In this document: in pieces, positions 1 to 64,000 of the stretch
Layout: every line of letters starts with the position of its first letter
Numbering within the stretch: the stretch's first letter is position 1
Assembly (NCBI GenBank): GCA_933228675.1
Contig: OW121741.1
Location: 120,614,418-120,678,417 of the forward strand
DNA length: 64,000 nucleotides
Direction of reading: 5' to 3'
DNA from: Stomorhina lunata
Lineage: Eukaryota; Arthropoda; Insecta; Diptera; Rhiniidae
Notes under the pieces: generated by a model
The model's database searches: none
The model's input: only the letters and a program-made list of their open reading frames with translations
What the model was told of the DNA's origin: nothing
Position numbers and translations under genes: made by a program

Positions 1-3000
1 TTTTCAAAAATTTCCTATTTTTATAGGAAATTTTTCAAAAATTTCCTATTTTTATAGGAAATTTTTCAAAAATTTCCTATTTTTATAGGAAATTTTTCAA
101 AAATTTCCTATTTTTATAGGAAATTTTTCAAAAATTTCCTATTTTTATAGGAAATTTTTCAAAAATTTCCTATTTTTATAGGAAATTTTTCAAAAATTTC
201 CTATTTTTATAGGAAATTTTTCAAAAATTTCCTATTTTTATAGGAAATTTTTCAAAAATTTCCTATTTTTATAGGAAATTTTTCAAAAATTTCCTATTTT
301 TATAGGAAATTTTTCAAAAATTTCCTATTTTTATAGGAAATTTTTCAAAAATTTCCTATTTTTATAGGAAATTTTTCAAAAATTTCCTATTTTTATAGGA
401 AATTTTTCAAAAATTTCCTATTTTTATAGGAAATTTTTCAAAAATTTCCTATTTTTATAGGAAATTTTTCAAAAATTTCCTATTTTTATAGGAAATTTTT
501 CAAAAATTTCCTATTTTTATAGGAAATTTTTCAAAAATTTCCTATTTTTATAGGAAATTTTTCAAAAATTTCCTATTTTTATAGGAAATTTTTCAAAAAT
601 TTCCTATTTTTATAGGAAATTTTTCAAAAATTTCCTATTTTTATAGGAAATTTTTCAAAAATTTCCTATTTTTATAGGAAATTTTTCAAAAATTTCCTAT
701 TTTTATAGGAAATTTTTCAAAAATTTCCTATTTTTATAGGAAATTTTTCAAAAATTTCCTATTTTTATAGGAAATTTTTCAAAAATTTCCTATTTTTATA
801 GGAAATTTTTCAAAAATTTCCTATTTTTATAGGAAATTTTTCAAAAATTTCCTATTTTTATAGGAAATTTTTCAAAAATTTCCTATTTTTATAGGAAATT
901 TTTCAAAAATTTCCTATTTTTATAGGAAATTTTTCAAAAATTTCCTATTTTTATAGGAAATTTTTCAAAAATTTCCTATTTTTATAGGAAATTTTTCAAA
1001 AATTTCCTATTTTTATAGGAAATTTTTCAAAAATTTCCTATTTTTATAGGAAATTTTTCAAAAATTTCCTATTTTTATAGGAAATTTTTCAAAAATTTCC
1101 TATTTTTATAGGAAATTTTTCAAAAATTTCCTATTTTTATAGGAAATTTTTCAAAAATTTCCTATTTTTATAGGAAATTTTTCAAAAATTTCCTATTTTT
1201 ATAGGAAATTTTTCAAAAATTTCCTATTTTTATAGGAAATTTTTCAAAAATTTCCTATTTTTATAGGAAATTTTTCAAAAATTTCCTATTTTTATAGGAA
1301 ATTTTTCAAAAATTTCCTATTTTTATAGGAAATTTTTCAAAAATTTCCTATTTTTATAGGAAATTTTTCAAAAATTTCCTATTTTTATAGGAAATTTTTC
1401 AAAAATTTCCTATTTTTATAGGAAATTTTTCAAAAATTTCCTATTTTTATAGGAAATTTTTCAAAAATTTCCTATTTTTATAGGAAATTTTTCAAAAATT
1501 TCCTATTTTTATAGGAAATTTTTCAAAAATTTCCTATTTTTATAGGAAATTTTTCAAAAATTTCCTATTTTTATAGGAAATTTTTCAAAAATTTCCTATT
1601 TTTATAGGAAATTTTTCAAAAATTTCCTATTTTTATAGGAAATTTTTCAAAAATTTCCTATTTTTATAGGAAATTTTTCAAAAATTTCCTATTTTTATAG
1701 GAAATTTTTCAAAAATTTCCTATTTTTATAGGAAATTAGGAAATTTTTCAAAAATTTCCTATTTTTATAGGAAATTTTTCAAAAATTTCCTATTTTTATA
1801 GGAAATTTTTCAAAAATTTCCTATTTTTATAGGAAATTTTTCAAAAATTTCCTATTTTTATAGGAAATTTTTCAAAAATTTCCTATTTTTATAGGAAATT
1901 TTTCAAAAATTTCCTATTTTTATAGGAAATTTTTCAAAAATTTCCTATTTTTATAGGAAATTTTTCAAAAATTTCCTATTTTTATAGGAAATTTTTCAAA
2001 AATTTCCTATTTTTATAGGAAATTTTTCAAAAATTTCCTATTTTTATAGGAAATTTTTCAAAAATTTCCTATTTTTATAGGAAATTTTTCAAAAATTTCC
2101 TATTTTTATAGGAAATTTTTCAAAAATTTCCTATTTTTATAGGAAATTTTTCAAAAATTTCCTATTTTTATAGGAAATTTTTCAAAAATTTCCTATTTTT
2201 ATAGGAAATTTTTCAAAAATTTCCTATTTTTATAGGAAATTTTTCAAAAATTTCCTATTTTTATAGGAAATTTTTCAAAAATTTCCTATTTTTATAGGAA
2301 ATTTTTCAAAAATTTCCTATTTTTATAGGAAATTTTTCAAAAATTTCCTATTTTTATAGGAAATTTTTCAAAAATTTCCTATTTTTATAGGAAATTTTTC
2401 AAAAATTTCCTATTTTTATAGGAAATTTTTCAAAAATTTCCTATTTTTATAGGAAATTTTTCAAAAATTTCCTATTTTTATAGGAAATTTTTCAAAAATT
2501 TCCTATTTTTATAGGAAATTTTTCAAAAATTTCCTATTTTTATAGGAAATTTTTCAAAAATTTCCTATTTTTATAGGAAATTTTTCAAAAATTTCCTATT
2601 TTTATAGGAAATTTTTCAAAAATTTCCTATTTTTATAGGAAATTTTTCAAAAATTTCCTATTTTTATAGGAAATTTTTCAAAAATTTCCTATTTTTATAG
2701 GAAATTTTTCAAAAATTTCCTATTTTTATAGGAAATTTTTCAAAAATTTCCTATTTTTATAGGAAATTTTTCAAAAATTTCCTATTTTTATAGGAAATTT
2801 TTCAAAAATTTCCTATTTTTATAGGAAATTTTTCAAAAATTTCCTATTTTTATAGGAAATTTTTCAAAAATTTCCTATTTTTATAGGAAATTTTTCAAAA
2901 ATTTCCTATTTTTATAGGAAATTTTTCAAAAATTTCCTATTTTTATAGGAAATTTTTCAAAAATTTCCTATTTTTATAGGAAATTTTTCAAAAATTTCCT

Positions 3001-6000
3001 ATTTTTATAGGAAATTTTTCAAAAATTTCCTATTTTTATAGGAAATTTTTCAAAAATTTCCTATTTTTATAGGAAATTTTTCAAAAATTTCCTATTTTTA
3101 TAGGAAATTTTTCAAAAATTTCCTATTTTTATAGGAAATTTTTCAAAAATTTCCTATTTTTATAGGAAATTTTTCAAAAATTTCCTATTTTTATAGGAAA
3201 TTTTTCAAAAATTTCCTATTTTTATAGGAAATTTTTCAAAAATTTCCTATTTTTATAGGAAATTTTTCAAAAATTTCCTATTTTTATAGGAAATTTTTCA
3301 AAAATTTCCTATTTTTATAGGAAATTTTTCAAAAATTTCCTATTTTTATAGGAAATTTTTCAAAAATTTCCTATTTTTATAGGAAATTTTTCAAAAATTT
3401 CCTATTTTTATAGGAAATTTTTCAAAAATTTCCTATTTTTATAGGAAATTTTTCAAAAATTTCCTATTTTTATAGGAAATTTTTCAAAAATTTCCTATTT
3501 TTATAGGAAATTTTTCAAAAATTTCCTATTTTTATAGGAAATTTTTCAAAAATTTCCTATTTTTATAGGAAATTTTTCAAAAATTTCCTATTTTTATAGG
3601 AAATTTTTCAAAAATTTCCTATTTTTATAGGAAATTTTTCAAAAATTTCCTATTTTTATAGGAAATTTTTCAAAAATTTCCTATTTTTATAGGAAATTTT
3701 TCAAAAATTTCCTATTTTTATAGGAAATTTTTCAAAAATTTCCTATTTTTATAGGAAATTTTTCAAAAATTTCCTATTTTTATAGGAAATTTTTCAAAAA
3801 TTTCCTATTTTTATAGGAAATTTTTCAAAAATTTCCTATTTTTATAGGAAATTTTTCAAAAATTTCCTATTTTTATAGGAAATTTTTCAAAAATTTCCTA
3901 TTTTTATAGGAAATTTTTCAAAAATTTCCTATTTTTATAGGAAATTTTTCAAAAATTTCCTATTTTTATAGGAAATTTTTCAAAAATTTCCTATTTTTAT
4001 AGGAAATTTTTCAAAAATTTCCTATTTTTATAGGAAATTTTTCAAAAATTTCCTATTTTTATAGGAAATTTTTCAAAAATTTCCTATTTTTATAGGAAAT
4101 TTTTCAAAAATTTCCTATTTTTATAGGAAATTTTTCAAAAATTTCCTATTTTTATAGGAAATTTTTCAAAAATTTCCTATTTTTATAGGAAATTTTTCAA
4201 AAATTTCCTATTTTTATAGGAAATTTTTCAAAAATTTCCTATTTTTATAGGAAATTTTTCAAAAATTTCCTATTTTTATAGGAAATTTTTCAAAAATTTC
4301 CTATTTTTATAGGAAATTTTTCAAAAATTTCCTATTTTTATAGGAAATTTTTCAAAAATTTCCTATTTTTATAGGAAATTTTTCAAAAATTTCCTATTTT
4401 TATAGGAAATTTTTCAAAAATTTCCTATTTTTATAGGAAATTTTTCAAAAATTTCCTATTTTTATAGGAAATTTTTCAAAAATTTCCTATTTTTATAGGA
4501 AATTTTTCAAAAATTTCCTATTTTTATAGGAAATTTTTCAAAAATTTCCTATTTTTATAGGAAATTTTTCAAAAATTTCCTATTTTTATAGGAAATTTTT
4601 CAAAAATTTCCTATTTTTATAGGAAATTTTTCAAAAATTTCCTATTTTTATAGGAAATTTTTCAAAAATTTCCTATTTTTATAGGAAATTTTTCAAAAAT
4701 TTCCTATTTTTATAGGAAATTTTTCAAAAATTTCCTATTTTTATAGGAAATTTTTCAAAAATTTCCTATTTTTATAGGAAATTTTTCAAAAATTTCCTAT
4801 TTTTATAGGAAATTTTTCAAAAATTTCCTATTTTTATAGGAAATTTTTCAAAAATTTCCTATTTTTATAGGAAATTTTTCAAAAATTTCCTATTTTTATA
4901 GGAAATTTTTCAAAAATTTCCTATTTTTATAGGAAATTTTTCAAAAATTTCCTATTTTTATAGGAAATTTTTCAAAAATTTCCTATTTTTATAGGAAATT
5001 TTTCAAAAATTTCCTATTTTTATAGGAAATTTTTCAAAAATTTCCTATTTTTATAGGAAATTTTTCAAAAATTTCCTATTTTTATAGGAAATTTTTCAAA
5101 AATTTCCTATTTTTATAGGAAATTTTTCAAAAATTTCCTATTTTTATAGGAAATTTTTCAAAAATTTCCTATTTTTATAGGAAATTTTTCAAAAATTTCC
5201 TATTTTTATAGGAAATTTTTCAAAAATTTCCTATTTTTATAGGAAATTTTTCAAAAATTTCCTATTTTTATAGGAAATTTTTCAAAAATTTCCTATTTTT
5301 ATAGGAAATTTTTCAAAAATTTCCTATTTTTATAGGAAATTTTTCAAAAATTTCCTATTTTTATAGGAAATTTTTCAAAAATTTCCTATTTTTATAGGAA
5401 ATTTTTCAAAAATTTCCTATTTTTATAGGAAATTTTTCAAAAATTTCCTATTTTTATAGGAAATTTTTCAAAAATTTCCTATTTTTATAGGAAATTTTTC
5501 AAAAATTTCCTATTTTTATAGGAAATTTTTCAAAAATTTCCTATTTTTATAGGAAATTTTTCAAAAATTTCCTATTTTTATAGGAAATTTTTCAAAAATT
5601 TCCTATTTTTATAGGAAATTTTTCAAAAATTTCCTATTTTTATAGGAAATTTTTCAAAAATTTCCTATTTTTATAGGAAATTTTTCAAAAATTTCCTATT
5701 TTTATAGGAAATTTTTCAAAAATTTCCTATTTTTATAGGAAATTTTTCAAAAATTTCCTATTTTTATAGGAAATTTTTCAAAAATTTCCTATTTTTATAG
5801 GAAATTTTTCAAAAATTTCCTATTTTTATAGGAAATTTTTCAAAAATTTCCTATTTTTATAGGAAATTTTTCAAAAATTTCCTATTTTTATAGGAAATTT
5901 TTCAAAAATTTCCTATTTTTATAGGAAATTTTTCAAAAATTTCCTATTTTTATAGGAAATTTTTCAAAAATTTCCTATTTTTATAGGAAATTTTTCAAAA

Positions 6001-9000
6001 ATTTCCTATTTTTATAGGAAATTTTTCAAAAATTTCCTATTTTTATAGGAAATTTTTCAAAAATTTCCTATTTTTATAGGAAATTTTTCAAAAATTTCCT
6101 ATTTTTATAGGAAATTTTTCAAAAATTTCCTATTTTTATAGGAAATTTTTCAAAAATTTCCTATTTTTATAGGAAATTTTTCAAAAATTTCCTATTTTTA
6201 TAGGAAATTTTTCAAAAATTTCCTATTTTTATAGGAAATTTTTCAAAAATTTCCTATTTTTATAGGAAATTTTTCAAAAATTTCCTATTTTTATAGGAAA
6301 TTTTTCAAAAATTTCCTATTTTTATAGGAAATTTTTCAAAAATTTCCTATTTTTATAGGAAATTTTTCAAAAATTTCCTATTTTTATAGGAAATTTTTCA
6401 AAAATTTCCTATTTTTATAGGAAATTTTTCAAAAATTTCCTATTTTTATAGGAAATTTTTCAAAAATTTCCTATTTTTATAGGAAATTTTTCAAAAATTT
6501 CCTATTTTTATAGGAAATTTTTCAAAAATTTCCTATTTTTATAGGAAATTTTTCAAAAATTTCCTATTTTTATAGGAAATTTTTCAAAAATTTCCTATTT
6601 TTATAGGAAATTTTTCAAAAATTTCCTATTTTTATAGGAAATTTTTCAAAAATTTCCTATTTTTATAGGAAATTTTTCAAAAATTTCCTATTTTTATAGG
6701 AAATTTTTCAAAAATTTCCTATTTTTATAGGAAATTTTTCAAAAATTTCCTATTTTTATAGGAAATTTTTCAAAAATTTCCTATTTTTATAGGAAATTTT
6801 TCAAAAATTTCCTATTTTTATAGGAAATTTTTCAAAAATTTCCTATTTTTATAGGAAATTTTTCAAAAATTTCCTATTTTTATAGGAAATTTTTCAAAAA
6901 TTTCCTATTTTTATAGGAAATTTTTCAAAAATTTCCTATTTTTATAGGAAATTTTTCAAAAATTTCCTATTTTTATAGGAAATTTTTCAAAAATTTCCTA
7001 TTTTTATAGGAAATTTTTCAAAAATTTCCTATTTTTATAGGAAATTTTTCAAAAATTTCCTATTTTTATAGGAAATTTTTCAAAAATTTCCTATTTTTAT
7101 AGGAAATTTTTCAAAAATTTCCTATTTTTATAGGAAATTTTTCAAAAATTTCCTATTTTTATAGGAAATTTTTCAAAAATTTCCTATTTTTATAGGAAAT
7201 TTTTCAAAAATTTCCTATTTTTATAGGAAATTTTTCAAAAATTTCCTATTTTTATAGGAAATTTTTCAAAAATTTCCTATTTTTATAGGAAATTTTTCAA
7301 AAATTTCCTATTTTTATAGGAAATTTTTCAAAAATTTCCTATTTTTATAGGAAATTTTTCAAAAATTTCCTATTTTTATAGGAAATTTTTCAAAAATTTC
7401 CTATTTTTATAGGAAATTTTTCAAAAATTTCCTATTTTTATAGGAAATTTTTCAAAAATTTCCTATTTTTATAGGAAATTTTTCAAAAATTTCCTATTTT
7501 TATAGGAAATTTTTCAAAAATTTCCTATTTTTATAGGAAATTTTTCAAAAATTTCCTATTTTTATAGGAAATTTTTCAAAAATTTCCTATTTTTATAGGA
7601 AATTTTTCAAAAATTTCCTATTTTTATAGGAAATTTTTCAAAAATTTCCTATTTTTATAGGAAATTTTTCAAAAATTTCCTATTTTTATAGGAAATTTTT
7701 CAAAAATTTCCTATTTTTATAGGAAATTTTTCAAAAATTTCCTATTTTTATAGGAAATTTTTCAAAAATTTCCTATTTTTATAGGAAATTTTTCAAAAAT
7801 TTCCTATTTTTATAGGAAATTTTTCAAAAATTTCCTATTTTTATAGGAAATTTTTCAAAAATTTCCTATTTTTATAGGAAATTTTTCAAAAATTTCCTAT
7901 TTTTATAGGAAATTTTTCAAAAATTTCCTATTTTTATAGGAAATTTTTCAAAAATTTCCTATTTTTATAGGAAATTTTTCAAAAATTTCCTATTTTTATA
8001 GGAAATTTTTCAAAAATTTCCTATTTTTATAGGAAATTTTTCAAAAATTTCCTATTTTTATAGGAAATTTTTCAAAAATTTCCTATTTTTATAGGAAATT
8101 TTTCAAAAATTTCCTATTTTTATAGGAAATTTTTCAAAAATTTCCTATTTTTATAGGAAATTTTTCAAAAATTTCCTATTTTTATAGGAAATTTTTCAAA
8201 AATTTCCTATTTTTATAGGAAATTTTTCAAAAATTTCCTATTTTTATAGGAAATTTTTCAAAAATTTCCTATTTTTATAGGAAATTTTTCAAAAATTTCC
8301 TATTTTTATAGGAAATTTTTCAAAAATTTCCTATTTTTATAGGAAATTTTTCAAAAATTTCCTATTTTTATAGGAAATTTTTCAAAAATTTCCTATTTTT
8401 ATAGGAAATTTTTCAAAAATTTCCTATTTTTATAGGAAATTTTTCAAAAATTTCCTATTTTTATAGGAAATTTTTCAAAAATTTCCTATTTTTATAGGAA
8501 ATTTTTCAAAAATTTCCTATTTTTATAGGAAATTTTTCAAAAATTTCCTATTTTTATAGGAAATTTTTCAAAAATTTCCTATTTTTATAGGAAATTTTTC
8601 AAAAATTTCCTATTTTTATAGGAAATTTTTCAAAAATTTCCTATTTTTATAGGAAATTTTTCAAAAATTTCCTATTTTTATAGGAAATTTTTAAATTTTT
8701 CAAAAATTTCCTATTTTTATAGGAAATTTTTCAAAAATTTCCTATTTTTATAGGAAATTTTTCAAAAATTTCCTATTTTTATAGGAAATTTTTCAAAAAT
8801 TTCCTATTTTTATAGGAAATTTTTCAAAAATTTCCTATTTTTATAGGAAATTTTTCAAAAATTTCCTATTTTTATAGGAAATTTTTCAAAAATTTCCTAT
8901 TTTTATAGGAAATTTTTCAAAAATTTCCTATTTTTATAGGAAATTTTTCAAAAATTTCCTATTTTTATAGGAAATTTTTCAAAAATTTCCTATTTTTATA

Positions 9001-9498
9001 GGAAATTTTTCAAAAATTTCCTATTTTTATAGGAAATTTTTCAAAAATTTCCTATTTTTATAGGAAATTTTTCAAAAATTTCCTATTTTTATAGGAAATT
9101 TTTCAAAAATTTCCTATTTTTATAGGAAATTTTTCAAAAATTTCCTATTTTTATAGGAAATTTTTCAAAAATTTCCTATTTTTATAGGAAATTTTTCAAA
9201 AATTTCCTATTTTTATAGGAAATTTTTCAAAAATTTCCTATTTTTATAGGAAATTTTTCAAAAATTTCCTATTTTTATAGGAAATTTTTCAAAAATTTCC
9301 TATTTTTATAGGAAATTTTTCAAAAATTTCCTATTTTTATAGGAAATTTTTCAAAAATTTCCTATTTTTATAGGAAATTTTTCAAAAATTTCCTATTTTT
9401 ATAGGAAATTTTTCAAAAATTTCCTATTTTTATAGGAAATTTTTCAAAAATTTCCTATTTTTATAGGAAATTTTTCAAAAATTTCCTATTTTTATAGG
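1..9498 (+). repeat. 31-bp satellite, near-perfect array, forward orientation
   Basis: About 306 head-to-tail copies of a 31-bp unit, nearly all identical. Each unit carries the inverted repeat AAATTTCCTA / TAGGAAATTT around a short T-rich loop, joined by a TTTTCAAAA linker. Only two register breaks are visible, near 1737 and 8692, each adding about 8 bp. A/T tracts in the unit are centred about 10.5, 11.5 and 9 bp apart, close to the helical repeat, so the array should be intrinsically curved. The lack of divergence over 9.5 kb points to recent amplification or strong homogenisation. There are no genes. The window begins inside the array. Confidence 0.97.
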
Positions 9499-10545
9499 AA
9501 TTTTTCAAAATTTTTTTATTTTTGTATGAATTTTTCTAAGATTCCTTATTTTTATATGAAATTCTTCAAAAATTTCTTGCTTATATAGGAAATTTTTCAA
9601 AAATTTCTTATTTTTATTAGAAATTTTGAAAAAAAAATTCTTTTTTTCAAAAATTTCCTATTTTTATAGGAAATTTTTCAAAAATTTCCTATTTTTATAG
9701 GAAATTTTTAAAAAATTTCCTATTTTTATAGGAAATTTTTAAAAAATTTCCTATTTTTATCTTAAATTTTTAAAAAGTTTCCTGTTTTTATAGGAAATTT
9801 TTTAAAAATTTCCTATTTTTATAGGAAATTTTTCAAAAATTTCTTATTTTTATAGGAAATTTTTCAAAAATTTCCTATTTTTATAGGAAATTTTTCAAAA
9901 ATTTCCTATTTTTATAGGAAATTTTTCAAAAATTTCCTATTTTTATAGGAAATTTTTCAAAAATTTCCAAAAATTTCCTATTTTTATAGGAAATTTTTCA
10001 AAAATTTCCTATTTTTATAGGAAATTTTTCAAAAATTTCCTATTTTTGTAGGAAATTTTTCAAAAATTTCCTATTTTTATAGGAAATTTTTCAAAAATTT
10101 CCTATTTTTATAGGAAATTTTTCAAAAATTTCCTATTTTTATAGGAAATTTTTCAAAAATTTCCTATTTTTATAGGAAATTTTTCAAAAATTTCCTATTT
10201 TTATAGGAAATTTTTCAAAAATTTCCTATTTTTATAGGAAATTTTTCAAATATTTCCTATTTTTATAGGAAATTTTTCAAAAATTTCCTATTTGTATAGG
10301 AAATTTTTCAAAAATTTCCTATTTTTATAGGAAATTTTTCAAAAATTTCCTATTTTTATAGGAAATTTTTCAAAAATTTCCTATTTTTATAGGAAATTTT
10401 TCAAAAATTTCCTATTTTTATAGGAAATTTTTCAAAAATTTCCTATTTTTATAGGAAATTTTTCAAATTTCCTATTTTTATAGGAAATTTTTCAAAAATT
10501 TCCTATTTTTATAAGAAATTTTTGAAAAATTTCCTATAAAAATAG
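9499..10545 (+). repeat. 31-bp satellite, diverged forward section with marker block
   Basis: Same 31-bp unit, but substituted and with partial units. A strongly diverged block at 9499-9650 contains TTTTTGTATGAATTTTT, CTTGCTTATATAGG and TTATTAGAAATTTTG. It is followed at about 9755 by a variant with CTTAAATTTTT and CCTGTTTTTATAGG. The same block recurs at about 13578 and 13938 (forward) and about 11521-11690 (inverted), so it marks higher-order units. Orientation starts to flip at about 10505-10545. Confidence 0.9.
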
Positions 10546-13344
10546 GAAATTTTTCAAAAATTTCCTATTTTTATAGGAAATTTTTCAAAAATTTCTTATA
10601 AAAATAGGAAATTTTTGAAAAATTTCCTATAAAAATAGGAAATTTGAAAAATTTCCTATAAAAATAGGAAATTTTTGAAAAATTTCCTATAAAAATAGGA
10701 AATTTTTGAAAAATTTCCTATAAAAATAGGAAATTTTTGAAAAATTTCCTATAAAAATAGGAAATTTTTGAAAAATTTCCTATAAAAATAGGAAATTTTT
10801 GAAAAATTTCCTATAAAAATAGGAAATTTTTGAAAAATTTCCTATAAAAATAGGAAATTTTTGAAAAATTTCCTATAAAAATAGGAAATTTTTGAAAAAT
10901 TTCCTATAAAAATAGGAAATTTTTGAAAAATTTCCTATAAAAATAGGAAATTTTTGAAAAATTTCCTATAAAAATAGGAAATTTTTGAAAAATTTCCTAT
11001 AAAAATAGGAAATTTTTGAAAAATTTCCTATAAAAATAGGAAATTTTTGAAAAATTTCCTATAAAAATAGGAAATTTTTGAAAAATTTCCTATAAAAATA
11101 GGAAATTTTTGAAAAATTTCCTACAAAAATAGGAAATTTTTGAAAAATTTCCTATAAAAATAGGAAATTTTTGAAAAATTTCCTATAAAAATAGGAAATT
11201 TTTGGAAATTTTTGAAAAATTTCCTATAAAAATAGGAAATTTTTGAAAAATTTCCTATAAAAATAGGAAATTTTTGAAAAATTTCCTATAAAAATAGGAA
11301 ATTTTTGAAAAATTTCCTATAAAAATAAGAAATTTTTGAAAAATTTCCTATAAAAATAGGAAATTTTTAAAAAATTTCCTATAAAAACAGGAAATTTTTT
11401 AAAAATTTAAGATAAAAATAGGAAATTTTTTAAAAATTTCCTATAAAAATAGGAAATTTTTTAAAAATTTCCTATAAAAATAGGAAATTTTTGAAAAATT
11501 TCCTATAAAAATAGGAAATTTTTGAAAAAAAAGAATTTTTTTTTCAAAATTTCTAATAAAAATAAGAAATTTTTGAAAAATTTCCTATATAAGCAAGAAA
11601 TTTTTGAAGAATTTCATATAAAAATAAGGAATCTTAGAAAAATTCATACAAAAATAAAAAAATTTTGAAAAATTTCCTATACAAATAAGAAATTTTTGAA
11701 AAATTTCCTATAAAAATAGGAAATTTTTGAAAAATTTCCTATAAAAATAGGAAATTTTTGAAAAATTTCCTATAAAAATAGGAAATTTTTGAAAAATTTC
11801 CTATAAAAATAGGAAATTTTTGAAAAATTTCCTATAAAAATAGGAAATTTTTGAAAAATTTCCTATAAAAATAGGAAATTTTTGAAAAATTTCCTATAAA
11901 AATAGGAAATTTTTGAAAAATTTCCTATTTTTATAGGAAATTTTTCAAAAATTTCTTATAAAAATAGGAAATTTTTGAAAAATTTCCTATAAAAATAGGA
12001 AATTTGAAAAATTTCCTATAAAAATAGGAAATTTTTGAAAAATTTCCTATAAAAATAGGAAATTTTTGAAAAATTTCCTATAAAAATAGGAAATTTTTGA
12101 AAAATTTCCTATAAAAATAGGAAATTTTTGAAAAATTTCCTATAAAAATAGGAAATTTTTGAAAAATTTCCTATAAAAATAGGAAATTTTTGAAAAATTT
12201 CCTATAAAAATAGGAAATTTTTGAAAAATTTCCTATAAAAATAGGAAATTTTTGAAAAATTTCCTATAAAAATAGGAAATTTTTGAAAAATTTCCTATAA
12301 AAATAGGAAATTTTTGAAAAATTTCCTATAAAAATAGGAAATTTTTGAAAAATTTCCTATAAAAATAGGAAATTTTTGAAAAATTTCCTATAAAAATAGG
12401 AAATTTTTGAAAAATTTCCTATAAAAATAGGAAATTTTTGAAAAATTTCCTATAAAAATAGGAAATTTTTGAAAAATTTCCTATAAAAATAGGAAATTTT
12501 TGAAAAATTTCCTATAAAAATAGGAAATTTTTGAAAAATTTCCTATAAAAATAGGAAATTTTTGAAAAATTTCCTATAAAAATAGGAAATTTTTGAAACA
12601 TTTCCTATAAAAATAGGAAATTTTTGAAAAATTTCCTATAAAAATAGGAAATTTTTGAAAAATTTCCTACAAAAATAGGAAATTTTTGAAAAATTTCCTA
12701 TAAAAATAGGAAATTTTTGAAAAATTTCCTATAAAAATAGGAAATTTTTGGAAATTTTTGAAAAATTTCCTATAAAAATAGGAAATTTTTGAAAAATTTC
12801 CTATAAAAATAGGAAATTTTTGAAAAATTTCCTATAAAAATAGGAAATTTTTGAAAAATTTCCTATAAAAATAGGAAATTTTTGAAAAATTTCCTATAAA
12901 AATAGGAAATTTTTGAAAAATTTCCTATAAAAATAGGAAATTTTTGAAAAATTTCCTATAAAAATAGGAAATTTTTGAAAAATTTCCTATAAAAATAGGA
13001 AATTTTTGAAAAATTTCCTATAAAAATAGGAAATTTTTGAAAAATTTTCTATAAAAATAGGAAATTTTTGAAAAATTTCCTATAAAAATAGGAAATTTTT
13101 GAAAAATTTCATATAAAAATAGGAAATTTTTGAAAAATTTCCTATAAAAATAGGAAATTTTTGAAAAATTTCCTATAAAAATAGGAAATTTTTGAAAAAT
13201 TTCCTATAAAAATAGGAAATTTTTGAAAAATTTCCTATAAAAATAGGAAATTTTTGAAAAATTTCCTATAAAAATAGGAAATTTTTGAAAAATTTCCTAT
13301 AAAAATAGGAAATTTTTGAAAAATTTTCTATACAAATAGGAAAT
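10546..13344 (-). repeat. 31-bp satellite, inverted block
   Basis: The unit here is the reverse complement of the first array (TATAAAAATAGG in place of CCTATTTTTATA; linker TTTTTGAAAA). One forward unit interrupts it near 10566 and again near 11926, each followed by the same short unit (AAATTTGAAAAATTTCC at 10641 and 12001). This marks an internal duplication of roughly 0.7-0.9 kb. The inverted marker block lies at about 11521-11690, preceded by the inverted CAGG/AAGAT variant at about 11386-11412. Confidence 0.93.
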
Positions 13345-14090
13345 TTCCTATTTTTATAGGAAATTTTTCAAAAATTTCCTATTTTTATAGGAAATTTTTC
13401 AAAAATTTCCTATTTTTATAGGAAATTTTTCAAAAATTTCCTATTTTTATAGGAAATTTTTCAAAAATTTCCTATTTTTATAGGAAATTTTTCAAAAATT
13501 TCCTATTTTTATAGGAAATTTTTCAAAAATTTCCTATTTTTATAGGAAATTTTTCAAAAATTTCTTATTTGTATAGGAAATTTTTCAAAATTTTTTTATT
13601 TTTGTATGAATTTTTCTAAGATTCCTTATTTTTATATGAAATTCTTCAAAAATTTCTTGCTTATATAGGAAATTTGTCAAAAATTTCTTATTTTTATTAG
13701 AAATTTTGAAAAAAAAATTCTTTTTTTTCAAAAATTTCCTATTTTTATAGGAAATTTTTCAAAAATTTCCTATTTTTATAGGAAATTTTTAAAAAATTTC
13801 CTATTTTTATAGGAAATTTTTAAAAAATTTCCTATTTTTATCTTAAATTTTTAAAAAATTTCCTGTTTTTATAGGAAATTTTTTTAAAAATTTCCTATTT
13901 TTATAGGAAATTTTTCAAAAATTTCTTATTTGTATAGGAAATTTTTCAAAAATTTTTTATTTTTGTATGAATTTTTCTAAGATTCCTTATTTTTATATGA
14001 AATTCTTTAAAAATTTCTTGCTTATATAGGAAATTTTTCAAAAATTTCTTATTTTTATTAGAAATTTTGAAAAAAAAATTCTTTTTGTTA
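13345..14090 (+). repeat. 31-bp satellite, forward distal section with two marker blocks
   Basis: The orientation returns to forward at about 13345, where two half palindromes abut. Marker blocks at about 13578-13730 and 13938-14085 are about 360 bp apart and match the one at 9499-9650, which indicates a higher-order unit of about 360 bp. The array then decays into non-repetitive AT-rich DNA after about 14090. Confidence 0.9.
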
Positions 14091-15208
14091 AAAAAAAATT
14101 TTCAAATATTTGTTTTAACAATTTTCTTTTGCATACAAAATTTACCCTTTTGGGTATGAATATTTAAGTTAATAAATATTTTAAAAATAAAGGAGTTAAA
14201 AGTACATTTTAACATGCAAACAGATTCAAGCTGAATTTTCAAAACTTTCACGAAAAATACTTAAAATTTCCCTTTATAAAATTTTCTTTAATCCATTCGT
14301 TATTTGCAAGTGTTATATTTCTTAACTCCACTTAACTCGTAACAATTAAACCCTTCACCTTTAATAAAAACAATATAATCACTTAAAGAAGAAAAAAAAC
14401 TACATCCGCCTAAAATTTCTTAAATATCAAGTAGCAATTTTAATTTTTATTCCTCGAATCTAACACGCAATTGAAAACATGCAAAAATCTAAGAAAAAAA
14501 TTTAGTTTACTTGAGAAATTAAGATTATTTCTATATTTTTTTCTTTTCGTAATTTCCTTAAACAATTTTTATCGCTCTAATATTTTAATTTTTTTTTGTT
14601 TAATGTAAAAAGTTTATAAAATTCTTGAGAAAAAATTTAAAAAGTTTTTGTTTTTTAAATTTTAACGGAAACTTAACAATGACTTATTTTTGCAAGCTTT
14701 TATTTTTTTTTTTAATAGTGTTTTTAATTTCTGGTTGAATCTGTACTTTTTAATTTAGCTGCATTTCCTTAAAGGATGCTAATTAAATTTCCAAGTTTTC
14801 TAATTACCAGGAAGTACTTTATAGTGTTTTCTGTTGCTAAAAAGTTTTTGAAAAATAACCGAGAAAAAGAATAAACTAAAACTGTTTGTGTTGTTTTTTT
14901 GGAAAAGTTTTGGGATAATATAATTAAGTTTATATCAACAAATACTTAGCATGACCATTCGATTCGACCAAAATATACTTAGTTTTTTTTATAAAATGAG
15001 TTTTAACAAACAGTGGAAAATCTTTTAGATTATTGAAAAATTCATATTACATTCAACACCAAAATACTTGCTTAGACCAGTTCCCATCAAAGAGAGACAA
15101 TTTGGAAATTATTGTGTGTTTGTGGGGTTTAACATGTGTAAGTGTTATTTTATAAAACAACGCAATATGACAGTACCTTAATGAAAGAACAATACAGGCT
15201 AAAGAAAG
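14091..15208. other. AT-rich non-repetitive DNA, no gene seen
   Basis: No ORF of note, no RNA gene and no periodicity. It contains poly-A and poly-T runs only. Confidence 0.7.
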
Positions 15209-15290
15209 CTCATGTAGCGTTGTCGTTGAACTTAAAATCGATTTAAAGACAACTCATGTAGCGTTGTCGCTGAACTAAAAATCGATTTAA
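15209..15290. repeat. Two-copy 38-bp direct repeat
   Basis: CTCATGTAGCGTTGTCG begins at 15209 and again at 15253 (44-bp spacing). Each is followed by (T/C)TGAACT(T/A)AAAATCGATTTAA; the copies differ at about two positions. The repeat lies just outside the Tc1/mariner element and is not part of its terminal repeats. It may be a remnant of another element. Confidence 0.85.
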
Positions 15291-15309
15291 CAATTCTTCG
15301 TATATAATA

Positions 15310-15334
15310 AAGAGTGTTCTAAAAAAAATATGCA
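15310..15334 (+). repeat. Left terminal inverted repeat of the Tc1/mariner element
   Basis: Starts directly after TA 15308-15309. It pairs with 16582-16606, with mismatches at positions 8, 15, 21 and 24. Confidence 0.88.
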
Positions 15335-15464
15335 TTTACTATTTTAGACAAAATTTATCCATAGTGCAAGAAATAATTTATTTTTCGATCAAGTTAGTTT
15401 CTATAGATATGTCAGATACTATTATTTTAGAAATTATTAATTTTCAATAGTTATTTCAATCAAA

Positions 15465-16508
15465 ATGGACTGCGAAAAAAAAGTTCGTGAAAATATAATT
15501 AAAACTTTTCAAAAAAATCCGTCATGGACTTTAAAAAAAATAGCTAAAAATTTGAAAGTTGACCCTCGAACGGTTTCTAATGCCATCAGACGGTATAAGG
15601 AAAACCTGAGCATTGAAAGAAAACTTGGATCAGGGAGGAAAAAAGGTCCTACAGATATTGGTCAGGCAAAAGAAGTTGAGTGACTCTTTCGAAGAGCGCC
15701 TAACACTTCTTTAAGAAAAGCAGCTCGTACGGTGAAATGTTCTACGAATTTTGCACATAGAGTCAAAGCTTATGCTGGACTGAAGACATACAAAGTCCAA
15801 AAGGTTCCAGATCGCAATGCTGTAAAGAACTTAGAAGCAAAAAAACGAGCGAAAAAATTGAAGTCTGATTTTATAAAAAAATACACCTGTTGTGTGATGG
15901 ATGATGAAACTTACGTACTGGCAGACTTTTCTCAACCTCCTGGTCAAGATTTTTATGTTGCTGATAAACGGGGCAATGTTCGGCAAGAGTTTCGCACAAA
16001 AAAACAAACAAAATTCCCTAAGAAGTTTCTCGTGTGGCAAGCTATTTGCAGTTGTGGCAAAAGAAGTAAAGTATTTGTGGCATCTGGCACAATAAACACA
16101 GAAATTTATATAAAGGAGTGCCTACAAAAACGGTTGTTACCCTTTTTAAGAGAGCACAGAGTGACTACATTTTTTTGGCCCGATTTGGCATCATGCCATT
16201 ATGGAAAAAAGGCACTTGAGTGGTACTCAAAGAATAATGTCATTTTTGTACCACGAGAGGCAAATCCACCTAACTGTCCAGAACTTCGGCCTGTGGACAG
16301 GTATTGGGCTCTGGTAAAAAAGGAATTAAAGAACACAGGAAAGATTTTCAAGAACATGTCCGATTTTAAGCGCAGGTGGAACACATGCTCCAAAAAGGTA
16401 TCAGAAGCAACTGTAAAATCTTTAATGGGAGGGTTTCCGAAAAAAGTCGATAATTTTGCAAAACCCGAGTACAAAGTAAACATTTTAATGCTAAATGATT
16501 TTGTATAA
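15465..16508 (+). pseudogene. Tc1/mariner transposase, DD37D/E type, one internal stop
   Basis: One reading frame of 348 codons (final TAA included) is interrupted only by TGA at 15681-15683 (codon 73). The frame resumes at once with no shift. Start ATG is at 15465, about 155 bp inside the left end. The N-terminus (codons about 10-50) is a helix-turn-helix with WTLKKIAKNLKVDPRTVSNA, followed by a basic SGRKKG linker like the family's GRPR. Catalytic residues: the D before E in MDDETY (codon 147), D in FWPDLASCHY (codon 240) and D in PELRPVDRYW (codon 278). There are 37 residues between the second and third. Known family: cut-and-paste DDE/D transposases that excise by the inverted repeats and insert at TA. 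From memory, close dipteran relatives have E at the last site, so this D may be a natural variant (DD37D) or a substitution. The TGA may derive from an Arg CGA. As it stands the protein would stop after the DNA-binding domain, so it is probably inactive. Confidence 0.92.
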
Positions 16509-16581
16509 TATGTCATTATATTTGCGTATTTTGTAGAGTTTTTATATTAAAAGGTTTGATTTTTATTTAAGAAAATCCAAC

Positions 16582-16606
16582 TACAAATTTTATTTAGAGC
16601 ACTCTT
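16582..16606 (-). repeat. Right terminal inverted repeat of the Tc1/mariner element
   Basis: Ends in TTTAGAGCACTCTT directly before TA 16607-16608. It is the inverted partner of 15310-15334. Confidence 0.88.
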
Positions 16607-16608
16607 TA

Positions 16609-17450
16609 AATACTAAAGAGCTTAATAAATCACTTGAATTCCATGATTGCTTAAGTCAAAGCCATAGTCAAAGTGCAAGTCACTGTTAAAGTTCATTTCA
16701 ATATTTCATAAATATTTTTCAGTTCACGATTTTAGTTTCCACATCCAAATAATGTACTTTTCTAACAAAACACGTCAGTTTACCGCTTTAGATTTTTTTT
16801 TTCGGAAATTTTCTGCTCTAATAAGTCCCAACTAAAAGATTTTGAAATTTATTCTAGTTTATCGACAAATGGTGGGTGCATTGAATTGGGTTAATTTAAA
16901 TACTAAAAATGTAACTTTTACTTTTTTCCTTTTTTTACGTTACATTGAAATTTCTACTTTCGCTCAAATGAAGACTAACTTTTTTTTTTTATTTTACGGT
17001 TCATTGATCATAATCTAAGGTCTATAATTTCTAATCTAAAATTAAAAATAATTACATATAGAAATGTAAAATGCAGTAGCTAAATTAAAAGCAGTAGCTC
17101 TATATATATCAGCCATAACAGCACTGGGGCAACAGTTTCTACATTAACATTCGACAAGTTCAGTGGGTTTTCTGCGTCACTGGCCAATCAACTCAACTCT
17201 GGTGATTTTCTATCACATTTAAAACGTAATTACGTTCATTTATAGATTATTTTTTTTTTTTTTAGGTATTAATATGTGTGTTTTATTTTAAAACATGTGT
17301 TTAATTTGGAGCGATTTTATAAATTATTTGAAATATTGTGGAGTTCAATGTTTATAGATAATTATTTAGTTATGGATGGACGAATATGAAAAGAAAAACT
17401 ATATTTTTTTGTATAATTTGTTAAAAAAAGATAAAAAGTGTAACTGATTT
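16609..17450. other. AT-rich non-repetitive DNA, no gene seen
   Basis: No coding signal. A T-run followed by AG and GTATTA near 17250-17270 resembles a weak juxtaposed splice site, but the donor half is poor. Confidence 0.6.
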
Positions 17451-17452
17451 AC

Positions 17453-17525
17453 TCAGACCATTTAGGTATGATTCAGACTACAATGGTCTGATTTTGACCT
17501 GACTGATTAAGACTACTATAGTTTG
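17453..17525. repeat. Diverged AGACTA-TAGTCT mini-repeat, cluster 1
   Basis: Several diverged copies of a roughly 20-bp motif related to TTCAGACTATTATAGTCT, itself a near-palindrome (ATTCAGACTACAATGGTCTG, then AAGACTACTATAGTTT). Similar clusters lie at 18229-18302 and 19612-19712. Confidence 0.65.
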
Positions 17526-17639
17526 CTTAATTTATTTTTTTACTGAAAGAAAAGTAACACTTAGGCTATAAAGCATAGAGCATATACGAATTGAGTTACC
17601 CTCTTCGGAAAGGGGATAGTAGAGAGACGAAAGGTGGTA

Positions 17640-17899
17640 AAAAGAAGAGATAAAGCTTTATAATATTTAACACTGTAATTGCACTTCATACCTATTTTTA
17701 GAACAGTGAATTTTTCATCGACGGCGTGCTATTACTTAAGCGGTTAGCTGCGGGATGCTGCCGTAATTAATACTTTTAGTAGAATTAAGTAATTACAGAA
17801 ATTGACGTTGCCGATGCCGGGGATCCAACCCAGGCTGAATATGTTATGTTATGTTATGCTCAGTAGCCGATGTGCTAACCAACTAAGCTACAGCACCCA
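17640..17899 (-). mobile_element. tRNA-derived SINE
   Basis: On the minus strand the head reads GGGTGCTGTAGCTTAGTTGG, with a pol III A box (TAGCTTAGTTGG, 17879-17890). The B box reads GGTTGGATCCC (within 17819-17830). Between them is a short TAACA microsatellite. The acceptor-stem halves do not pair, so this is a SINE head and not a tRNA gene. The body contains GTCAATTTCTGTAATTAC and TTCACTGTTCTAAAAATAGG, both found again in partial copies at 24396 and 40459. The 3' end is unclear and may extend further left. Confidence 0.75.
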
Positions 17900-18228
17900 C
17901 AAATGAGTATATTATTAGTATAGTTATATTAGGCCCTATGCTCCAATGGGTGTCAAGGATAACAGAAGAATGGTTTAGACCCATGGTAGGCACAAAGAGA
18001 ACATAGGTAATATCAATGTATTGGTGATTTTACAAATAAAGAGACTAAGAAAAAATAAATATTTTCTTGTTCTCTTTTGCATGTATTTTGTTGTTGCAAA
18101 TTGACTGTTATCATACAAATGAGTATTTTTCGTATTTTAGTTTGTTTTTTCTTCTTGGTTCGTGTTGTGTATGTGAAAATGACGATTGGTGCTCGGCCCG
18201 TAGGGGCTAATTTGCATATCATGGGTTT

Positions 18229-18302
18229 AGACCATTATAGTCCAATTCAGACCATTATAGTCTAATTCAGACTAAAATATTCAAGAGAAGACTATTATAG
18301 TT
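18229..18302. repeat. AGACTA-TAGTCT mini-repeat, cluster 2
   Basis: Near-tandem 20-bp units: ATTATAGTCCAATTCAGACC, then ATTATAGTCTAATTCAGACT, then a diverged third copy ending in AGACTATTATAG. The core is a palindrome. Confidence 0.75.
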
Positions 18303-18497
18303 AGGCGTTGGCAGCCCATACCACCAGAACCCGATGAATTTTTGTAATTTTGAGTTGGAATTTAGCAAAGTCGGTTGGTGCCGCTTTGTTAAAGAAAATA
18401 CAAAAACTTTTTTTGATAATAAATTGTTTATAAAAAAATTTTTATGAAAAAATTTTCTATTGAAAAATTTTTGATGAAAATTTTTGTCTATAGAAAA

Positions 18498-18786
18498 ATG
18501 TTTGTGTTTTGTTCACTCGATAATCTGAGCTTTTATTTGTGGTTTATAAACATAATTCGTAAAGATTTTGTTTGTAAAATAAGTAATAATGCGAAGTTTT
18601 TGATCTGTCTAAAATTGGGGATACTTATCCTGAAATGGCCTAACCAACCATCGAAACGTATCAAAGAATTTTGGTTTCCCCGCAAACATTTTTTTTTGGC
18701 TTTATATCAGTAAATATTTGTCTGTTTGATTAATAAATAAATGTAACAGATTTGGGATCAAATGCGAATACTCTTTCTTTTTGAAA
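18498..18786 (+). mobile_element. Hammerhead-bearing retroelement remnant, copy 1
   Basis: Homologous, in inverse orientation, to 39372-39660 and more distantly to 62020-62280. In order it has a TTTTGTTCACTCGATAATCT start, ATGCGAAGTTTTTGATCTGT, a decayed hammerhead at 18626-18668, GGTTTCCCCGCAAACATTTT, and a 3' end AACAGATTTGGGATCAAATG then CGAATACTCTTTCTTTTTGA. It sits inside a palindromic satellite array. The family is inferred to be Penelope-like or retrozyme-like from the ribozyme; no protein is encoded. Confidence 0.7.
18626..18668 (+). ncRNA. Decayed hammerhead ribozyme
   Basis: It aligns with the intact motifs at 39484 and 62146 but lacks three core bases (CCTGAAATGG where CCTGAAGAGATGG is expected). 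GAAAC is followed by GTATC instead of GCGTC, and stem I no longer pairs. It is expected to be inactive. Confidence 0.65.
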
Positions 18787-19611
18787 AAAAAAAAAATTCT
18801 ATAGAAAAATTTTTAATAAAAGAATTTTCTATAGAAAAATTTTTCATAAGAAAAATTTCTATAAAAAAAATGTTCATAAAAAAAATTTTCTATAAAAAAA
18901 TTAAAAAAATTTTGATAAAAAAATTTTCTATAAAAAAAATTTTCTATAAAAAAATTTTCTATAGAAAAATTTTCTATAGAAACATTTTTTGATAAAAAAA
19001 TTTTCTATGAAAAAAAAAAAATTGAAAAATTTTTGATAAAAAAATTTTCTATAGAAAAATTTTTGATAAAAAAAATTTCTATAAAAAAATTGTTGATAAA
19101 AAAAAATTTTCTATAAAAAAAATTAAAAAATTTTTGATAAAAAAATTTTCTATAGAAAAATTTTCGATGAAAAAATTTTCTATAGAAAAATTTTTGATAG
19201 AAAATTTTCTATAGAAAAATTTTTGATAAAAAAATTTTCTATAGAAAAATTTTTGATAAAAAAGTTATCTATAGAAAAATTTTTGATAAAAAAAAATTTT
19301 CTATAAAAAAATTTCTATAGAAAAATTTGATAAAAAGTTTCTATAAACAAAAATTTCTTAGAAAATTTTCTATAGAAAAATTTTAGATGAAAAAATTTTC
19401 TATAGAAAAATTTTAGATGAAAAAATTTTCTAAAGAAAAATTTTAGATGAAAAAATTTTCTATAGAAAAATTTTTAATTAAAATATTTTCAGAAAACTTT
19501 TAAAACATCAGAACTACTCATTGACAAAAATGCCTATTTTAGTTAAAATTAGAAAAAGCGGTAACTCTGTCGATGATTTTTTTGTTCTGATCTCTTTGTT
19601 CCGACCTCTGA

Positions 19612-19712
19612 TTATAGTACTCTTCAGACTATTAAAGTTTATTTCAGGCTATTATAGACCGCTTTTGACTACTTTAGTTTTATTAAGACTAATAAAGTCT
19701 GGTTCAGAATTT
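19612..19712. repeat. AGACTA-TAGTCT mini-repeat, cluster 3
   Basis: Diverged copies: CTTCAGACTATTAAAGTTT, TTCAGGCTATTATAGACC, TTTTGACTACTTTAGTTTT and AAGACTAATAAAGTCTGGTT. They share the 20-bp motif of the clusters at 17453 and 18229. Confidence 0.65.
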
Positions 19713-19736
19713 TACATTTTCGTCTTATAGAAAATA

Positions 19737-21446
19737 GAAAATTCATTTGACACAAAATTTTCTATAGCAAATTCACGTTGACACTTAATTTTCTATAGAA
19801 AATTTTGTTGACACAAAATTATCTATAGAAAATTCTCGTTGACACAAAATTTTCTATAGAAAATTCTGGTTGACACAAAATTTTCTATAGAAAATTCTCG
19901 TTGGCACAAAATTTTCTATAGAAAATTCTCGTTGGCACAAAATTTTCTTTAGAAAATTCTCGTTGACACAAAATTTTCTATAGAAAATTCTCGTTGACAC
20001 AAAATTTTCTATAGAAAATTCTCGTTGACACAAAATTTTCTATAGAAAATTCTTGTTGACACAAAATTTTCTATAGAAAATTCTCGTTGACACAAAATTT
20101 TCTATAGAAACTTCTCGTTGACACAAAATTTTCTATAGAAAATTCTCGTTGACACAAAATTTTCTATAGAAAATTCTCGTTGACACAAAATTTTCTATAG
20201 AAAATTCTCGTTGACACAAAATTTTCTATAGAAAATTCTCGTTGACACAAAATTTTCTATAGAAAATTCTCGTTGACACAAAATTTTCTATAGAAAATTC
20301 TCGTTGACACAAAATTTTCTATAAAAAATTCTCGTTGACACAAAATTTTCTATAGAAAATTCTCGTTGACACAAAATTTTCTATAGAAAATTCTCGTTGA
20401 CACAAAATTTTCTATAGAAAATTCTCGTTGACAAAAAATTTTCTATAGAAAAATCTCGTTGACACAAAATTTTCTATAAAAAATTCTCGTTGACACAAAA
20501 TTTTCTATAGAAAATTCTCGTTGACACAAAATTTTTTATAGAAAATTGTCGTTGACACAAAATTTTCCATAGAAAATTCTGGTTGACACAAAATTTTCTA
20601 TAGAAAATTCTCGTTGACACAAAATTTTCCATAGAAAATTCTCGTTGACACAAAATTTTCTATAGAAAATTCTCGTTGACACAAAATTTTCTATAGAAAA
20701 TTCTCGTTGACACAAAATTTTCTATAGAAAATTCTCGTTGGCACAAAATTTTCTATAGAAAATTCTCGTTGACACAAAATTTTCTATAGAAAATTCTCGT
20801 TGACACAAAATTTTCTATAGAAAATTCTCGTTGACACAAAATTTTCCATAGAAAATTCTCGTTGACACAAAATTTTCTATAGAAAATTCTCGTTGACACA
20901 AAATTTTCTATAGAAAATTCTCGTTGACACAAAATTTTCTATAGCAAATTCTCGTTGACACAAAATTTTCTATAGAAAATTCTCGTTGACACAAAATTTT
21001 CTATAGAAAATTCTCGTTGACACAAAATTTTCTATAGAAAATTCTCGTTGACACAAAATTTTCTATAGAAAATTCTCGTTGACACAAAATTTTTTATAGA
21101 AAATTCTCGTTGACACAAAATTTTCCATAGAAAATTCTCGTTGACACAAAATTTTCCATAGAAAATTCTCGTTGACACAAAATTTTCCATAGAAAATTCT
21201 CGTTGACACAAAATTTTCTATAGAAAATTCTCCTGACACAAAATTTTCTATAGAAAATTCTCGTTGACACAAAATTTTCTATAGAAAATTTTCATTGACA
21301 CAAAATTTTCTATAGAAAATTCTCGTTGACACAAAATTTTCTATAGAAAATTCTCGTTGACACAAAATTTTCTATAGAAAGTTCTCGTTGACACAAAATT
21401 TTCTACAGAAAATTCTGTTGACACAAAATTTTCTATAGAAAATTCA
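19737..21446 (-). repeat. 31-bp palindromic satellite, TTGACAC linker
   Basis: About 55 copies with core ATTTTCTATAGAAAATTC and linker TCGTTGACACAAA. The unit is the reverse complement of the 22.5-23.7 kb array apart from one base of length. Single-base variants (CCATAG, TTATAG, GGCAC for GACAC) recur but no clear higher-order period was established. Confidence 0.95.
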
Positions 21447-22494
21447 ATTTTGTGAACTAGTGTAATTTATTGAATCAATTAACGGAAGCAAATTCAAACA
21501 TGATTAGGGCCAAATTTTATAGGCACAATTAAAAATGAAGCAACGAATCAAATTACTTAGAAATAAGTATCTAATATCTTTCTAGCACCAGAAAGAAACT
21601 AATTATATTGTCAATTGATAATTTATTATAATGGCGTCAACTGACCCCATCTAAAAATACAATTTATTATATTTTGGCAAAAAATCTTATAGATACCCAT
21701 AAACGACAAAATAAATATTTGATGACCAAAAGAAAAGAAAGGGGGCTTTGACTGCTTCATTTTTATGATGTTTGTCGTTAGATTTATTTTCGCTTTATTC
21801 AAGAAAAGCCATTAAACAATATTTGAGCTATTTTACATATTGACTTTATGATAAAACGAGGCGGCTTTTCCAAAAAGGCGTAAAATGTAATAATTCATAA
21901 TTCACATGCGCTCAATGACTGACTGAAATATGAAAATTGGCTGCTGTTCACTCAAGATATGACTAAATAAACTTGAATTTATTTTTGTGTTTTTTCTTCT
22001 GTCTTCTTTTCTTATGAATGAATTAAATTCTTTCTTCTCAAACGAATTTTTATACATCGGCCTTTGGCTTTGTGTAAAAATTATCTTTATATTGCAAGAG
22101 ATATTAGTTTATTTATATCCATCATTTTAAATGATTTGATTCTTTAAGACATAGTAATTTTTTGTAAAAGTATATAGGCAGGGTTCGAATGCCAAATGAT
22201 ATTTCATATTCGAATTTTCTAAAGAAAATCGATTATATTCAAAAATTTATGGTTAAAATATTTTATTTAAAAATTCTATTTTATATAGAAATTTTACAGA
22301 ATTTAAAATTTTTCCAAAAAATTGACACCACCCTAATGCTCGAAGTATGATTGAATATTTGTGATTTGTGTTGATTTTTTCAACTGTTTGAAATGGCTCC
22401 GGGTACAAAATGTTACGATAATCTTTATCATCATGATTAGTTTATCATCACTATAATCATAATGATAACCAAATGATCTTACAGTTTTAAAGAA
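21447..22494. other. AT-rich non-repetitive DNA, no gene seen
   Basis: Separates two oppositely oriented arrays. No ORF of coding character. The sequence is less homopolymeric than the arrays and could hold intronic regulatory sequence, but nothing specific is recognised. Confidence 0.6.
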
Positions 22495-23700
22495 AACAGA
22501 AAATTTTGTGTCAAGAGAATTTTCTGTATAAAAAATTTTGTGTTTCAAGAAATTTTCTATAGAAAATTTTCTATCAAGAAAATTTTCAATAAAGAAAATT
22601 TTGTGTCATGAGAATTTTTTATAGAAAATTTTGTGTCAAGAGAATTTTCTATAGAAAATTTCGTGTCAAGAGAATTTTCTATAGAAAATTTTGTGTCAAC
22701 AGAATTTTCTATAGAAAATTTTGTGTCAACAGAATTTTCTACAGAAAATTTTGTGTCAACAGAATTTTCTATAGAAAATTTTGTGTCAACAGAATTTTCT
22801 ATAGAAAATTTTGTGTCAACAGAATTTTCTATAGAAAATTTTGTGTCAACAGAATTTTCTATAGAAAATTTTGTGTCAACAGAATTTTCTATAGAAAATT
22901 TTGTGTCAACAGAATTTTCTATAGAAAATTTTGTGTCAACAGAATTTTCTATAGAAAATTTTTTGTCAACAGAATTTTCTATAGAAAATTTTGTGTCAGC
23001 AGAATTTTCTATAGAAAATTTTGTGTCAACAGAATTTTCTATAGAAAATTTTTCTATAGAAAATTTTGTGTCAACACAATGTTCTATAGAAAATTTTGTG
23101 TCAACACAATTTTCTATAGAAAATTTTGTGTCAACACAATTTTCTATAGAAAATTTTGTGTCAACACAATTTTCTAACAGAATTTTCTATAGAAAATTTT
23201 GTGTCAACACAATTTTCTAAAGAAAATTTTGTGTCAACACAATTTTCTATAGAAAATTTTGTGTCAACACAATTTTCTATAGAAAATTTTGTGTCAACAC
23301 AATTTTCTATAGAAAATTTTGTGTCAACACAATTTTCTATAGAAAATTTTGTGTCAACACAATTTTCTATAGAAAATTTTGTGTCAACACAATTTTCTAT
23401 AGAAAATTTTGTGTCAACACAATTTTCTATAGAAAATTTTGTGTCAACACAATTTTCTATAGAAAATTTTGTGTCAACACAATTTTCTATAGAAAATTTT
23501 GTGTCAACACAATTTTCTATAGAAAATTTTGTGTCAACACAATTTTCTATAGAAAATTTTGTGTCAACACAATTTTCTATAGAAAATTTTGTGTCAACAC
23601 AATTTTCTATAGAAAATTTTGTGTCAAGAGAATTTTCTATATAAAAATTTTTGTGTTAAGAGAATTTTCTAATAGAAAATTTTGTGGCAAGAGATACAAA
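22495..23700 (+). repeat. 30-bp palindromic satellite, GTGTCAACA linker
   Basis: About 38 copies of core GAATTTTCTATAGAAAATTTT with linker GTGTCAACA(G/C). Units up to about 23060 carry AACAGAA; later ones carry AACACAA, so two sub-arrays abut. The period is a multiple of three and the unit is stop-free in several frames. That alone produces long 'ORFs' with 10-residue repeats (STEFSIENFV); these are not genes. Confidence 0.95.
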
Positions 23701-23739
23701 ATTGTGCCAGGAGAATTTTCTATGGAAAATTTTGTGTCA

Positions 23740-24392
23740 ACAGAATTTTCTATAGAAAATTTTTTGTTTCAAACAAAAAATTTTCTATAGAAAATTTGTT
23801 GTGTCAAACAAGAATTTTTCTATAGAAAATTTTTTGTGTCCAACAAGAAATTTTCAATAGAAAATTTTTTGTGTCAAACAAGAAATTTTCTATAGAAAAT
23901 TTTTTGTGTCAAACAAGAAATTTTCTATAGAAAATTTTTTGTGTCAAACAAGAAATTTTCTATAGAAAATTTTTTGTGTCAAACAAGAAATTTTCTATAG
24001 AAAATTTTTTGTGTCAAACAAGAAATTTTCTATAGAAAATTTTTTGTGTCAAACAAGAAATTTTCTATAGAAAATTTTTTGTGTCAAACAAGAAATTTTC
24101 TATAGAAAATTTTTTGTGTCAAACAAGAAATTTTCTATAGAAAATTTTTTGTGTCAAACAAGAAATTTTCTATAGAAAATTTTTTGTGTCAAACAAGAAA
24201 TTTTCTATAGAAAATTTTTTGTGTCAAACAAGAAATTTTCTATAGAAAATTTTTTGTGTCAAACAAGAAATTTTCTATAGAAAATTTTTTGTGTCAAACA
24301 AGAAATTTTCTATAGAAAATTTTTTGTGTCAAACAAGAAATTTTCTATAGAAAATTTTTTGTGTCAAACAAGAAATTTTCTATAGAAATTTT
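23740..24392 (+). repeat. 35-bp palindromic satellite, GTGTCAAACAAG linker
   Basis: About 18 copies, with core AAATTTTCTATAGAAAATTT and a longer linker, TTTGTGTCAAACAAG. It continues the previous array in the same orientation with a 5-bp longer unit. Most copies are identical. Confidence 0.93.
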
Positions 24393-24395
24393 TTT

Positions 24396-24475
24396 CGTGC
24401 CAAAAGCATAACACATTATATTCCGCCTGGGTTCGAGCCACAGTCAATGCAAACATCAATTTCTGTAATTACTGG
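24396..24475 (+). mobile_element. SINE fragment, B-box side
   Basis: Contains AGCATAACACATTATATTCC, then GCCTGGGTTCGAGCC (B-box consensus at 24430-24439) and ATCAATTTCTGTAATTACT. These match the minus-strand SINE at 17640-17899 in the same order. The A-box end is missing, and the fragment abuts the end of the satellite array. Confidence 0.65.
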
Positions 24476-25565
24476 TTTCTGCAAAGTTTTATGGGGGTCT
24501 TGACAGTTAAGTTCGAAAGTCCAATTTGAAAAACCCTTTACGTAAAAGTCTCATGTGTATAAAATTTAACACCACAAAATTTGTTTATTTACCACATAAG
24601 TTTTATGAATTTTAGTTTCTTTTCTGTTTTTAGTTCGTTAACACTTTTCAGTAAATAAAGAAAATTTATATTCTTCTTTTTTCCATGTTTAATATTTTAG
24701 CCACATATTTTACATTTCCTAGTCTATGAGACAAAAAACAGAAAGACGACAGACCGACAGGCAATGCCAACAAAAATTGTCGTTTATTGTACGAGTAATA
24801 AAAGATGATAAAATTATGCATTTTTGAAATTGTTTTTCTCCAATATCTACTCGTTCAAAATGTGTAAGACAAGAAAAACTTATAGTTTTATTAAAACCTA
24901 AAGAAACTACTAACAAATAGTGCAAGATGAACACGCCTATTTTTTGCAGTCTAAGCTCATTTGTACGCTTAAAAATGCTTTCAATCAATCAGTTGTTGTA
25001 GGTAGAAGCACTGTGGCAGCCGATGTATTGGTGGTGGTAAACATTACCGGCTGTGGCTGGGATATATAGACCCATTGAAGCCATACAACTGTTTACTGTC
25101 TACTAATAAATTCAAATCGAAAAATGTTCAAGGGACAGGGGGTTGAAAAGGTGTTGAGACAATTTCTACTTTACTACTTTAGAATATTTGAATAAAATAT
25201 TTGAATAAAATTTATTATAGTTTTTTGTTTTTAATTTGCAATTAATTTCCTGTTTGTTTTGTTTATTTACTTTTGTATCCCACTGTTGGCAAATACTTAT
25301 TAAGTATAAAATATGCATTGCACATACTAAACTATAAACTTGATGTGAAGTCTACAAAGCATGACAAATATGTTGAATGTTGAAGAAATATTTAAAATTT
25401 TTCTTTTTGCAATAGAAAAAACAAAATAACAAAAGTAAAATATAGAAATCTAAAATAAAGTGACACTTGAGGTGCTATTAATGTTTAAAATTTATTTATG
25501 CATAGTTTTTAAATTGTATTTATTTTGAAAAAAAAAACAAATAACAATTTTTAAAAGAAATATAA
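24476..25565. other. AT-rich non-repetitive DNA, no gene seen
   Basis: No supported gene. A GC-richer patch near 25010-25080 (GGCAGCCGATGTATTGG, ACCGGCTGTGGCTGGG) stands out from its surroundings, but I cannot assign a role. Confidence 0.55.
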
Positions 25566-25569
25566 AATA

Positions 25570-27950
25570 TGTAAAATTTTATTGAAAAAAATTTCAACTT
25601 AAAAAATTTTCAAAAAGGTTTATCAAAAATTTCGTAAGAAAATTTTCTTAGCAAAAAATTTTCTTTAAAAAGAGAATTTGTAAAGAAAAATGTTTTTGTT
25701 ATTGATTCTTTCGATACAAAATTTTCAATAGAAAATTTTCTTGAAAACAAATTTTTAAGACTAAATTTTTTTCGAAACACAATTTTCTGTCGACATAAAA
25801 TTTTCTTTTCGAAATTTTTTGCAAAAAAATTTTCTCAAAAAAAAAAAAAAAATTATCAGCACAAAATTTTCTATGGAAAATTCGCTTGAATAAAATTTTT
25901 TCTATAAACTTTTTTATAAAATTTTTTAGAAAAAGTTTTTGACTCAAAATTTTCTATAAAAATTAGTTTCAAACAAAATTTTGTAAAGAAAATTTTTTGA
26001 CTCAAAATATTCTACAAATTCTGTTGCGACAGAAAATTTTCTATAGAAAATTTTGTGTCAAGAAAAAAAAACAAAATTTTCTTATAGAAAATTTTTTTGA
26101 AAGAAAATTTTCTATAGAATATTCCCTTGAAACAAAATTTTCTATAGAAAATTCCCTTGAAACAAAATTTTTTATAAAAAAATTCTCTTGGAACTAAATT
26201 TTCTATAGAAAATTCTCTTGATACAAAATTGTCTATAAATAAATTCTCTTATATTCAAATTTTTTTTAGAAAATTTTATTGAAAAAATTTTTTCTATAGT
26301 AAATTCTTCTAACAAGAAATTTTTAATGGAAAAGTATCTTGTCATAAAATTTTCTATAGAAAATTTCCTTGAAACAAAATTTTCCATAGAAAGTCCTCTA
26401 GACAGAAAATAGAAAATTCTCTTGACACAAAATTGTTTAAAGAAAATTCTCTTGACGCAAAATTGTTTAAAGAAAATTCTCTTGACACAAAATTTTCTAT
26501 AGAAAATTCTCCTGACACAAATTTTTCTATTGAAAAGTTTCTTGCCACAAAATTTTCAAAAAAAAATCTCTTGACACAAAATTTTCTCTAGAAAATTCTC
26601 TTGACAGAAAATTTTTTATGAAAATTCTCTTGACACAAAATTTTCTATAAAAAATTCTCATGACTCAAAATTTTCTAGAGAAACTTCGTTTGACAAAAAA
26701 TTTTCTATAGAACACAAAATTTTCTAAAGAAAATTCTCTTGATGCAAAATTTTCTATAGAAAATTCTCTTGACACAAAATTTTCTAAAGAAAATTCTCTT
26801 GATGCAAAATTTTCTATAGAAAATTCTCTTAACACAAAATTTTCAATAGAAACTTCTTGTGACAAAAAGATTTTTTAAAGAAAGTTCTCTTGACACAAAA
26901 TCTTCTTTAGAAAATTCTCTTGACACAAAATTTTCAAAAAAAAATCTCTTGACACAAAATTTTCTCTAAAAAATTCTCTTGACAGAAAATGTTTTATGAA
27001 AATTCTGTTGACACAAAATTTTCTATAAAAAATTCTCATGAGTCAAAATTTTCTAGAGAAACTTCGTTTGACAAAAAATTTTCTATAGAACATTCTAGAA
27101 AATTCTCTTGACACAAAGTTTTCTATAGAAAATTCTCTTGACACAAAATTTTCTATAGAAAATTCTCTTGACACAAAATTTTTTATAGAAAATTCTCTTG
27201 ACACAAAATTTTCTATAGAAGATTCTCTTGACACAAAATTTTCTATAGAAAATTCTATTGACACAAAATTTTCTATAGAAAATTCTCTTGACACAAAATT
27301 TTCTATAGAAAATTCTCTTGACACAAAATTTTCTATAGAAAATTCTCTTGACACAAAATTTTCTATAGAAAATTCTTTTGATAGAAAATTTTCTGTAGAA
27401 AATTCTCTTGACACAAAATTTTCTATAGAAAATTCTCTTGTCACAAAATTTTTTATGGAAAATTATTTTGTCAAAAAATTTCTATAGAAATTTCTTGTCA
27501 CAAAATATTCTAAAGGAGATTTTCTTGTCACAAAATTTTCTATGGAAAAGTCTCGACACAAAATTTTTTATAAAAAATTCTCTTGACACTAAATTTTCTA
27601 TAGAAGATTCTTTTGTCACAAAATTTTATATAAAAAAAATCTTGTCACGAAATTTTGTATTGAAAATTCTCTTGTCACCAAATATTTTATGGAAAATTCT
27701 TTGTCAAAAGAAAATTCTAAATTCTGTCTCAAAATTTTTTAAAGAAAATTTTTGTTGTCACAAAATTTTCTATGAAAAAGTCTCTTGATACAAAATCTTC
27801 AACAAAAAATTCTCTTGACAAAAAATTTTCTATAAAAAATTCTCCTGACACAAAATTTTCTATTAAAAATCTGTCGACAGAAAATTTTCTATAGAAGATT
27901 CTTTTGTCACAAAATTTCATATATAAAATTCTTGTTTGTTTCAAAAATTT
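25570..27950 (-). repeat. 30-bp palindromic satellite, CTTGACAC linker, diverged
   Basis: Core AAATTTTCTATAGAAAATTCT with linker CTTGACACA. It is strongly diverged at both ends and more regular at about 27110-27430. A segment at 26560-26700 recurs at about 26930-27080 (CTTCGTTTGACAAAAAATTT at 26684 and 27061), which is a higher-order duplication of about 375 bp. Confidence 0.9.
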
Positions 27951-29030
27951 TTCCTAAATGTTAAAATTAATTGAATTGCATCTAAAACTTTCGAACATGT
28001 TTTCCATTTGTCTCTTAATTTAACAATAATTTTTAAACATTTTTAAACCCAACTTTTGTTTTACGTAACTTACGACCCCAAAAAAAAAAGTTTAAACAAA
28101 AACTTCGTTGTCATTTCTAAGCTCTTGATTAAGATCAAAAATAAGTAAAAATTATTCAAGTACAAACAAATTCAACAAAATCTTTGTCGTTGCTGTAATT
28201 TTCTCTTTGTCAATTGTCAAATGCTAATAATTACTTTGAAAAATGTTAGAGAAACAAATGACATGGAATGAATTATTCAAGGTTTTCAAAATAAACATTC
28301 TCATAAAGTTATTTGAAAATTTTTTATTATTTTTTTCGTCTTATTATTATCGAGAGTTGAAGTGCATAAAGTGACTCAGTCATTCGTTCAGTCAGTCAGT
28401 CCGTCCATTCGTCTGTCTGTCGGTTGTGTGAGATTTTTTTTATAATTTTGTTTGTTATAAATTAATGGCGACCACATGCTTACATTGTAATAAAAATGAA
28501 TTCTCATAAAGTTTTCTTTGTTTTTCTTCTGTTTTTCGTTAAAGCGCCATAATAATGACAGGAGCAGTCGAACCCAGCAGCAGCTACAGCCATGAATGCC
28601 ATGACGATGATAATAGTCATCATCGCAGAAGTAATTCCTCCATTAGCAGCAACAGAAATAGTTTATTCAAATGCATTCATTACATTTGTCATCGTGACAC
28701 TGTGCAAAGAGAATACGTAAATGTCGCTTTGACTAAATGACAGAACAACAGTCGAACGCTTTAAAAATGTTTTGGTTTGTTTTAGCTTTTCTTCTATTTG
28801 TTATAGGGATCTGTATTTTTTTCTAGAGAATTGTTTGACAAAAATGACAAAAGTTTTATTGTCAGTTTTCTGTTTTATGCAACTGAAAAAATATTAAATG
28901 TAGAATAAAAATTGACAAGACAAAAAATATAATTTAATTTTGCAGTTGGTTTCATTTCAATTGACATAAAGCAACTGATGAACAAACAAAATATCTGTAC
29001 AGTGGCGTTTACAAGTAAAATAACTAAATT
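27951..29030. other. Non-repetitive DNA with a 61-codon ORF, coding status doubtful
   Basis: Intergenic or intronic sequence. ATG 28555 to TGA 28740 encodes 61 residues rich in Ser, His and Asp (SSSYSHECHDDDNSHHRRSN). Base composition is richer than the surroundings, but AGC/CAT microsatellite-like runs explain much of it. I recognise no domain. A possible splice donor, TAC|GTAAAT, occurs near its end. It could be an exon fragment or chance. The rest of the interval shows nothing. Confidence 0.3.
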
Positions 29031-29034
29031 TTCT

Positions 29035-30430
29035 AAAGAACTTTTTGCACAAAAGAACAATTTTAGAAAATTTTTTATTAAGAAAAATTTTCTATAGAAA
29101 ATTTTGTATTAAGAAAAATTTTGTGTCAAGGGAATTTTCTATAGAAAATTTTGTGTCACAAGAGAAGTTTCTATAGAAAATTTTGTGTCAAAAGAGAATT
29201 TTCTATAGAAAATTTTGTGTCAAGAGAGAATTTTGTATAGTAAATTTCGTATCAAGAGAAAATTTTTTATAGAAAATTTTGTGTCAAGAGAAAATTTTCT
29301 ATAGAAAATTTTGTGTCAAGAGAGAATTTTCTATAGAAAATTTTGTGTCAAGAGAGAATTTTCTATAGAAAATTTTGTGTCAAGAGAGAATTTTCGATAG
29401 AAAATTTTGTGTTAAGAGAGAATTTTCTATAGAAAATTTTGTGACAGGAGAGAATTTTCTATAGAAAATTTTGTGTCAAGGGAGAATTTTCTATAGAAAA
29501 TTTTGTGTCAAGGGAGAATTTTCTATAGAAAATTTTTTGTCAAGAGAGAATTTTCTATAGAAAATTTTGTGTCAAGAGAGAATTTTCTATAGAAAATTTT
29601 GTGTCAAGAGAGAATTTTCGATAGAAAATTTTGTGTTAAGAGAGAATTTTCTATAGAAAATTTTGTGACAGGAGAGAATTTTCTATAGAAAATTTTGTGT
29701 CAAGGGAGAATTTTCTATAGAAAATTTTGTGTCAAGGGAGAATTTTCTATAGAAAATTTTGTGTCAAGAGAGAATTTTCTGTAGAAAATTTTGTGTCAAC
29801 AGAATTTTCTATAGAAAATTTTGTGTCAACTGAATTTTGTGTAGAAAATTTTGTGTCAAGAGAAAATTTTCTATAGAAAATTTTGTGTCAAGAGAGAATT
29901 TTCTATAGAAAATTTTGTGTCAAGAGAGAATTTTCTATAGAAAATTGTATGACAAGAGAGAATTTTCTATAGAAAATTGTATGACAAGAGAGAATTTTCT
30001 ATAGAAAATTGTATGACAAGAGAGAATTTTCTATAGAAAATTTTGTGTCAAGAGAGAATTTTCTATAGAAAATTTTGTGTCAAGAGAAAATTTTCTATAG
30101 AAAATTTTGTGTCAAGAGAAAATTTTCTATAGAAAATTTTGTGTCAAGAGAAAATTTTCTATAGAAAATTTTGTGTCAAGAGAAAATTTTCTATAGAAAA
30201 TTTTGTGTCAAGAGAGAATTTTCTATAGAAAAATTTTGTGTCAAGAGAGAATTTTCTATAAAAAATTTTGTGTCAAGAGAGATTTTTCTATAGAAAATTT
30301 TGTGTCAAGAGAGATTTTTCTATAGAAAATTTTGTGTCAAGAGAGAATTTTCTATAGAAAATTTTGTGTCAATGGAGAATTTTCTATAGACAATTTTGTG
30401 TCAAGAGAGAATTTTCTATAGAAAATTTTG
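29035..30430 (+). repeat. 32-bp palindromic satellite, GTGTCAAGAGAG linker
   Basis: Core AATTTTCTATAGAAAATTTT with linker GTGTCAAGAGAG. A rare variant (TTTTCGATAG followed by GTGTTAAG and GTGACAGG units) appears at 29391 and 29615. The 224-bp spacing equals seven 32-bp units, so it is a 7-mer higher-order duplication. Confidence 0.94.
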
Positions 30431-32460
30431 TGTCCACAGAATTTCCTATAGGAAATTTTGTGTCAAAAGAATTTTCTATAGAAAATTTTGTGTCAACAGA
30501 ATTTTCTATAGAAAATTTTGTGTCAACAGAATTTTCTATAAAAAATTTTGTGTCAACAGAATTTTCTATAGAAAATTTTGTGTCAACAGAATTTTCTATA
30601 GAAAATTTTGTGTCAACAGAATTTTCTATAGAAAATTTTGTGTCAACAGAATTTTCTATAGAAAATTTTGTGTCAACAGAATTTTCTATAGAAAATTTTG
30701 TGTCAACAGAATTTTCTATAGAAAATTTTGTGTCAACAGAATTTTCTATAGAAAATTTTGTGTCAACAGAATTTTCTATAGAAAATTTTGTGTCAACAGA
30801 ATTTTCTATAGAAAATTTTGTGTCAACAGAATTTTCTATAGAAAATTTTGTGTCCACAGAATTTCCTATAGGAAATTTTGTGTCAAAAGAATTTTCTATA
30901 GAAAATTTTGTGTCAACAGAATTTTCTATAGAAAATTTTGTGTCAACAGAATTTTCTATAAAAAATTTTGTGTCAACAGAATTTTCTATAGAAAATTTTG
31001 TGTCAACAGAATTTTCTATAGAAAATTTTGTGTCAACAGAATTTTCTATAGAAAATTTTGTGTCAACAGAATTTTCTATAGAAAATTTTGTGTCAACAGA
31101 ATTTTCTATAGAAAATTTTGTGTCAACAGAATTTTCTATAGAAAATTTTGTGTCAACAGAATTTTCTATAGAAAATTTTGTGTCAACAGAATTTTCTATA
31201 GAAAATTTTGTGTCAACAGAATTTTCTATAGAAAATTTTGTGTCAACAGAATTTTCTATAGAAAATTTTGTGTCAACAGAATTTTCTATAGAAAATTTTG
31301 TGTCAAGAGAATTTTCTATAGAAAATTTTGTGTCAAGAGAATTTTCTATAGAAAATTTTGTGTCAACAGAATTTTCTATAGAAAATTTTGTGTCAACAGA
31401 ATTTTCTATAGAAAATTTTGTGTCAACAGAATTTTCTATAGAAAATTTTGTGTCAACAGAATTTTCTATAGAAAATTTTGTGTCAACAGAATTTTCTATA
31501 GAAAATTTTGTGTCAACAGAATTTTCTATAGAAAATTTTGTGTCAACAGAATTTTCTATAGAAAATTTTGTGTCAACAGAATTTTCTATAGAAAATTTTG
31601 TGTCAACAGAATTTTCTATAGAAAATTTTGTGTCAACAGAATTTTCTATAGAAAATTTTGTGTCAACAGAATTTTCTATAGAAAATTTTGTGTCAACAGA
31701 ATTTTCTATAGAAAATTTTGTGTCAACAGAATTTTCTATAGAAAATTTTGTGTCAACAGAATTTTCTATAGAAAATTTTGTGTCAACAGAATTTTCTATA
31801 GAAAATTTTGTGTCAACAGAATTTTCTATAGAAAATTTTGTGTCAACAGAATTTTCTATAGAAAATTTTGTGTCAACAGAATTTTCTATAGAAAATTTTG
31901 TGTCAACAAAATTTTCTATAGAAAATTTTGTGTCAACAGAATTTTCTATAGAAAATTTTGTGTCAACAGAATTTTCTATAGAAAATTTTGCGTCAACAGA
32001 ATTTTCTATAGAAAATTTTGTTTCAAGAGAATTTCCTATAGGAAATTTTGTGTCAAAAGAATTTTCTATAGAAAATTTTGTGTCAACAGAATTTTCTATA
32101 GAAAATTTTGTGTCTACAGAGTTTTCTATAGAAAATTTTGTGTCAACAGAATTTTCTATAAAAAATTTTGTGTCAAGAAAATTTTTTTAAAAAATTTTGT
32201 GGCAAGAGAGTTTTCTATAGGAAATTTTGGTTCAAGAGAATTTTCTATAGAAAATTTTGTGTCATGAGAACTTTCTATAAAAAATTTTATGTCAAGAGAG
32301 AATTTTCTATAGAAAATTGAATGTCAAGTTAGAATTTTCTGTAGAAAATTTTATATCAAGAGAGAATTTTCTATAGAAAATTTTATGTCAAGAGAAAATT
32401 TTCTATAGAAAATTGAATGTCTATAGAAAATTTTATGTCAAGACAATTTTCGATTGAAAA
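30431..32460 (+). repeat. 30-bp palindromic satellite, GTGTCAACAG linker, with 420-bp higher-order unit
   Basis: About 62 copies, largely identical. The variant series GTGTCCACAG / ATTTCCTATAGGAAAT / GTGTCAAAAG / TATAAAAAATT at 30421-30541 repeats exactly at 30841-30961, a 14-unit (420-bp) higher-order repeat. A partial third copy lies near 32021-32170. Frames of more than 600 codons here are a by-product of the 30-bp period. After 32180 units revert to the AAGAGAG linker and decay. Confidence 0.95.
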
Positions 32461-32502
32461 ATAATTTAGTATTAGAATTTTTAAATAAATATATTTTTGT
32501 TA

Positions 32503-32558
32503 TTTAATAAAGAAAACATTTATACAAAAAAAATTGTATAAATGTTTTCTTTATTAAA
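32503..32558. other. Perfect 25-bp inverted repeat (hairpin)
   Basis: Arms 32503-32527 and 32534-32558 are perfect complements (starting TTTAATAAAGAAAACATTTA) around a loop of six A. It ends 24 nt before the branch-point A of the recursive splice site. It could be a tiny foldback element or an RNA structure. Confidence 0.9.
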
Positions 32559-32578
32559 ATTTTTATAATTAATTTGTG

Positions 32579-32618
32579 CTAATTCTTAATTCCCTCTTCT
32601 GTTTCTTTCTAGGTAAGT
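32579..32618 (+). other. Recursive splice site (zero-length exon ratchet point)
   Basis: A complete 3' splice site is fused directly to a strong 5' splice site. Branch point CTAAT is at 32579-32583 (A at 32582, 30 nt before the G of AG). The pyrimidine tract 32591-32610 has one purine in 20, then TAG ends at 32612 and GTAAGT follows at 32613-32618. Known biology: Drosophila giant introns are removed stepwise at such (Y)nNAG|GTAAGT sites, which regenerate a donor after the first splice and leave no exon. It implies a plus-strand gene spanning the window. Splicing itself is inferred. Confidence 0.8.
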
Positions 32619-33545
32619 TTCCCCTTAAATTTAAATGAATCTTTTCACTAGTAAGTAAATTTGAAATTAGTTTTACCCCTACCTAATACTTAAAGCTTAT
32701 GGTGACTAAAGGCCCAGACTGACAGACTAACAAAGGGATTAAAATAAAATACCATTAAATTTATTCAACCAACAAAACGTACAAATAAAACTGAGAATTG
32801 ACACATTGTGTTCACAAATACGACTATCAGGGATTTTTCTTATTTATTCAAGCCCTTTTCAAAACGTAATAACCCAAGAATTGAATAAAAAATACCTTCA
32901 GAAATCATATAAAAACAATATTTATACAAAATGAAAGCAATAAAAAAGTGAAATAATTAAATAAATATTAAATTTATTTGTTTACAGTTATATTTCATTA
33001 ACAATTTATTAATATTAACTTTTTTTGAAACATTAAAATCTCATTTTATTTTCATTTGATATCGAAAAGAAGAAAAATTATTTTTTTTCTCTAGGAAATG
33101 GTAAAAGACCATGACTCTTTGAAAATTTCTGGAAATTCATTATTCATCAAGATTTTGTGGAAAGTAAAAAAACTTTGTTCGTCTGTCGTTAAGACAACAA
33201 AATGTTTGAGATCTTTGTCAATTGTCGCGTTAAAATGTGTCTTTTTTGTTTCTTACTGGGGGATTGTTTTTCGCCTTTTGTCGCTTTTTTTTCTGTAGAA
33301 AAACTTTAATATTTTTATTGTATTTATGACCTCAAGTCGTGTTGAGAATTTTGAATTTATTTATTGCGCTTTCATTTACTTTCATAATTTTTTTTATTGT
33401 ATTATTAATATTTTATGGCTGTAGTTTGTGTTGTTTTTTTTTTGTCATTTTATTGAATATGAAAATCGTAAATTAAATATTTTGATAAATTACAGAAAGT
33501 TTTGTGTAGATTTATGAAATTTGTTATAAAGTTGTTTTGAAAGTA
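32619..33545. other. AT-rich non-repetitive DNA, no gene seen
   Basis: No coding signal. TTTTTTTTCTCTAG at about 33082-33095 resembles a 3' splice site, followed by GAAATG and GTAAAA. It is too weak to call an exon. Confidence 0.6.
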
Positions 33546-33589
33546 AATATTGGTTTAAGTTTTCAAAAGGAAATCTTGAAACAAAATAT

Positions 33590-35700
33590 AAAAATTTCTT
33601 TAGAAAATTCTCTTGTGATGAACATTTTCTTTAGAAAATCTTTAAAGTCAAAATTTTTAATAGAAAATTTAGTTAAAACTAAAATTTTTATAGAAAATTC
33701 TATTAAAACAAAATATTTTAAATTCTATTTTGAGACAAAATTTGCTATAGAAAATTCTCTTGAGACAAAAAAATTTTATAGAAAACTCTATTTTGAGAAA
33801 AAAATGTCTATAGAAAATTCTATTTTGAGACAAAATTTTCTATAGAAAATTCCAGTTTGAGACAAAATTTTCTATAGAAAATTCCAGTTTGAGACAAAAT
33901 TTTCTATAGAAAATTCCAGTTTGAGACAAAATTTTCTATAGAAAATTCCAGTTTGAGACAAAATTTTCTATAGAAAATTCCAGTTTGAGACAAAATTTTC
34001 TATAGAAAATTCCAGTTTGAGACAAAATTTTCTATAGAAAATTCCAGTTTGAGACAAAATTTTCTATAGAAAATTCCAGTTTGAGACAAAATTTTCTATA
34101 GAAAATTCCAGTTTGAGACACAATTTTCTATAGAAAATTCCAGTTTGAGACAAAATTTTCTATAGAAAATTCCAGATTGAGACAAAATTTTCTATAGAAA
34201 ATTCTGTTGAGACAAAATTTTCTATAGAAAATTCTGTTGAGACAAAATTTTCTATAGAAAATTCTGTTGAGACAAAATTTTCTATAGAAAATTCTGTTGA
34301 GACAAAATTTTCTATAGAAAATTCTGTTGAGACAAAATTTTCTATAGAAAATTCTGTTGAGACAAAATTTTCTATAGAAAATTCTATTTTGAAACTTCTC
34401 TTGTTACAAAATTTTCTAAAAAAATTATAATTTAAAAAAATTTTCCATAGAAAATTTTCTATAGAAAATTTTCTTGTCACAAAATTTTCTATAGAAAATT
34501 TTCTTGCTACTAAATTTTTTTTTTTAAATTTTCTTGTCACAAAATTTTCTATAGAAAATTTTCTTGTTACAAAATTTTCCATAAAAAATTTTCTTGTCGC
34601 AAAATTTTCTATAGAAAATTTTTATGTCACATAATTTTCTATAGAAAATTATCATGTCAAAAAATTTTTTAAAGAAAATTTTCATCTCACAAAATTTTCT
34701 ATTGAAAAGTTTCTTGTCACAAAATTTTCTATAGAAAGTGAACATTTTCTATAGAAAATTTTCTTGCTACAAAATTTTTTTTTGAAAATTTTCTTGTCAC
34801 AAAATTTTCTATAGAAAATTTTCTTGTCACAAAATTTTTTTATAGAAAATTTTCATGTAGCATAATTTTCTATAGAAAATTATTAAATTGTCAAAAAATT
34901 TTTAAAGAAAATTTTCATCTCACAAAATTTTCTATAGAAAATGATCATGTCACAAAATTTTTTAAAGAATATTTGCGTGTCAAAAATTTTCTATAAAAAA
35001 ATTTATTTGTCCCAAAATTTTCTATAGCAACTTGTCTCGAAATTTTCTAAAGAAAATTATATTGTCAAACAAATTTTAATAGAAAATTCTACTGTCACAA
35101 AATTTTCTATAGAAAATTCTTTTTTTGTTACAAAATTTTTTATAGAAAATTTTCTTCTCACAAAATTTCTTTAGAAAATTTTCTTGTCACAAAAAAATTT
35201 TCTTGTCACAAAATTTTTTAAAGAAAATTATCTTGTCCCAATATTTTTAATAGAAAATTATCTTGTCACATAATATTCTAAAGAAAATTATATTGTCACA
35301 AAATTTTCTCTAAGGAAAATTCTCTTGTCCCAAAATTTTTAATAGAAATTTATCTTGTCACAAAATTTTCTATAGAAAATTCTCTTATCACAAAAATTTT
35401 TACAGAAAATTCACTTGTCACAAAATTTTCTATAGAAAATTCTTTTGTTAAAAAATTTTTTGTTCAAAATTTTTTTGTAGAAAATTGTCTTGTCACAAAA
35501 TTTTCTATAGAAAATTGTCTGTCACAAAATTTTTTTTATAGAAAATTGTCTTGTCACAAAATTATCTATAGAAATTTCTCTCGTTTTAAAATTTTCTACA
35601 GAAAATTCTCTTGTCACAGAATTTTCGATAGAATATTCTATTGTCACAAAATTTTCTATAGAAAATTGTCTAGTCACAAAATTTAATCTCAAGTGAATTT
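33590..35700 (-). repeat. 30-32-bp palindromic satellite, TTGAGACA then CTTGTCACA linkers
   Basis: Starts with diverged units. At 33820-34180 there are about 11 regular 32-bp copies with linker CCAGTTTGAGACA, then at 34180-34380 about seven 30-bp copies with TCTGTTGAGACA. It then becomes a diverged CTTGTCACA series to about 35700. Three linker dialects share one core, TTTTCTATAGAAAA. Confidence 0.92.
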
Positions 35701-35960
35701 TCTATAGAAACATTTTTGGCAAGAGAGTTTTCTGTAGACAATTTTAAAACGAGAGAAATTTCTATAGATAATTTTGTGACAAGACAATTTTCTGTAAAAA
35801 AAATTTTGTGACAATATAAGAGTTTGTGACAAGACAATTTTTTACAAAAAATTTTTTAATAAAAGAATTTTTTATAGAAAATTTTGTGACAAGTCTGTAG
35901 AAAATTATGACAAAAAAAATTCATAGATAATTTTTGTAGTTTTGAGAAATTGCCAATGAA
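35700..35960 (+). repeat. Short inverted tail of the palindromic array
   Basis: The linker reads GTGACAAGA, the complement of the preceding CTTGTCAC series, so orientation flips at about 35700. Units are diverged and fade by about 35960. Confidence 0.75.
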
Positions 35961-36994
35961 AAATTTCGTTAATAAAATATTTTCTAATAGAAAAATTTAA
36001 ATTATTTTTGCTTTTAATACAAACAAATCTTTGTCTAACATTTTGTAAAAAGTAAATTTTCCGCATTTGATATAAAATTATAATCGAATTTTTCATGGCA
36101 AATATTTTTATTAAATTTTTCCTATCAACTTTTATGGGTGTGTTTGTTGTAATGCATTCAACGAGTGATTGTCATAATTATTTAAATCGGTACTAGGTAC
36201 CACCACCAATAATCAGACAACTAGACGGTCCGTTCGTCACTTCGTTAAGCCGTCGTCACTTTTATTACAAATTTTGTACTAGAGTCGATTTAATGCAAAA
36301 AAGCTCTGTTTTAATAACTACAAAAACAAAGTAAAAAATAATAATAATAAAAAATATAATTAAGGAAACTTGTTTTATAAACAACGTCATCGTCATACAT
36401 TTTAATAATGTCTAGTTGTTTTAATAAAGATAACCCAGTGAGCAAAGTTATTGATAGTTGAGGTTAAATGGGAAATATATTTGTTATTATTGAAGTAAAA
36501 GTTTTCAGATGATGATTTAGGAAATAATTTAGTTTAGTCAATCTTTAATTGAATGTTTTTGAGTTTTTTTATTTAAAGTTTTATCTTCGCTGGGTTATTT
36601 TTTGTCGCTTCTTTGTGTCCGTCTACTATAACAATCAAGTTAAAAGCATTTTGCAAACTTATTCTATTCTATCTCTAGTATATTTTTAACAAATATTATA
36701 TTCATCCGTATTATTACTATTGATATTTTAATTTGCACATAAAAGTGCAAATATTAGCTCAACTATAAAATAAACCAACAAAATTGACAAATTCTCGACT
36801 CTACTCGTTTGAGTGAATATTTATGCCGACAGTTTGGTTCAAATGCATACAGAGATAATACTTAACAGACTAACTAACGAGCTAACTTAAATTAGTTTAC
36901 TAGGGGTATTCACTTGAGGGAATATTTTGTTTATAACACAAATGAAAACGGACGTTTGCAAATAAATGTAGGAAGTGCTATGAAAAAAAGACAT
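35961..36994. other. AT-rich non-repetitive DNA, no gene seen
   Basis: No ORF of note. The patch around 36190-36270 (TAGACGGTCCGTTCGTCACT) is GC-richer but unassigned. Confidence 0.6.
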
Positions 36995-39365
36995 TTTTAT
37001 TTTGAAAAATTTCTTATAAAATTTTTATATTGAAGAAATTTTAATAAAATTTTTATATTGAACATTTTTCTATAAAATTGTTATATAAAAAATTTTCTTT
37101 TTTTTTAATTTTTGTATTGAAAAATTGTCTATAAAATTTTTATGTTGAAAAATTTTCTATAAAATTTTTATGTTGAAAATTTTTCTATAAAATTTGTATA
37201 TTGAAAATTTTTCTATAAAATTTTTAAAATTTTTATATTGACAAAATTTCAATAAAATTTTTATATTGAAAATGTTTTTATTTAATTTTTAATATGAAAA
37301 AATTTCAATAAACTTTTTATATTGAAAATATTTATGTTTAAAATTTTTCTATAAAATTTTTTATTGAAAATGTTTTTTTCAATTTTTGTATTCAAAAATT
37401 TTCTATAAAATTTGTATATTGAAAATTTTTCTATAAAATTTGTATCTTGAAAAATTTTCTATAAAATTTTTATATTGAAAAAATTTCATTAGAAATTTTT
37501 ATATTGAACATTTTTGTATTAAGAATTTTTATAAAAAAAAATTACTATAAAATTTTTATAAAAAAAAATTTTTGTATTGAAAAATTTTATATAAAATATT
37601 TATATTGAAAAATTTTATATAAAATTTCTAATTTTCTATAAAATTTTTACATTGAAAATTTTTATAAAAAAAATTTTTGTATTGAAAAATTTTATATAAA
37701 ATTTTTACATTGAAACATTTTTATCTTGAAAAATTTTCTATAAAATTTTTATATTGGAAATATTTCAATAAAATTTTTATATTGAAAATTTTTATAAAAA
37801 AAATTTTTCTATAAAAAAAATTTTTGTATTGAAAAATTTTATATAAAATTTTTATATTGAAAAGTTTTCTATAAAATTTTTATATTGAAAATTTTTGTCT
37901 TGAAATATTTTCTATAAAACTCTTATATTGAAAAATTTTCAATAAAATTTGTGTATTGAAAAATTTTCTATAAAATTTTTATATCGAAAAAATTTCTAAA
38001 AAAATGTTTGTATTGAAAAATTTTATATAAAATTTTTATATTGAAAATTTTTCTATAAAATGTTTATATTGAAAATTGCTATCTTGAAACATTTTCTGTT
38101 AAATTTTTATGTGAAAAATTTTTCAATTGATTTTTTTTTAATTTTTGTTTTAAAAAATTTTCTATAAAATTTTTATATTGAATCATTTTCAATAAAATTT
38201 TTATATTGAAAATTTTTCAATCAAATTTTTGTATTGAAAAAGTTTCAATAAAATTTTGGTAGTGAACAATTTTCTATAAAATTTTTATATTGAAAATTGT
38301 TATCTTGAAACATTTTTTTTATTGTGAAAAATTTTTTAATTGATTTTTTTTTTAAATTTTTGTGTTGAAAAATTTTCTATAAAATTTTTATATTGAATCA
38401 TTTTCAATCAAATTTTTATATTGAAAATTTTTCTATAAAATTTTTATATTGAAAAAGTTTCAATAAATTTTTGTATTGAACAATTTTCTATAAAATTTTT
38501 GTATGGAAAATTTTTCTATAAAATTTTTATATTGAAAATTTTTCTATAAAATTTTTATATTGAAAAATTTTCTATAAAATTTTTATCTTGAAAAATTTTA
38601 TAAAATTTTTATCTTGAAAAATTTTCTATAAAATTTTTATCTTGAAAAATTTTCTATAAAATTTTTATATTGAAAATTTTTTCATAAAATATTGATATTG
38701 AAAAATTTTCTTAAAAATTTTTATCTTGAAAAATTTTCTGTAAAATTTTTATATTGAAAATTTTTCTATACCATTTTTATCTTGGAAAATTTTCTATAAA
38801 ATTTTGATATTGAAAATTTTTCTATAAAATTTTGATATTGGAAAATTTTCTATAAAATTTTTATATTGAAAATTTTTCTATAAAATTTTTATATTGAAAA
38901 TTTTGGTATTGAAAAATTTTCTATAAAATTTTTATATTGAAAAATTTTCTATAAAATTTTTATATGAAGAATTTTTTTATTGAAAAATTTCCTATAAAAT
39001 TTTCTATAAAATTTTAAAACTTAAAAATTTCAATAAAATTTTTATATTGGAAAAATATTTATATTAAAAATTTTGTTTTTAATTTTTGAGTTAAAAATTT
39101 TTCTAAAAAAAAAAATTAAAATTTTCTATAAAATTTTTATCTTGAAAAATTTCTATAAAAGTTTTGTATTGAAAATTTTTCCATTGAAAATTTTTCTATA
39201 AAATTTTTATATTAAAAATTTTCTATAAAATTTTTATATTAAAAATTTTCTATAAAATTTTTATATTAAAAAATTTTCTATAAAATTTTTATCTTGAATA
39301 ATTTTCTATAAAATTTTCCATAAAATTTTTATATTGAAATATTTCTATAACATTTTTATATAAAA
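36995..39365. repeat. 28-29-bp satellite, TTTTCTATAAAATTTTTATATTGAAA type
   Basis: A diverged array of about 80 units in which the palindrome is partly lost (CTATAAAA in place of CTATAGAAAA), with linker TTTATATTGAAAAA. A HOR-like cluster near 38090-38160 recurs near 38290-38360 (TATCTTGAAACATTTT). It continues beyond the inserted element at 39946-40165. Confidence 0.88.
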
Positions 39366-39371
39366 TTTTTT

Positions 39372-39945
39372 CTTCAAAAAGAAGTGTATTTGCATTTGAT
39401 CCCAAACCTGTTACATTTATTTATTAATGTAACAGATCAATTTATTGATAAAAAGCCAAAAAATGTTTGCGGAGAAACCAAATTCCTCGACGCGTTTCGA
39501 TGGTTGGTTAAGCCATCTCTTCAGGAGGATTATCCCCAATTTAGACAGATCGAAAACCTCGCATTATTACTAAATTTACAAACATAACTATTAAGAATTA
39601 TGTTCATAAACCAAAAGTAAAATCGTAGATTATCGACTGAACAAAAACAAACATTTTTCAGTTTTCATCTACCTTCACTTCCCACATTCTTGCTGTAGCC
39701 GTCGGCTACTATATGCAGAATGCTGTGAATGAAGGGGGGGTAAGATGTTTTAAAATAAACAAGTTTATTTTAAAAATAAGCTGAATGCATGCAGTTTTAT
39801 CAAAAAATAACAAATTAGTCGGGATGTAAATATTATTCAAAAAGAAGTGTATTTGCATTTAATCCCAAACCTGTTACATTTATTTATTAATGTAACAGAT
39901 CAATTTATTGATAAAAAGCCAAAAAATGTTTTCGTTAAAAAGTTT
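39372..39945 (-). mobile_element. Hammerhead-bearing retroelement, head-to-tail partial dimer
   Basis: Read on the minus strand. A segment of about 105 bp (39945-39836; TTTTTTGGCTTTTTATCAAT ... TTGGGATTAAATGC) is repeated at about 39470-39372 in direct orientation, 470 bp away. Between them lie about 300 bp of internal sequence and the hammerhead at 39484-39529. The upstream copy begins about 20 nt past the equivalent of the predicted cleavage site. No protein is encoded. Penelope-like elements and metazoan retrozymes are known to carry hammerheads and to form such tandem, pseudo-LTR structures; membership is inferred. Satellite flanks both sides. Confidence 0.72.
39484..39529 (-). ncRNA. Hammerhead ribozyme, type I with minimal stem III
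   Basis: Minus strand, 46 nt: stem I TCCTC, core CTGAAGA (fits CUGANGA), stem II GATGG, loop CTTAACCAA, stem II CCATC, GAA, then ACGCGT, C17, stem I GAGGA. All conserved core positions are present, and stems I and II are perfect 5-bp helices. ACGCGT can form only a two-pair stem III in a monomer but is self-complementary, so two copies could pair across stem III. This is known for minimal hammerheads of Penelope-like elements. Predicted cleavage is after the C of GTC, at 39489/39488. Confidence 0.85.
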
Positions 39946-40165
39946 TTAAAAATTTTTGTATTGAAAAAATTTTTATGTTGTAAATGTTTATATAAAAAAT
40001 TTTTGTATTGAAAAATTTTCTATAAAATTTTTATAATGAAAAATTTTTATCGTAAAAAATTTTCTACAAATTTTTTATGTTGAAAAAATTTTAATTAAAT
40101 GAATATATTGAAAATTTCTATTGAATTTTTTAATTTTTTGTATTGAAAAGTTTTCTATAAAATTC
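39946..40165. repeat. Continuation of the 28-29-bp satellite
   Basis: TTTTTGTATTGAAAAATTTT and TTCTATAAAATTTTTATAAT units, the same type as 36995-39365. The retroelement is therefore inserted near the right end of this array. Confidence 0.75.
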
Positions 40166-41292
40166 CTGAATACCCTTATTATGAAACTTGAACTCATAAT
40201 ATTTTTAATGGATATTACGAGGGCTGTTAGAAAATTTATTTACACAAACTATTTTAATTTATTGAGTGGCGGAAACGGAAGTTGCTGCATGATGGATTAC
40301 AGTTTTCTCTTGAACATTAAATCAATTACATACAATATTTGTCAGGAAGTTAAAGAGAACAATTTATGAACATTGACGATTAGATGCAGTGCACAGTGGG
40401 TTATCTAATAACTAAATTAATTTCATAATTATTCAACAGTAAAGCAGATATTGAGCTTCAAGCTTTATATTGCTCAACACTGTAATTGAATGACATGTCC
40501 ATTTTTAGAACAGTGAATCTGCGCTATCTGTTAAATGACATAAAAAGCTTTTTTACCTTTTAGAAGAAGAACGTAACCCAATTGCCATATTTACAATTGA
40601 ACCAGAGTAGCTTCGGATCAATTAATTGTCTTTACATGTAACTTAATAAAAATGGAAATAAAGTTTTCGAGAATATATAACAAATAACATAGGACTGTCA
40701 AGATTTACTTTAAGGGCTTAAATTTTTCCAAATAGTTACCCTAATACTTAGGTCAACATAACTCAATCGGTATGACCGTTTAAAAACTGCTAATTTATTT
40801 ACCTTCCACTTGTTAGCCTCTTTTTAGATCCTATCTAGGTCACCCATTTTAAATGCAGTAATTTTCATAATTTTCCATAATATTTATAAAATCATAATTT
40901 TCTACTTGAAATGTACGTACGGACTTGCATTTTATTGAATTTAATTGCTTTATAGAAATTTTCTATTTCATTTGACACAATTTAAGTAAATGGGAAATTT
41001 TGCAAATGTTGCTAAATGTATTCATCATCATTTTAATAATTATTTACTGGGACAATGTTAATAATGGTACAAAAAGAATAGAAACAAAAATTCAGACTAA
41101 TATAGAGCGAGGGAATAAAATGTAAATAGTATTCGAAAATATAATCGGATTAAATTTTTTTAACATTAAATAAATTTTGAATAAAGTTTATTTAAGGTTG
41201 AGTTTGCAAATTAGGAAGAATAGAAAATATGAGAAAAATACTTAAAGTTATGATAAAAGTACGCGAAGAAAATTTTGGTTATCTAAATGCTT
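40166..41292. other. AT-rich non-repetitive DNA with a SINE fragment
   Basis: No gene. A CACAGTGGGTTATC stretch near 40392 resembles the ends of some DNA transposons, but no partner was found. Confidence 0.55.
40459..40518 (-). mobile_element. SINE fragment, 3' body
   Basis: AAGCTTTATATTGCTCAACA, CTGTAATTG and ATTTTTAGAACAGTGAAT match, in order and orientation, 17652-17710 of the SINE at 17640-17899. The pol III promoter part is absent. Confidence 0.6.
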
Positions 41293-42301
41293 TAATAGTG
41301 GCTACACACTAGGCAACGCATTGTAACACTTGCCAATTTGACAAACTTCATTGTAGATTGCCTCGTTTGTATTAGTGTTTCTGATCTCATTATACCCTTC
41401 ACCACCATAGATGGAAAGGGTATTATAAGTTTGTGCTGATGTATGTAACGCATGGAAATATTTGTCTTAGACCCGCCTTTTAGTATACCAATAGGCTTAG
41501 AATCACTTGCTGAGTCGATTTAGCGATGTCCGTCCGTCTGGTTGGCTGACTGGACCCCTATGTAAACCTTGTAATCAAACTACAGGTCGCAATTCTAAAG
41601 ATAATTTGATGAAATTTGGCAAAGATCATTTTTTTGATAATGGGACCATGAAATTCGTCAAAATCGCTCCATTATTTATGGTACCTCCCATAGGTCCCAC
41701 TTCCCGGAATTGATATATTGGCCACAAATATCAATATTTTTTCATGAAATTTAAATCAACTACTGCTTATGTCAACTAAAATCACTGTACCAAATTTCGT
41801 TAAAATCGGTCCACATTTGACCATAGCTCCCATACAAACTTTTCTTTAAAAACGCACTAACTGAGACAAAAATCACTAAAAAGCTCGTAAATCTGAAGAT
41901 AATGGGAATTTTAAGTTTATATTTTACATAAATAATTTTTGTAACAACTGTACTCAATTTGCCAAATTTCGAGATAATCGGTCCACATTTGACCCTAGCT
42001 CTCATATAAGTCCAAATAATGTTTGTATGATGGCAAAATTTAGCAAATATTTGTCTTTATACAGAAAAAATTACACTTTTCACCTTAGTGGTGAAGGGTA
42101 TCGTATGGTCGGGCTTGACCGACTATAGCACTTTCTTACTTGTTTTGGATTAAATTTGAGATTTTTTTAACATTTGATATTTTGATATTATTGATGTTGC
42201 ATTTATGATTTCATTGTTAATTGCTGTGTATGTATCAAAACATGTAACCAGAATGACAAGTTCCTTGGCGTAAATGTATTGCATAGTGTGTATCCACTAT
42301 A
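41293..42301. mobile_element. DNA-transposon-like element with about 25-bp imperfect inverted ends
   Basis: Left end TAGTGGCTACACACTAGGCA (about 41296-41315). The right end complement reads TAGTGGATACACACTATGCA (about 42280-42299). Ends of this type suit a hAT-like or similar non-autonomous element. No target duplication was recognised and no transposase is encoded. Most of the interior is taken up by a second repeat (41391-42145), so this is a nested insertion. Confidence 0.6.
41391..42145. mobile_element. Interspersed fly repeat with ATACCCTTCACCAC inverted ends
   Basis: ATACCCTTCACCAC at 41392-41405 is inverted at 42088-42101, followed by a GGTCGGGCTTGACC hairpin and ACTTTCTTACTTGTTTT. 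The interior holds two copies of a segment of about 35 bp with ATCGGTCCACATTTGACC (about 41804 and 41979). From memory, such sequences are widespread, high-copy, non-autonomous repeats in higher Diptera; I cannot name the family. It is inserted in the element at 41293-42301. Confidence 0.65.
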
Positions 42302-42302
42302 A

Positions 42303-42898
42303 GGAAGGCAGTAATGAATTCTTTTCTACTTAACTGCTTCTTTAAGTCATGATTTTTGTTCGAAAATCATTTGAAAATTAATTTTACAATTCCTTCCTTT
42401 ACTTTATTACTTCTTGGTAAGTGAGTGAGGAAGTAGGTCAAAATTTTGTTCGGAACATTTTTAAAATCATTTTTTATTTAAATACAATTTAAAACCATTT
42501 AGAAAATTTTCAAAGAAAGTGATTTCCATGTTTCTACCATCTCGTAAACTTAAACGCTTTAAGGTAATAAATCATCATCTAATATTTCTAAATGTGAGTT
42601 TTTCGCACAATTTAATAATTTACAACACCTGTCGCCCATCAACTTTATATTGATGTTACTCATACGAGTGAATTATTTAATTTTATTGTTTTATTTTTTT
42701 ATAGCCAAAACATAAAAAACTTCAGATTCTATTTTATGGTATTTTTACGCAACTATTATTCCACCTTGTGATTCATTCTGCGTTGAGAGATGATAAAAAA
42801 AATCTATTCTTTTCAAATAAAAATATGTTTCACCAGAACAAAGAATTGATTGTTACGGATCATAAACAATGAAATATTTAAATAAATAAAAACATAAA
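42303..42898. other. AT-rich non-repetitive DNA, no gene seen
   Basis: Contains CTTCTTGGTAAGTGAG at about 42411, a good donor-like string, but the preceding dinucleotide is TG and not AG. No gene. Confidence 0.6.
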
Positions 42899-44878
42899 GG
42901 AAGTGCGGGTAATTTGGTATAGAAAATTTTTATATAAAATTTTTGTTATAAAATTTTTTTATAGAAAATTTTTGGTATAAAATTGTTCTAAGAAAATTTG
43001 TGGTATAAAATTTTTCTTCAGAAAATTGTTGGTATAAAATTGTTCTAAGAAAATTTGTGGTATAAACTTTTTCTTTTTAGAAAATTTTTGCTATAAAATT
43101 GTTGGTTTAAAATTTTTCTTTAGAAAATTTTTGGTATTAAATGTTTCTTTAGAAAATTTTTGGTATAAATTTTTTTTATAGAAAATTTTTGATATAAAAT
43201 TGTTCTATAGAAAATTTTTGGTATAAAATTTTTTTATAGAAAATTTTTGATATAAAATTGTTCTATAGAAAATCTTTGGTATAAAATTGTTCTTTAGAAA
43301 ATTGTTGATGGAAAATTGTTCTATAGAAAATTTTTGTTTTAAAATTTTTCTATAAAAAAGTTTAGGTGATTAAAAATTTTTCTATATAAAATTGTTGTTA
43401 AATTCTTATATAGAAAATTTTTGGTATAAAATTTTTCTATAGAAAATTTTTGATCTAAAATTGTTCTATAGAAATTTTTTGGTAAAAATTGTTTTATAGA
43501 AAATTTTTGTTATAAAAATTTTTTAAAGAAAATTTTTGGTATAAAATTGTTCTATGGAAAATTTTTGGTATTAAATTGTTCTATAGAAAATTTTTGGTGT
43601 AAAATTTTTTTTTTTAGAAAATTTTTGATATAAATTTTTGGAATGAAAATGTTCTATAAAAAAATTTTTGGTATAAAATTGTTCTATGGAAAATTTTTGG
43701 TATAAAATTCTTCTATAGAAAATTTTTGGTATAAAATTGTTCTATAAAAATTTTTGGAATAAAATTGTTCTATAGGAAATTTTTGGGACAAAATTGTTAT
43801 ATAAAAAGTTTTTGGTATAAAATTGTCCTATAGAAAGTTTTTGTTTTAAAAATTTTCTGTAGAAAATTTAAGGTATTAAATTTTTCTACATAAAATTGAT
43901 GTTGTAAAATTTTAATATAGAAAATTTTTGGTATACAATTTTTCTATGAAAGTTTTTGGTATAAAATCTTTCTAAAGAAAATTTTTGTTATAAAATCTTT
44001 TTATAGAAAATTTTTGGTATAAAATCTTTCTATAGAAAATTGTTGGTATAAAATTGTTTTATAGAAAATTTTTGGGACAAAATTGTTCTATAAAAAGTTT
44101 TTGGTATAAAATTGTTCTATAGAAAATTTTTGTTTTAAAGATTTTTTATAGAAAATTTAAGGTATAAAATTTTTCTACATAAAATTGATGTTGTAAAATT
44201 TTAATATAGAAAATTTTTGGTATACAATTTTTCTTTAGAAAATTTTTGGTATACAATTTTTCTATAGAAAATTTTTGGTATAAAATTGTTCTGTAGAAAA
44301 TTTTTGGAATAAAATTGTTCTATAGAAAATTTTTGGGACAAAATTATTCTATAAAAAGTTTTTGGTATAAAATTGTTCTATAGAAAATTTTTGTTTTAAA
44401 AATTTTCTATAGAAAATTTAAGGTATAAAATTTTTCTACATAAAATTGATGTTTTAAAATTTTAATATAGAAAATTTTTGGTATACAATTTTTCTTTAGA
44501 AAATTTTTGGTATAAAATTTTTCTATGAAAATTTTTGGTATAAAATCTTTCTATAGAAAATTTTTGGTATAAAATTTTTCTATAGAAAATCTTAAGTATA
44601 AAATTTTTCTATAGAAAATTTTTGGTATAAGATTGTTCAATAGAAAGTTTTTGCTTTAAAATTTGTCTATATAAAATTGTTGTTAAATTCTAATATAGAA
44701 CATTTTTGGTATATAATTTTTTAGATAAAATTTTTGATATAAAATTGTTCTATAGAAAATTTTTGGTATAAAATGTTTCTATTTAAAATTGTTGTTGTAA
44801 AATTGTAATATAGAAAATTTGTTGGCACAAATTTTTTCTTAAAAAAAGTTATAGTGGAAATGCGGGTAATTTGGTATA
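42899..44878. repeat. 29-bp satellite bounded by a 24-bp direct repeat
   Basis: Unit GGTATAAAATTGTTCTATAG plus AAAATTTTT. The array is bracketed by direct copies of GGAA(G/A)TGCGGGTAATTTGG followed by TATAG (42899 and 44855). Higher-order units start at GGGACAAAATTG (about 43785, 44074, 44335), spaced 289 and 261 bp, i.e. ten and nine basic units. Each includes the marker ACATAAAATTGATGTT. Confidence 0.88.
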
Positions 44879-45570
44879 GCTATTGGTTTTTAGATTGCCA
44901 AATGCTTAGAAGTTATGGAGTTACTTCCACTTTATTTCTAGCTCATCCCACTACAACGTCACATAATCTGTAGTCGTCATATTGTGACACCCAAGCTACA
45001 GTTAAGTTCTTCTAAAAGATTTAACAAAAGTTCTTTGCAGTCTTTCAACTTCTTTGATTTTGACTTGTTAATCCCAATTGTAGTCGGAAAACTCGAAAAT
45101 TTTCTTGGATATCCCAACATAACATTGAAAATTCCCTTCATTCGTAATTTTGATAAATTCCTTTATGACATTAAAAATCTCCTGCTAATCCAATTTGAAA
45201 GTTACAGCTATTTCAATGTTTTTTTTTTTTGTTTGAACCACTTTGTACTTTACAATACTCAGGGTACTTTGCATTACATATTTAAATACAAGTACATTTT
45301 TACATCACAATAATGTATCCTTAAGTACGTACATACATACATATGTTTGTGAATTGTTAATTTAATGAAGTACCAGAGTAAAATTCATTTTGTTTCGGAT
45401 TTTATGTTTTTTTTTTCGAGTTCAACTTTGAACAACTTTTGTTTTATTTTACACTTAAGTTAAATCTACATTATAAATATTTGTAATTAGTAGGTCATCA
45501 GTTAATTAGCATGAATACAATAGTTTAACAACATTTTTTTTAAATGTGGTAAAAAAATATAAACCAAACA
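44879..45570. other. Non-repetitive DNA; ORF of 109 codons not supported
   Basis: The frame at 44984-45313 matches no family I know, is rich in Phe, Leu, Asn and Tyr, and looks like AT-driven open sequence. A short ACATAC microsatellite is at about 45329-45343. Confidence 0.5.
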
Positions 45571-45574
45571 AATT

Positions 45575-48185
45575 TTTATACAGAAAAATTTTTATAACAA
45601 AATTCCTATAACAAAATTTTTACACAGAAAATTTTTGATAGACAAATTTTTATACCAAAAATTTTCGATAGACAAATTTTTATACCGAAAATTTTCTATT
45701 GAAAAATTTTGATACATACAATTTTGTATAGAAAAATTTGTATACCAAGAATTTTCTATAGAAAAATCTTTACACCGACAATTTTTAATAGAAAAATTTT
45801 TAGACTGAAACTTTTATGTAGAAAAAATTTTATATAGACAAATTTTTAAACACAAAATTTTCTATAGAAAAATTTTTAAACAGAAAAGTTTCTAATGAAA
45901 AATTTTTATGCAAAAAATTTTGTATATACAAGAATTTTCTATAGAAAAATCTTTACACCGAAAATTTTTAATAGAAAAATTTTTAGACTGAAACTTTTAT
46001 GTAGAAAAAATTTTATATAGACAAATTTTTAAACAGAAAAGTTTCTAATGAAAAATTTTTATGCAAAAAATTTTGTATATACAAATTTTTATGCGGAAAA
46101 TTTTCTATAGGCAAATTTTTCTATAGAAATTTTTAGACTAAAAATTTTCTACAGAAATTTTTTTTTAGAAAAATTTTTATACAGAAAATTTTCTAATAAA
46201 AAATATATATACAGAAAATTTTCTATAGAAAAATATTTTTACATTTTTACAATTTTTTATAGAAAAATTTTTCTACCGAAAATTTTTTATATAAATATTT
46301 TTATACAGAAAATTTTCTATAGAAAAATTTAAATACAGTAATTTCTCTATAGAATAATTTTCATAGAGAAAATTTTCGATAGAAAAATTGTTATACAGAA
46401 AAGTTTCAATAGACAAATTTGCATACAAAAAAATTTTTAATGAAAAATTTTATGCCGAAAATTGTCTATAGAAAAATTTTGCACGGAAAACTTTCTATAA
46501 AAAAATTTAATACCGAAAATTTTCCATTGAAAAATTTAATACCCAAAATTTTCCATAGAAAAATTTAATACCGAAAATTTTCTATACAAAATTTTTATAC
46601 CGAAAATTTTCTATACAAAATTTTTATACCGAAAATTTTCTATACAAAATTTTTATACCGAAAATTTTCTATACAAAATTTTTATACCGAAAATTTTCTA
46701 TAGAAAAATTTTATACCGAAAATTTTCTATAGAAAAATTTTATACCGAAAATTTTTTATAGAAAAATATGTACCCAAAATTTTTTATAGAAAAATTTTTT
46801 TATCAAAATTTTATAATTGTAAAATTTTTAAAACGAAATTTTTTATATAAACATTTTTCGATAGAAAAATTTTATTCCGAAAATTTTCTATAGAAAAATT
46901 TTGCACGGAAAACTTTCTATAGAAAAATTTAATACCGAAAATTTTCCATTGAAAAATTTAATACCCAAAATTTTTCATAGAAAAATTTTATACCCAAATT
47001 TTTCTATACAAAATTTTTATACCGAAAATTTTCTATACAAAATTTTTATACCGAAAATTTTCTATACAAAATTTTTTGTACCGAAAATTTTCTATAGAAA
47101 AATTTTATACCGAAAATTTTTTATAGAAAAATATGTACCCAAAATTTTTTATAGAAAATTTTTTTTTTTACCAAAATTTTCTATTGTAAAATTTTTAAAA
47201 CGAAATTTTTTATATAAACATTTTTCGATAGAAAAATTTTTATACAGAAAAGTTTCAATAGACAAATTTGCATACAAAAAATTTTTTAAAGGAAAATTTT
47301 ATACCGAAAATTTTCTATAGAAAAATTTTGCACGGAAAACTTTCTATAGAAAAATTGAATACCGAAAATTTTCCATTAAAAAATTTAATACCCAAAGTTT
47401 TCCATAGAAAAATTTTATACCGAAAATTTTCTATACAAAATTTTTATACCGAAAATTTTCTATACAAAATTTTTATACCGAAAATTTTCTATAGAAAAAT
47501 TTTATACCGAACATTTTTTATAGAAATATGTACCCAAAATTTTTTATAGAAATTTTTTTTACCAAAATTTTCTATTGTAAAATTTTTAAAACGAAATTTT
47601 TTATATAAACATTTTTCGATAGAAAAATTTTTATACAGAAAAGTTTCAATAGACAAATTTGCATACAAAAAATTTTTTAAAGGAAAATTTTATACCGAAA
47701 ATTTTCTATAGAAAAATTTTGCACGGAAAACTTTCTATAGAAAAATTTAATACCGAAAATTTTCTATAGAAAAATTTTATACCGAAAATTTTCTATAGAA
47801 AAATTTTATACCGAAAATTTTGTATAGAAAAATTTTATACCGAAAATTTTGTATAGAAAAATTTTATACCGAAAATTTTTTATAGAAAAATTTTATACCG
47901 AAAATTTTCTATAGAAAAATTTTATACCGAAAATTTTCTATAGACAAATTTTATACCGAAAATTTTCTATAGAAAAATTTTATACCGAAAATTTTATATA
48001 GAACAATTTTATACCGAAAATTTTCTATGGACTAATTTTATACCGAAAATTTTCTATAGAAAAGTTTTATACCTAAAATTTTTTATAGAAAAATATGTAC
48101 CCAAAATTTTTTATAGAAAATTTTTTTTACAAAAATTTTTTATTGTAAAATTTTTCAAACGAAATTTTTTATATAAACATTTTTA
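45575..48185. repeat. 29-bp palindromic satellite, ATACCGAAAATTTTC type, with higher-order units
   Basis: Core AAAATTTTCTATAGAAAAAT with linker TTTATACCG. The marker TTTGCACGGAAAACTTTCTA recurs at about 46481, 46903, 47330 and 47721, spaced 422, 427 and 391 bp. This shows higher-order repeats of about 14 units. A second marker (AAGTTTCAATAGACAAATTT) lies before three of them. The right end fades near 48185. Confidence 0.92.
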
Positions 48186-49430
48186 TTTCTTCGGAAAAAC
48201 TGTTATACTGAGGGTTTTTGAAATGTTGTATATAGAAATACAGATTTTCTAAAAAATACTTTCTTACTGAAATTTTTCTTTGCAAAAAAATGTTATATAC
48301 AGTTTTTTCTTTGAAAAAAAACTGTTATACATACACTTCCCTTAAAAAAATTATTATACTAAATTAGTCTTAAAAAAAAAACTTTTTTTTACTAGAATTT
48401 CCTTTATTCTTCACTATCTGCAAAAACAAACATGTTCTATTTAACCAAAATTAATTATTCTTTGCAACCGTAAAACACCCATCACGTTTTGAAATCAAAA
48501 AAGACAAAAGACTGAAATTAAAATACAAAATCTCCTGATAGCATCTCGCGTTTAGCTTAAGAGCAAAATTAACAAAATAAATATCAAATGAAATAGGTCT
48601 TTCAAATAAATTTCCACCAACGTTTTAAAACGTTTCCAACAATAACTCTCATGTGCCATTTTAAATTCTGCAGAGCTTTTCATTCTTTTTTACATGAAAC
48701 ATTAAAAAAAAAACGTAAAAAATACAAATATCTCTCATGAGTTGATGTAAAACAAAAAAAGTGTTTAAATAGTAGGAGTAAATTAAACACGCCTTAAGGG
48801 AATTTTCATATTTTTATTTTAATTTAAAATAAATATTTTTTTAAAAACAATCGCACATGCATTTAAATCATATTTCATAGGTTTTTACTGGTTGGCTTTA
48901 GCCCCTAAAGAATTGAGTTTCTGAGTAAAATGGAAAAAATATCGTTTAACAATTTTCGTATTGTGTGAGGCGTAATATATTTTACAATTGAAATTCAGAG
49001 TTATAATTTTTTTTAATCACAATTTACAATTCGAGACGTAATTTCTTTAGCATTTGGCAGAAATAAAATTTAATGAAAAATTTAATTTCAGGGTTTTTTG
49101 TTAAAAGTTATTTCCCATTGTTTTATCAGCTGTTTTTGATAAGTTTGAAATTATTTCAAAATTAGAATTTAAGATTTGTTACTAATTATAATTTTAACTT
49201 TATAACACTTTATGACTAAAAATCATGTAACACATTTTGCAATTTTAAATTAACACAACTAATCAAATTGTTGTCAAACATTTAATTTTTTCACACCTTA
49301 ACATTAACCTGATTTGTCAAACAAACCAAATCTTCTCATATGAAAATTTACATTTACAAATGTAAATGACATGTAGAGAAATTAACAAATTTTTAGCAAA
49401 AACGTTTGAAATATTTACCCTTAAGGAAAA
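48186..49430. other. AT-rich non-repetitive DNA, no gene seen
   Basis: No ORF, RNA gene or repeat recognised. Confidence 0.6.
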
Positions 49431-52400
49431 TTTTTATAAAAATTGTTATTGAATTTTTTCTATCTTACTAAAATTCTATATATTTAAAATCAACATTTTT
49501 TATCGAATAAATTTAAAAACTGAAAAAATTATTATCAAAAATATAGAAAAAACTTTAAGCCAGAAATTTGCCTTAGAAAAATATTTAAAACCATAATTTT
49601 TTTATCGAAAAATTTTTCAAATCGAAAATTTCTTTATATCTAAAATTGTTTATAAAAAAATGTTTAATTTTCTATAAAACAATTTCATACTAAAAATTTT
49701 TTAAGAAACATTTTTTTACCATGAAGTTGATAAAGAAAAATGTTATACTTATACTTACTTCTATAAAAAAAAAACAAACAACTTTTTCTATAAAAAATTG
49801 TTGGTATCAAAATTTTTCTACAGAAAATTTTCGGTATTCAAATTTTTCTATAGAAAATTTTGGGTATCAAAATTTTCCTATAGAAAATTTTCGATATCAA
49901 AATTTTTCTATAGAAAATTTTTGTTATCAAAATTTTTCTATCGAAAATTTTCCGCATCAAAATTTTTCTATAGAAAATTTTTCGTATCAATATTTTTCTA
50001 TAGCAAATTTAAGGTATCAAAACTTTTATATATAAAATTTTCGGTATCAACATTTTTTCATAGAAAATTTTTGTCATCAAAATTTGTCTACACAAAATTT
50101 TTTAATAGAAAATATTTTTATAGAAAATTTTCGGTGTAAAATTTTTCTATAGAAAATTTTCGGTATAAAATTTTTCTATAGAAAATTTTCGGTATAAAAT
50201 TTTTCTATAAAAAAATTTTCGGTATAAAATTTTTCTATAGAAAATTTTCGGTATAAAATTTTTCTATAGAAAATTTTCCTTTTAAAAAATGTTCGCAATA
50301 AAAATTTTTCTTTAGAAAGTTTTCGATGTAAAAATTTTCAGCATTCAATTTTTTCTAGAGAAAATTTTGATATACAATTTTTTATAGAAAATTTTTGGTA
50401 AAAAAATTGTCTATAGAAAATTTTTGGTATCAAAATTTTTCTATAAAAAATTTTCGTTATAAAAGTTTTCTATAAAAAATTTTCGTTATAAAAGTTTTTT
50501 ATAAAAAATTTTCGGTATTCAAATTTTTCTATAGAAAATTTTCGGTAGAAAATTTATAGTTTAAAATTTGTCTATATTTATCTATTTTTTGTATCAATAT
50601 TTTCTATACAAAATTTTTAGTATTAAAAAATGTTTGTTATCAAAATTTTTCCATAAAAAATTTTTGGTATCAACATTGTTCTATGTAAAATTTTCGGTAT
50701 CAAAATTTTTCTTTAGAGTATTTTTTTCTATAGAAAACTTTCGGTATAAAATTTTTTATAGAAAATTTTCGCCATAAAATTTTTCTATACGAAATTTTTT
50801 AATAGAACATTTTTGTTATACAATTTTTCTATAGAAAGTTTTCTTTGTAAAATTTTTTAATAGAAAATTGTCGGTATTTTTCTATAGAAAATTTTCCTTA
50901 TAAAAATTTATATAAAAAATAAAATTTTTGGTAAAAAATTTTTCTATAGAAAATTTTTGGTATCAAAATTTTTCTATAGAAAATTTTTCTATAAAAAAAT
51001 TTTCGTTATAAAAGTTTTCTATAAAAAAATTTCATTAAAAAATTTGTTTATACAAAATTTTCGGTAAATTTTTCTATAGAAAAGTTTTAGTTTAAAATTT
51101 TTTGTATCAATATTTTCTATAGAAAATTTTTAGTATCAAAAAATTTTTGTTATCAAAATTTTTCTATAGAAAATTTTTGGTATGAAATTTTTTCTATGGA
51201 AAATTTTCGGCAACAAAATTTTTCTATAGAAAACTTTTGTTATAAAATTTTTTTATAGAAAATTTTCGGCATAAAATTTTTCTATACGAAATTTTTTTGA
51301 AGAAAATTTTTGATATACAATTTTTCTATAGAAAATTTTCGTTATAAAATTTTTATATACAAAATTTTCGGTATAAATTTATCTATAGAAAATTTTTCTT
51401 ATAAATTTTTTTTAAATTTTCGCAATGAAAATTTTTCTATAGAAAGTTTTCGATGTAAAAGTTTTCAATATAAAATTTTTTCTAGAGAAAATTTTGATAT
51501 AAAGTTTTTTTATAGAAAATTTTTGGTATCAACATTTATTTATAGAAAATTTTCTTCATAAAAATTTGTCTGTATTAATATTTTTCTATATGAAATTTTA
51601 GTAATAAAAATTTTTCTATTGAAAATTTTCGGTTTAAAAATTTTTTTATAGAACATTTGCGGCTTAAAATTTTTCGATAGAAAATTTTCGGTATAAAAAT
51701 TTGTCTATAAGAAATTTTCGGTATAAAATTTTTTCTATACAAAAGTTACGGTATAAAAATTTTTCTATAAAAAATTGTATCTAAATTTTTATATAGTATC
51801 GAAATTTTTGGTATTCAAATTTTTCTATAGAAAATTTTCGTTATAAAAATTTTACTATAGAAAATTTTTGGTATCAAAATTTTACTATAGAAAATTTTTG
51901 GTATCAAAATTTTACTATAGAAATTTATTGGTATTAATAGGAAATTTTCGATATCAAACTTTTTCTGTAGAAATTTTTCATATAAAAATTTTACTATGGG
52001 AATTTTTTTGTATAAAATTTTTCTATAGAAAATTTTCAGTATAAAATTATTCTATAGAAAATTTTTGGTATCAGAATTATTCTATGGAAAATTTTTGGTG
52101 TCAAAATTTTTCTATAGAAAATTTTGGGTATACAAATTTTGGTATCAAATTTTTTTTAAACAATATTTTCGGTATTAAGTTAATAATTTATAAATATTTC
52201 TATAAAAAATTTTCGGTATCAAAATTTTTCTATAGAAAATTTTCGGAATCAAAATTTTTTTTTTAGAAAATTTTTGGTTTCAAAATTTATTTAATTTTCG
52301 GTATCAACAATTTTCTGTAGAAAATTTTCGGTATCAAAATTTTTCTATAAAAAATTTTCGGTATCAAAATTTTTCTATAGAAAATTTTCGGTATCAAAAT

Positions 52401-52905
52401 TTTTTTATAGAAAATTTTCGGTATCAAAATTTTTCTACAGAAAATTTTCTGAATAAAAATTTTTCTTTATAAAATTTTCGGTTTCAAAATTTTATATAGA
52501 AAATTTTCGGTTTCAAAATCTTCTATAGACAATTTTCGGTTTCAAAATGTTTCTATAGAAAATTTTCGGCTTCAAAATTTTTCTATAGAAAGTTTTCGGT
52601 ACCAAAATTTTTGTTACAAAAATGTTTCTGTAGAAAATTTTTGTTATTAACATTTTTCTGTAGAAAATTTTCTGTATAAAATTTTTTATATAGAAGATTT
52701 TCTGTATAGAAATTTTTCGTCATAAAATTTTTTTATAGAAATTTTAGGTATAAAATTTGTTTAAAGAAATTTTTTTCGATTTAAAAATTTTCTATAGAAT
52801 TTTTTTTTTTAATTTTTCTATAGAAAATTTTCGATATAAAAATTTTTCGGTATACAAATTTTTCTATAGAAATTTTTCGGTATAAAACCTTTCTTTAAAA
52901 AATTC
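49430..52905. repeat. 30-bp palindromic satellite, GGTATCAAAATTTTTC type
   Basis: Core TTTTTCTATAGAAAATTTTC with linker GGTAT(C/A)AAAA. It is the reverse-complement dialect of the 45.6-48.2 kb array. Divergence is moderate, with regular stretches at about 49800-50260 and 52200-52600. Confidence 0.92.
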
Positions 52906-54566
52906 AAAAACTCATTGAATAATGATATTTTCTGCTTTAACCTATGCCTTACCCTAGCCCTTACTTAGTAAGCTCTTCTCTCTCTACTTACGGAATGCCC
53001 ATCGTCGAAACCACTAACATTTTCCTTCACATTCTCCAAATGTCTAATTTTCATGTAAAATATGTTATCATCAAATGTGAAAAAAAATAAATAGCCAACA
53101 TTTAAAGACATAAAGAAAAACCAAGAGGAGGTTTTTCTTCTTCTGTTATTAATGTTAATGTTATTGTTTGGTTTTTCTTTTTCAAACCAAAAAAAGTGAA
53201 AGTTTTTATTCAAATTGCTCCTTATTTTATAGACACTCGAAAACCAAAAACAGAAAAAAAGAAGCATAAAAGAAGCTGTTGGTTGGTTGGTTTGTCTGTG
53301 GCTAAAGAAAAGCCATTAAAAGCATGTTCAAAATTAATAATAGTATTTAAACAAAAAGCTTTAAAATAAAACAATTTTGCTTTCAAAACCACAAGAAAAA
53401 AATGCAAGAAAAGAAAATTTATTAAATGAAACTGAAATGCTTTCAACATTCACTATTTGGTTTAAATTTCTTTTGAATTTCTGAGTTAAATGAAGGTCAT
53501 TTCTATTAATTGGCATTTTCAGTGGAGAGGAAAAATGTGTAAATTTTTTAAAGATTTTCAAAACAACTTTCAAATACCAGCATCTGGAGGTAAATCCCAA
53601 AAATGTGTTGAAAATATTTTCCATGAAGAAAGATCCTGCTTAATTTGGAAGCTTATGTCATTTGCCTTGATTAAAAGTGTTTTATTTTAGATATAACTTT
53701 CAAAATATGGTTGATTGGATAAAAGAAATTTTAAGAAGATTAAATGAAATAAATACTAAATTTACAAAATTAGTGCCTCTAAAATATTAAAAAAATTTTT
53801 TGTACCTAAATTTTTTATAGACAAAATTTTATAACGATATTTTTTAAAGTAGAGAATTTATTACCAAATTTTTGGAAAGAAAAACATTTTTACGAAAAAT
53901 TTTGCATTTCTTAAACCTATGTCTTTCTTGCCTCCTGTAGCGTGTTCACTCGAATTAGTTGATCTTAATCACCTTTTTTTTGTGAGATTTATTTAAGGGG
54001 TTTTTCTTTGTAAAACCTCATAAACATGTGTTCCATTAAGTGTCACTTTTTTCTGTCTTCTCCAATTCCAATTTAGTTTTATTTTCTCGTTTTTTTTTCT
54101 TTCTCCATAAGTGAATTTGCGGTTTTTTAGCCGCAACATTCATTTGTTCCACCAACCACCTCCAATTTAGTTTTTGTGTAAAAAACTTTTTTTCTTTACT
54201 TTCGTTACCTGTCCAGCAAAAAAAAAGAATCAACTGAATCTTTTAATGTAATTCGGTTGCCACCAGCAACAATATCACTCACAATATAATTTGGTTTGAA
54301 AATGTTTTGAAAACGAACAAAAAAATCATTTGGTTGCTTAAGAGGGAAAGGAAAAAGTAAAACGTATAATTTTAAATCACTACTAGTTTTCGTTGTAAAA
54401 TTTCGCCGCAAGAAAAGCGTTAATTTCTAAATGTTTCTATATGACTTGTAATTTTTTTTGTTGTTATTTTTTTTTTATAAAAAAGTAGTGAAAAAAACGT
54501 GATTTCCGTAAAAATAACGATTTTTTTCTTCAATTTGTTTTTAAATTTTAGTGTCTGCATTCAAGG
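52906..54566. other. AT-rich non-repetitive DNA, no gene supported
   Basis: Several frames of 65-100 codons occur on both strands but overlap each other and have no recognisable domain. A weak patch of satellite-like sequence is at about 53790-53910. Confidence 0.55.
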
Positions 54567-56480
54567 CACAGTGGGGTAAAAATATGAAAAAAATTGTAAC
54601 GAAAAAAGAAAATTTTCTATCGAAAAAATGTTGATACCTAAAATTTTCTATAGAAAAATTTTGATATCAATAATTTTCATACCGAAAATTTTCTACCGAA
54701 AAATTTTATGACGAAAATTTTACGTCGAAAAATTTTATGACGAAAATTTTTCGTCGAAAAATTGTATGACGAAAATTTTTAGCGAAAAATTTTATGACGA
54801 AAATTTTGTATTGAAAAATTTTTCGACGAACATTTTTTATACTAAAATTTAATGACGATTTTTTTTATAAAAAAGTTTTATGACAAAAATTGTTAATAAC
54901 AATTTTGTGACGAAAAATTTTTATATGAAAATTCTATTACAAAAATTTTGTATAAAAATTCTATGACGAAAATTTTTTATATAAAAATTTTATAACGAAA
55001 ACTTCTATGCAAAAATTTTTTGACAAAAATTTTCTATATAAAAATTTTATGACGAAAATTTTCTATAGAAAAATTTTATACCGAAAATTTTCTATAGAAA
55101 AATTTTATACCGAAAATTTTCTATAGAAACATTTTATACCGAAAATTTTCTATAGAAAAATTTTATACCGAAAATTTTCTATAGAAAAATTTTATACCGA
55201 AAATTTTCTATAGAAAAATTTTATACAGAAAATTTTGTTAAGAAAAATTTTATACCGAAAATTTTATACTAAAAATTTAGTATAGAAAAAATTTATACCG
55301 TAAACTTTCTATAGAAAAATGTTTGTATCGAAAAATTTCCATAGAAAAATTTTATACCGAAATTTTATAACAAAAATTTTTTACAGAAAATTTTATTCTG
55401 TAAAATATAGAAAAATAAAAAAATTTTCTATAGAAAAATTTTATACCGAAAATTTTCGATAAAACGGAATTTATACAAAAAATTTTGTATAGAAAAATTT
55501 TATACAGAAAATATTTTATATAAAATTTTTATACCGAAATTTTATATAAAAATTTTATTTCGAAAATTTTCTATATAAAAATTTTATATTGAATATTTTC
55601 TGTATAAAACATTATACCGAAAATTTTCAATTGAAAAATTTTGCACCGAAATTCTATAATTTTACTCAAAACTTTTGATAGAAACGTTTTATAACGAAAT
55701 TTTTCTATAAAAAAATTTTATAACGAAAATTTTCTATAAAAAAAAATTTTATAACGAAAATTTTCTATAAAAAAATTTTATAACGAAAACTTTCTATAAA
55801 AAAATTTTATACCGAAAATTTTCTATAGAAAAATTGTGATACCGAAAATTTTCTATAGAAAAATTTTGATACCGAAAATTTTCTGTAGAAAAATTTTGGT
55901 ACTGAAAATTTTCTGTATCGAAAATTTTCTATAGAAAAAATTTATACCGAAAATTTATTTTCGAAAAATTTTGGTACCAAAAATTTTCTATAGAAACATT
56001 TTTCTATAGAAAAATTTTGGTACCAAAAATTTTCTATAGAAAAATTTTGGTACCGAAAATTTTCTATAGAAAAATTTTGGTACCGAAAATTTTCTATAGA
56101 AAAATTTTGGTACCGAAAATTTTCTATAGAAAAATTTTGGTACCGAAAATTTTCTATAGAAAAATTTTGGTACCAAAAATTTTCTATAGAAAAATTTTGG
56201 TACCGAAAATTTTCTATACAAAAATTTTGGTACCGAAAATTTTCTATACAAAAATTTTGGTACCGAAAAGTTTCTATAGAAAAATTTTGGTACCGAAAAT
56301 TTTCTATAGAAAAATTTTGGTACCGAAAATTTTCTACAGAAAAATTTTGGTACCGAAAATTTTCTATAGAAAAATTTTGGTACCGAAAATTTTTTATAGA
56401 AAAATTTTATACCGAAAATTTTTTATAGAAAAATTTTATACCGAAAATTTTCTGTAGAAAAATATGGTTTTACCCACTGT
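54567..56480. repeat. 30-bp palindromic satellite, GGTACCGAAAATTTTC type, with inverted flanks
   Basis: Diverged at the left (GACGAAAATTTT units), then regular ATACCG units, then at about 55980-56400 units with GGTACCGAAAATTTTC (the GGTACC makes the linker palindromic too). The array starts just inside CACAGTGGGGTAAAAATAT (54567) and ends in ATATGGTTTTACCCACTGT, an inverted partner (complement ACAGTGGGTAAAACCATAT). This suggests it lies inside a transposon-like unit. Confidence 0.88.
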
Positions 56481-57360
56481 TCACCGGTTAATCTGTTATT
56501 TTGGCGTTTACTTGGAATTGCTGGATTTTTAGTAGCGGTGGCGGTACGTGTTTTTGTTATTGGCATTTTATTGTTGTTTTTTAGTTGTTGTAATTTTTTT
56601 TCGAGCTTATCATCCAGTCAAATCCATTTACTCTAATACTGCATTACTCAGCCATTTACAAACAAATTTACTTTTTTAAGTCTTACAATCGACAAAAAAA
56701 ACCTTAAAACGAAAAATAGAAAAAACGTTAAAAAAAATCAAAATTGCGTTGCAGACATTCATTCATTTACTTTTGACTTTAGAGAGCAATTGGATTTTTT
56801 TCAATTTTTATTTTTTTCTATAAATTTTGTAATTTCTATTTATATGTTTTTACTGCATTTCTTTCGTTTTTTTCCTTTAAATTTTTCTTTAGTTAATTTA
56901 AATTTTCGTTTGTCATGTAAGTGTCAGTTAGTTTTCTTTAGTATTTACGGCAAATCGGTTTAAATTTAAGTTTTTAGTTTCGGTTTATCTCTTTTAAGAT
57001 TTAATTCTGCCCGATTTATGTGAATTACTGAAGTTTTTATTATTTTTATAAATAAGAACATTTTTTTGTGATTTTTCTTTTGTTTTAAAAAAGATTAAAG
57101 TTGGATTTAAATTTCTTTTGTTAAATATTTGTGGTATTTTGTTTTTGTTTAAATTAAAATCCTGACAAATTCTTTTTAAGTTTCTCTAATGCCATAAATT
57201 ATTTTCAGAGTTTTCTGCAGCAAATATTTTAAGCAACCAAAAAAAAAAAGAAAATTCCATAAAATAATCAACATATTTTAATAAGAAAGAAAATATTTTT
57301 CTTTAATTTCTTTAAATTTGAGGTAAGATTTGTCTGTCTTACGAGTACTCTATATCGTAG
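56481..57360. other. AT-rich non-repetitive DNA, no gene seen
   Basis: No ORF. TTTGAG|GTAAGA at about 57322 has a good donor half but a weak acceptor half, so it is not called as a recursive splice site. Confidence 0.55.
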
Positions 57361-58975
57361 TTAATGCCTTATTCTATGTCTTAGTTTATGTCTTAGTCTA
57401 TGTCTTAGTCTATGTCTTAGTCTATGTCTTAGTCTATGTCTTAGTCTATGTCTTAGTCTATGTCTTAGTCTATGTCTTAGTCTATGTCTTAGTCTATGTC
57501 TTAGTCTATGTCTTAGTCTATGTCTTAGTCTATGTCTTAGTCTATGTCTTAGTCTATGTCTTAGTCTATGTCTTAGTCTATGTCTTAGTCTATGTCTTAG
57601 TCTATGTCTTAGTCTATGTCTTAGTCTATGTCTTAGTCTATGTCTTAGTCTATGTCTTAGTCTATGTCTTAGTCTATGTCTTAGTCTATGTCTTAGTCTA
57701 TGTCTTAGTCTATGTCTTAGTCTATGTCTTATTTTATGTTTTAGTCTATGTCTTAATCTAGGTCTTAGTCTATGTCTTAGTCTATGTCTTAGTCTATGTC
57801 TTAGTCTCTGTCTTAGTCTATGTCTTAGTCTATGTCTTAGTCTATGTCTTAGTCTATGTCTTAGTCTATGTCTTAGTCTATGTCTTAGTCTATGTCTTAG
57901 TCTATGTCTTAGTCTATGTCTTAGTCTATGTCTTAGTATATGTCTTAGTCTATGTCTTAGTCTATGTCTTAGTCTATGTCTTAGTCTATGTCTTAGTCTA
58001 TGTCTTAGTCTATGTCTTAGTCTATGTCTTAGTCTATGTCTTAGTCTATGTCTTAGTCTATGTCTTAGTCTATGTCTTAGTCTATGTCTTAGTCTATGTC
58101 TTAGTCTATGTCTTAGTCTATGTCTTAGTCTATGTCTTAGTCTATGTCTTAGTCTATGTCTTAGTCTATGTCTTAGTCTATGTCTTAGTCTATGTCTTAG
58201 TCTATGTCTTAGTCTATGTCTTAGTCTATGTCTTAGTCTATGTCTTAGTCTATGTCTTAGTCTATGTCTTAGTCTATGTCTTAGTCTATGTCTTAGTCTA
58301 TGTCTTAGTCTATGTCTTAGTCTATGTCTTAGTCTATGTCTTAGTCTATGTCTTAGTCTATGTCTTAGTCTATGTCTTAGTCTATGTCTTAGTCTATGTC
58401 TTAGTCTATGTCTTAGTCTATGTCTTAGTCTATGTCTTAGTCTATGTCTTAGTCTATGTCTTAGTCTATGTCTTAGTCTATGTCTTAGTCTATGTCTTAG
58501 TCTATGTCTTAGTCTATGTCTTAGTCTATGTCTTAGTCTATGTCTTAGTCTATGTCTTAGTCTATGTCTTAGTCTATGTCTTAGTCTATGTCTTAGTCTA
58601 TGTCTTAGTCTATGTCTTAGTCTATGTCTTAGTCTATGTCTTAGTCTATGTCTTAGTCTATGTCTTAGTCTATGTCTTAGTCTATGTCTTAGTCTATGTC
58701 TTAGTCTATGTCTAAGTCTATGTCTTAGTCTATGTCTTAGTCTATGTCCTAGTCTATGTCTTAGTCTATGTCTTAGTCTATGTCTTAGTCTATGTCTTAG
58801 TCTATGTTTTAGTCTATGTCTTAGTCTATGTCTTAGTCTATGTCTTAGTCTATGTCTTAGTCTATGTCTTAGTCTATGTGTTAGTCTATGTCTTAGTCTA
58901 TGTCTTAGTCTATGTCTTAGTCTATGTCTTAGTCTATGCCTTAGTCTATGTCTTAGTCTATATCTAAATCTATGT
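57361..58975. repeat. 12-bp minisatellite TCTATGTCTTAG
   Basis: About 134 tandem copies with few substitutions. The unit looks like two related hexamers, TCTATG and TCTTAG. Because 12 is divisible by three it is open in several frames (plus strand YVLV repeats; minus strand HRLR repeats over about 545 codons). No start context, splice sites or unique sequence support a protein. It is unrelated to the CTATAG satellites apart from the shared CTATG/CTTAG flavour. Confidence 0.97.
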
Positions 58976-60417
58976 CCGGATACGTTTGGGTATAACAAAT
59001 TTGTGTATAACAGTTATTTCTTTAGAAAAATTGTCGTATAACACTTATTTCTTTAGCAGAAATTGTGTAAAACAGTTGTTTCTTTTATGATAAATAATAG
59101 CCCTTAATTATGCGGAAGATCTTGATAATGATGTTGTAATACATTAAACAAAATATTTAATTGGACGTAATTTTTTTTTGTTTCATTTCACTTTTTTAAA
59201 ACGTTAAAAGAAATTCCTTAAGAACAGCTGCAAAAATATTTAAGTATTTCCTTTTTTCAAGTTTTTTTCTTTTGCTCTTAATTTTTGCAAACTGAACTTA
59301 AGAAGGAATGACGGTAAAAAGATATAATAAATAACAAATTGTTGGAAATATTCTACTCAAAACGACAGACGGACAAACAGATAGACAGACAAGACCAACT
59401 TGCAACCGTGATACAACAACAAACATTCCATATATTAAAGTACCTTTAGAGCCCCGTTGTTATCTTATTCTGGTCTTTTCTGTTATAAACGGCCTGAGTC
59501 TGTCTTTTACTGGATATCTGGTTGGTCTGTCTGTTATAATTTGACTTGTTTGACTTCTTGCTGGGGTTTTAACCACATTTTTTTTTATAAAAAAAAAAAA
59601 AATGAAAAAATACAGCAACGGACAATGTCCTCGTTTATGTTTCATACATTTTTTTGGACGGATATACGAACGGATATGTTTGTTCGTAGGACGATGGTTG
59701 GCATAGTTTAAGACTCCAACAAAAAAAAAAAAAAATGAAAAAATTTCATATGTTTGAAGATAAAGTGAAAAAGAATTAACACACACTCGCAGCTACTAAA
59801 CAATTGGAAATGTTTATGGATTTCCTTCTTTCTGCGTGTTAAATTCGTATTTGTTTAAACAAATCTTTTCTTTTTCCCTTCATTTTTTTGTCCTGTTATA
59901 ATTCGGTTGACCCATAAACTCTGCAGGAGCAATGAAAAAAAGCTTAAACAAAAAATTATGTTAACAAAAGAAAGTAACCAATAACAACAAATTGTTAATC
60001 TTTCCAAAGTTCAATTTAAAAACATAAATACTTTTTCTTGTCTTTCGAATTATTTCTTGGATTTATGTCAGGAATTTTATCAGAAAAATCCATACATTCA
60101 CTTTCTGACACCAGAGACTTAAAGCCTTAAATTTATGTTTCGAGATTAAGAAAATAAAATTTTATTTTTAACATTTGCTTTTATTGTTAAAGATTGGATT
60201 TTGAATTCTTAAGAATGGGGACAATTTGCTATAAATGTCAAAATAAAGCAAAAGGAAGGTTAGGCTTTTAGGTAGTTTTATCATTTAACGTAATTGGGTT
60301 AAGAATTTATTGATTTTTTGAAAGTTTAATTTGTAAGTGGAAGTTTTTTTTGCGCTGAAACAAAAATTAATTTTAGTTCAATAACCCCAAAAAAAACACA
60401 GACATTAATAGACCCAA
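58976..60417. other. AT-rich non-repetitive DNA with a three-copy 31-bp repeat
   Basis: At about 58992-59085 there are three diverged copies of GTATAACAGTTATTTCTTTA plus GAAAAATTGT. Otherwise nothing is recognised. Two overlapping frames at about 59457-59786, on opposite strands, have no domain. Confidence 0.6.
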
Positions 60418-62010
60418 GATTTTTCTATAAGAAAATTTTGTATGGAAATTTTTCATAAAATAGTTTTTTGTAAATTTTCTATAAATAATATTTTTTTTGT
60501 GAGAAACAAAAATTTTGTTACAAAAATTTCCTAAGGAAAAAAATTTATATAAATAGAAAAATTGTCAGGCAAAAAATTTTCTTAAGAAAAATTTACATAC
60601 CAAAAATTTTTTATAACATCATTTTTATACCAAAAATTTTATTCGCTATCAAAAAATATTTAAACTAAATTTTTTAAAGAAAAATATTAAACAAAAAATT
60701 GAAAATAATTTTCTATACCAAAAAAATTTTATAACAAAAATTATTTATGTTAAAAGTTTTTTTCTAAAAAAATGTTTATACCGAAAATTTTCTATAGAAA
60801 ATTTTTTTTTTACCGAAAATTTCCTAAGAAAAATTTTTATACCAAAAATTTTCAAGAAAATTTTTTTATACCGAAAGATTTCTAAAGCAATATACCAAAA
60901 ATTTTCTATAGAAAAATTATGTTACCGAAAATTTTATGTAGAAAATTTTGATAACGAAAATTTTCTGTAGAAAATTTTGATAACGAAAATTTTCTGTAGA
61001 AAATTTTGATAACGAAAATTTTCTGTAGAAAATTTTGATAACGAAAATTTTCTGTAGAAAATTTTGATAACGAAAATTTTCTGTAGAAAATTTTGATACC
61101 GAAAATTTTCTATAGAAAGTTTTGATACTGAAAATTTTTTGTAGAAAAATTTTAAAACTGAAGATTTTCTGTAGAAAATTTTCTATAGAAAAATTTTTGA
61201 ACCGAAAATTTTCTATAGAAAAATTTTTGAACCGAAAATTTTCTATAGAAAAATTTTTGAACCGAAAATTTTCTATAGAAAAATTTTTGAACCGATAATT
61301 TTCTATAGAAACATTTTTAAACAGAAAATTTTCTATAGAAATGTTCCTATAGAAAATTTTCTGTTTAAAAATGTTTCTATAGAAAATTATCTATAAGAAA
61401 ATTTGTACACCGAAAATTATCTATAGAATAACTTTTATACCGAAAATTTTCTATAAAAAAATTTTCAAACCAAAAGTTTTATGTAAAAAAAATTTTAAAC
61501 TGAAAAGTTTTTATACCAAAAAATTTATTTAGAAAGTTTTCAAGCTGACAATTTTGTATAGAAAAATGTTCGAACCAATAATTTCGTGTAGAAAAATCTT
61601 TATATCAAAAATTTTTATCAAAAAATTTTATATAAAAAATTTTGCGTAAAAAAATTTTTGTATATAAAATTTTCTATAGAAAAATTTTTATGTCACAAAT
61701 TTTCTATAGCAAAATTTTTTTATCAAAAATTTTTTTTAGTAAAATATTTATATTAAAAATTTTCTGTAGACAAACTTTTATAACAAAAATTTTTTATAGA
61801 AAAATTTTCCATGGAAAAATCATGAATTTTCTATAGAAAAATTTTGATACCGAAAATTTTCCACAGAAAAATTTTGATACCGAAAATTTTCTACAGAAAA
61901 ATTTTGATACCGAAAATTTTCTACAGAAAAATTTTGATACCAAAAGTTTTCTATAAAAAAATTTTGATACCAAAAAATGTTTATAAAAAAAAATTTATCA
62001 AAAAGTTTTA
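60418..62010. repeat. 29-30-bp palindromic satellite, diverged
   Basis: Units of core AAAATTTTCTATAGAAAATT with linkers GATAACG (five regular copies at about 60945-61090), TTGAACC (about 61190-61300) and GATACC (about 61845-61950). The left part is strongly diverged. It contains the perfect inverted repeat at 61294-61391. Confidence 0.88.
61294..61391. repeat. Perfect 45-bp inverted repeat inside the satellite
   Basis: Arms 61294-61338 and 61347-61391 are exact complements around the 8-nt spacer AAATGTTC. The arms begin GATAATTTTCTATAGAAACA. Exact identity in an otherwise diverged array implies a recent inverted duplication or template switch. Confidence 0.9.
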
Positions 62011-62019
62011 CTGTAGTGT

Positions 62020-62280
62020 ATTGCACTAAGATCCCAATTTATTACAATTATTTATTACCAATTTATTATATTATTTATTACAATTATTTATTATTGTAAT
62101 AAATAGTTTTTTGATAAAACCAAAAAATTTTGGTGGGGAAACCTTTCCTCGACGCGTTTCGATGGTTGGTTAGGCCATATCATCAGGAGGATTATCCCTA
62201 ATTCTAGACAAAGCGAAAACCACACATTATGTATAATTTGAGGGACTGAATAAATACGAATTATTATTATTATTGTGTTC
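62020..62280 (-). mobile_element. Hammerhead-bearing retroelement remnant, copy 3
   Basis: On the minus strand: GGTTTTCGCTTTGTCTAGAA, GGGATAATCC, hammerhead, GGTTTCCCCACC, TTTTTTGGTTTTATC, then several ATAATAAAT repeats and TTGGGATCTTAG. The order matches copies at 18498 and 39372, with a more diverged 3' end. It is flanked by satellite on both sides. Confidence 0.68.
62146..62191 (-). ncRNA. Hammerhead ribozyme motif, one weak stem II pair
   Basis: Minus strand, 46 nt: stem I TCCTC, core CTGATGA (exact consensus), stem II TATGG, loop CCTAACCAA, stem II CCATC, GAA, ACGCGT, C17, stem I GAGGA. Stem I is perfect. Stem II keeps four pairs (ATGG/CCAT), but the pair next to the core is U-C instead of G-C, which should weaken activity. 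The predicted cleavage site is after GTC, as in the copy at 39484. Confidence 0.8.
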
Positions 62281-63194
62281 AATTTTAAACTGACAATTTT
62301 GTTTAGAAAATTTTTTATATCAAACAGTTGGTTATAGAAAAAATTATGTTATACAAAAATAAAAAATTTTTCTATTTATCTCCATTTGCATTGATCTCCT
62401 TCCTCTATTGAAAATCTTGAAAATCATTTAAAATTGCTCACGTACAAAATTCAAACAAACAGAAGAAACTGAAAAAAAAACAATTATATTTAATTTTAAT
62501 TACTTTCAAGTTTATGTTATTATGCTGAGCTTTAAGTTTATTGTTTGCCATAAAAAAGATAATAGTTTTTATTTATTATTATATAAAAAATAAAAGTAAA
62601 ATAAAAAATAATGCCATAATTATTGCGACTGGTTTTATCTTGAGTTTACCATAAAAAGTTGCATAATAATAATTTAGTTGCCACCGCTTTAATTACTAAT
62701 TGTTTCAACATTAATAGCAAAAAAAAATGTCTCATTTCTCTGGCTCGTACCACAAATTTTAAATGGCCATTTTTCAAAAAGCTTTTTAATGGGTTTGAGC
62801 AGTTTTTGTAATTCAAATAGAAAGTTTACCCTTGTAACCATTTCACTCACTCACTCTGCGAATAAATCAACGACCTCCAATTATGATTTGACTTTTTTTT
62901 TCAGTGTTGATTCAACACTTCATGTTTTTGTTTTAATATTTTATTATGGAAAACCAGTTAATGGTAATTGGGTTTTTTTTATGCTATTTAGGGGATAGTG
63001 GTGGTTTGTAATTGGATAGTTACTATGTATTAGATTTGTTAGTAAGAGTTTTAGTTGAAATAAAAGTTAGTTGTTTAGGATTGATACAAAAGTTTTAGGT
63101 TACTTCGGGATTTTTGAAAAAGTTTATTAAGAAATTTCTCTAAAATTTTACTTTATTCTTATATCTCTTATATTCTTAAACGAACAATAATTAT
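62281..63194. other. AT-rich non-repetitive DNA, no gene seen
   Basis: A satellite-like tail to about 62370, then no recognised feature. Confidence 0.6.
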
Positions 63195-63372
63195 ATATAT
63201 AGTACCTGGTAGACCGAGCCTTGCTCGGAGCTTTATGATAAGCATTTTATATATTATAAAGTGCTAAAATAAATTTAGAGGAAAGACATTGTAGAAATAT
63301 TCAGTTAATTTTGAATTATTTGATTTATTTTGTCCGACCAACATATAGTTTGCATAGTTTACAGTTTAACTC
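63195..63372. other. Hairpin-rich leader of the 132-bp tandem repeat
   Basis: GACCGAGCCTTGCTCGGAGC forms a CCGAGC/GCTCGG hairpin, followed by AGCATTTTATA...TATAAAGTGCT, a near-palindrome. The GC-rich hairpin contrasts with the surroundings and looks like a transposon-derived end, but no family is recognised. Confidence 0.45.
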
Positions 63373-64000
63373 ATTTCGAATAATTTTGGAAATTATTCAT
63401 ATCAACAGAAACCTCTGTCGACTCATGCGCAACAACTTTGCTAAAGATTATAGTCTGATCAAATGCACAGTTTACGATTTAATTCATTTTGAGTAGTTTT
63501 CTGTGGCGCCACCTGTCGGACTTTGCTTATTCCAATTCATAAACCTTCTTCGGCTTATCCATAACAACTTTGCTGAAGATTATAGCATGATTAAATGTAC
63601 AGCATACGATTAAATTGACTTTGAGTAAATTTCAGTAGCGCCACCTGTCGAAATTTCTTCATACCAACTAAGAAACCTTCGTCGGCTCATGTGCAACAAC
63701 TTTGCTAAAGATTGTAGCATGATTAAATGTACAGATTACGATTAAATTGACTTTGAGTAAGTTTCTGTAGCGCCACCTGTCGGAAATTATTCATACCAAC
63801 TAAAAAGCCTTCGTTGGCTCATGCGCTACAACTTTGCTAAAGATCATAGCATGATCAAATGTACAGTTTACGATTTAATTAATTTTTAGTAATTTTCAGT
63901 GGCGCCATCTGTCGGAAATTAGTCTTATCAACTTTAAAACCTTCGCCGGCTTATCCGCAACATCTTCGCTAAAGAGCATAACACAATCAAATTCACAGTT
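63373..64000. repeat. 132-bp tandem repeat with GCGCCACCTGTCGG box
   Basis: The box GCGCCA(C/T)CTGTCG occurs at 63506, 63638, 63770 and 63902, exactly 132 bp apart. The rest of the unit is conserved at moderate divergence (ACAACTTTGCTAAAGATTAT, ATGTACAGTTTACGATTAAA). The first copy, before 63506, lacks the box. The array runs off the window. It is distinct in composition from all the AT-rich satellites here. Confidence 0.92.

Follow-up and report, generated by a model that had tools for sequence, protein, structure and literature searches.

A minimal type I hammerhead motif in a dispersed non-coding repeat with Penelope-type insertion marks in Stomorhina lunata

Does the hammerhead-like motif found on the minus strand of this Stomorhina lunata DNA belong to a satellite, or to a mobile element in which a ribozyme could have a task? 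The window, i.e., the whole 64,000-nucleotide stretch that was analyzed, had been described in an earlier note as carrying the motif in an AT-rich satellite region, with a self-complementary stem III as in the dimerizing minimal hammerheads of Penelope-like elements (PLEs). According to our analysis, which rests on sequence comparison and predicted folds, it is probably a minimal hammerhead of type I, belonging to the sort that acts in dimeric form, and its carrier a short non-autonomous retroelement that uses the PLE mechanism of insertion. The role of minimal hammerheads in PLEs is described as unknown in the available part of PMC7761336, which presents the mobilization of retrozymes by PLEs as a proposal, and a high-copy family with readable ends offers material on both subjects.

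Sequence, significance and predicted folding of the motif

All the core elements and the two perfect 5-bp stems previously claimed for 46 nt of the minus strand are found at the positions given for them (Table 1). From 39529 to 39484 the motif reads UCCUC-CUGAAGA-GAUGG-CUUAACCAA-CCAUC-GAA-ACGCGU-C/GAGGA, where the slash marks the predicted cleavage. It features the CUGANGA ... GAAA core, A15.1-U16.1, an NUH cleavage triplet and the type I order of parts, while the reduction of stem III to the self-complementary ACGCGU is the characteristic of dimeric hammerheads. A type III reading, with stem I as an upstream hairpin, was rejected: by eye, an NUH with a pairing arm after it could not be seen upstream, and the second copy in the window (c2) is without it as well.

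Table 1. Positions of the hammerhead motif, its parts and the repeat copies in the window
Feature	Position	Strand	Description
Minimal type I hammerhead	39484..39529	minus	46 nt; sequence reading, type I search, Rfam RF00163 alignment, dimer fold
Stem I	39529-39525/39488-39484	minus	5 Watson-Crick pairs
Core CUGAAGA	39524-39518	minus	direct reading
Stem II	39517-39513/39503-39499	minus	5 Watson-Crick pairs
Loop II (CUUAACCAA)	39512-39504	minus	nine nucleotides; direct reading
GAA	39498-39496	minus	direct reading
Stem III, palindromic ACGCGU	39495-39490	minus	no loop on stem III
C17	39489	minus	predicted cleavage between 39489 and 39488
Copy c1	39370..39934	minus	order R - x - U - hammerhead - R
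R, upstream copy of 102-bp direct repeat	39833..39934	minus	97% identity to downstream copy
R, downstream copy	39370..39471	minus	end = the family's no-tail 3' end, T about 382
Hairpin CUGUUACAUU...AAUGUAACAG in R	39408..39435	minus	downstream of the ribozyme
Copy c2	62000..62264	minus	ends approximate
c2 hammerhead	62146..62191	minus	CUGAUGA core, palindromic ACGCGU, U-C mismatch at first stem II pair
Copy c3	18493..18788	plus	repeat homology; absent from the earlier note
c3 hammerhead	about 18626-18668	plus	decayed; core and stem II partly deleted, no stem I or palindrome left

When the 64-kb window was searched for type I hammerheads with stems of at least 3 bp, the c1 site was the only position to pass. 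Simulation of 1,500 windows of 64 kb with matched dinucleotide composition produced the motif in loose form 158 times and with two stems of 5 bp or more 12 times; the complete motif, palindromic stem III included, turned up once, in line with the view that the whole is very unlikely to have arisen by chance. The scoring with the Rfam type I model that the earlier note had proposed gave a mixed answer: Hammerhead_1 (RF00163) aligned in register to 39530-39483 of the minus strand with a stem III loop of 0 nt and 23.1 bits (E of 5.7e-4 in an 81-bp search), but this lies under the gathering score of 34 bits. Hammerheads were reported neither by a scan of the whole window at the gathering score nor by a scan of 1 kb at an E of at most 10. 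An RF00163 profile search of the insect's own genome gave 0 matches at an E of at most 0.001, a result that is uninformative given that control genomes were likewise without matches.

The predicted folds of the 46-mer and of a 61-mer both contain stems I and II, although for the 61-mer 139 of 200 shuffles fold as well as the real sequence. The homodimer predicted for the 46-mer is exactly the double hammerhead, at -27.3 kcal/mol versus twice -9.8, with a dimerization gain that is matched by 213 of 500 shuffles (for c2, by 69 of 500). With five extra bases on each side (56-mer), the monomer favors another fold (-10.6 versus -10.2) and one of the two hammerhead cores is formed in the predicted dimer. 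Folded as a whole, the 565-nt element is predicted to take up other structure, without the hammerhead.

The carrier repeat and its family across the genome

The hammerhead is carried by a non-coding repeat of 565 bp, present three times in the window. Copy c1 consists of one 463-bp unit with a GC content of 31.5% plus the terminal repeat R, and contains no open reading frame of at least 90 amino acids in 39370-39934, hence no reverse transcriptase (RT) plus GIY-YIG frame of that length. All ten pairs of the R hairpin are kept in three of the four R copies; c2 shows changes on both sides at three of these pairs, and in c3 two are broken. Previously, the same design had been seen at 62146. That hammerhead is homologous and keeps core and palindrome (15.7 bits and an E of 0.15 against RF00163), yet the description is only partly true because stem II begins there with a U-C mismatch.

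The assignment of the motif to an AT-rich satellite, in turn, had to be given up, since it lies in a dispersed, high-copy, non-coding repeat placed among AT satellites and not in satellite sequence itself. An ordinary satellite that came to resemble a hammerhead by chance or through array homogenization could account for the location of the c1 motif between AT-rich tandem arrays and for the copies that do lie in arrays. Its probability is deemed very low in view of the single full motif in the simulations, the thousands of dispersed matches and the common ends of the fetched copies.

As for the other contents of the window, a 31-bp AT-rich unit is repeated in a very long array over 1-14075 (371 copies at 98% in the first 11.5 kb), about 136 copies of the 12-bp unit TCTATGTCTTAG, with 97% matches and several frames open on both strands, lie at 57349-58976, and a 132-bp tandem repeat extends from 63409 to the window end at 64000. 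A 274-amino-acid open frame at 15684-16508 on the plus strand, which matches the DDE_3 endonuclease (E of 1.9e-5, 25 bits, cut-off 28.6), is probably the remnant of a Tc1/mariner-like transposase, judging from its sequence.

The source genome, a 728-Mb assembly of 104 contigs, was searched with the pattern CUGANGA-N10-25-GAAACGCGUC (the core plus ACGCGUC), which returned 4,349 exact matches (2,179 on the plus and 2,170 on the minus strand); the reversed control pattern gave 0 on either strand. By eye, at least one of the 100 matches listed (C1:12619306) seems unrelated. Among 30 matches cut out as loci (L numbers hereafter), five of which form one array, both stems have at least 4 bp in 22, stem I in 27 and stem II in 25. 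Some copies are close relatives of c1, with about 98-99% identity in L172-L176 and L178. Outside this genome, a pattern search of viral_contigs gave 116 exact core matches, 0 of them with a stem I of at least 4 bp and a stem II of at least 3 bp; a 22-mer had 0 matches in viral_contigs and 0 in genome_contigs, and a plasmid search gave none.

Whether the ribozyme is better conserved than its surroundings was assessed by comparing copies. Between c1 and c2, 43 of 46 ribozyme bases are identical versus 98 of 128 in the flanks (p 0.015), whereas c1 and c3 show no ribozyme constraint (36 of 43 versus 116 of 133) and the difference between c2 and c3 is not significant (p 0.16). In eight copies whose 100-bp flanks are 71-83% identical to those of c1, 42-45 of the 46 ribozyme bases are kept, and 17 of the 22 ribozyme differences fall at N7 or in loop II; this comparison of all 46 bases overstates the constraint because 16 of them were fixed by the fetching pattern. 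When the 30 free bases are considered, 26-29 are kept, which is above the flanks in all eight copies, with significance for L119 only (p 0.0013; p 0.065-0.31 for the other seven). Of 86 spanning hits, a set in which overlapping loci repeat copies, 6 are without the pattern, and copies that the pattern had not chosen do show core changes. Preservation of the ribozyme by selection is thus suggested by these sequences and not shown, since the free-base test is significant in one of eight copies, four of which are one subfamily; strong purifying selection, which we had considered, was dropped after the free-base re-test left a suggestion only.

Arrangement of copies and the PLEs of the same genome

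Among the 100 matches listed there are 20 neighbor pairs at most 1.5 kb apart (about 0.9 expected by chance), of which 10 are head-to-head and 9 tandem, with a single tail-to-tail pair. The tandem units are spaced at 488 bp in L168, 465 bp in the one pair of L170 and 185 bp in L169. The latter locus (C1:9581500-9585500) is an array reduced to the hammerhead and R, with most of the unit gone, and from its sequence it might give rise to a small circular RNA.

These tandem units bear on the reading of the element as a metazoan non-LTR retrozyme, whose tandem transcripts would be cut and whose circles, closed by a host ligase, would be reverse transcribed and inserted, the PLE-type ends reflecting a borrowed enzyme. 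Non-coding tandem units of 463, 488 and 185 bp, a low GC content (31.5%) and a type I hammerhead agree with it. The available parts of PMC7229834 and PMC7761336 describe animal retrozymes as short, AT-rich, non-coding elements that form circles and have PLEs as likely partners, a role for which PMC7761336 names them. Canonical retrozymes, however, have loop contacts, a stem III that is mostly usable and a mainly tandem organization, whereas here stem III is loopless, half of the close neighbor pairs among the matches listed are head-to-head, and the 5' ends are scattered. We regard this reading as possible without counting it as probable, and it is largely compatible with the PLE-type explanation that we prefer.

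The head-to-head copies are among the features from which the PLE-type insertion is read. Their outer ends were placed on a ruler T built from c1, on which the first end lies near T 382. We counted 19 head-to-head junctions in the fetched loci, taking overlapping loci once; four had no end class (L118, L125 and the arrays L168 and L169), and several dimers had been fetched for two ribozymes facing apart and not for their tails. The remaining 15 (L119, L120, L133, L135, L136, L138/L178, L143/L144 and L170-L177) were classed at both ends, and in every one of them one end lies at T378-388 and the other at T415-421, so that the tailed end reaches about 37 nt beyond the plain one. With independent ends of equal frequency, the probability of 15 mixed pairs out of 15 would be 3e-5. 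The halves of the dimer are 800 bp apart in L177, and in L135 and L170 one half is scarcely more than R. A target-site duplication is clear at L135, where the direct repeat AGAAGTAT stands beside the outer ends in non-satellite DNA, and plausible at L172, L177 and L178; at the other 11 of the 15 dimers it is unreadable or ambiguous. Copy c1 itself is a single-orientation copy and no dimer. According to the available text of PMC3846280, Penelope copies likewise have head-to-head inverted pseudo-LTRs with an optional 31-bp tail on the 3' end of one, and target-site duplications of 8-10 bp in several copies and absent in others.

The position of the 5' ends was compared with the predicted cut. 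In the c1-like copies, i.e., with the exclusion of subfamily copies, L118, L124, L125, L127, L134, L142, L146, L168, L169 and c2, 0 of 38 breakpoints lie within 5 nt of the cut site and two within 20 nt. Hammerhead cleavage was consequently rejected as the origin of the 5' ends, whose location away from the cut would fit the result obtained with an Anolis PLE, where the hammerhead is protein-assisted and dispensable for insertion in vitro (PMC11167929).

When the genome was inspected for PLEs, a GIY-YIG search gave 12 matches, and in L159 we identified two head-to-head frames with RT (E of 5.9e-10 and 3.5e-10) and GIY-YIG. An RT search with one PLE frame yielded 55 matches, down to 39% identity, and a second query 58; when a PLE frame was compared with the PDB, nothing was found. 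The R sequence in L159 was considered as the 3' end of the adjoining PLE, a reading discarded once it proved to be R standing by itself in AT satellite. Of 27 PLE loci, 24 contain minimal hammerhead-like motifs whose stem III is AUAU or ACGU (7 of 9, 10 of 10 and 7 of 8); these loci are not independent, several belonging to one family; the palindrome was demanded in the 8-locus scan and in one of two 10-locus scans, and not in the 9-locus scan. The PLE hammerheads inspected in detail carry one extra nucleotide (U or A) before stem II, and a c1-type ribozyme (at most three changes in 22 bases) was found in 0 of the 27 loci. The element and the PLE 3' ends inspected share the order of their parts, namely, the hammerhead, about 75-120 nt, the first end, and a tail of about 37-40 nt.

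This common order of hammerhead, first end and tail is what would be expected if the element were an internally deleted derivative of one PLE, with the repeat as its pseudo-LTR and the ribozyme inherited and passive. A ribozyme constraint that is no stronger than suggested and 5' ends that disregard the cut also agree with such a derivative, but the absence of a c1-type ribozyme from the PLE loci sampled speaks against it, as do the resemblances of c1 to PLE flanks, which are weak and fall in AT-rich stretches. A passive derivative is conceivable, and we entertain it with some doubt. The sequence TAACCAACCATCGAAACGCGTC is the one that would mark a PLE pseudo-LTR matching the c1-type element. 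The association with dimerizing minimal hammerheads of PLEs made in the earlier note stands insofar as the 46-mer homodimer is the double hammerhead and the insertion marks are of PLE type, and fails insofar as the hammerhead differs from those of the autonomous PLEs sampled.

Two further observations concern the PLEs themselves. Two families (e.g., L179-L182 and L187) have UUGAAAA cores, in which U3-A8 replaces C3-G8, with 80 exact matches in the genome; 25 of these are found no more than 700 bp from one of 51 PLE RT matches, and 18 of the 25 follow the RT match on the same strand, at a distance of 141-206 nt from its 3' end. Such cores are not new, since natural U3-A8 covariation is already reported in the available part of PMC3088659. 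At L180, short tail-like stretches (CATCCCGAC) are located at 337-396 and 476-577 in AT satellite that adjoins a PLE.

A putative insertion route and comparison with known systems

Following the PLE-type reading, copies or tandem units of the element would be transcribed, and two hammerheads, in the same multimeric RNA or in two RNAs, would pair via ACGCGU and cut after GUC. An autonomous PLE would then supply the RT/GIY-YIG protein that binds the unit RNA, of about 460 nt and perhaps circularized, at its 3' stem-loops. In an AT-rich target both strands would be cut, each priming reverse transcription inside the RNA, and two internal start sites about 37 nt apart would give rise to the head-to-head insert. 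More tentatively, the dispersed hammerheads may be working parts of a distinct class of non-autonomous elements mobilized by PLEs, whose RNA would be selected for dimer self-cleavage and whose two start sites, one per target strand, would lead to the constant insert with one tailed and one plain end. The readable ends permit cleavage to be compared with the structure of insertions, and the combination of one tailed and one plain end strongly constrains the PLE insertion mechanism.

Within the literature covered, mostly at the level of titles and abstracts and outside subscription journals, we recognized no description of a non-autonomous element with these joint features. Among hammerheads of other insects, the type III HDV-like ones of Diptera (PMC7936874, available part) also reside in fly genomes but are of type III with long helices I and II, and that of the cave-cricket pDo500 (PMC2837043), likened here from the description in the available text only, is also found in an insect repeat but one that is a tandem satellite. 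Minimal type I hammerheads are mostly dispersed in non-coding DNA according to the accessible portions of PMC7229834 and PMC7761336.

The metazoan non-LTR retrozymes (Cervera and de la Pena 2020, PMC7229834), as far as the available text describes them, resemble the element in their short, AT-rich, non-coding and partly tandem units and in their type I hammerheads. The element differs from them in its minimal hammerhead, in its many head-to-head dimers with one tailed end, and in its 463-bp unit, which exceeds the published retrozyme size of 170-400 nt given in the text available. The canonical helix sizes and loop I/II contacts are absent as well, stem III being loopless and stem I an open helix of 5 bp, with the contacts judged by eye.

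The Penelope families of Adineta vaga (PMC3846280) share the head-to-head inverted pseudo-LTRs, the optional one-sided tail and the short target-site duplications in part of the copies; unlike the element, they are autonomous, and the word hammerhead does not occur in the available text. The Poseidon PLE of Anolis (PAc, PMC11167929) cuts AT-rich DNA and extends both strands, and its reverse transcription begins inside the RNA at two sites, explaining the tail. It matches the layout proposed for the element in that the hammerhead precedes an internal RT start located in a stem-loop, a pair of start sites accounts for the tail, targets are AT-rich and both strands are extended. Unlike the element, it encodes RT and a GIY-YIG endonuclease, and its ribozyme overlaps the start of the open reading frame. 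That study found the two strands not to differ in start site, and the fixed pairing of tailed and plain ends observed here is no simple consequence of such strand-indifferent start sites.

With the dimeric PLE hammerheads (Lunse, Weinberg and Breaker 2017, as described in the available parts of PMC7761336, PMC6155905 and PMC6466107), the motif has in common the type I order, the consensus core, a palindrome as stem III through which two ribozymes pair, and PLE-type insertions. It departs from them, as there described, in its 6-nt ACGCGU, in having no extra nucleotide before stem II, and in a carrier without an RT/endonuclease frame. On our best reading of the sequences, the element would thus be of PLE type in its insertion without being an autonomous PLE, and would stand near the retrozymes while carrying a minimal hammerhead of the dimer type.
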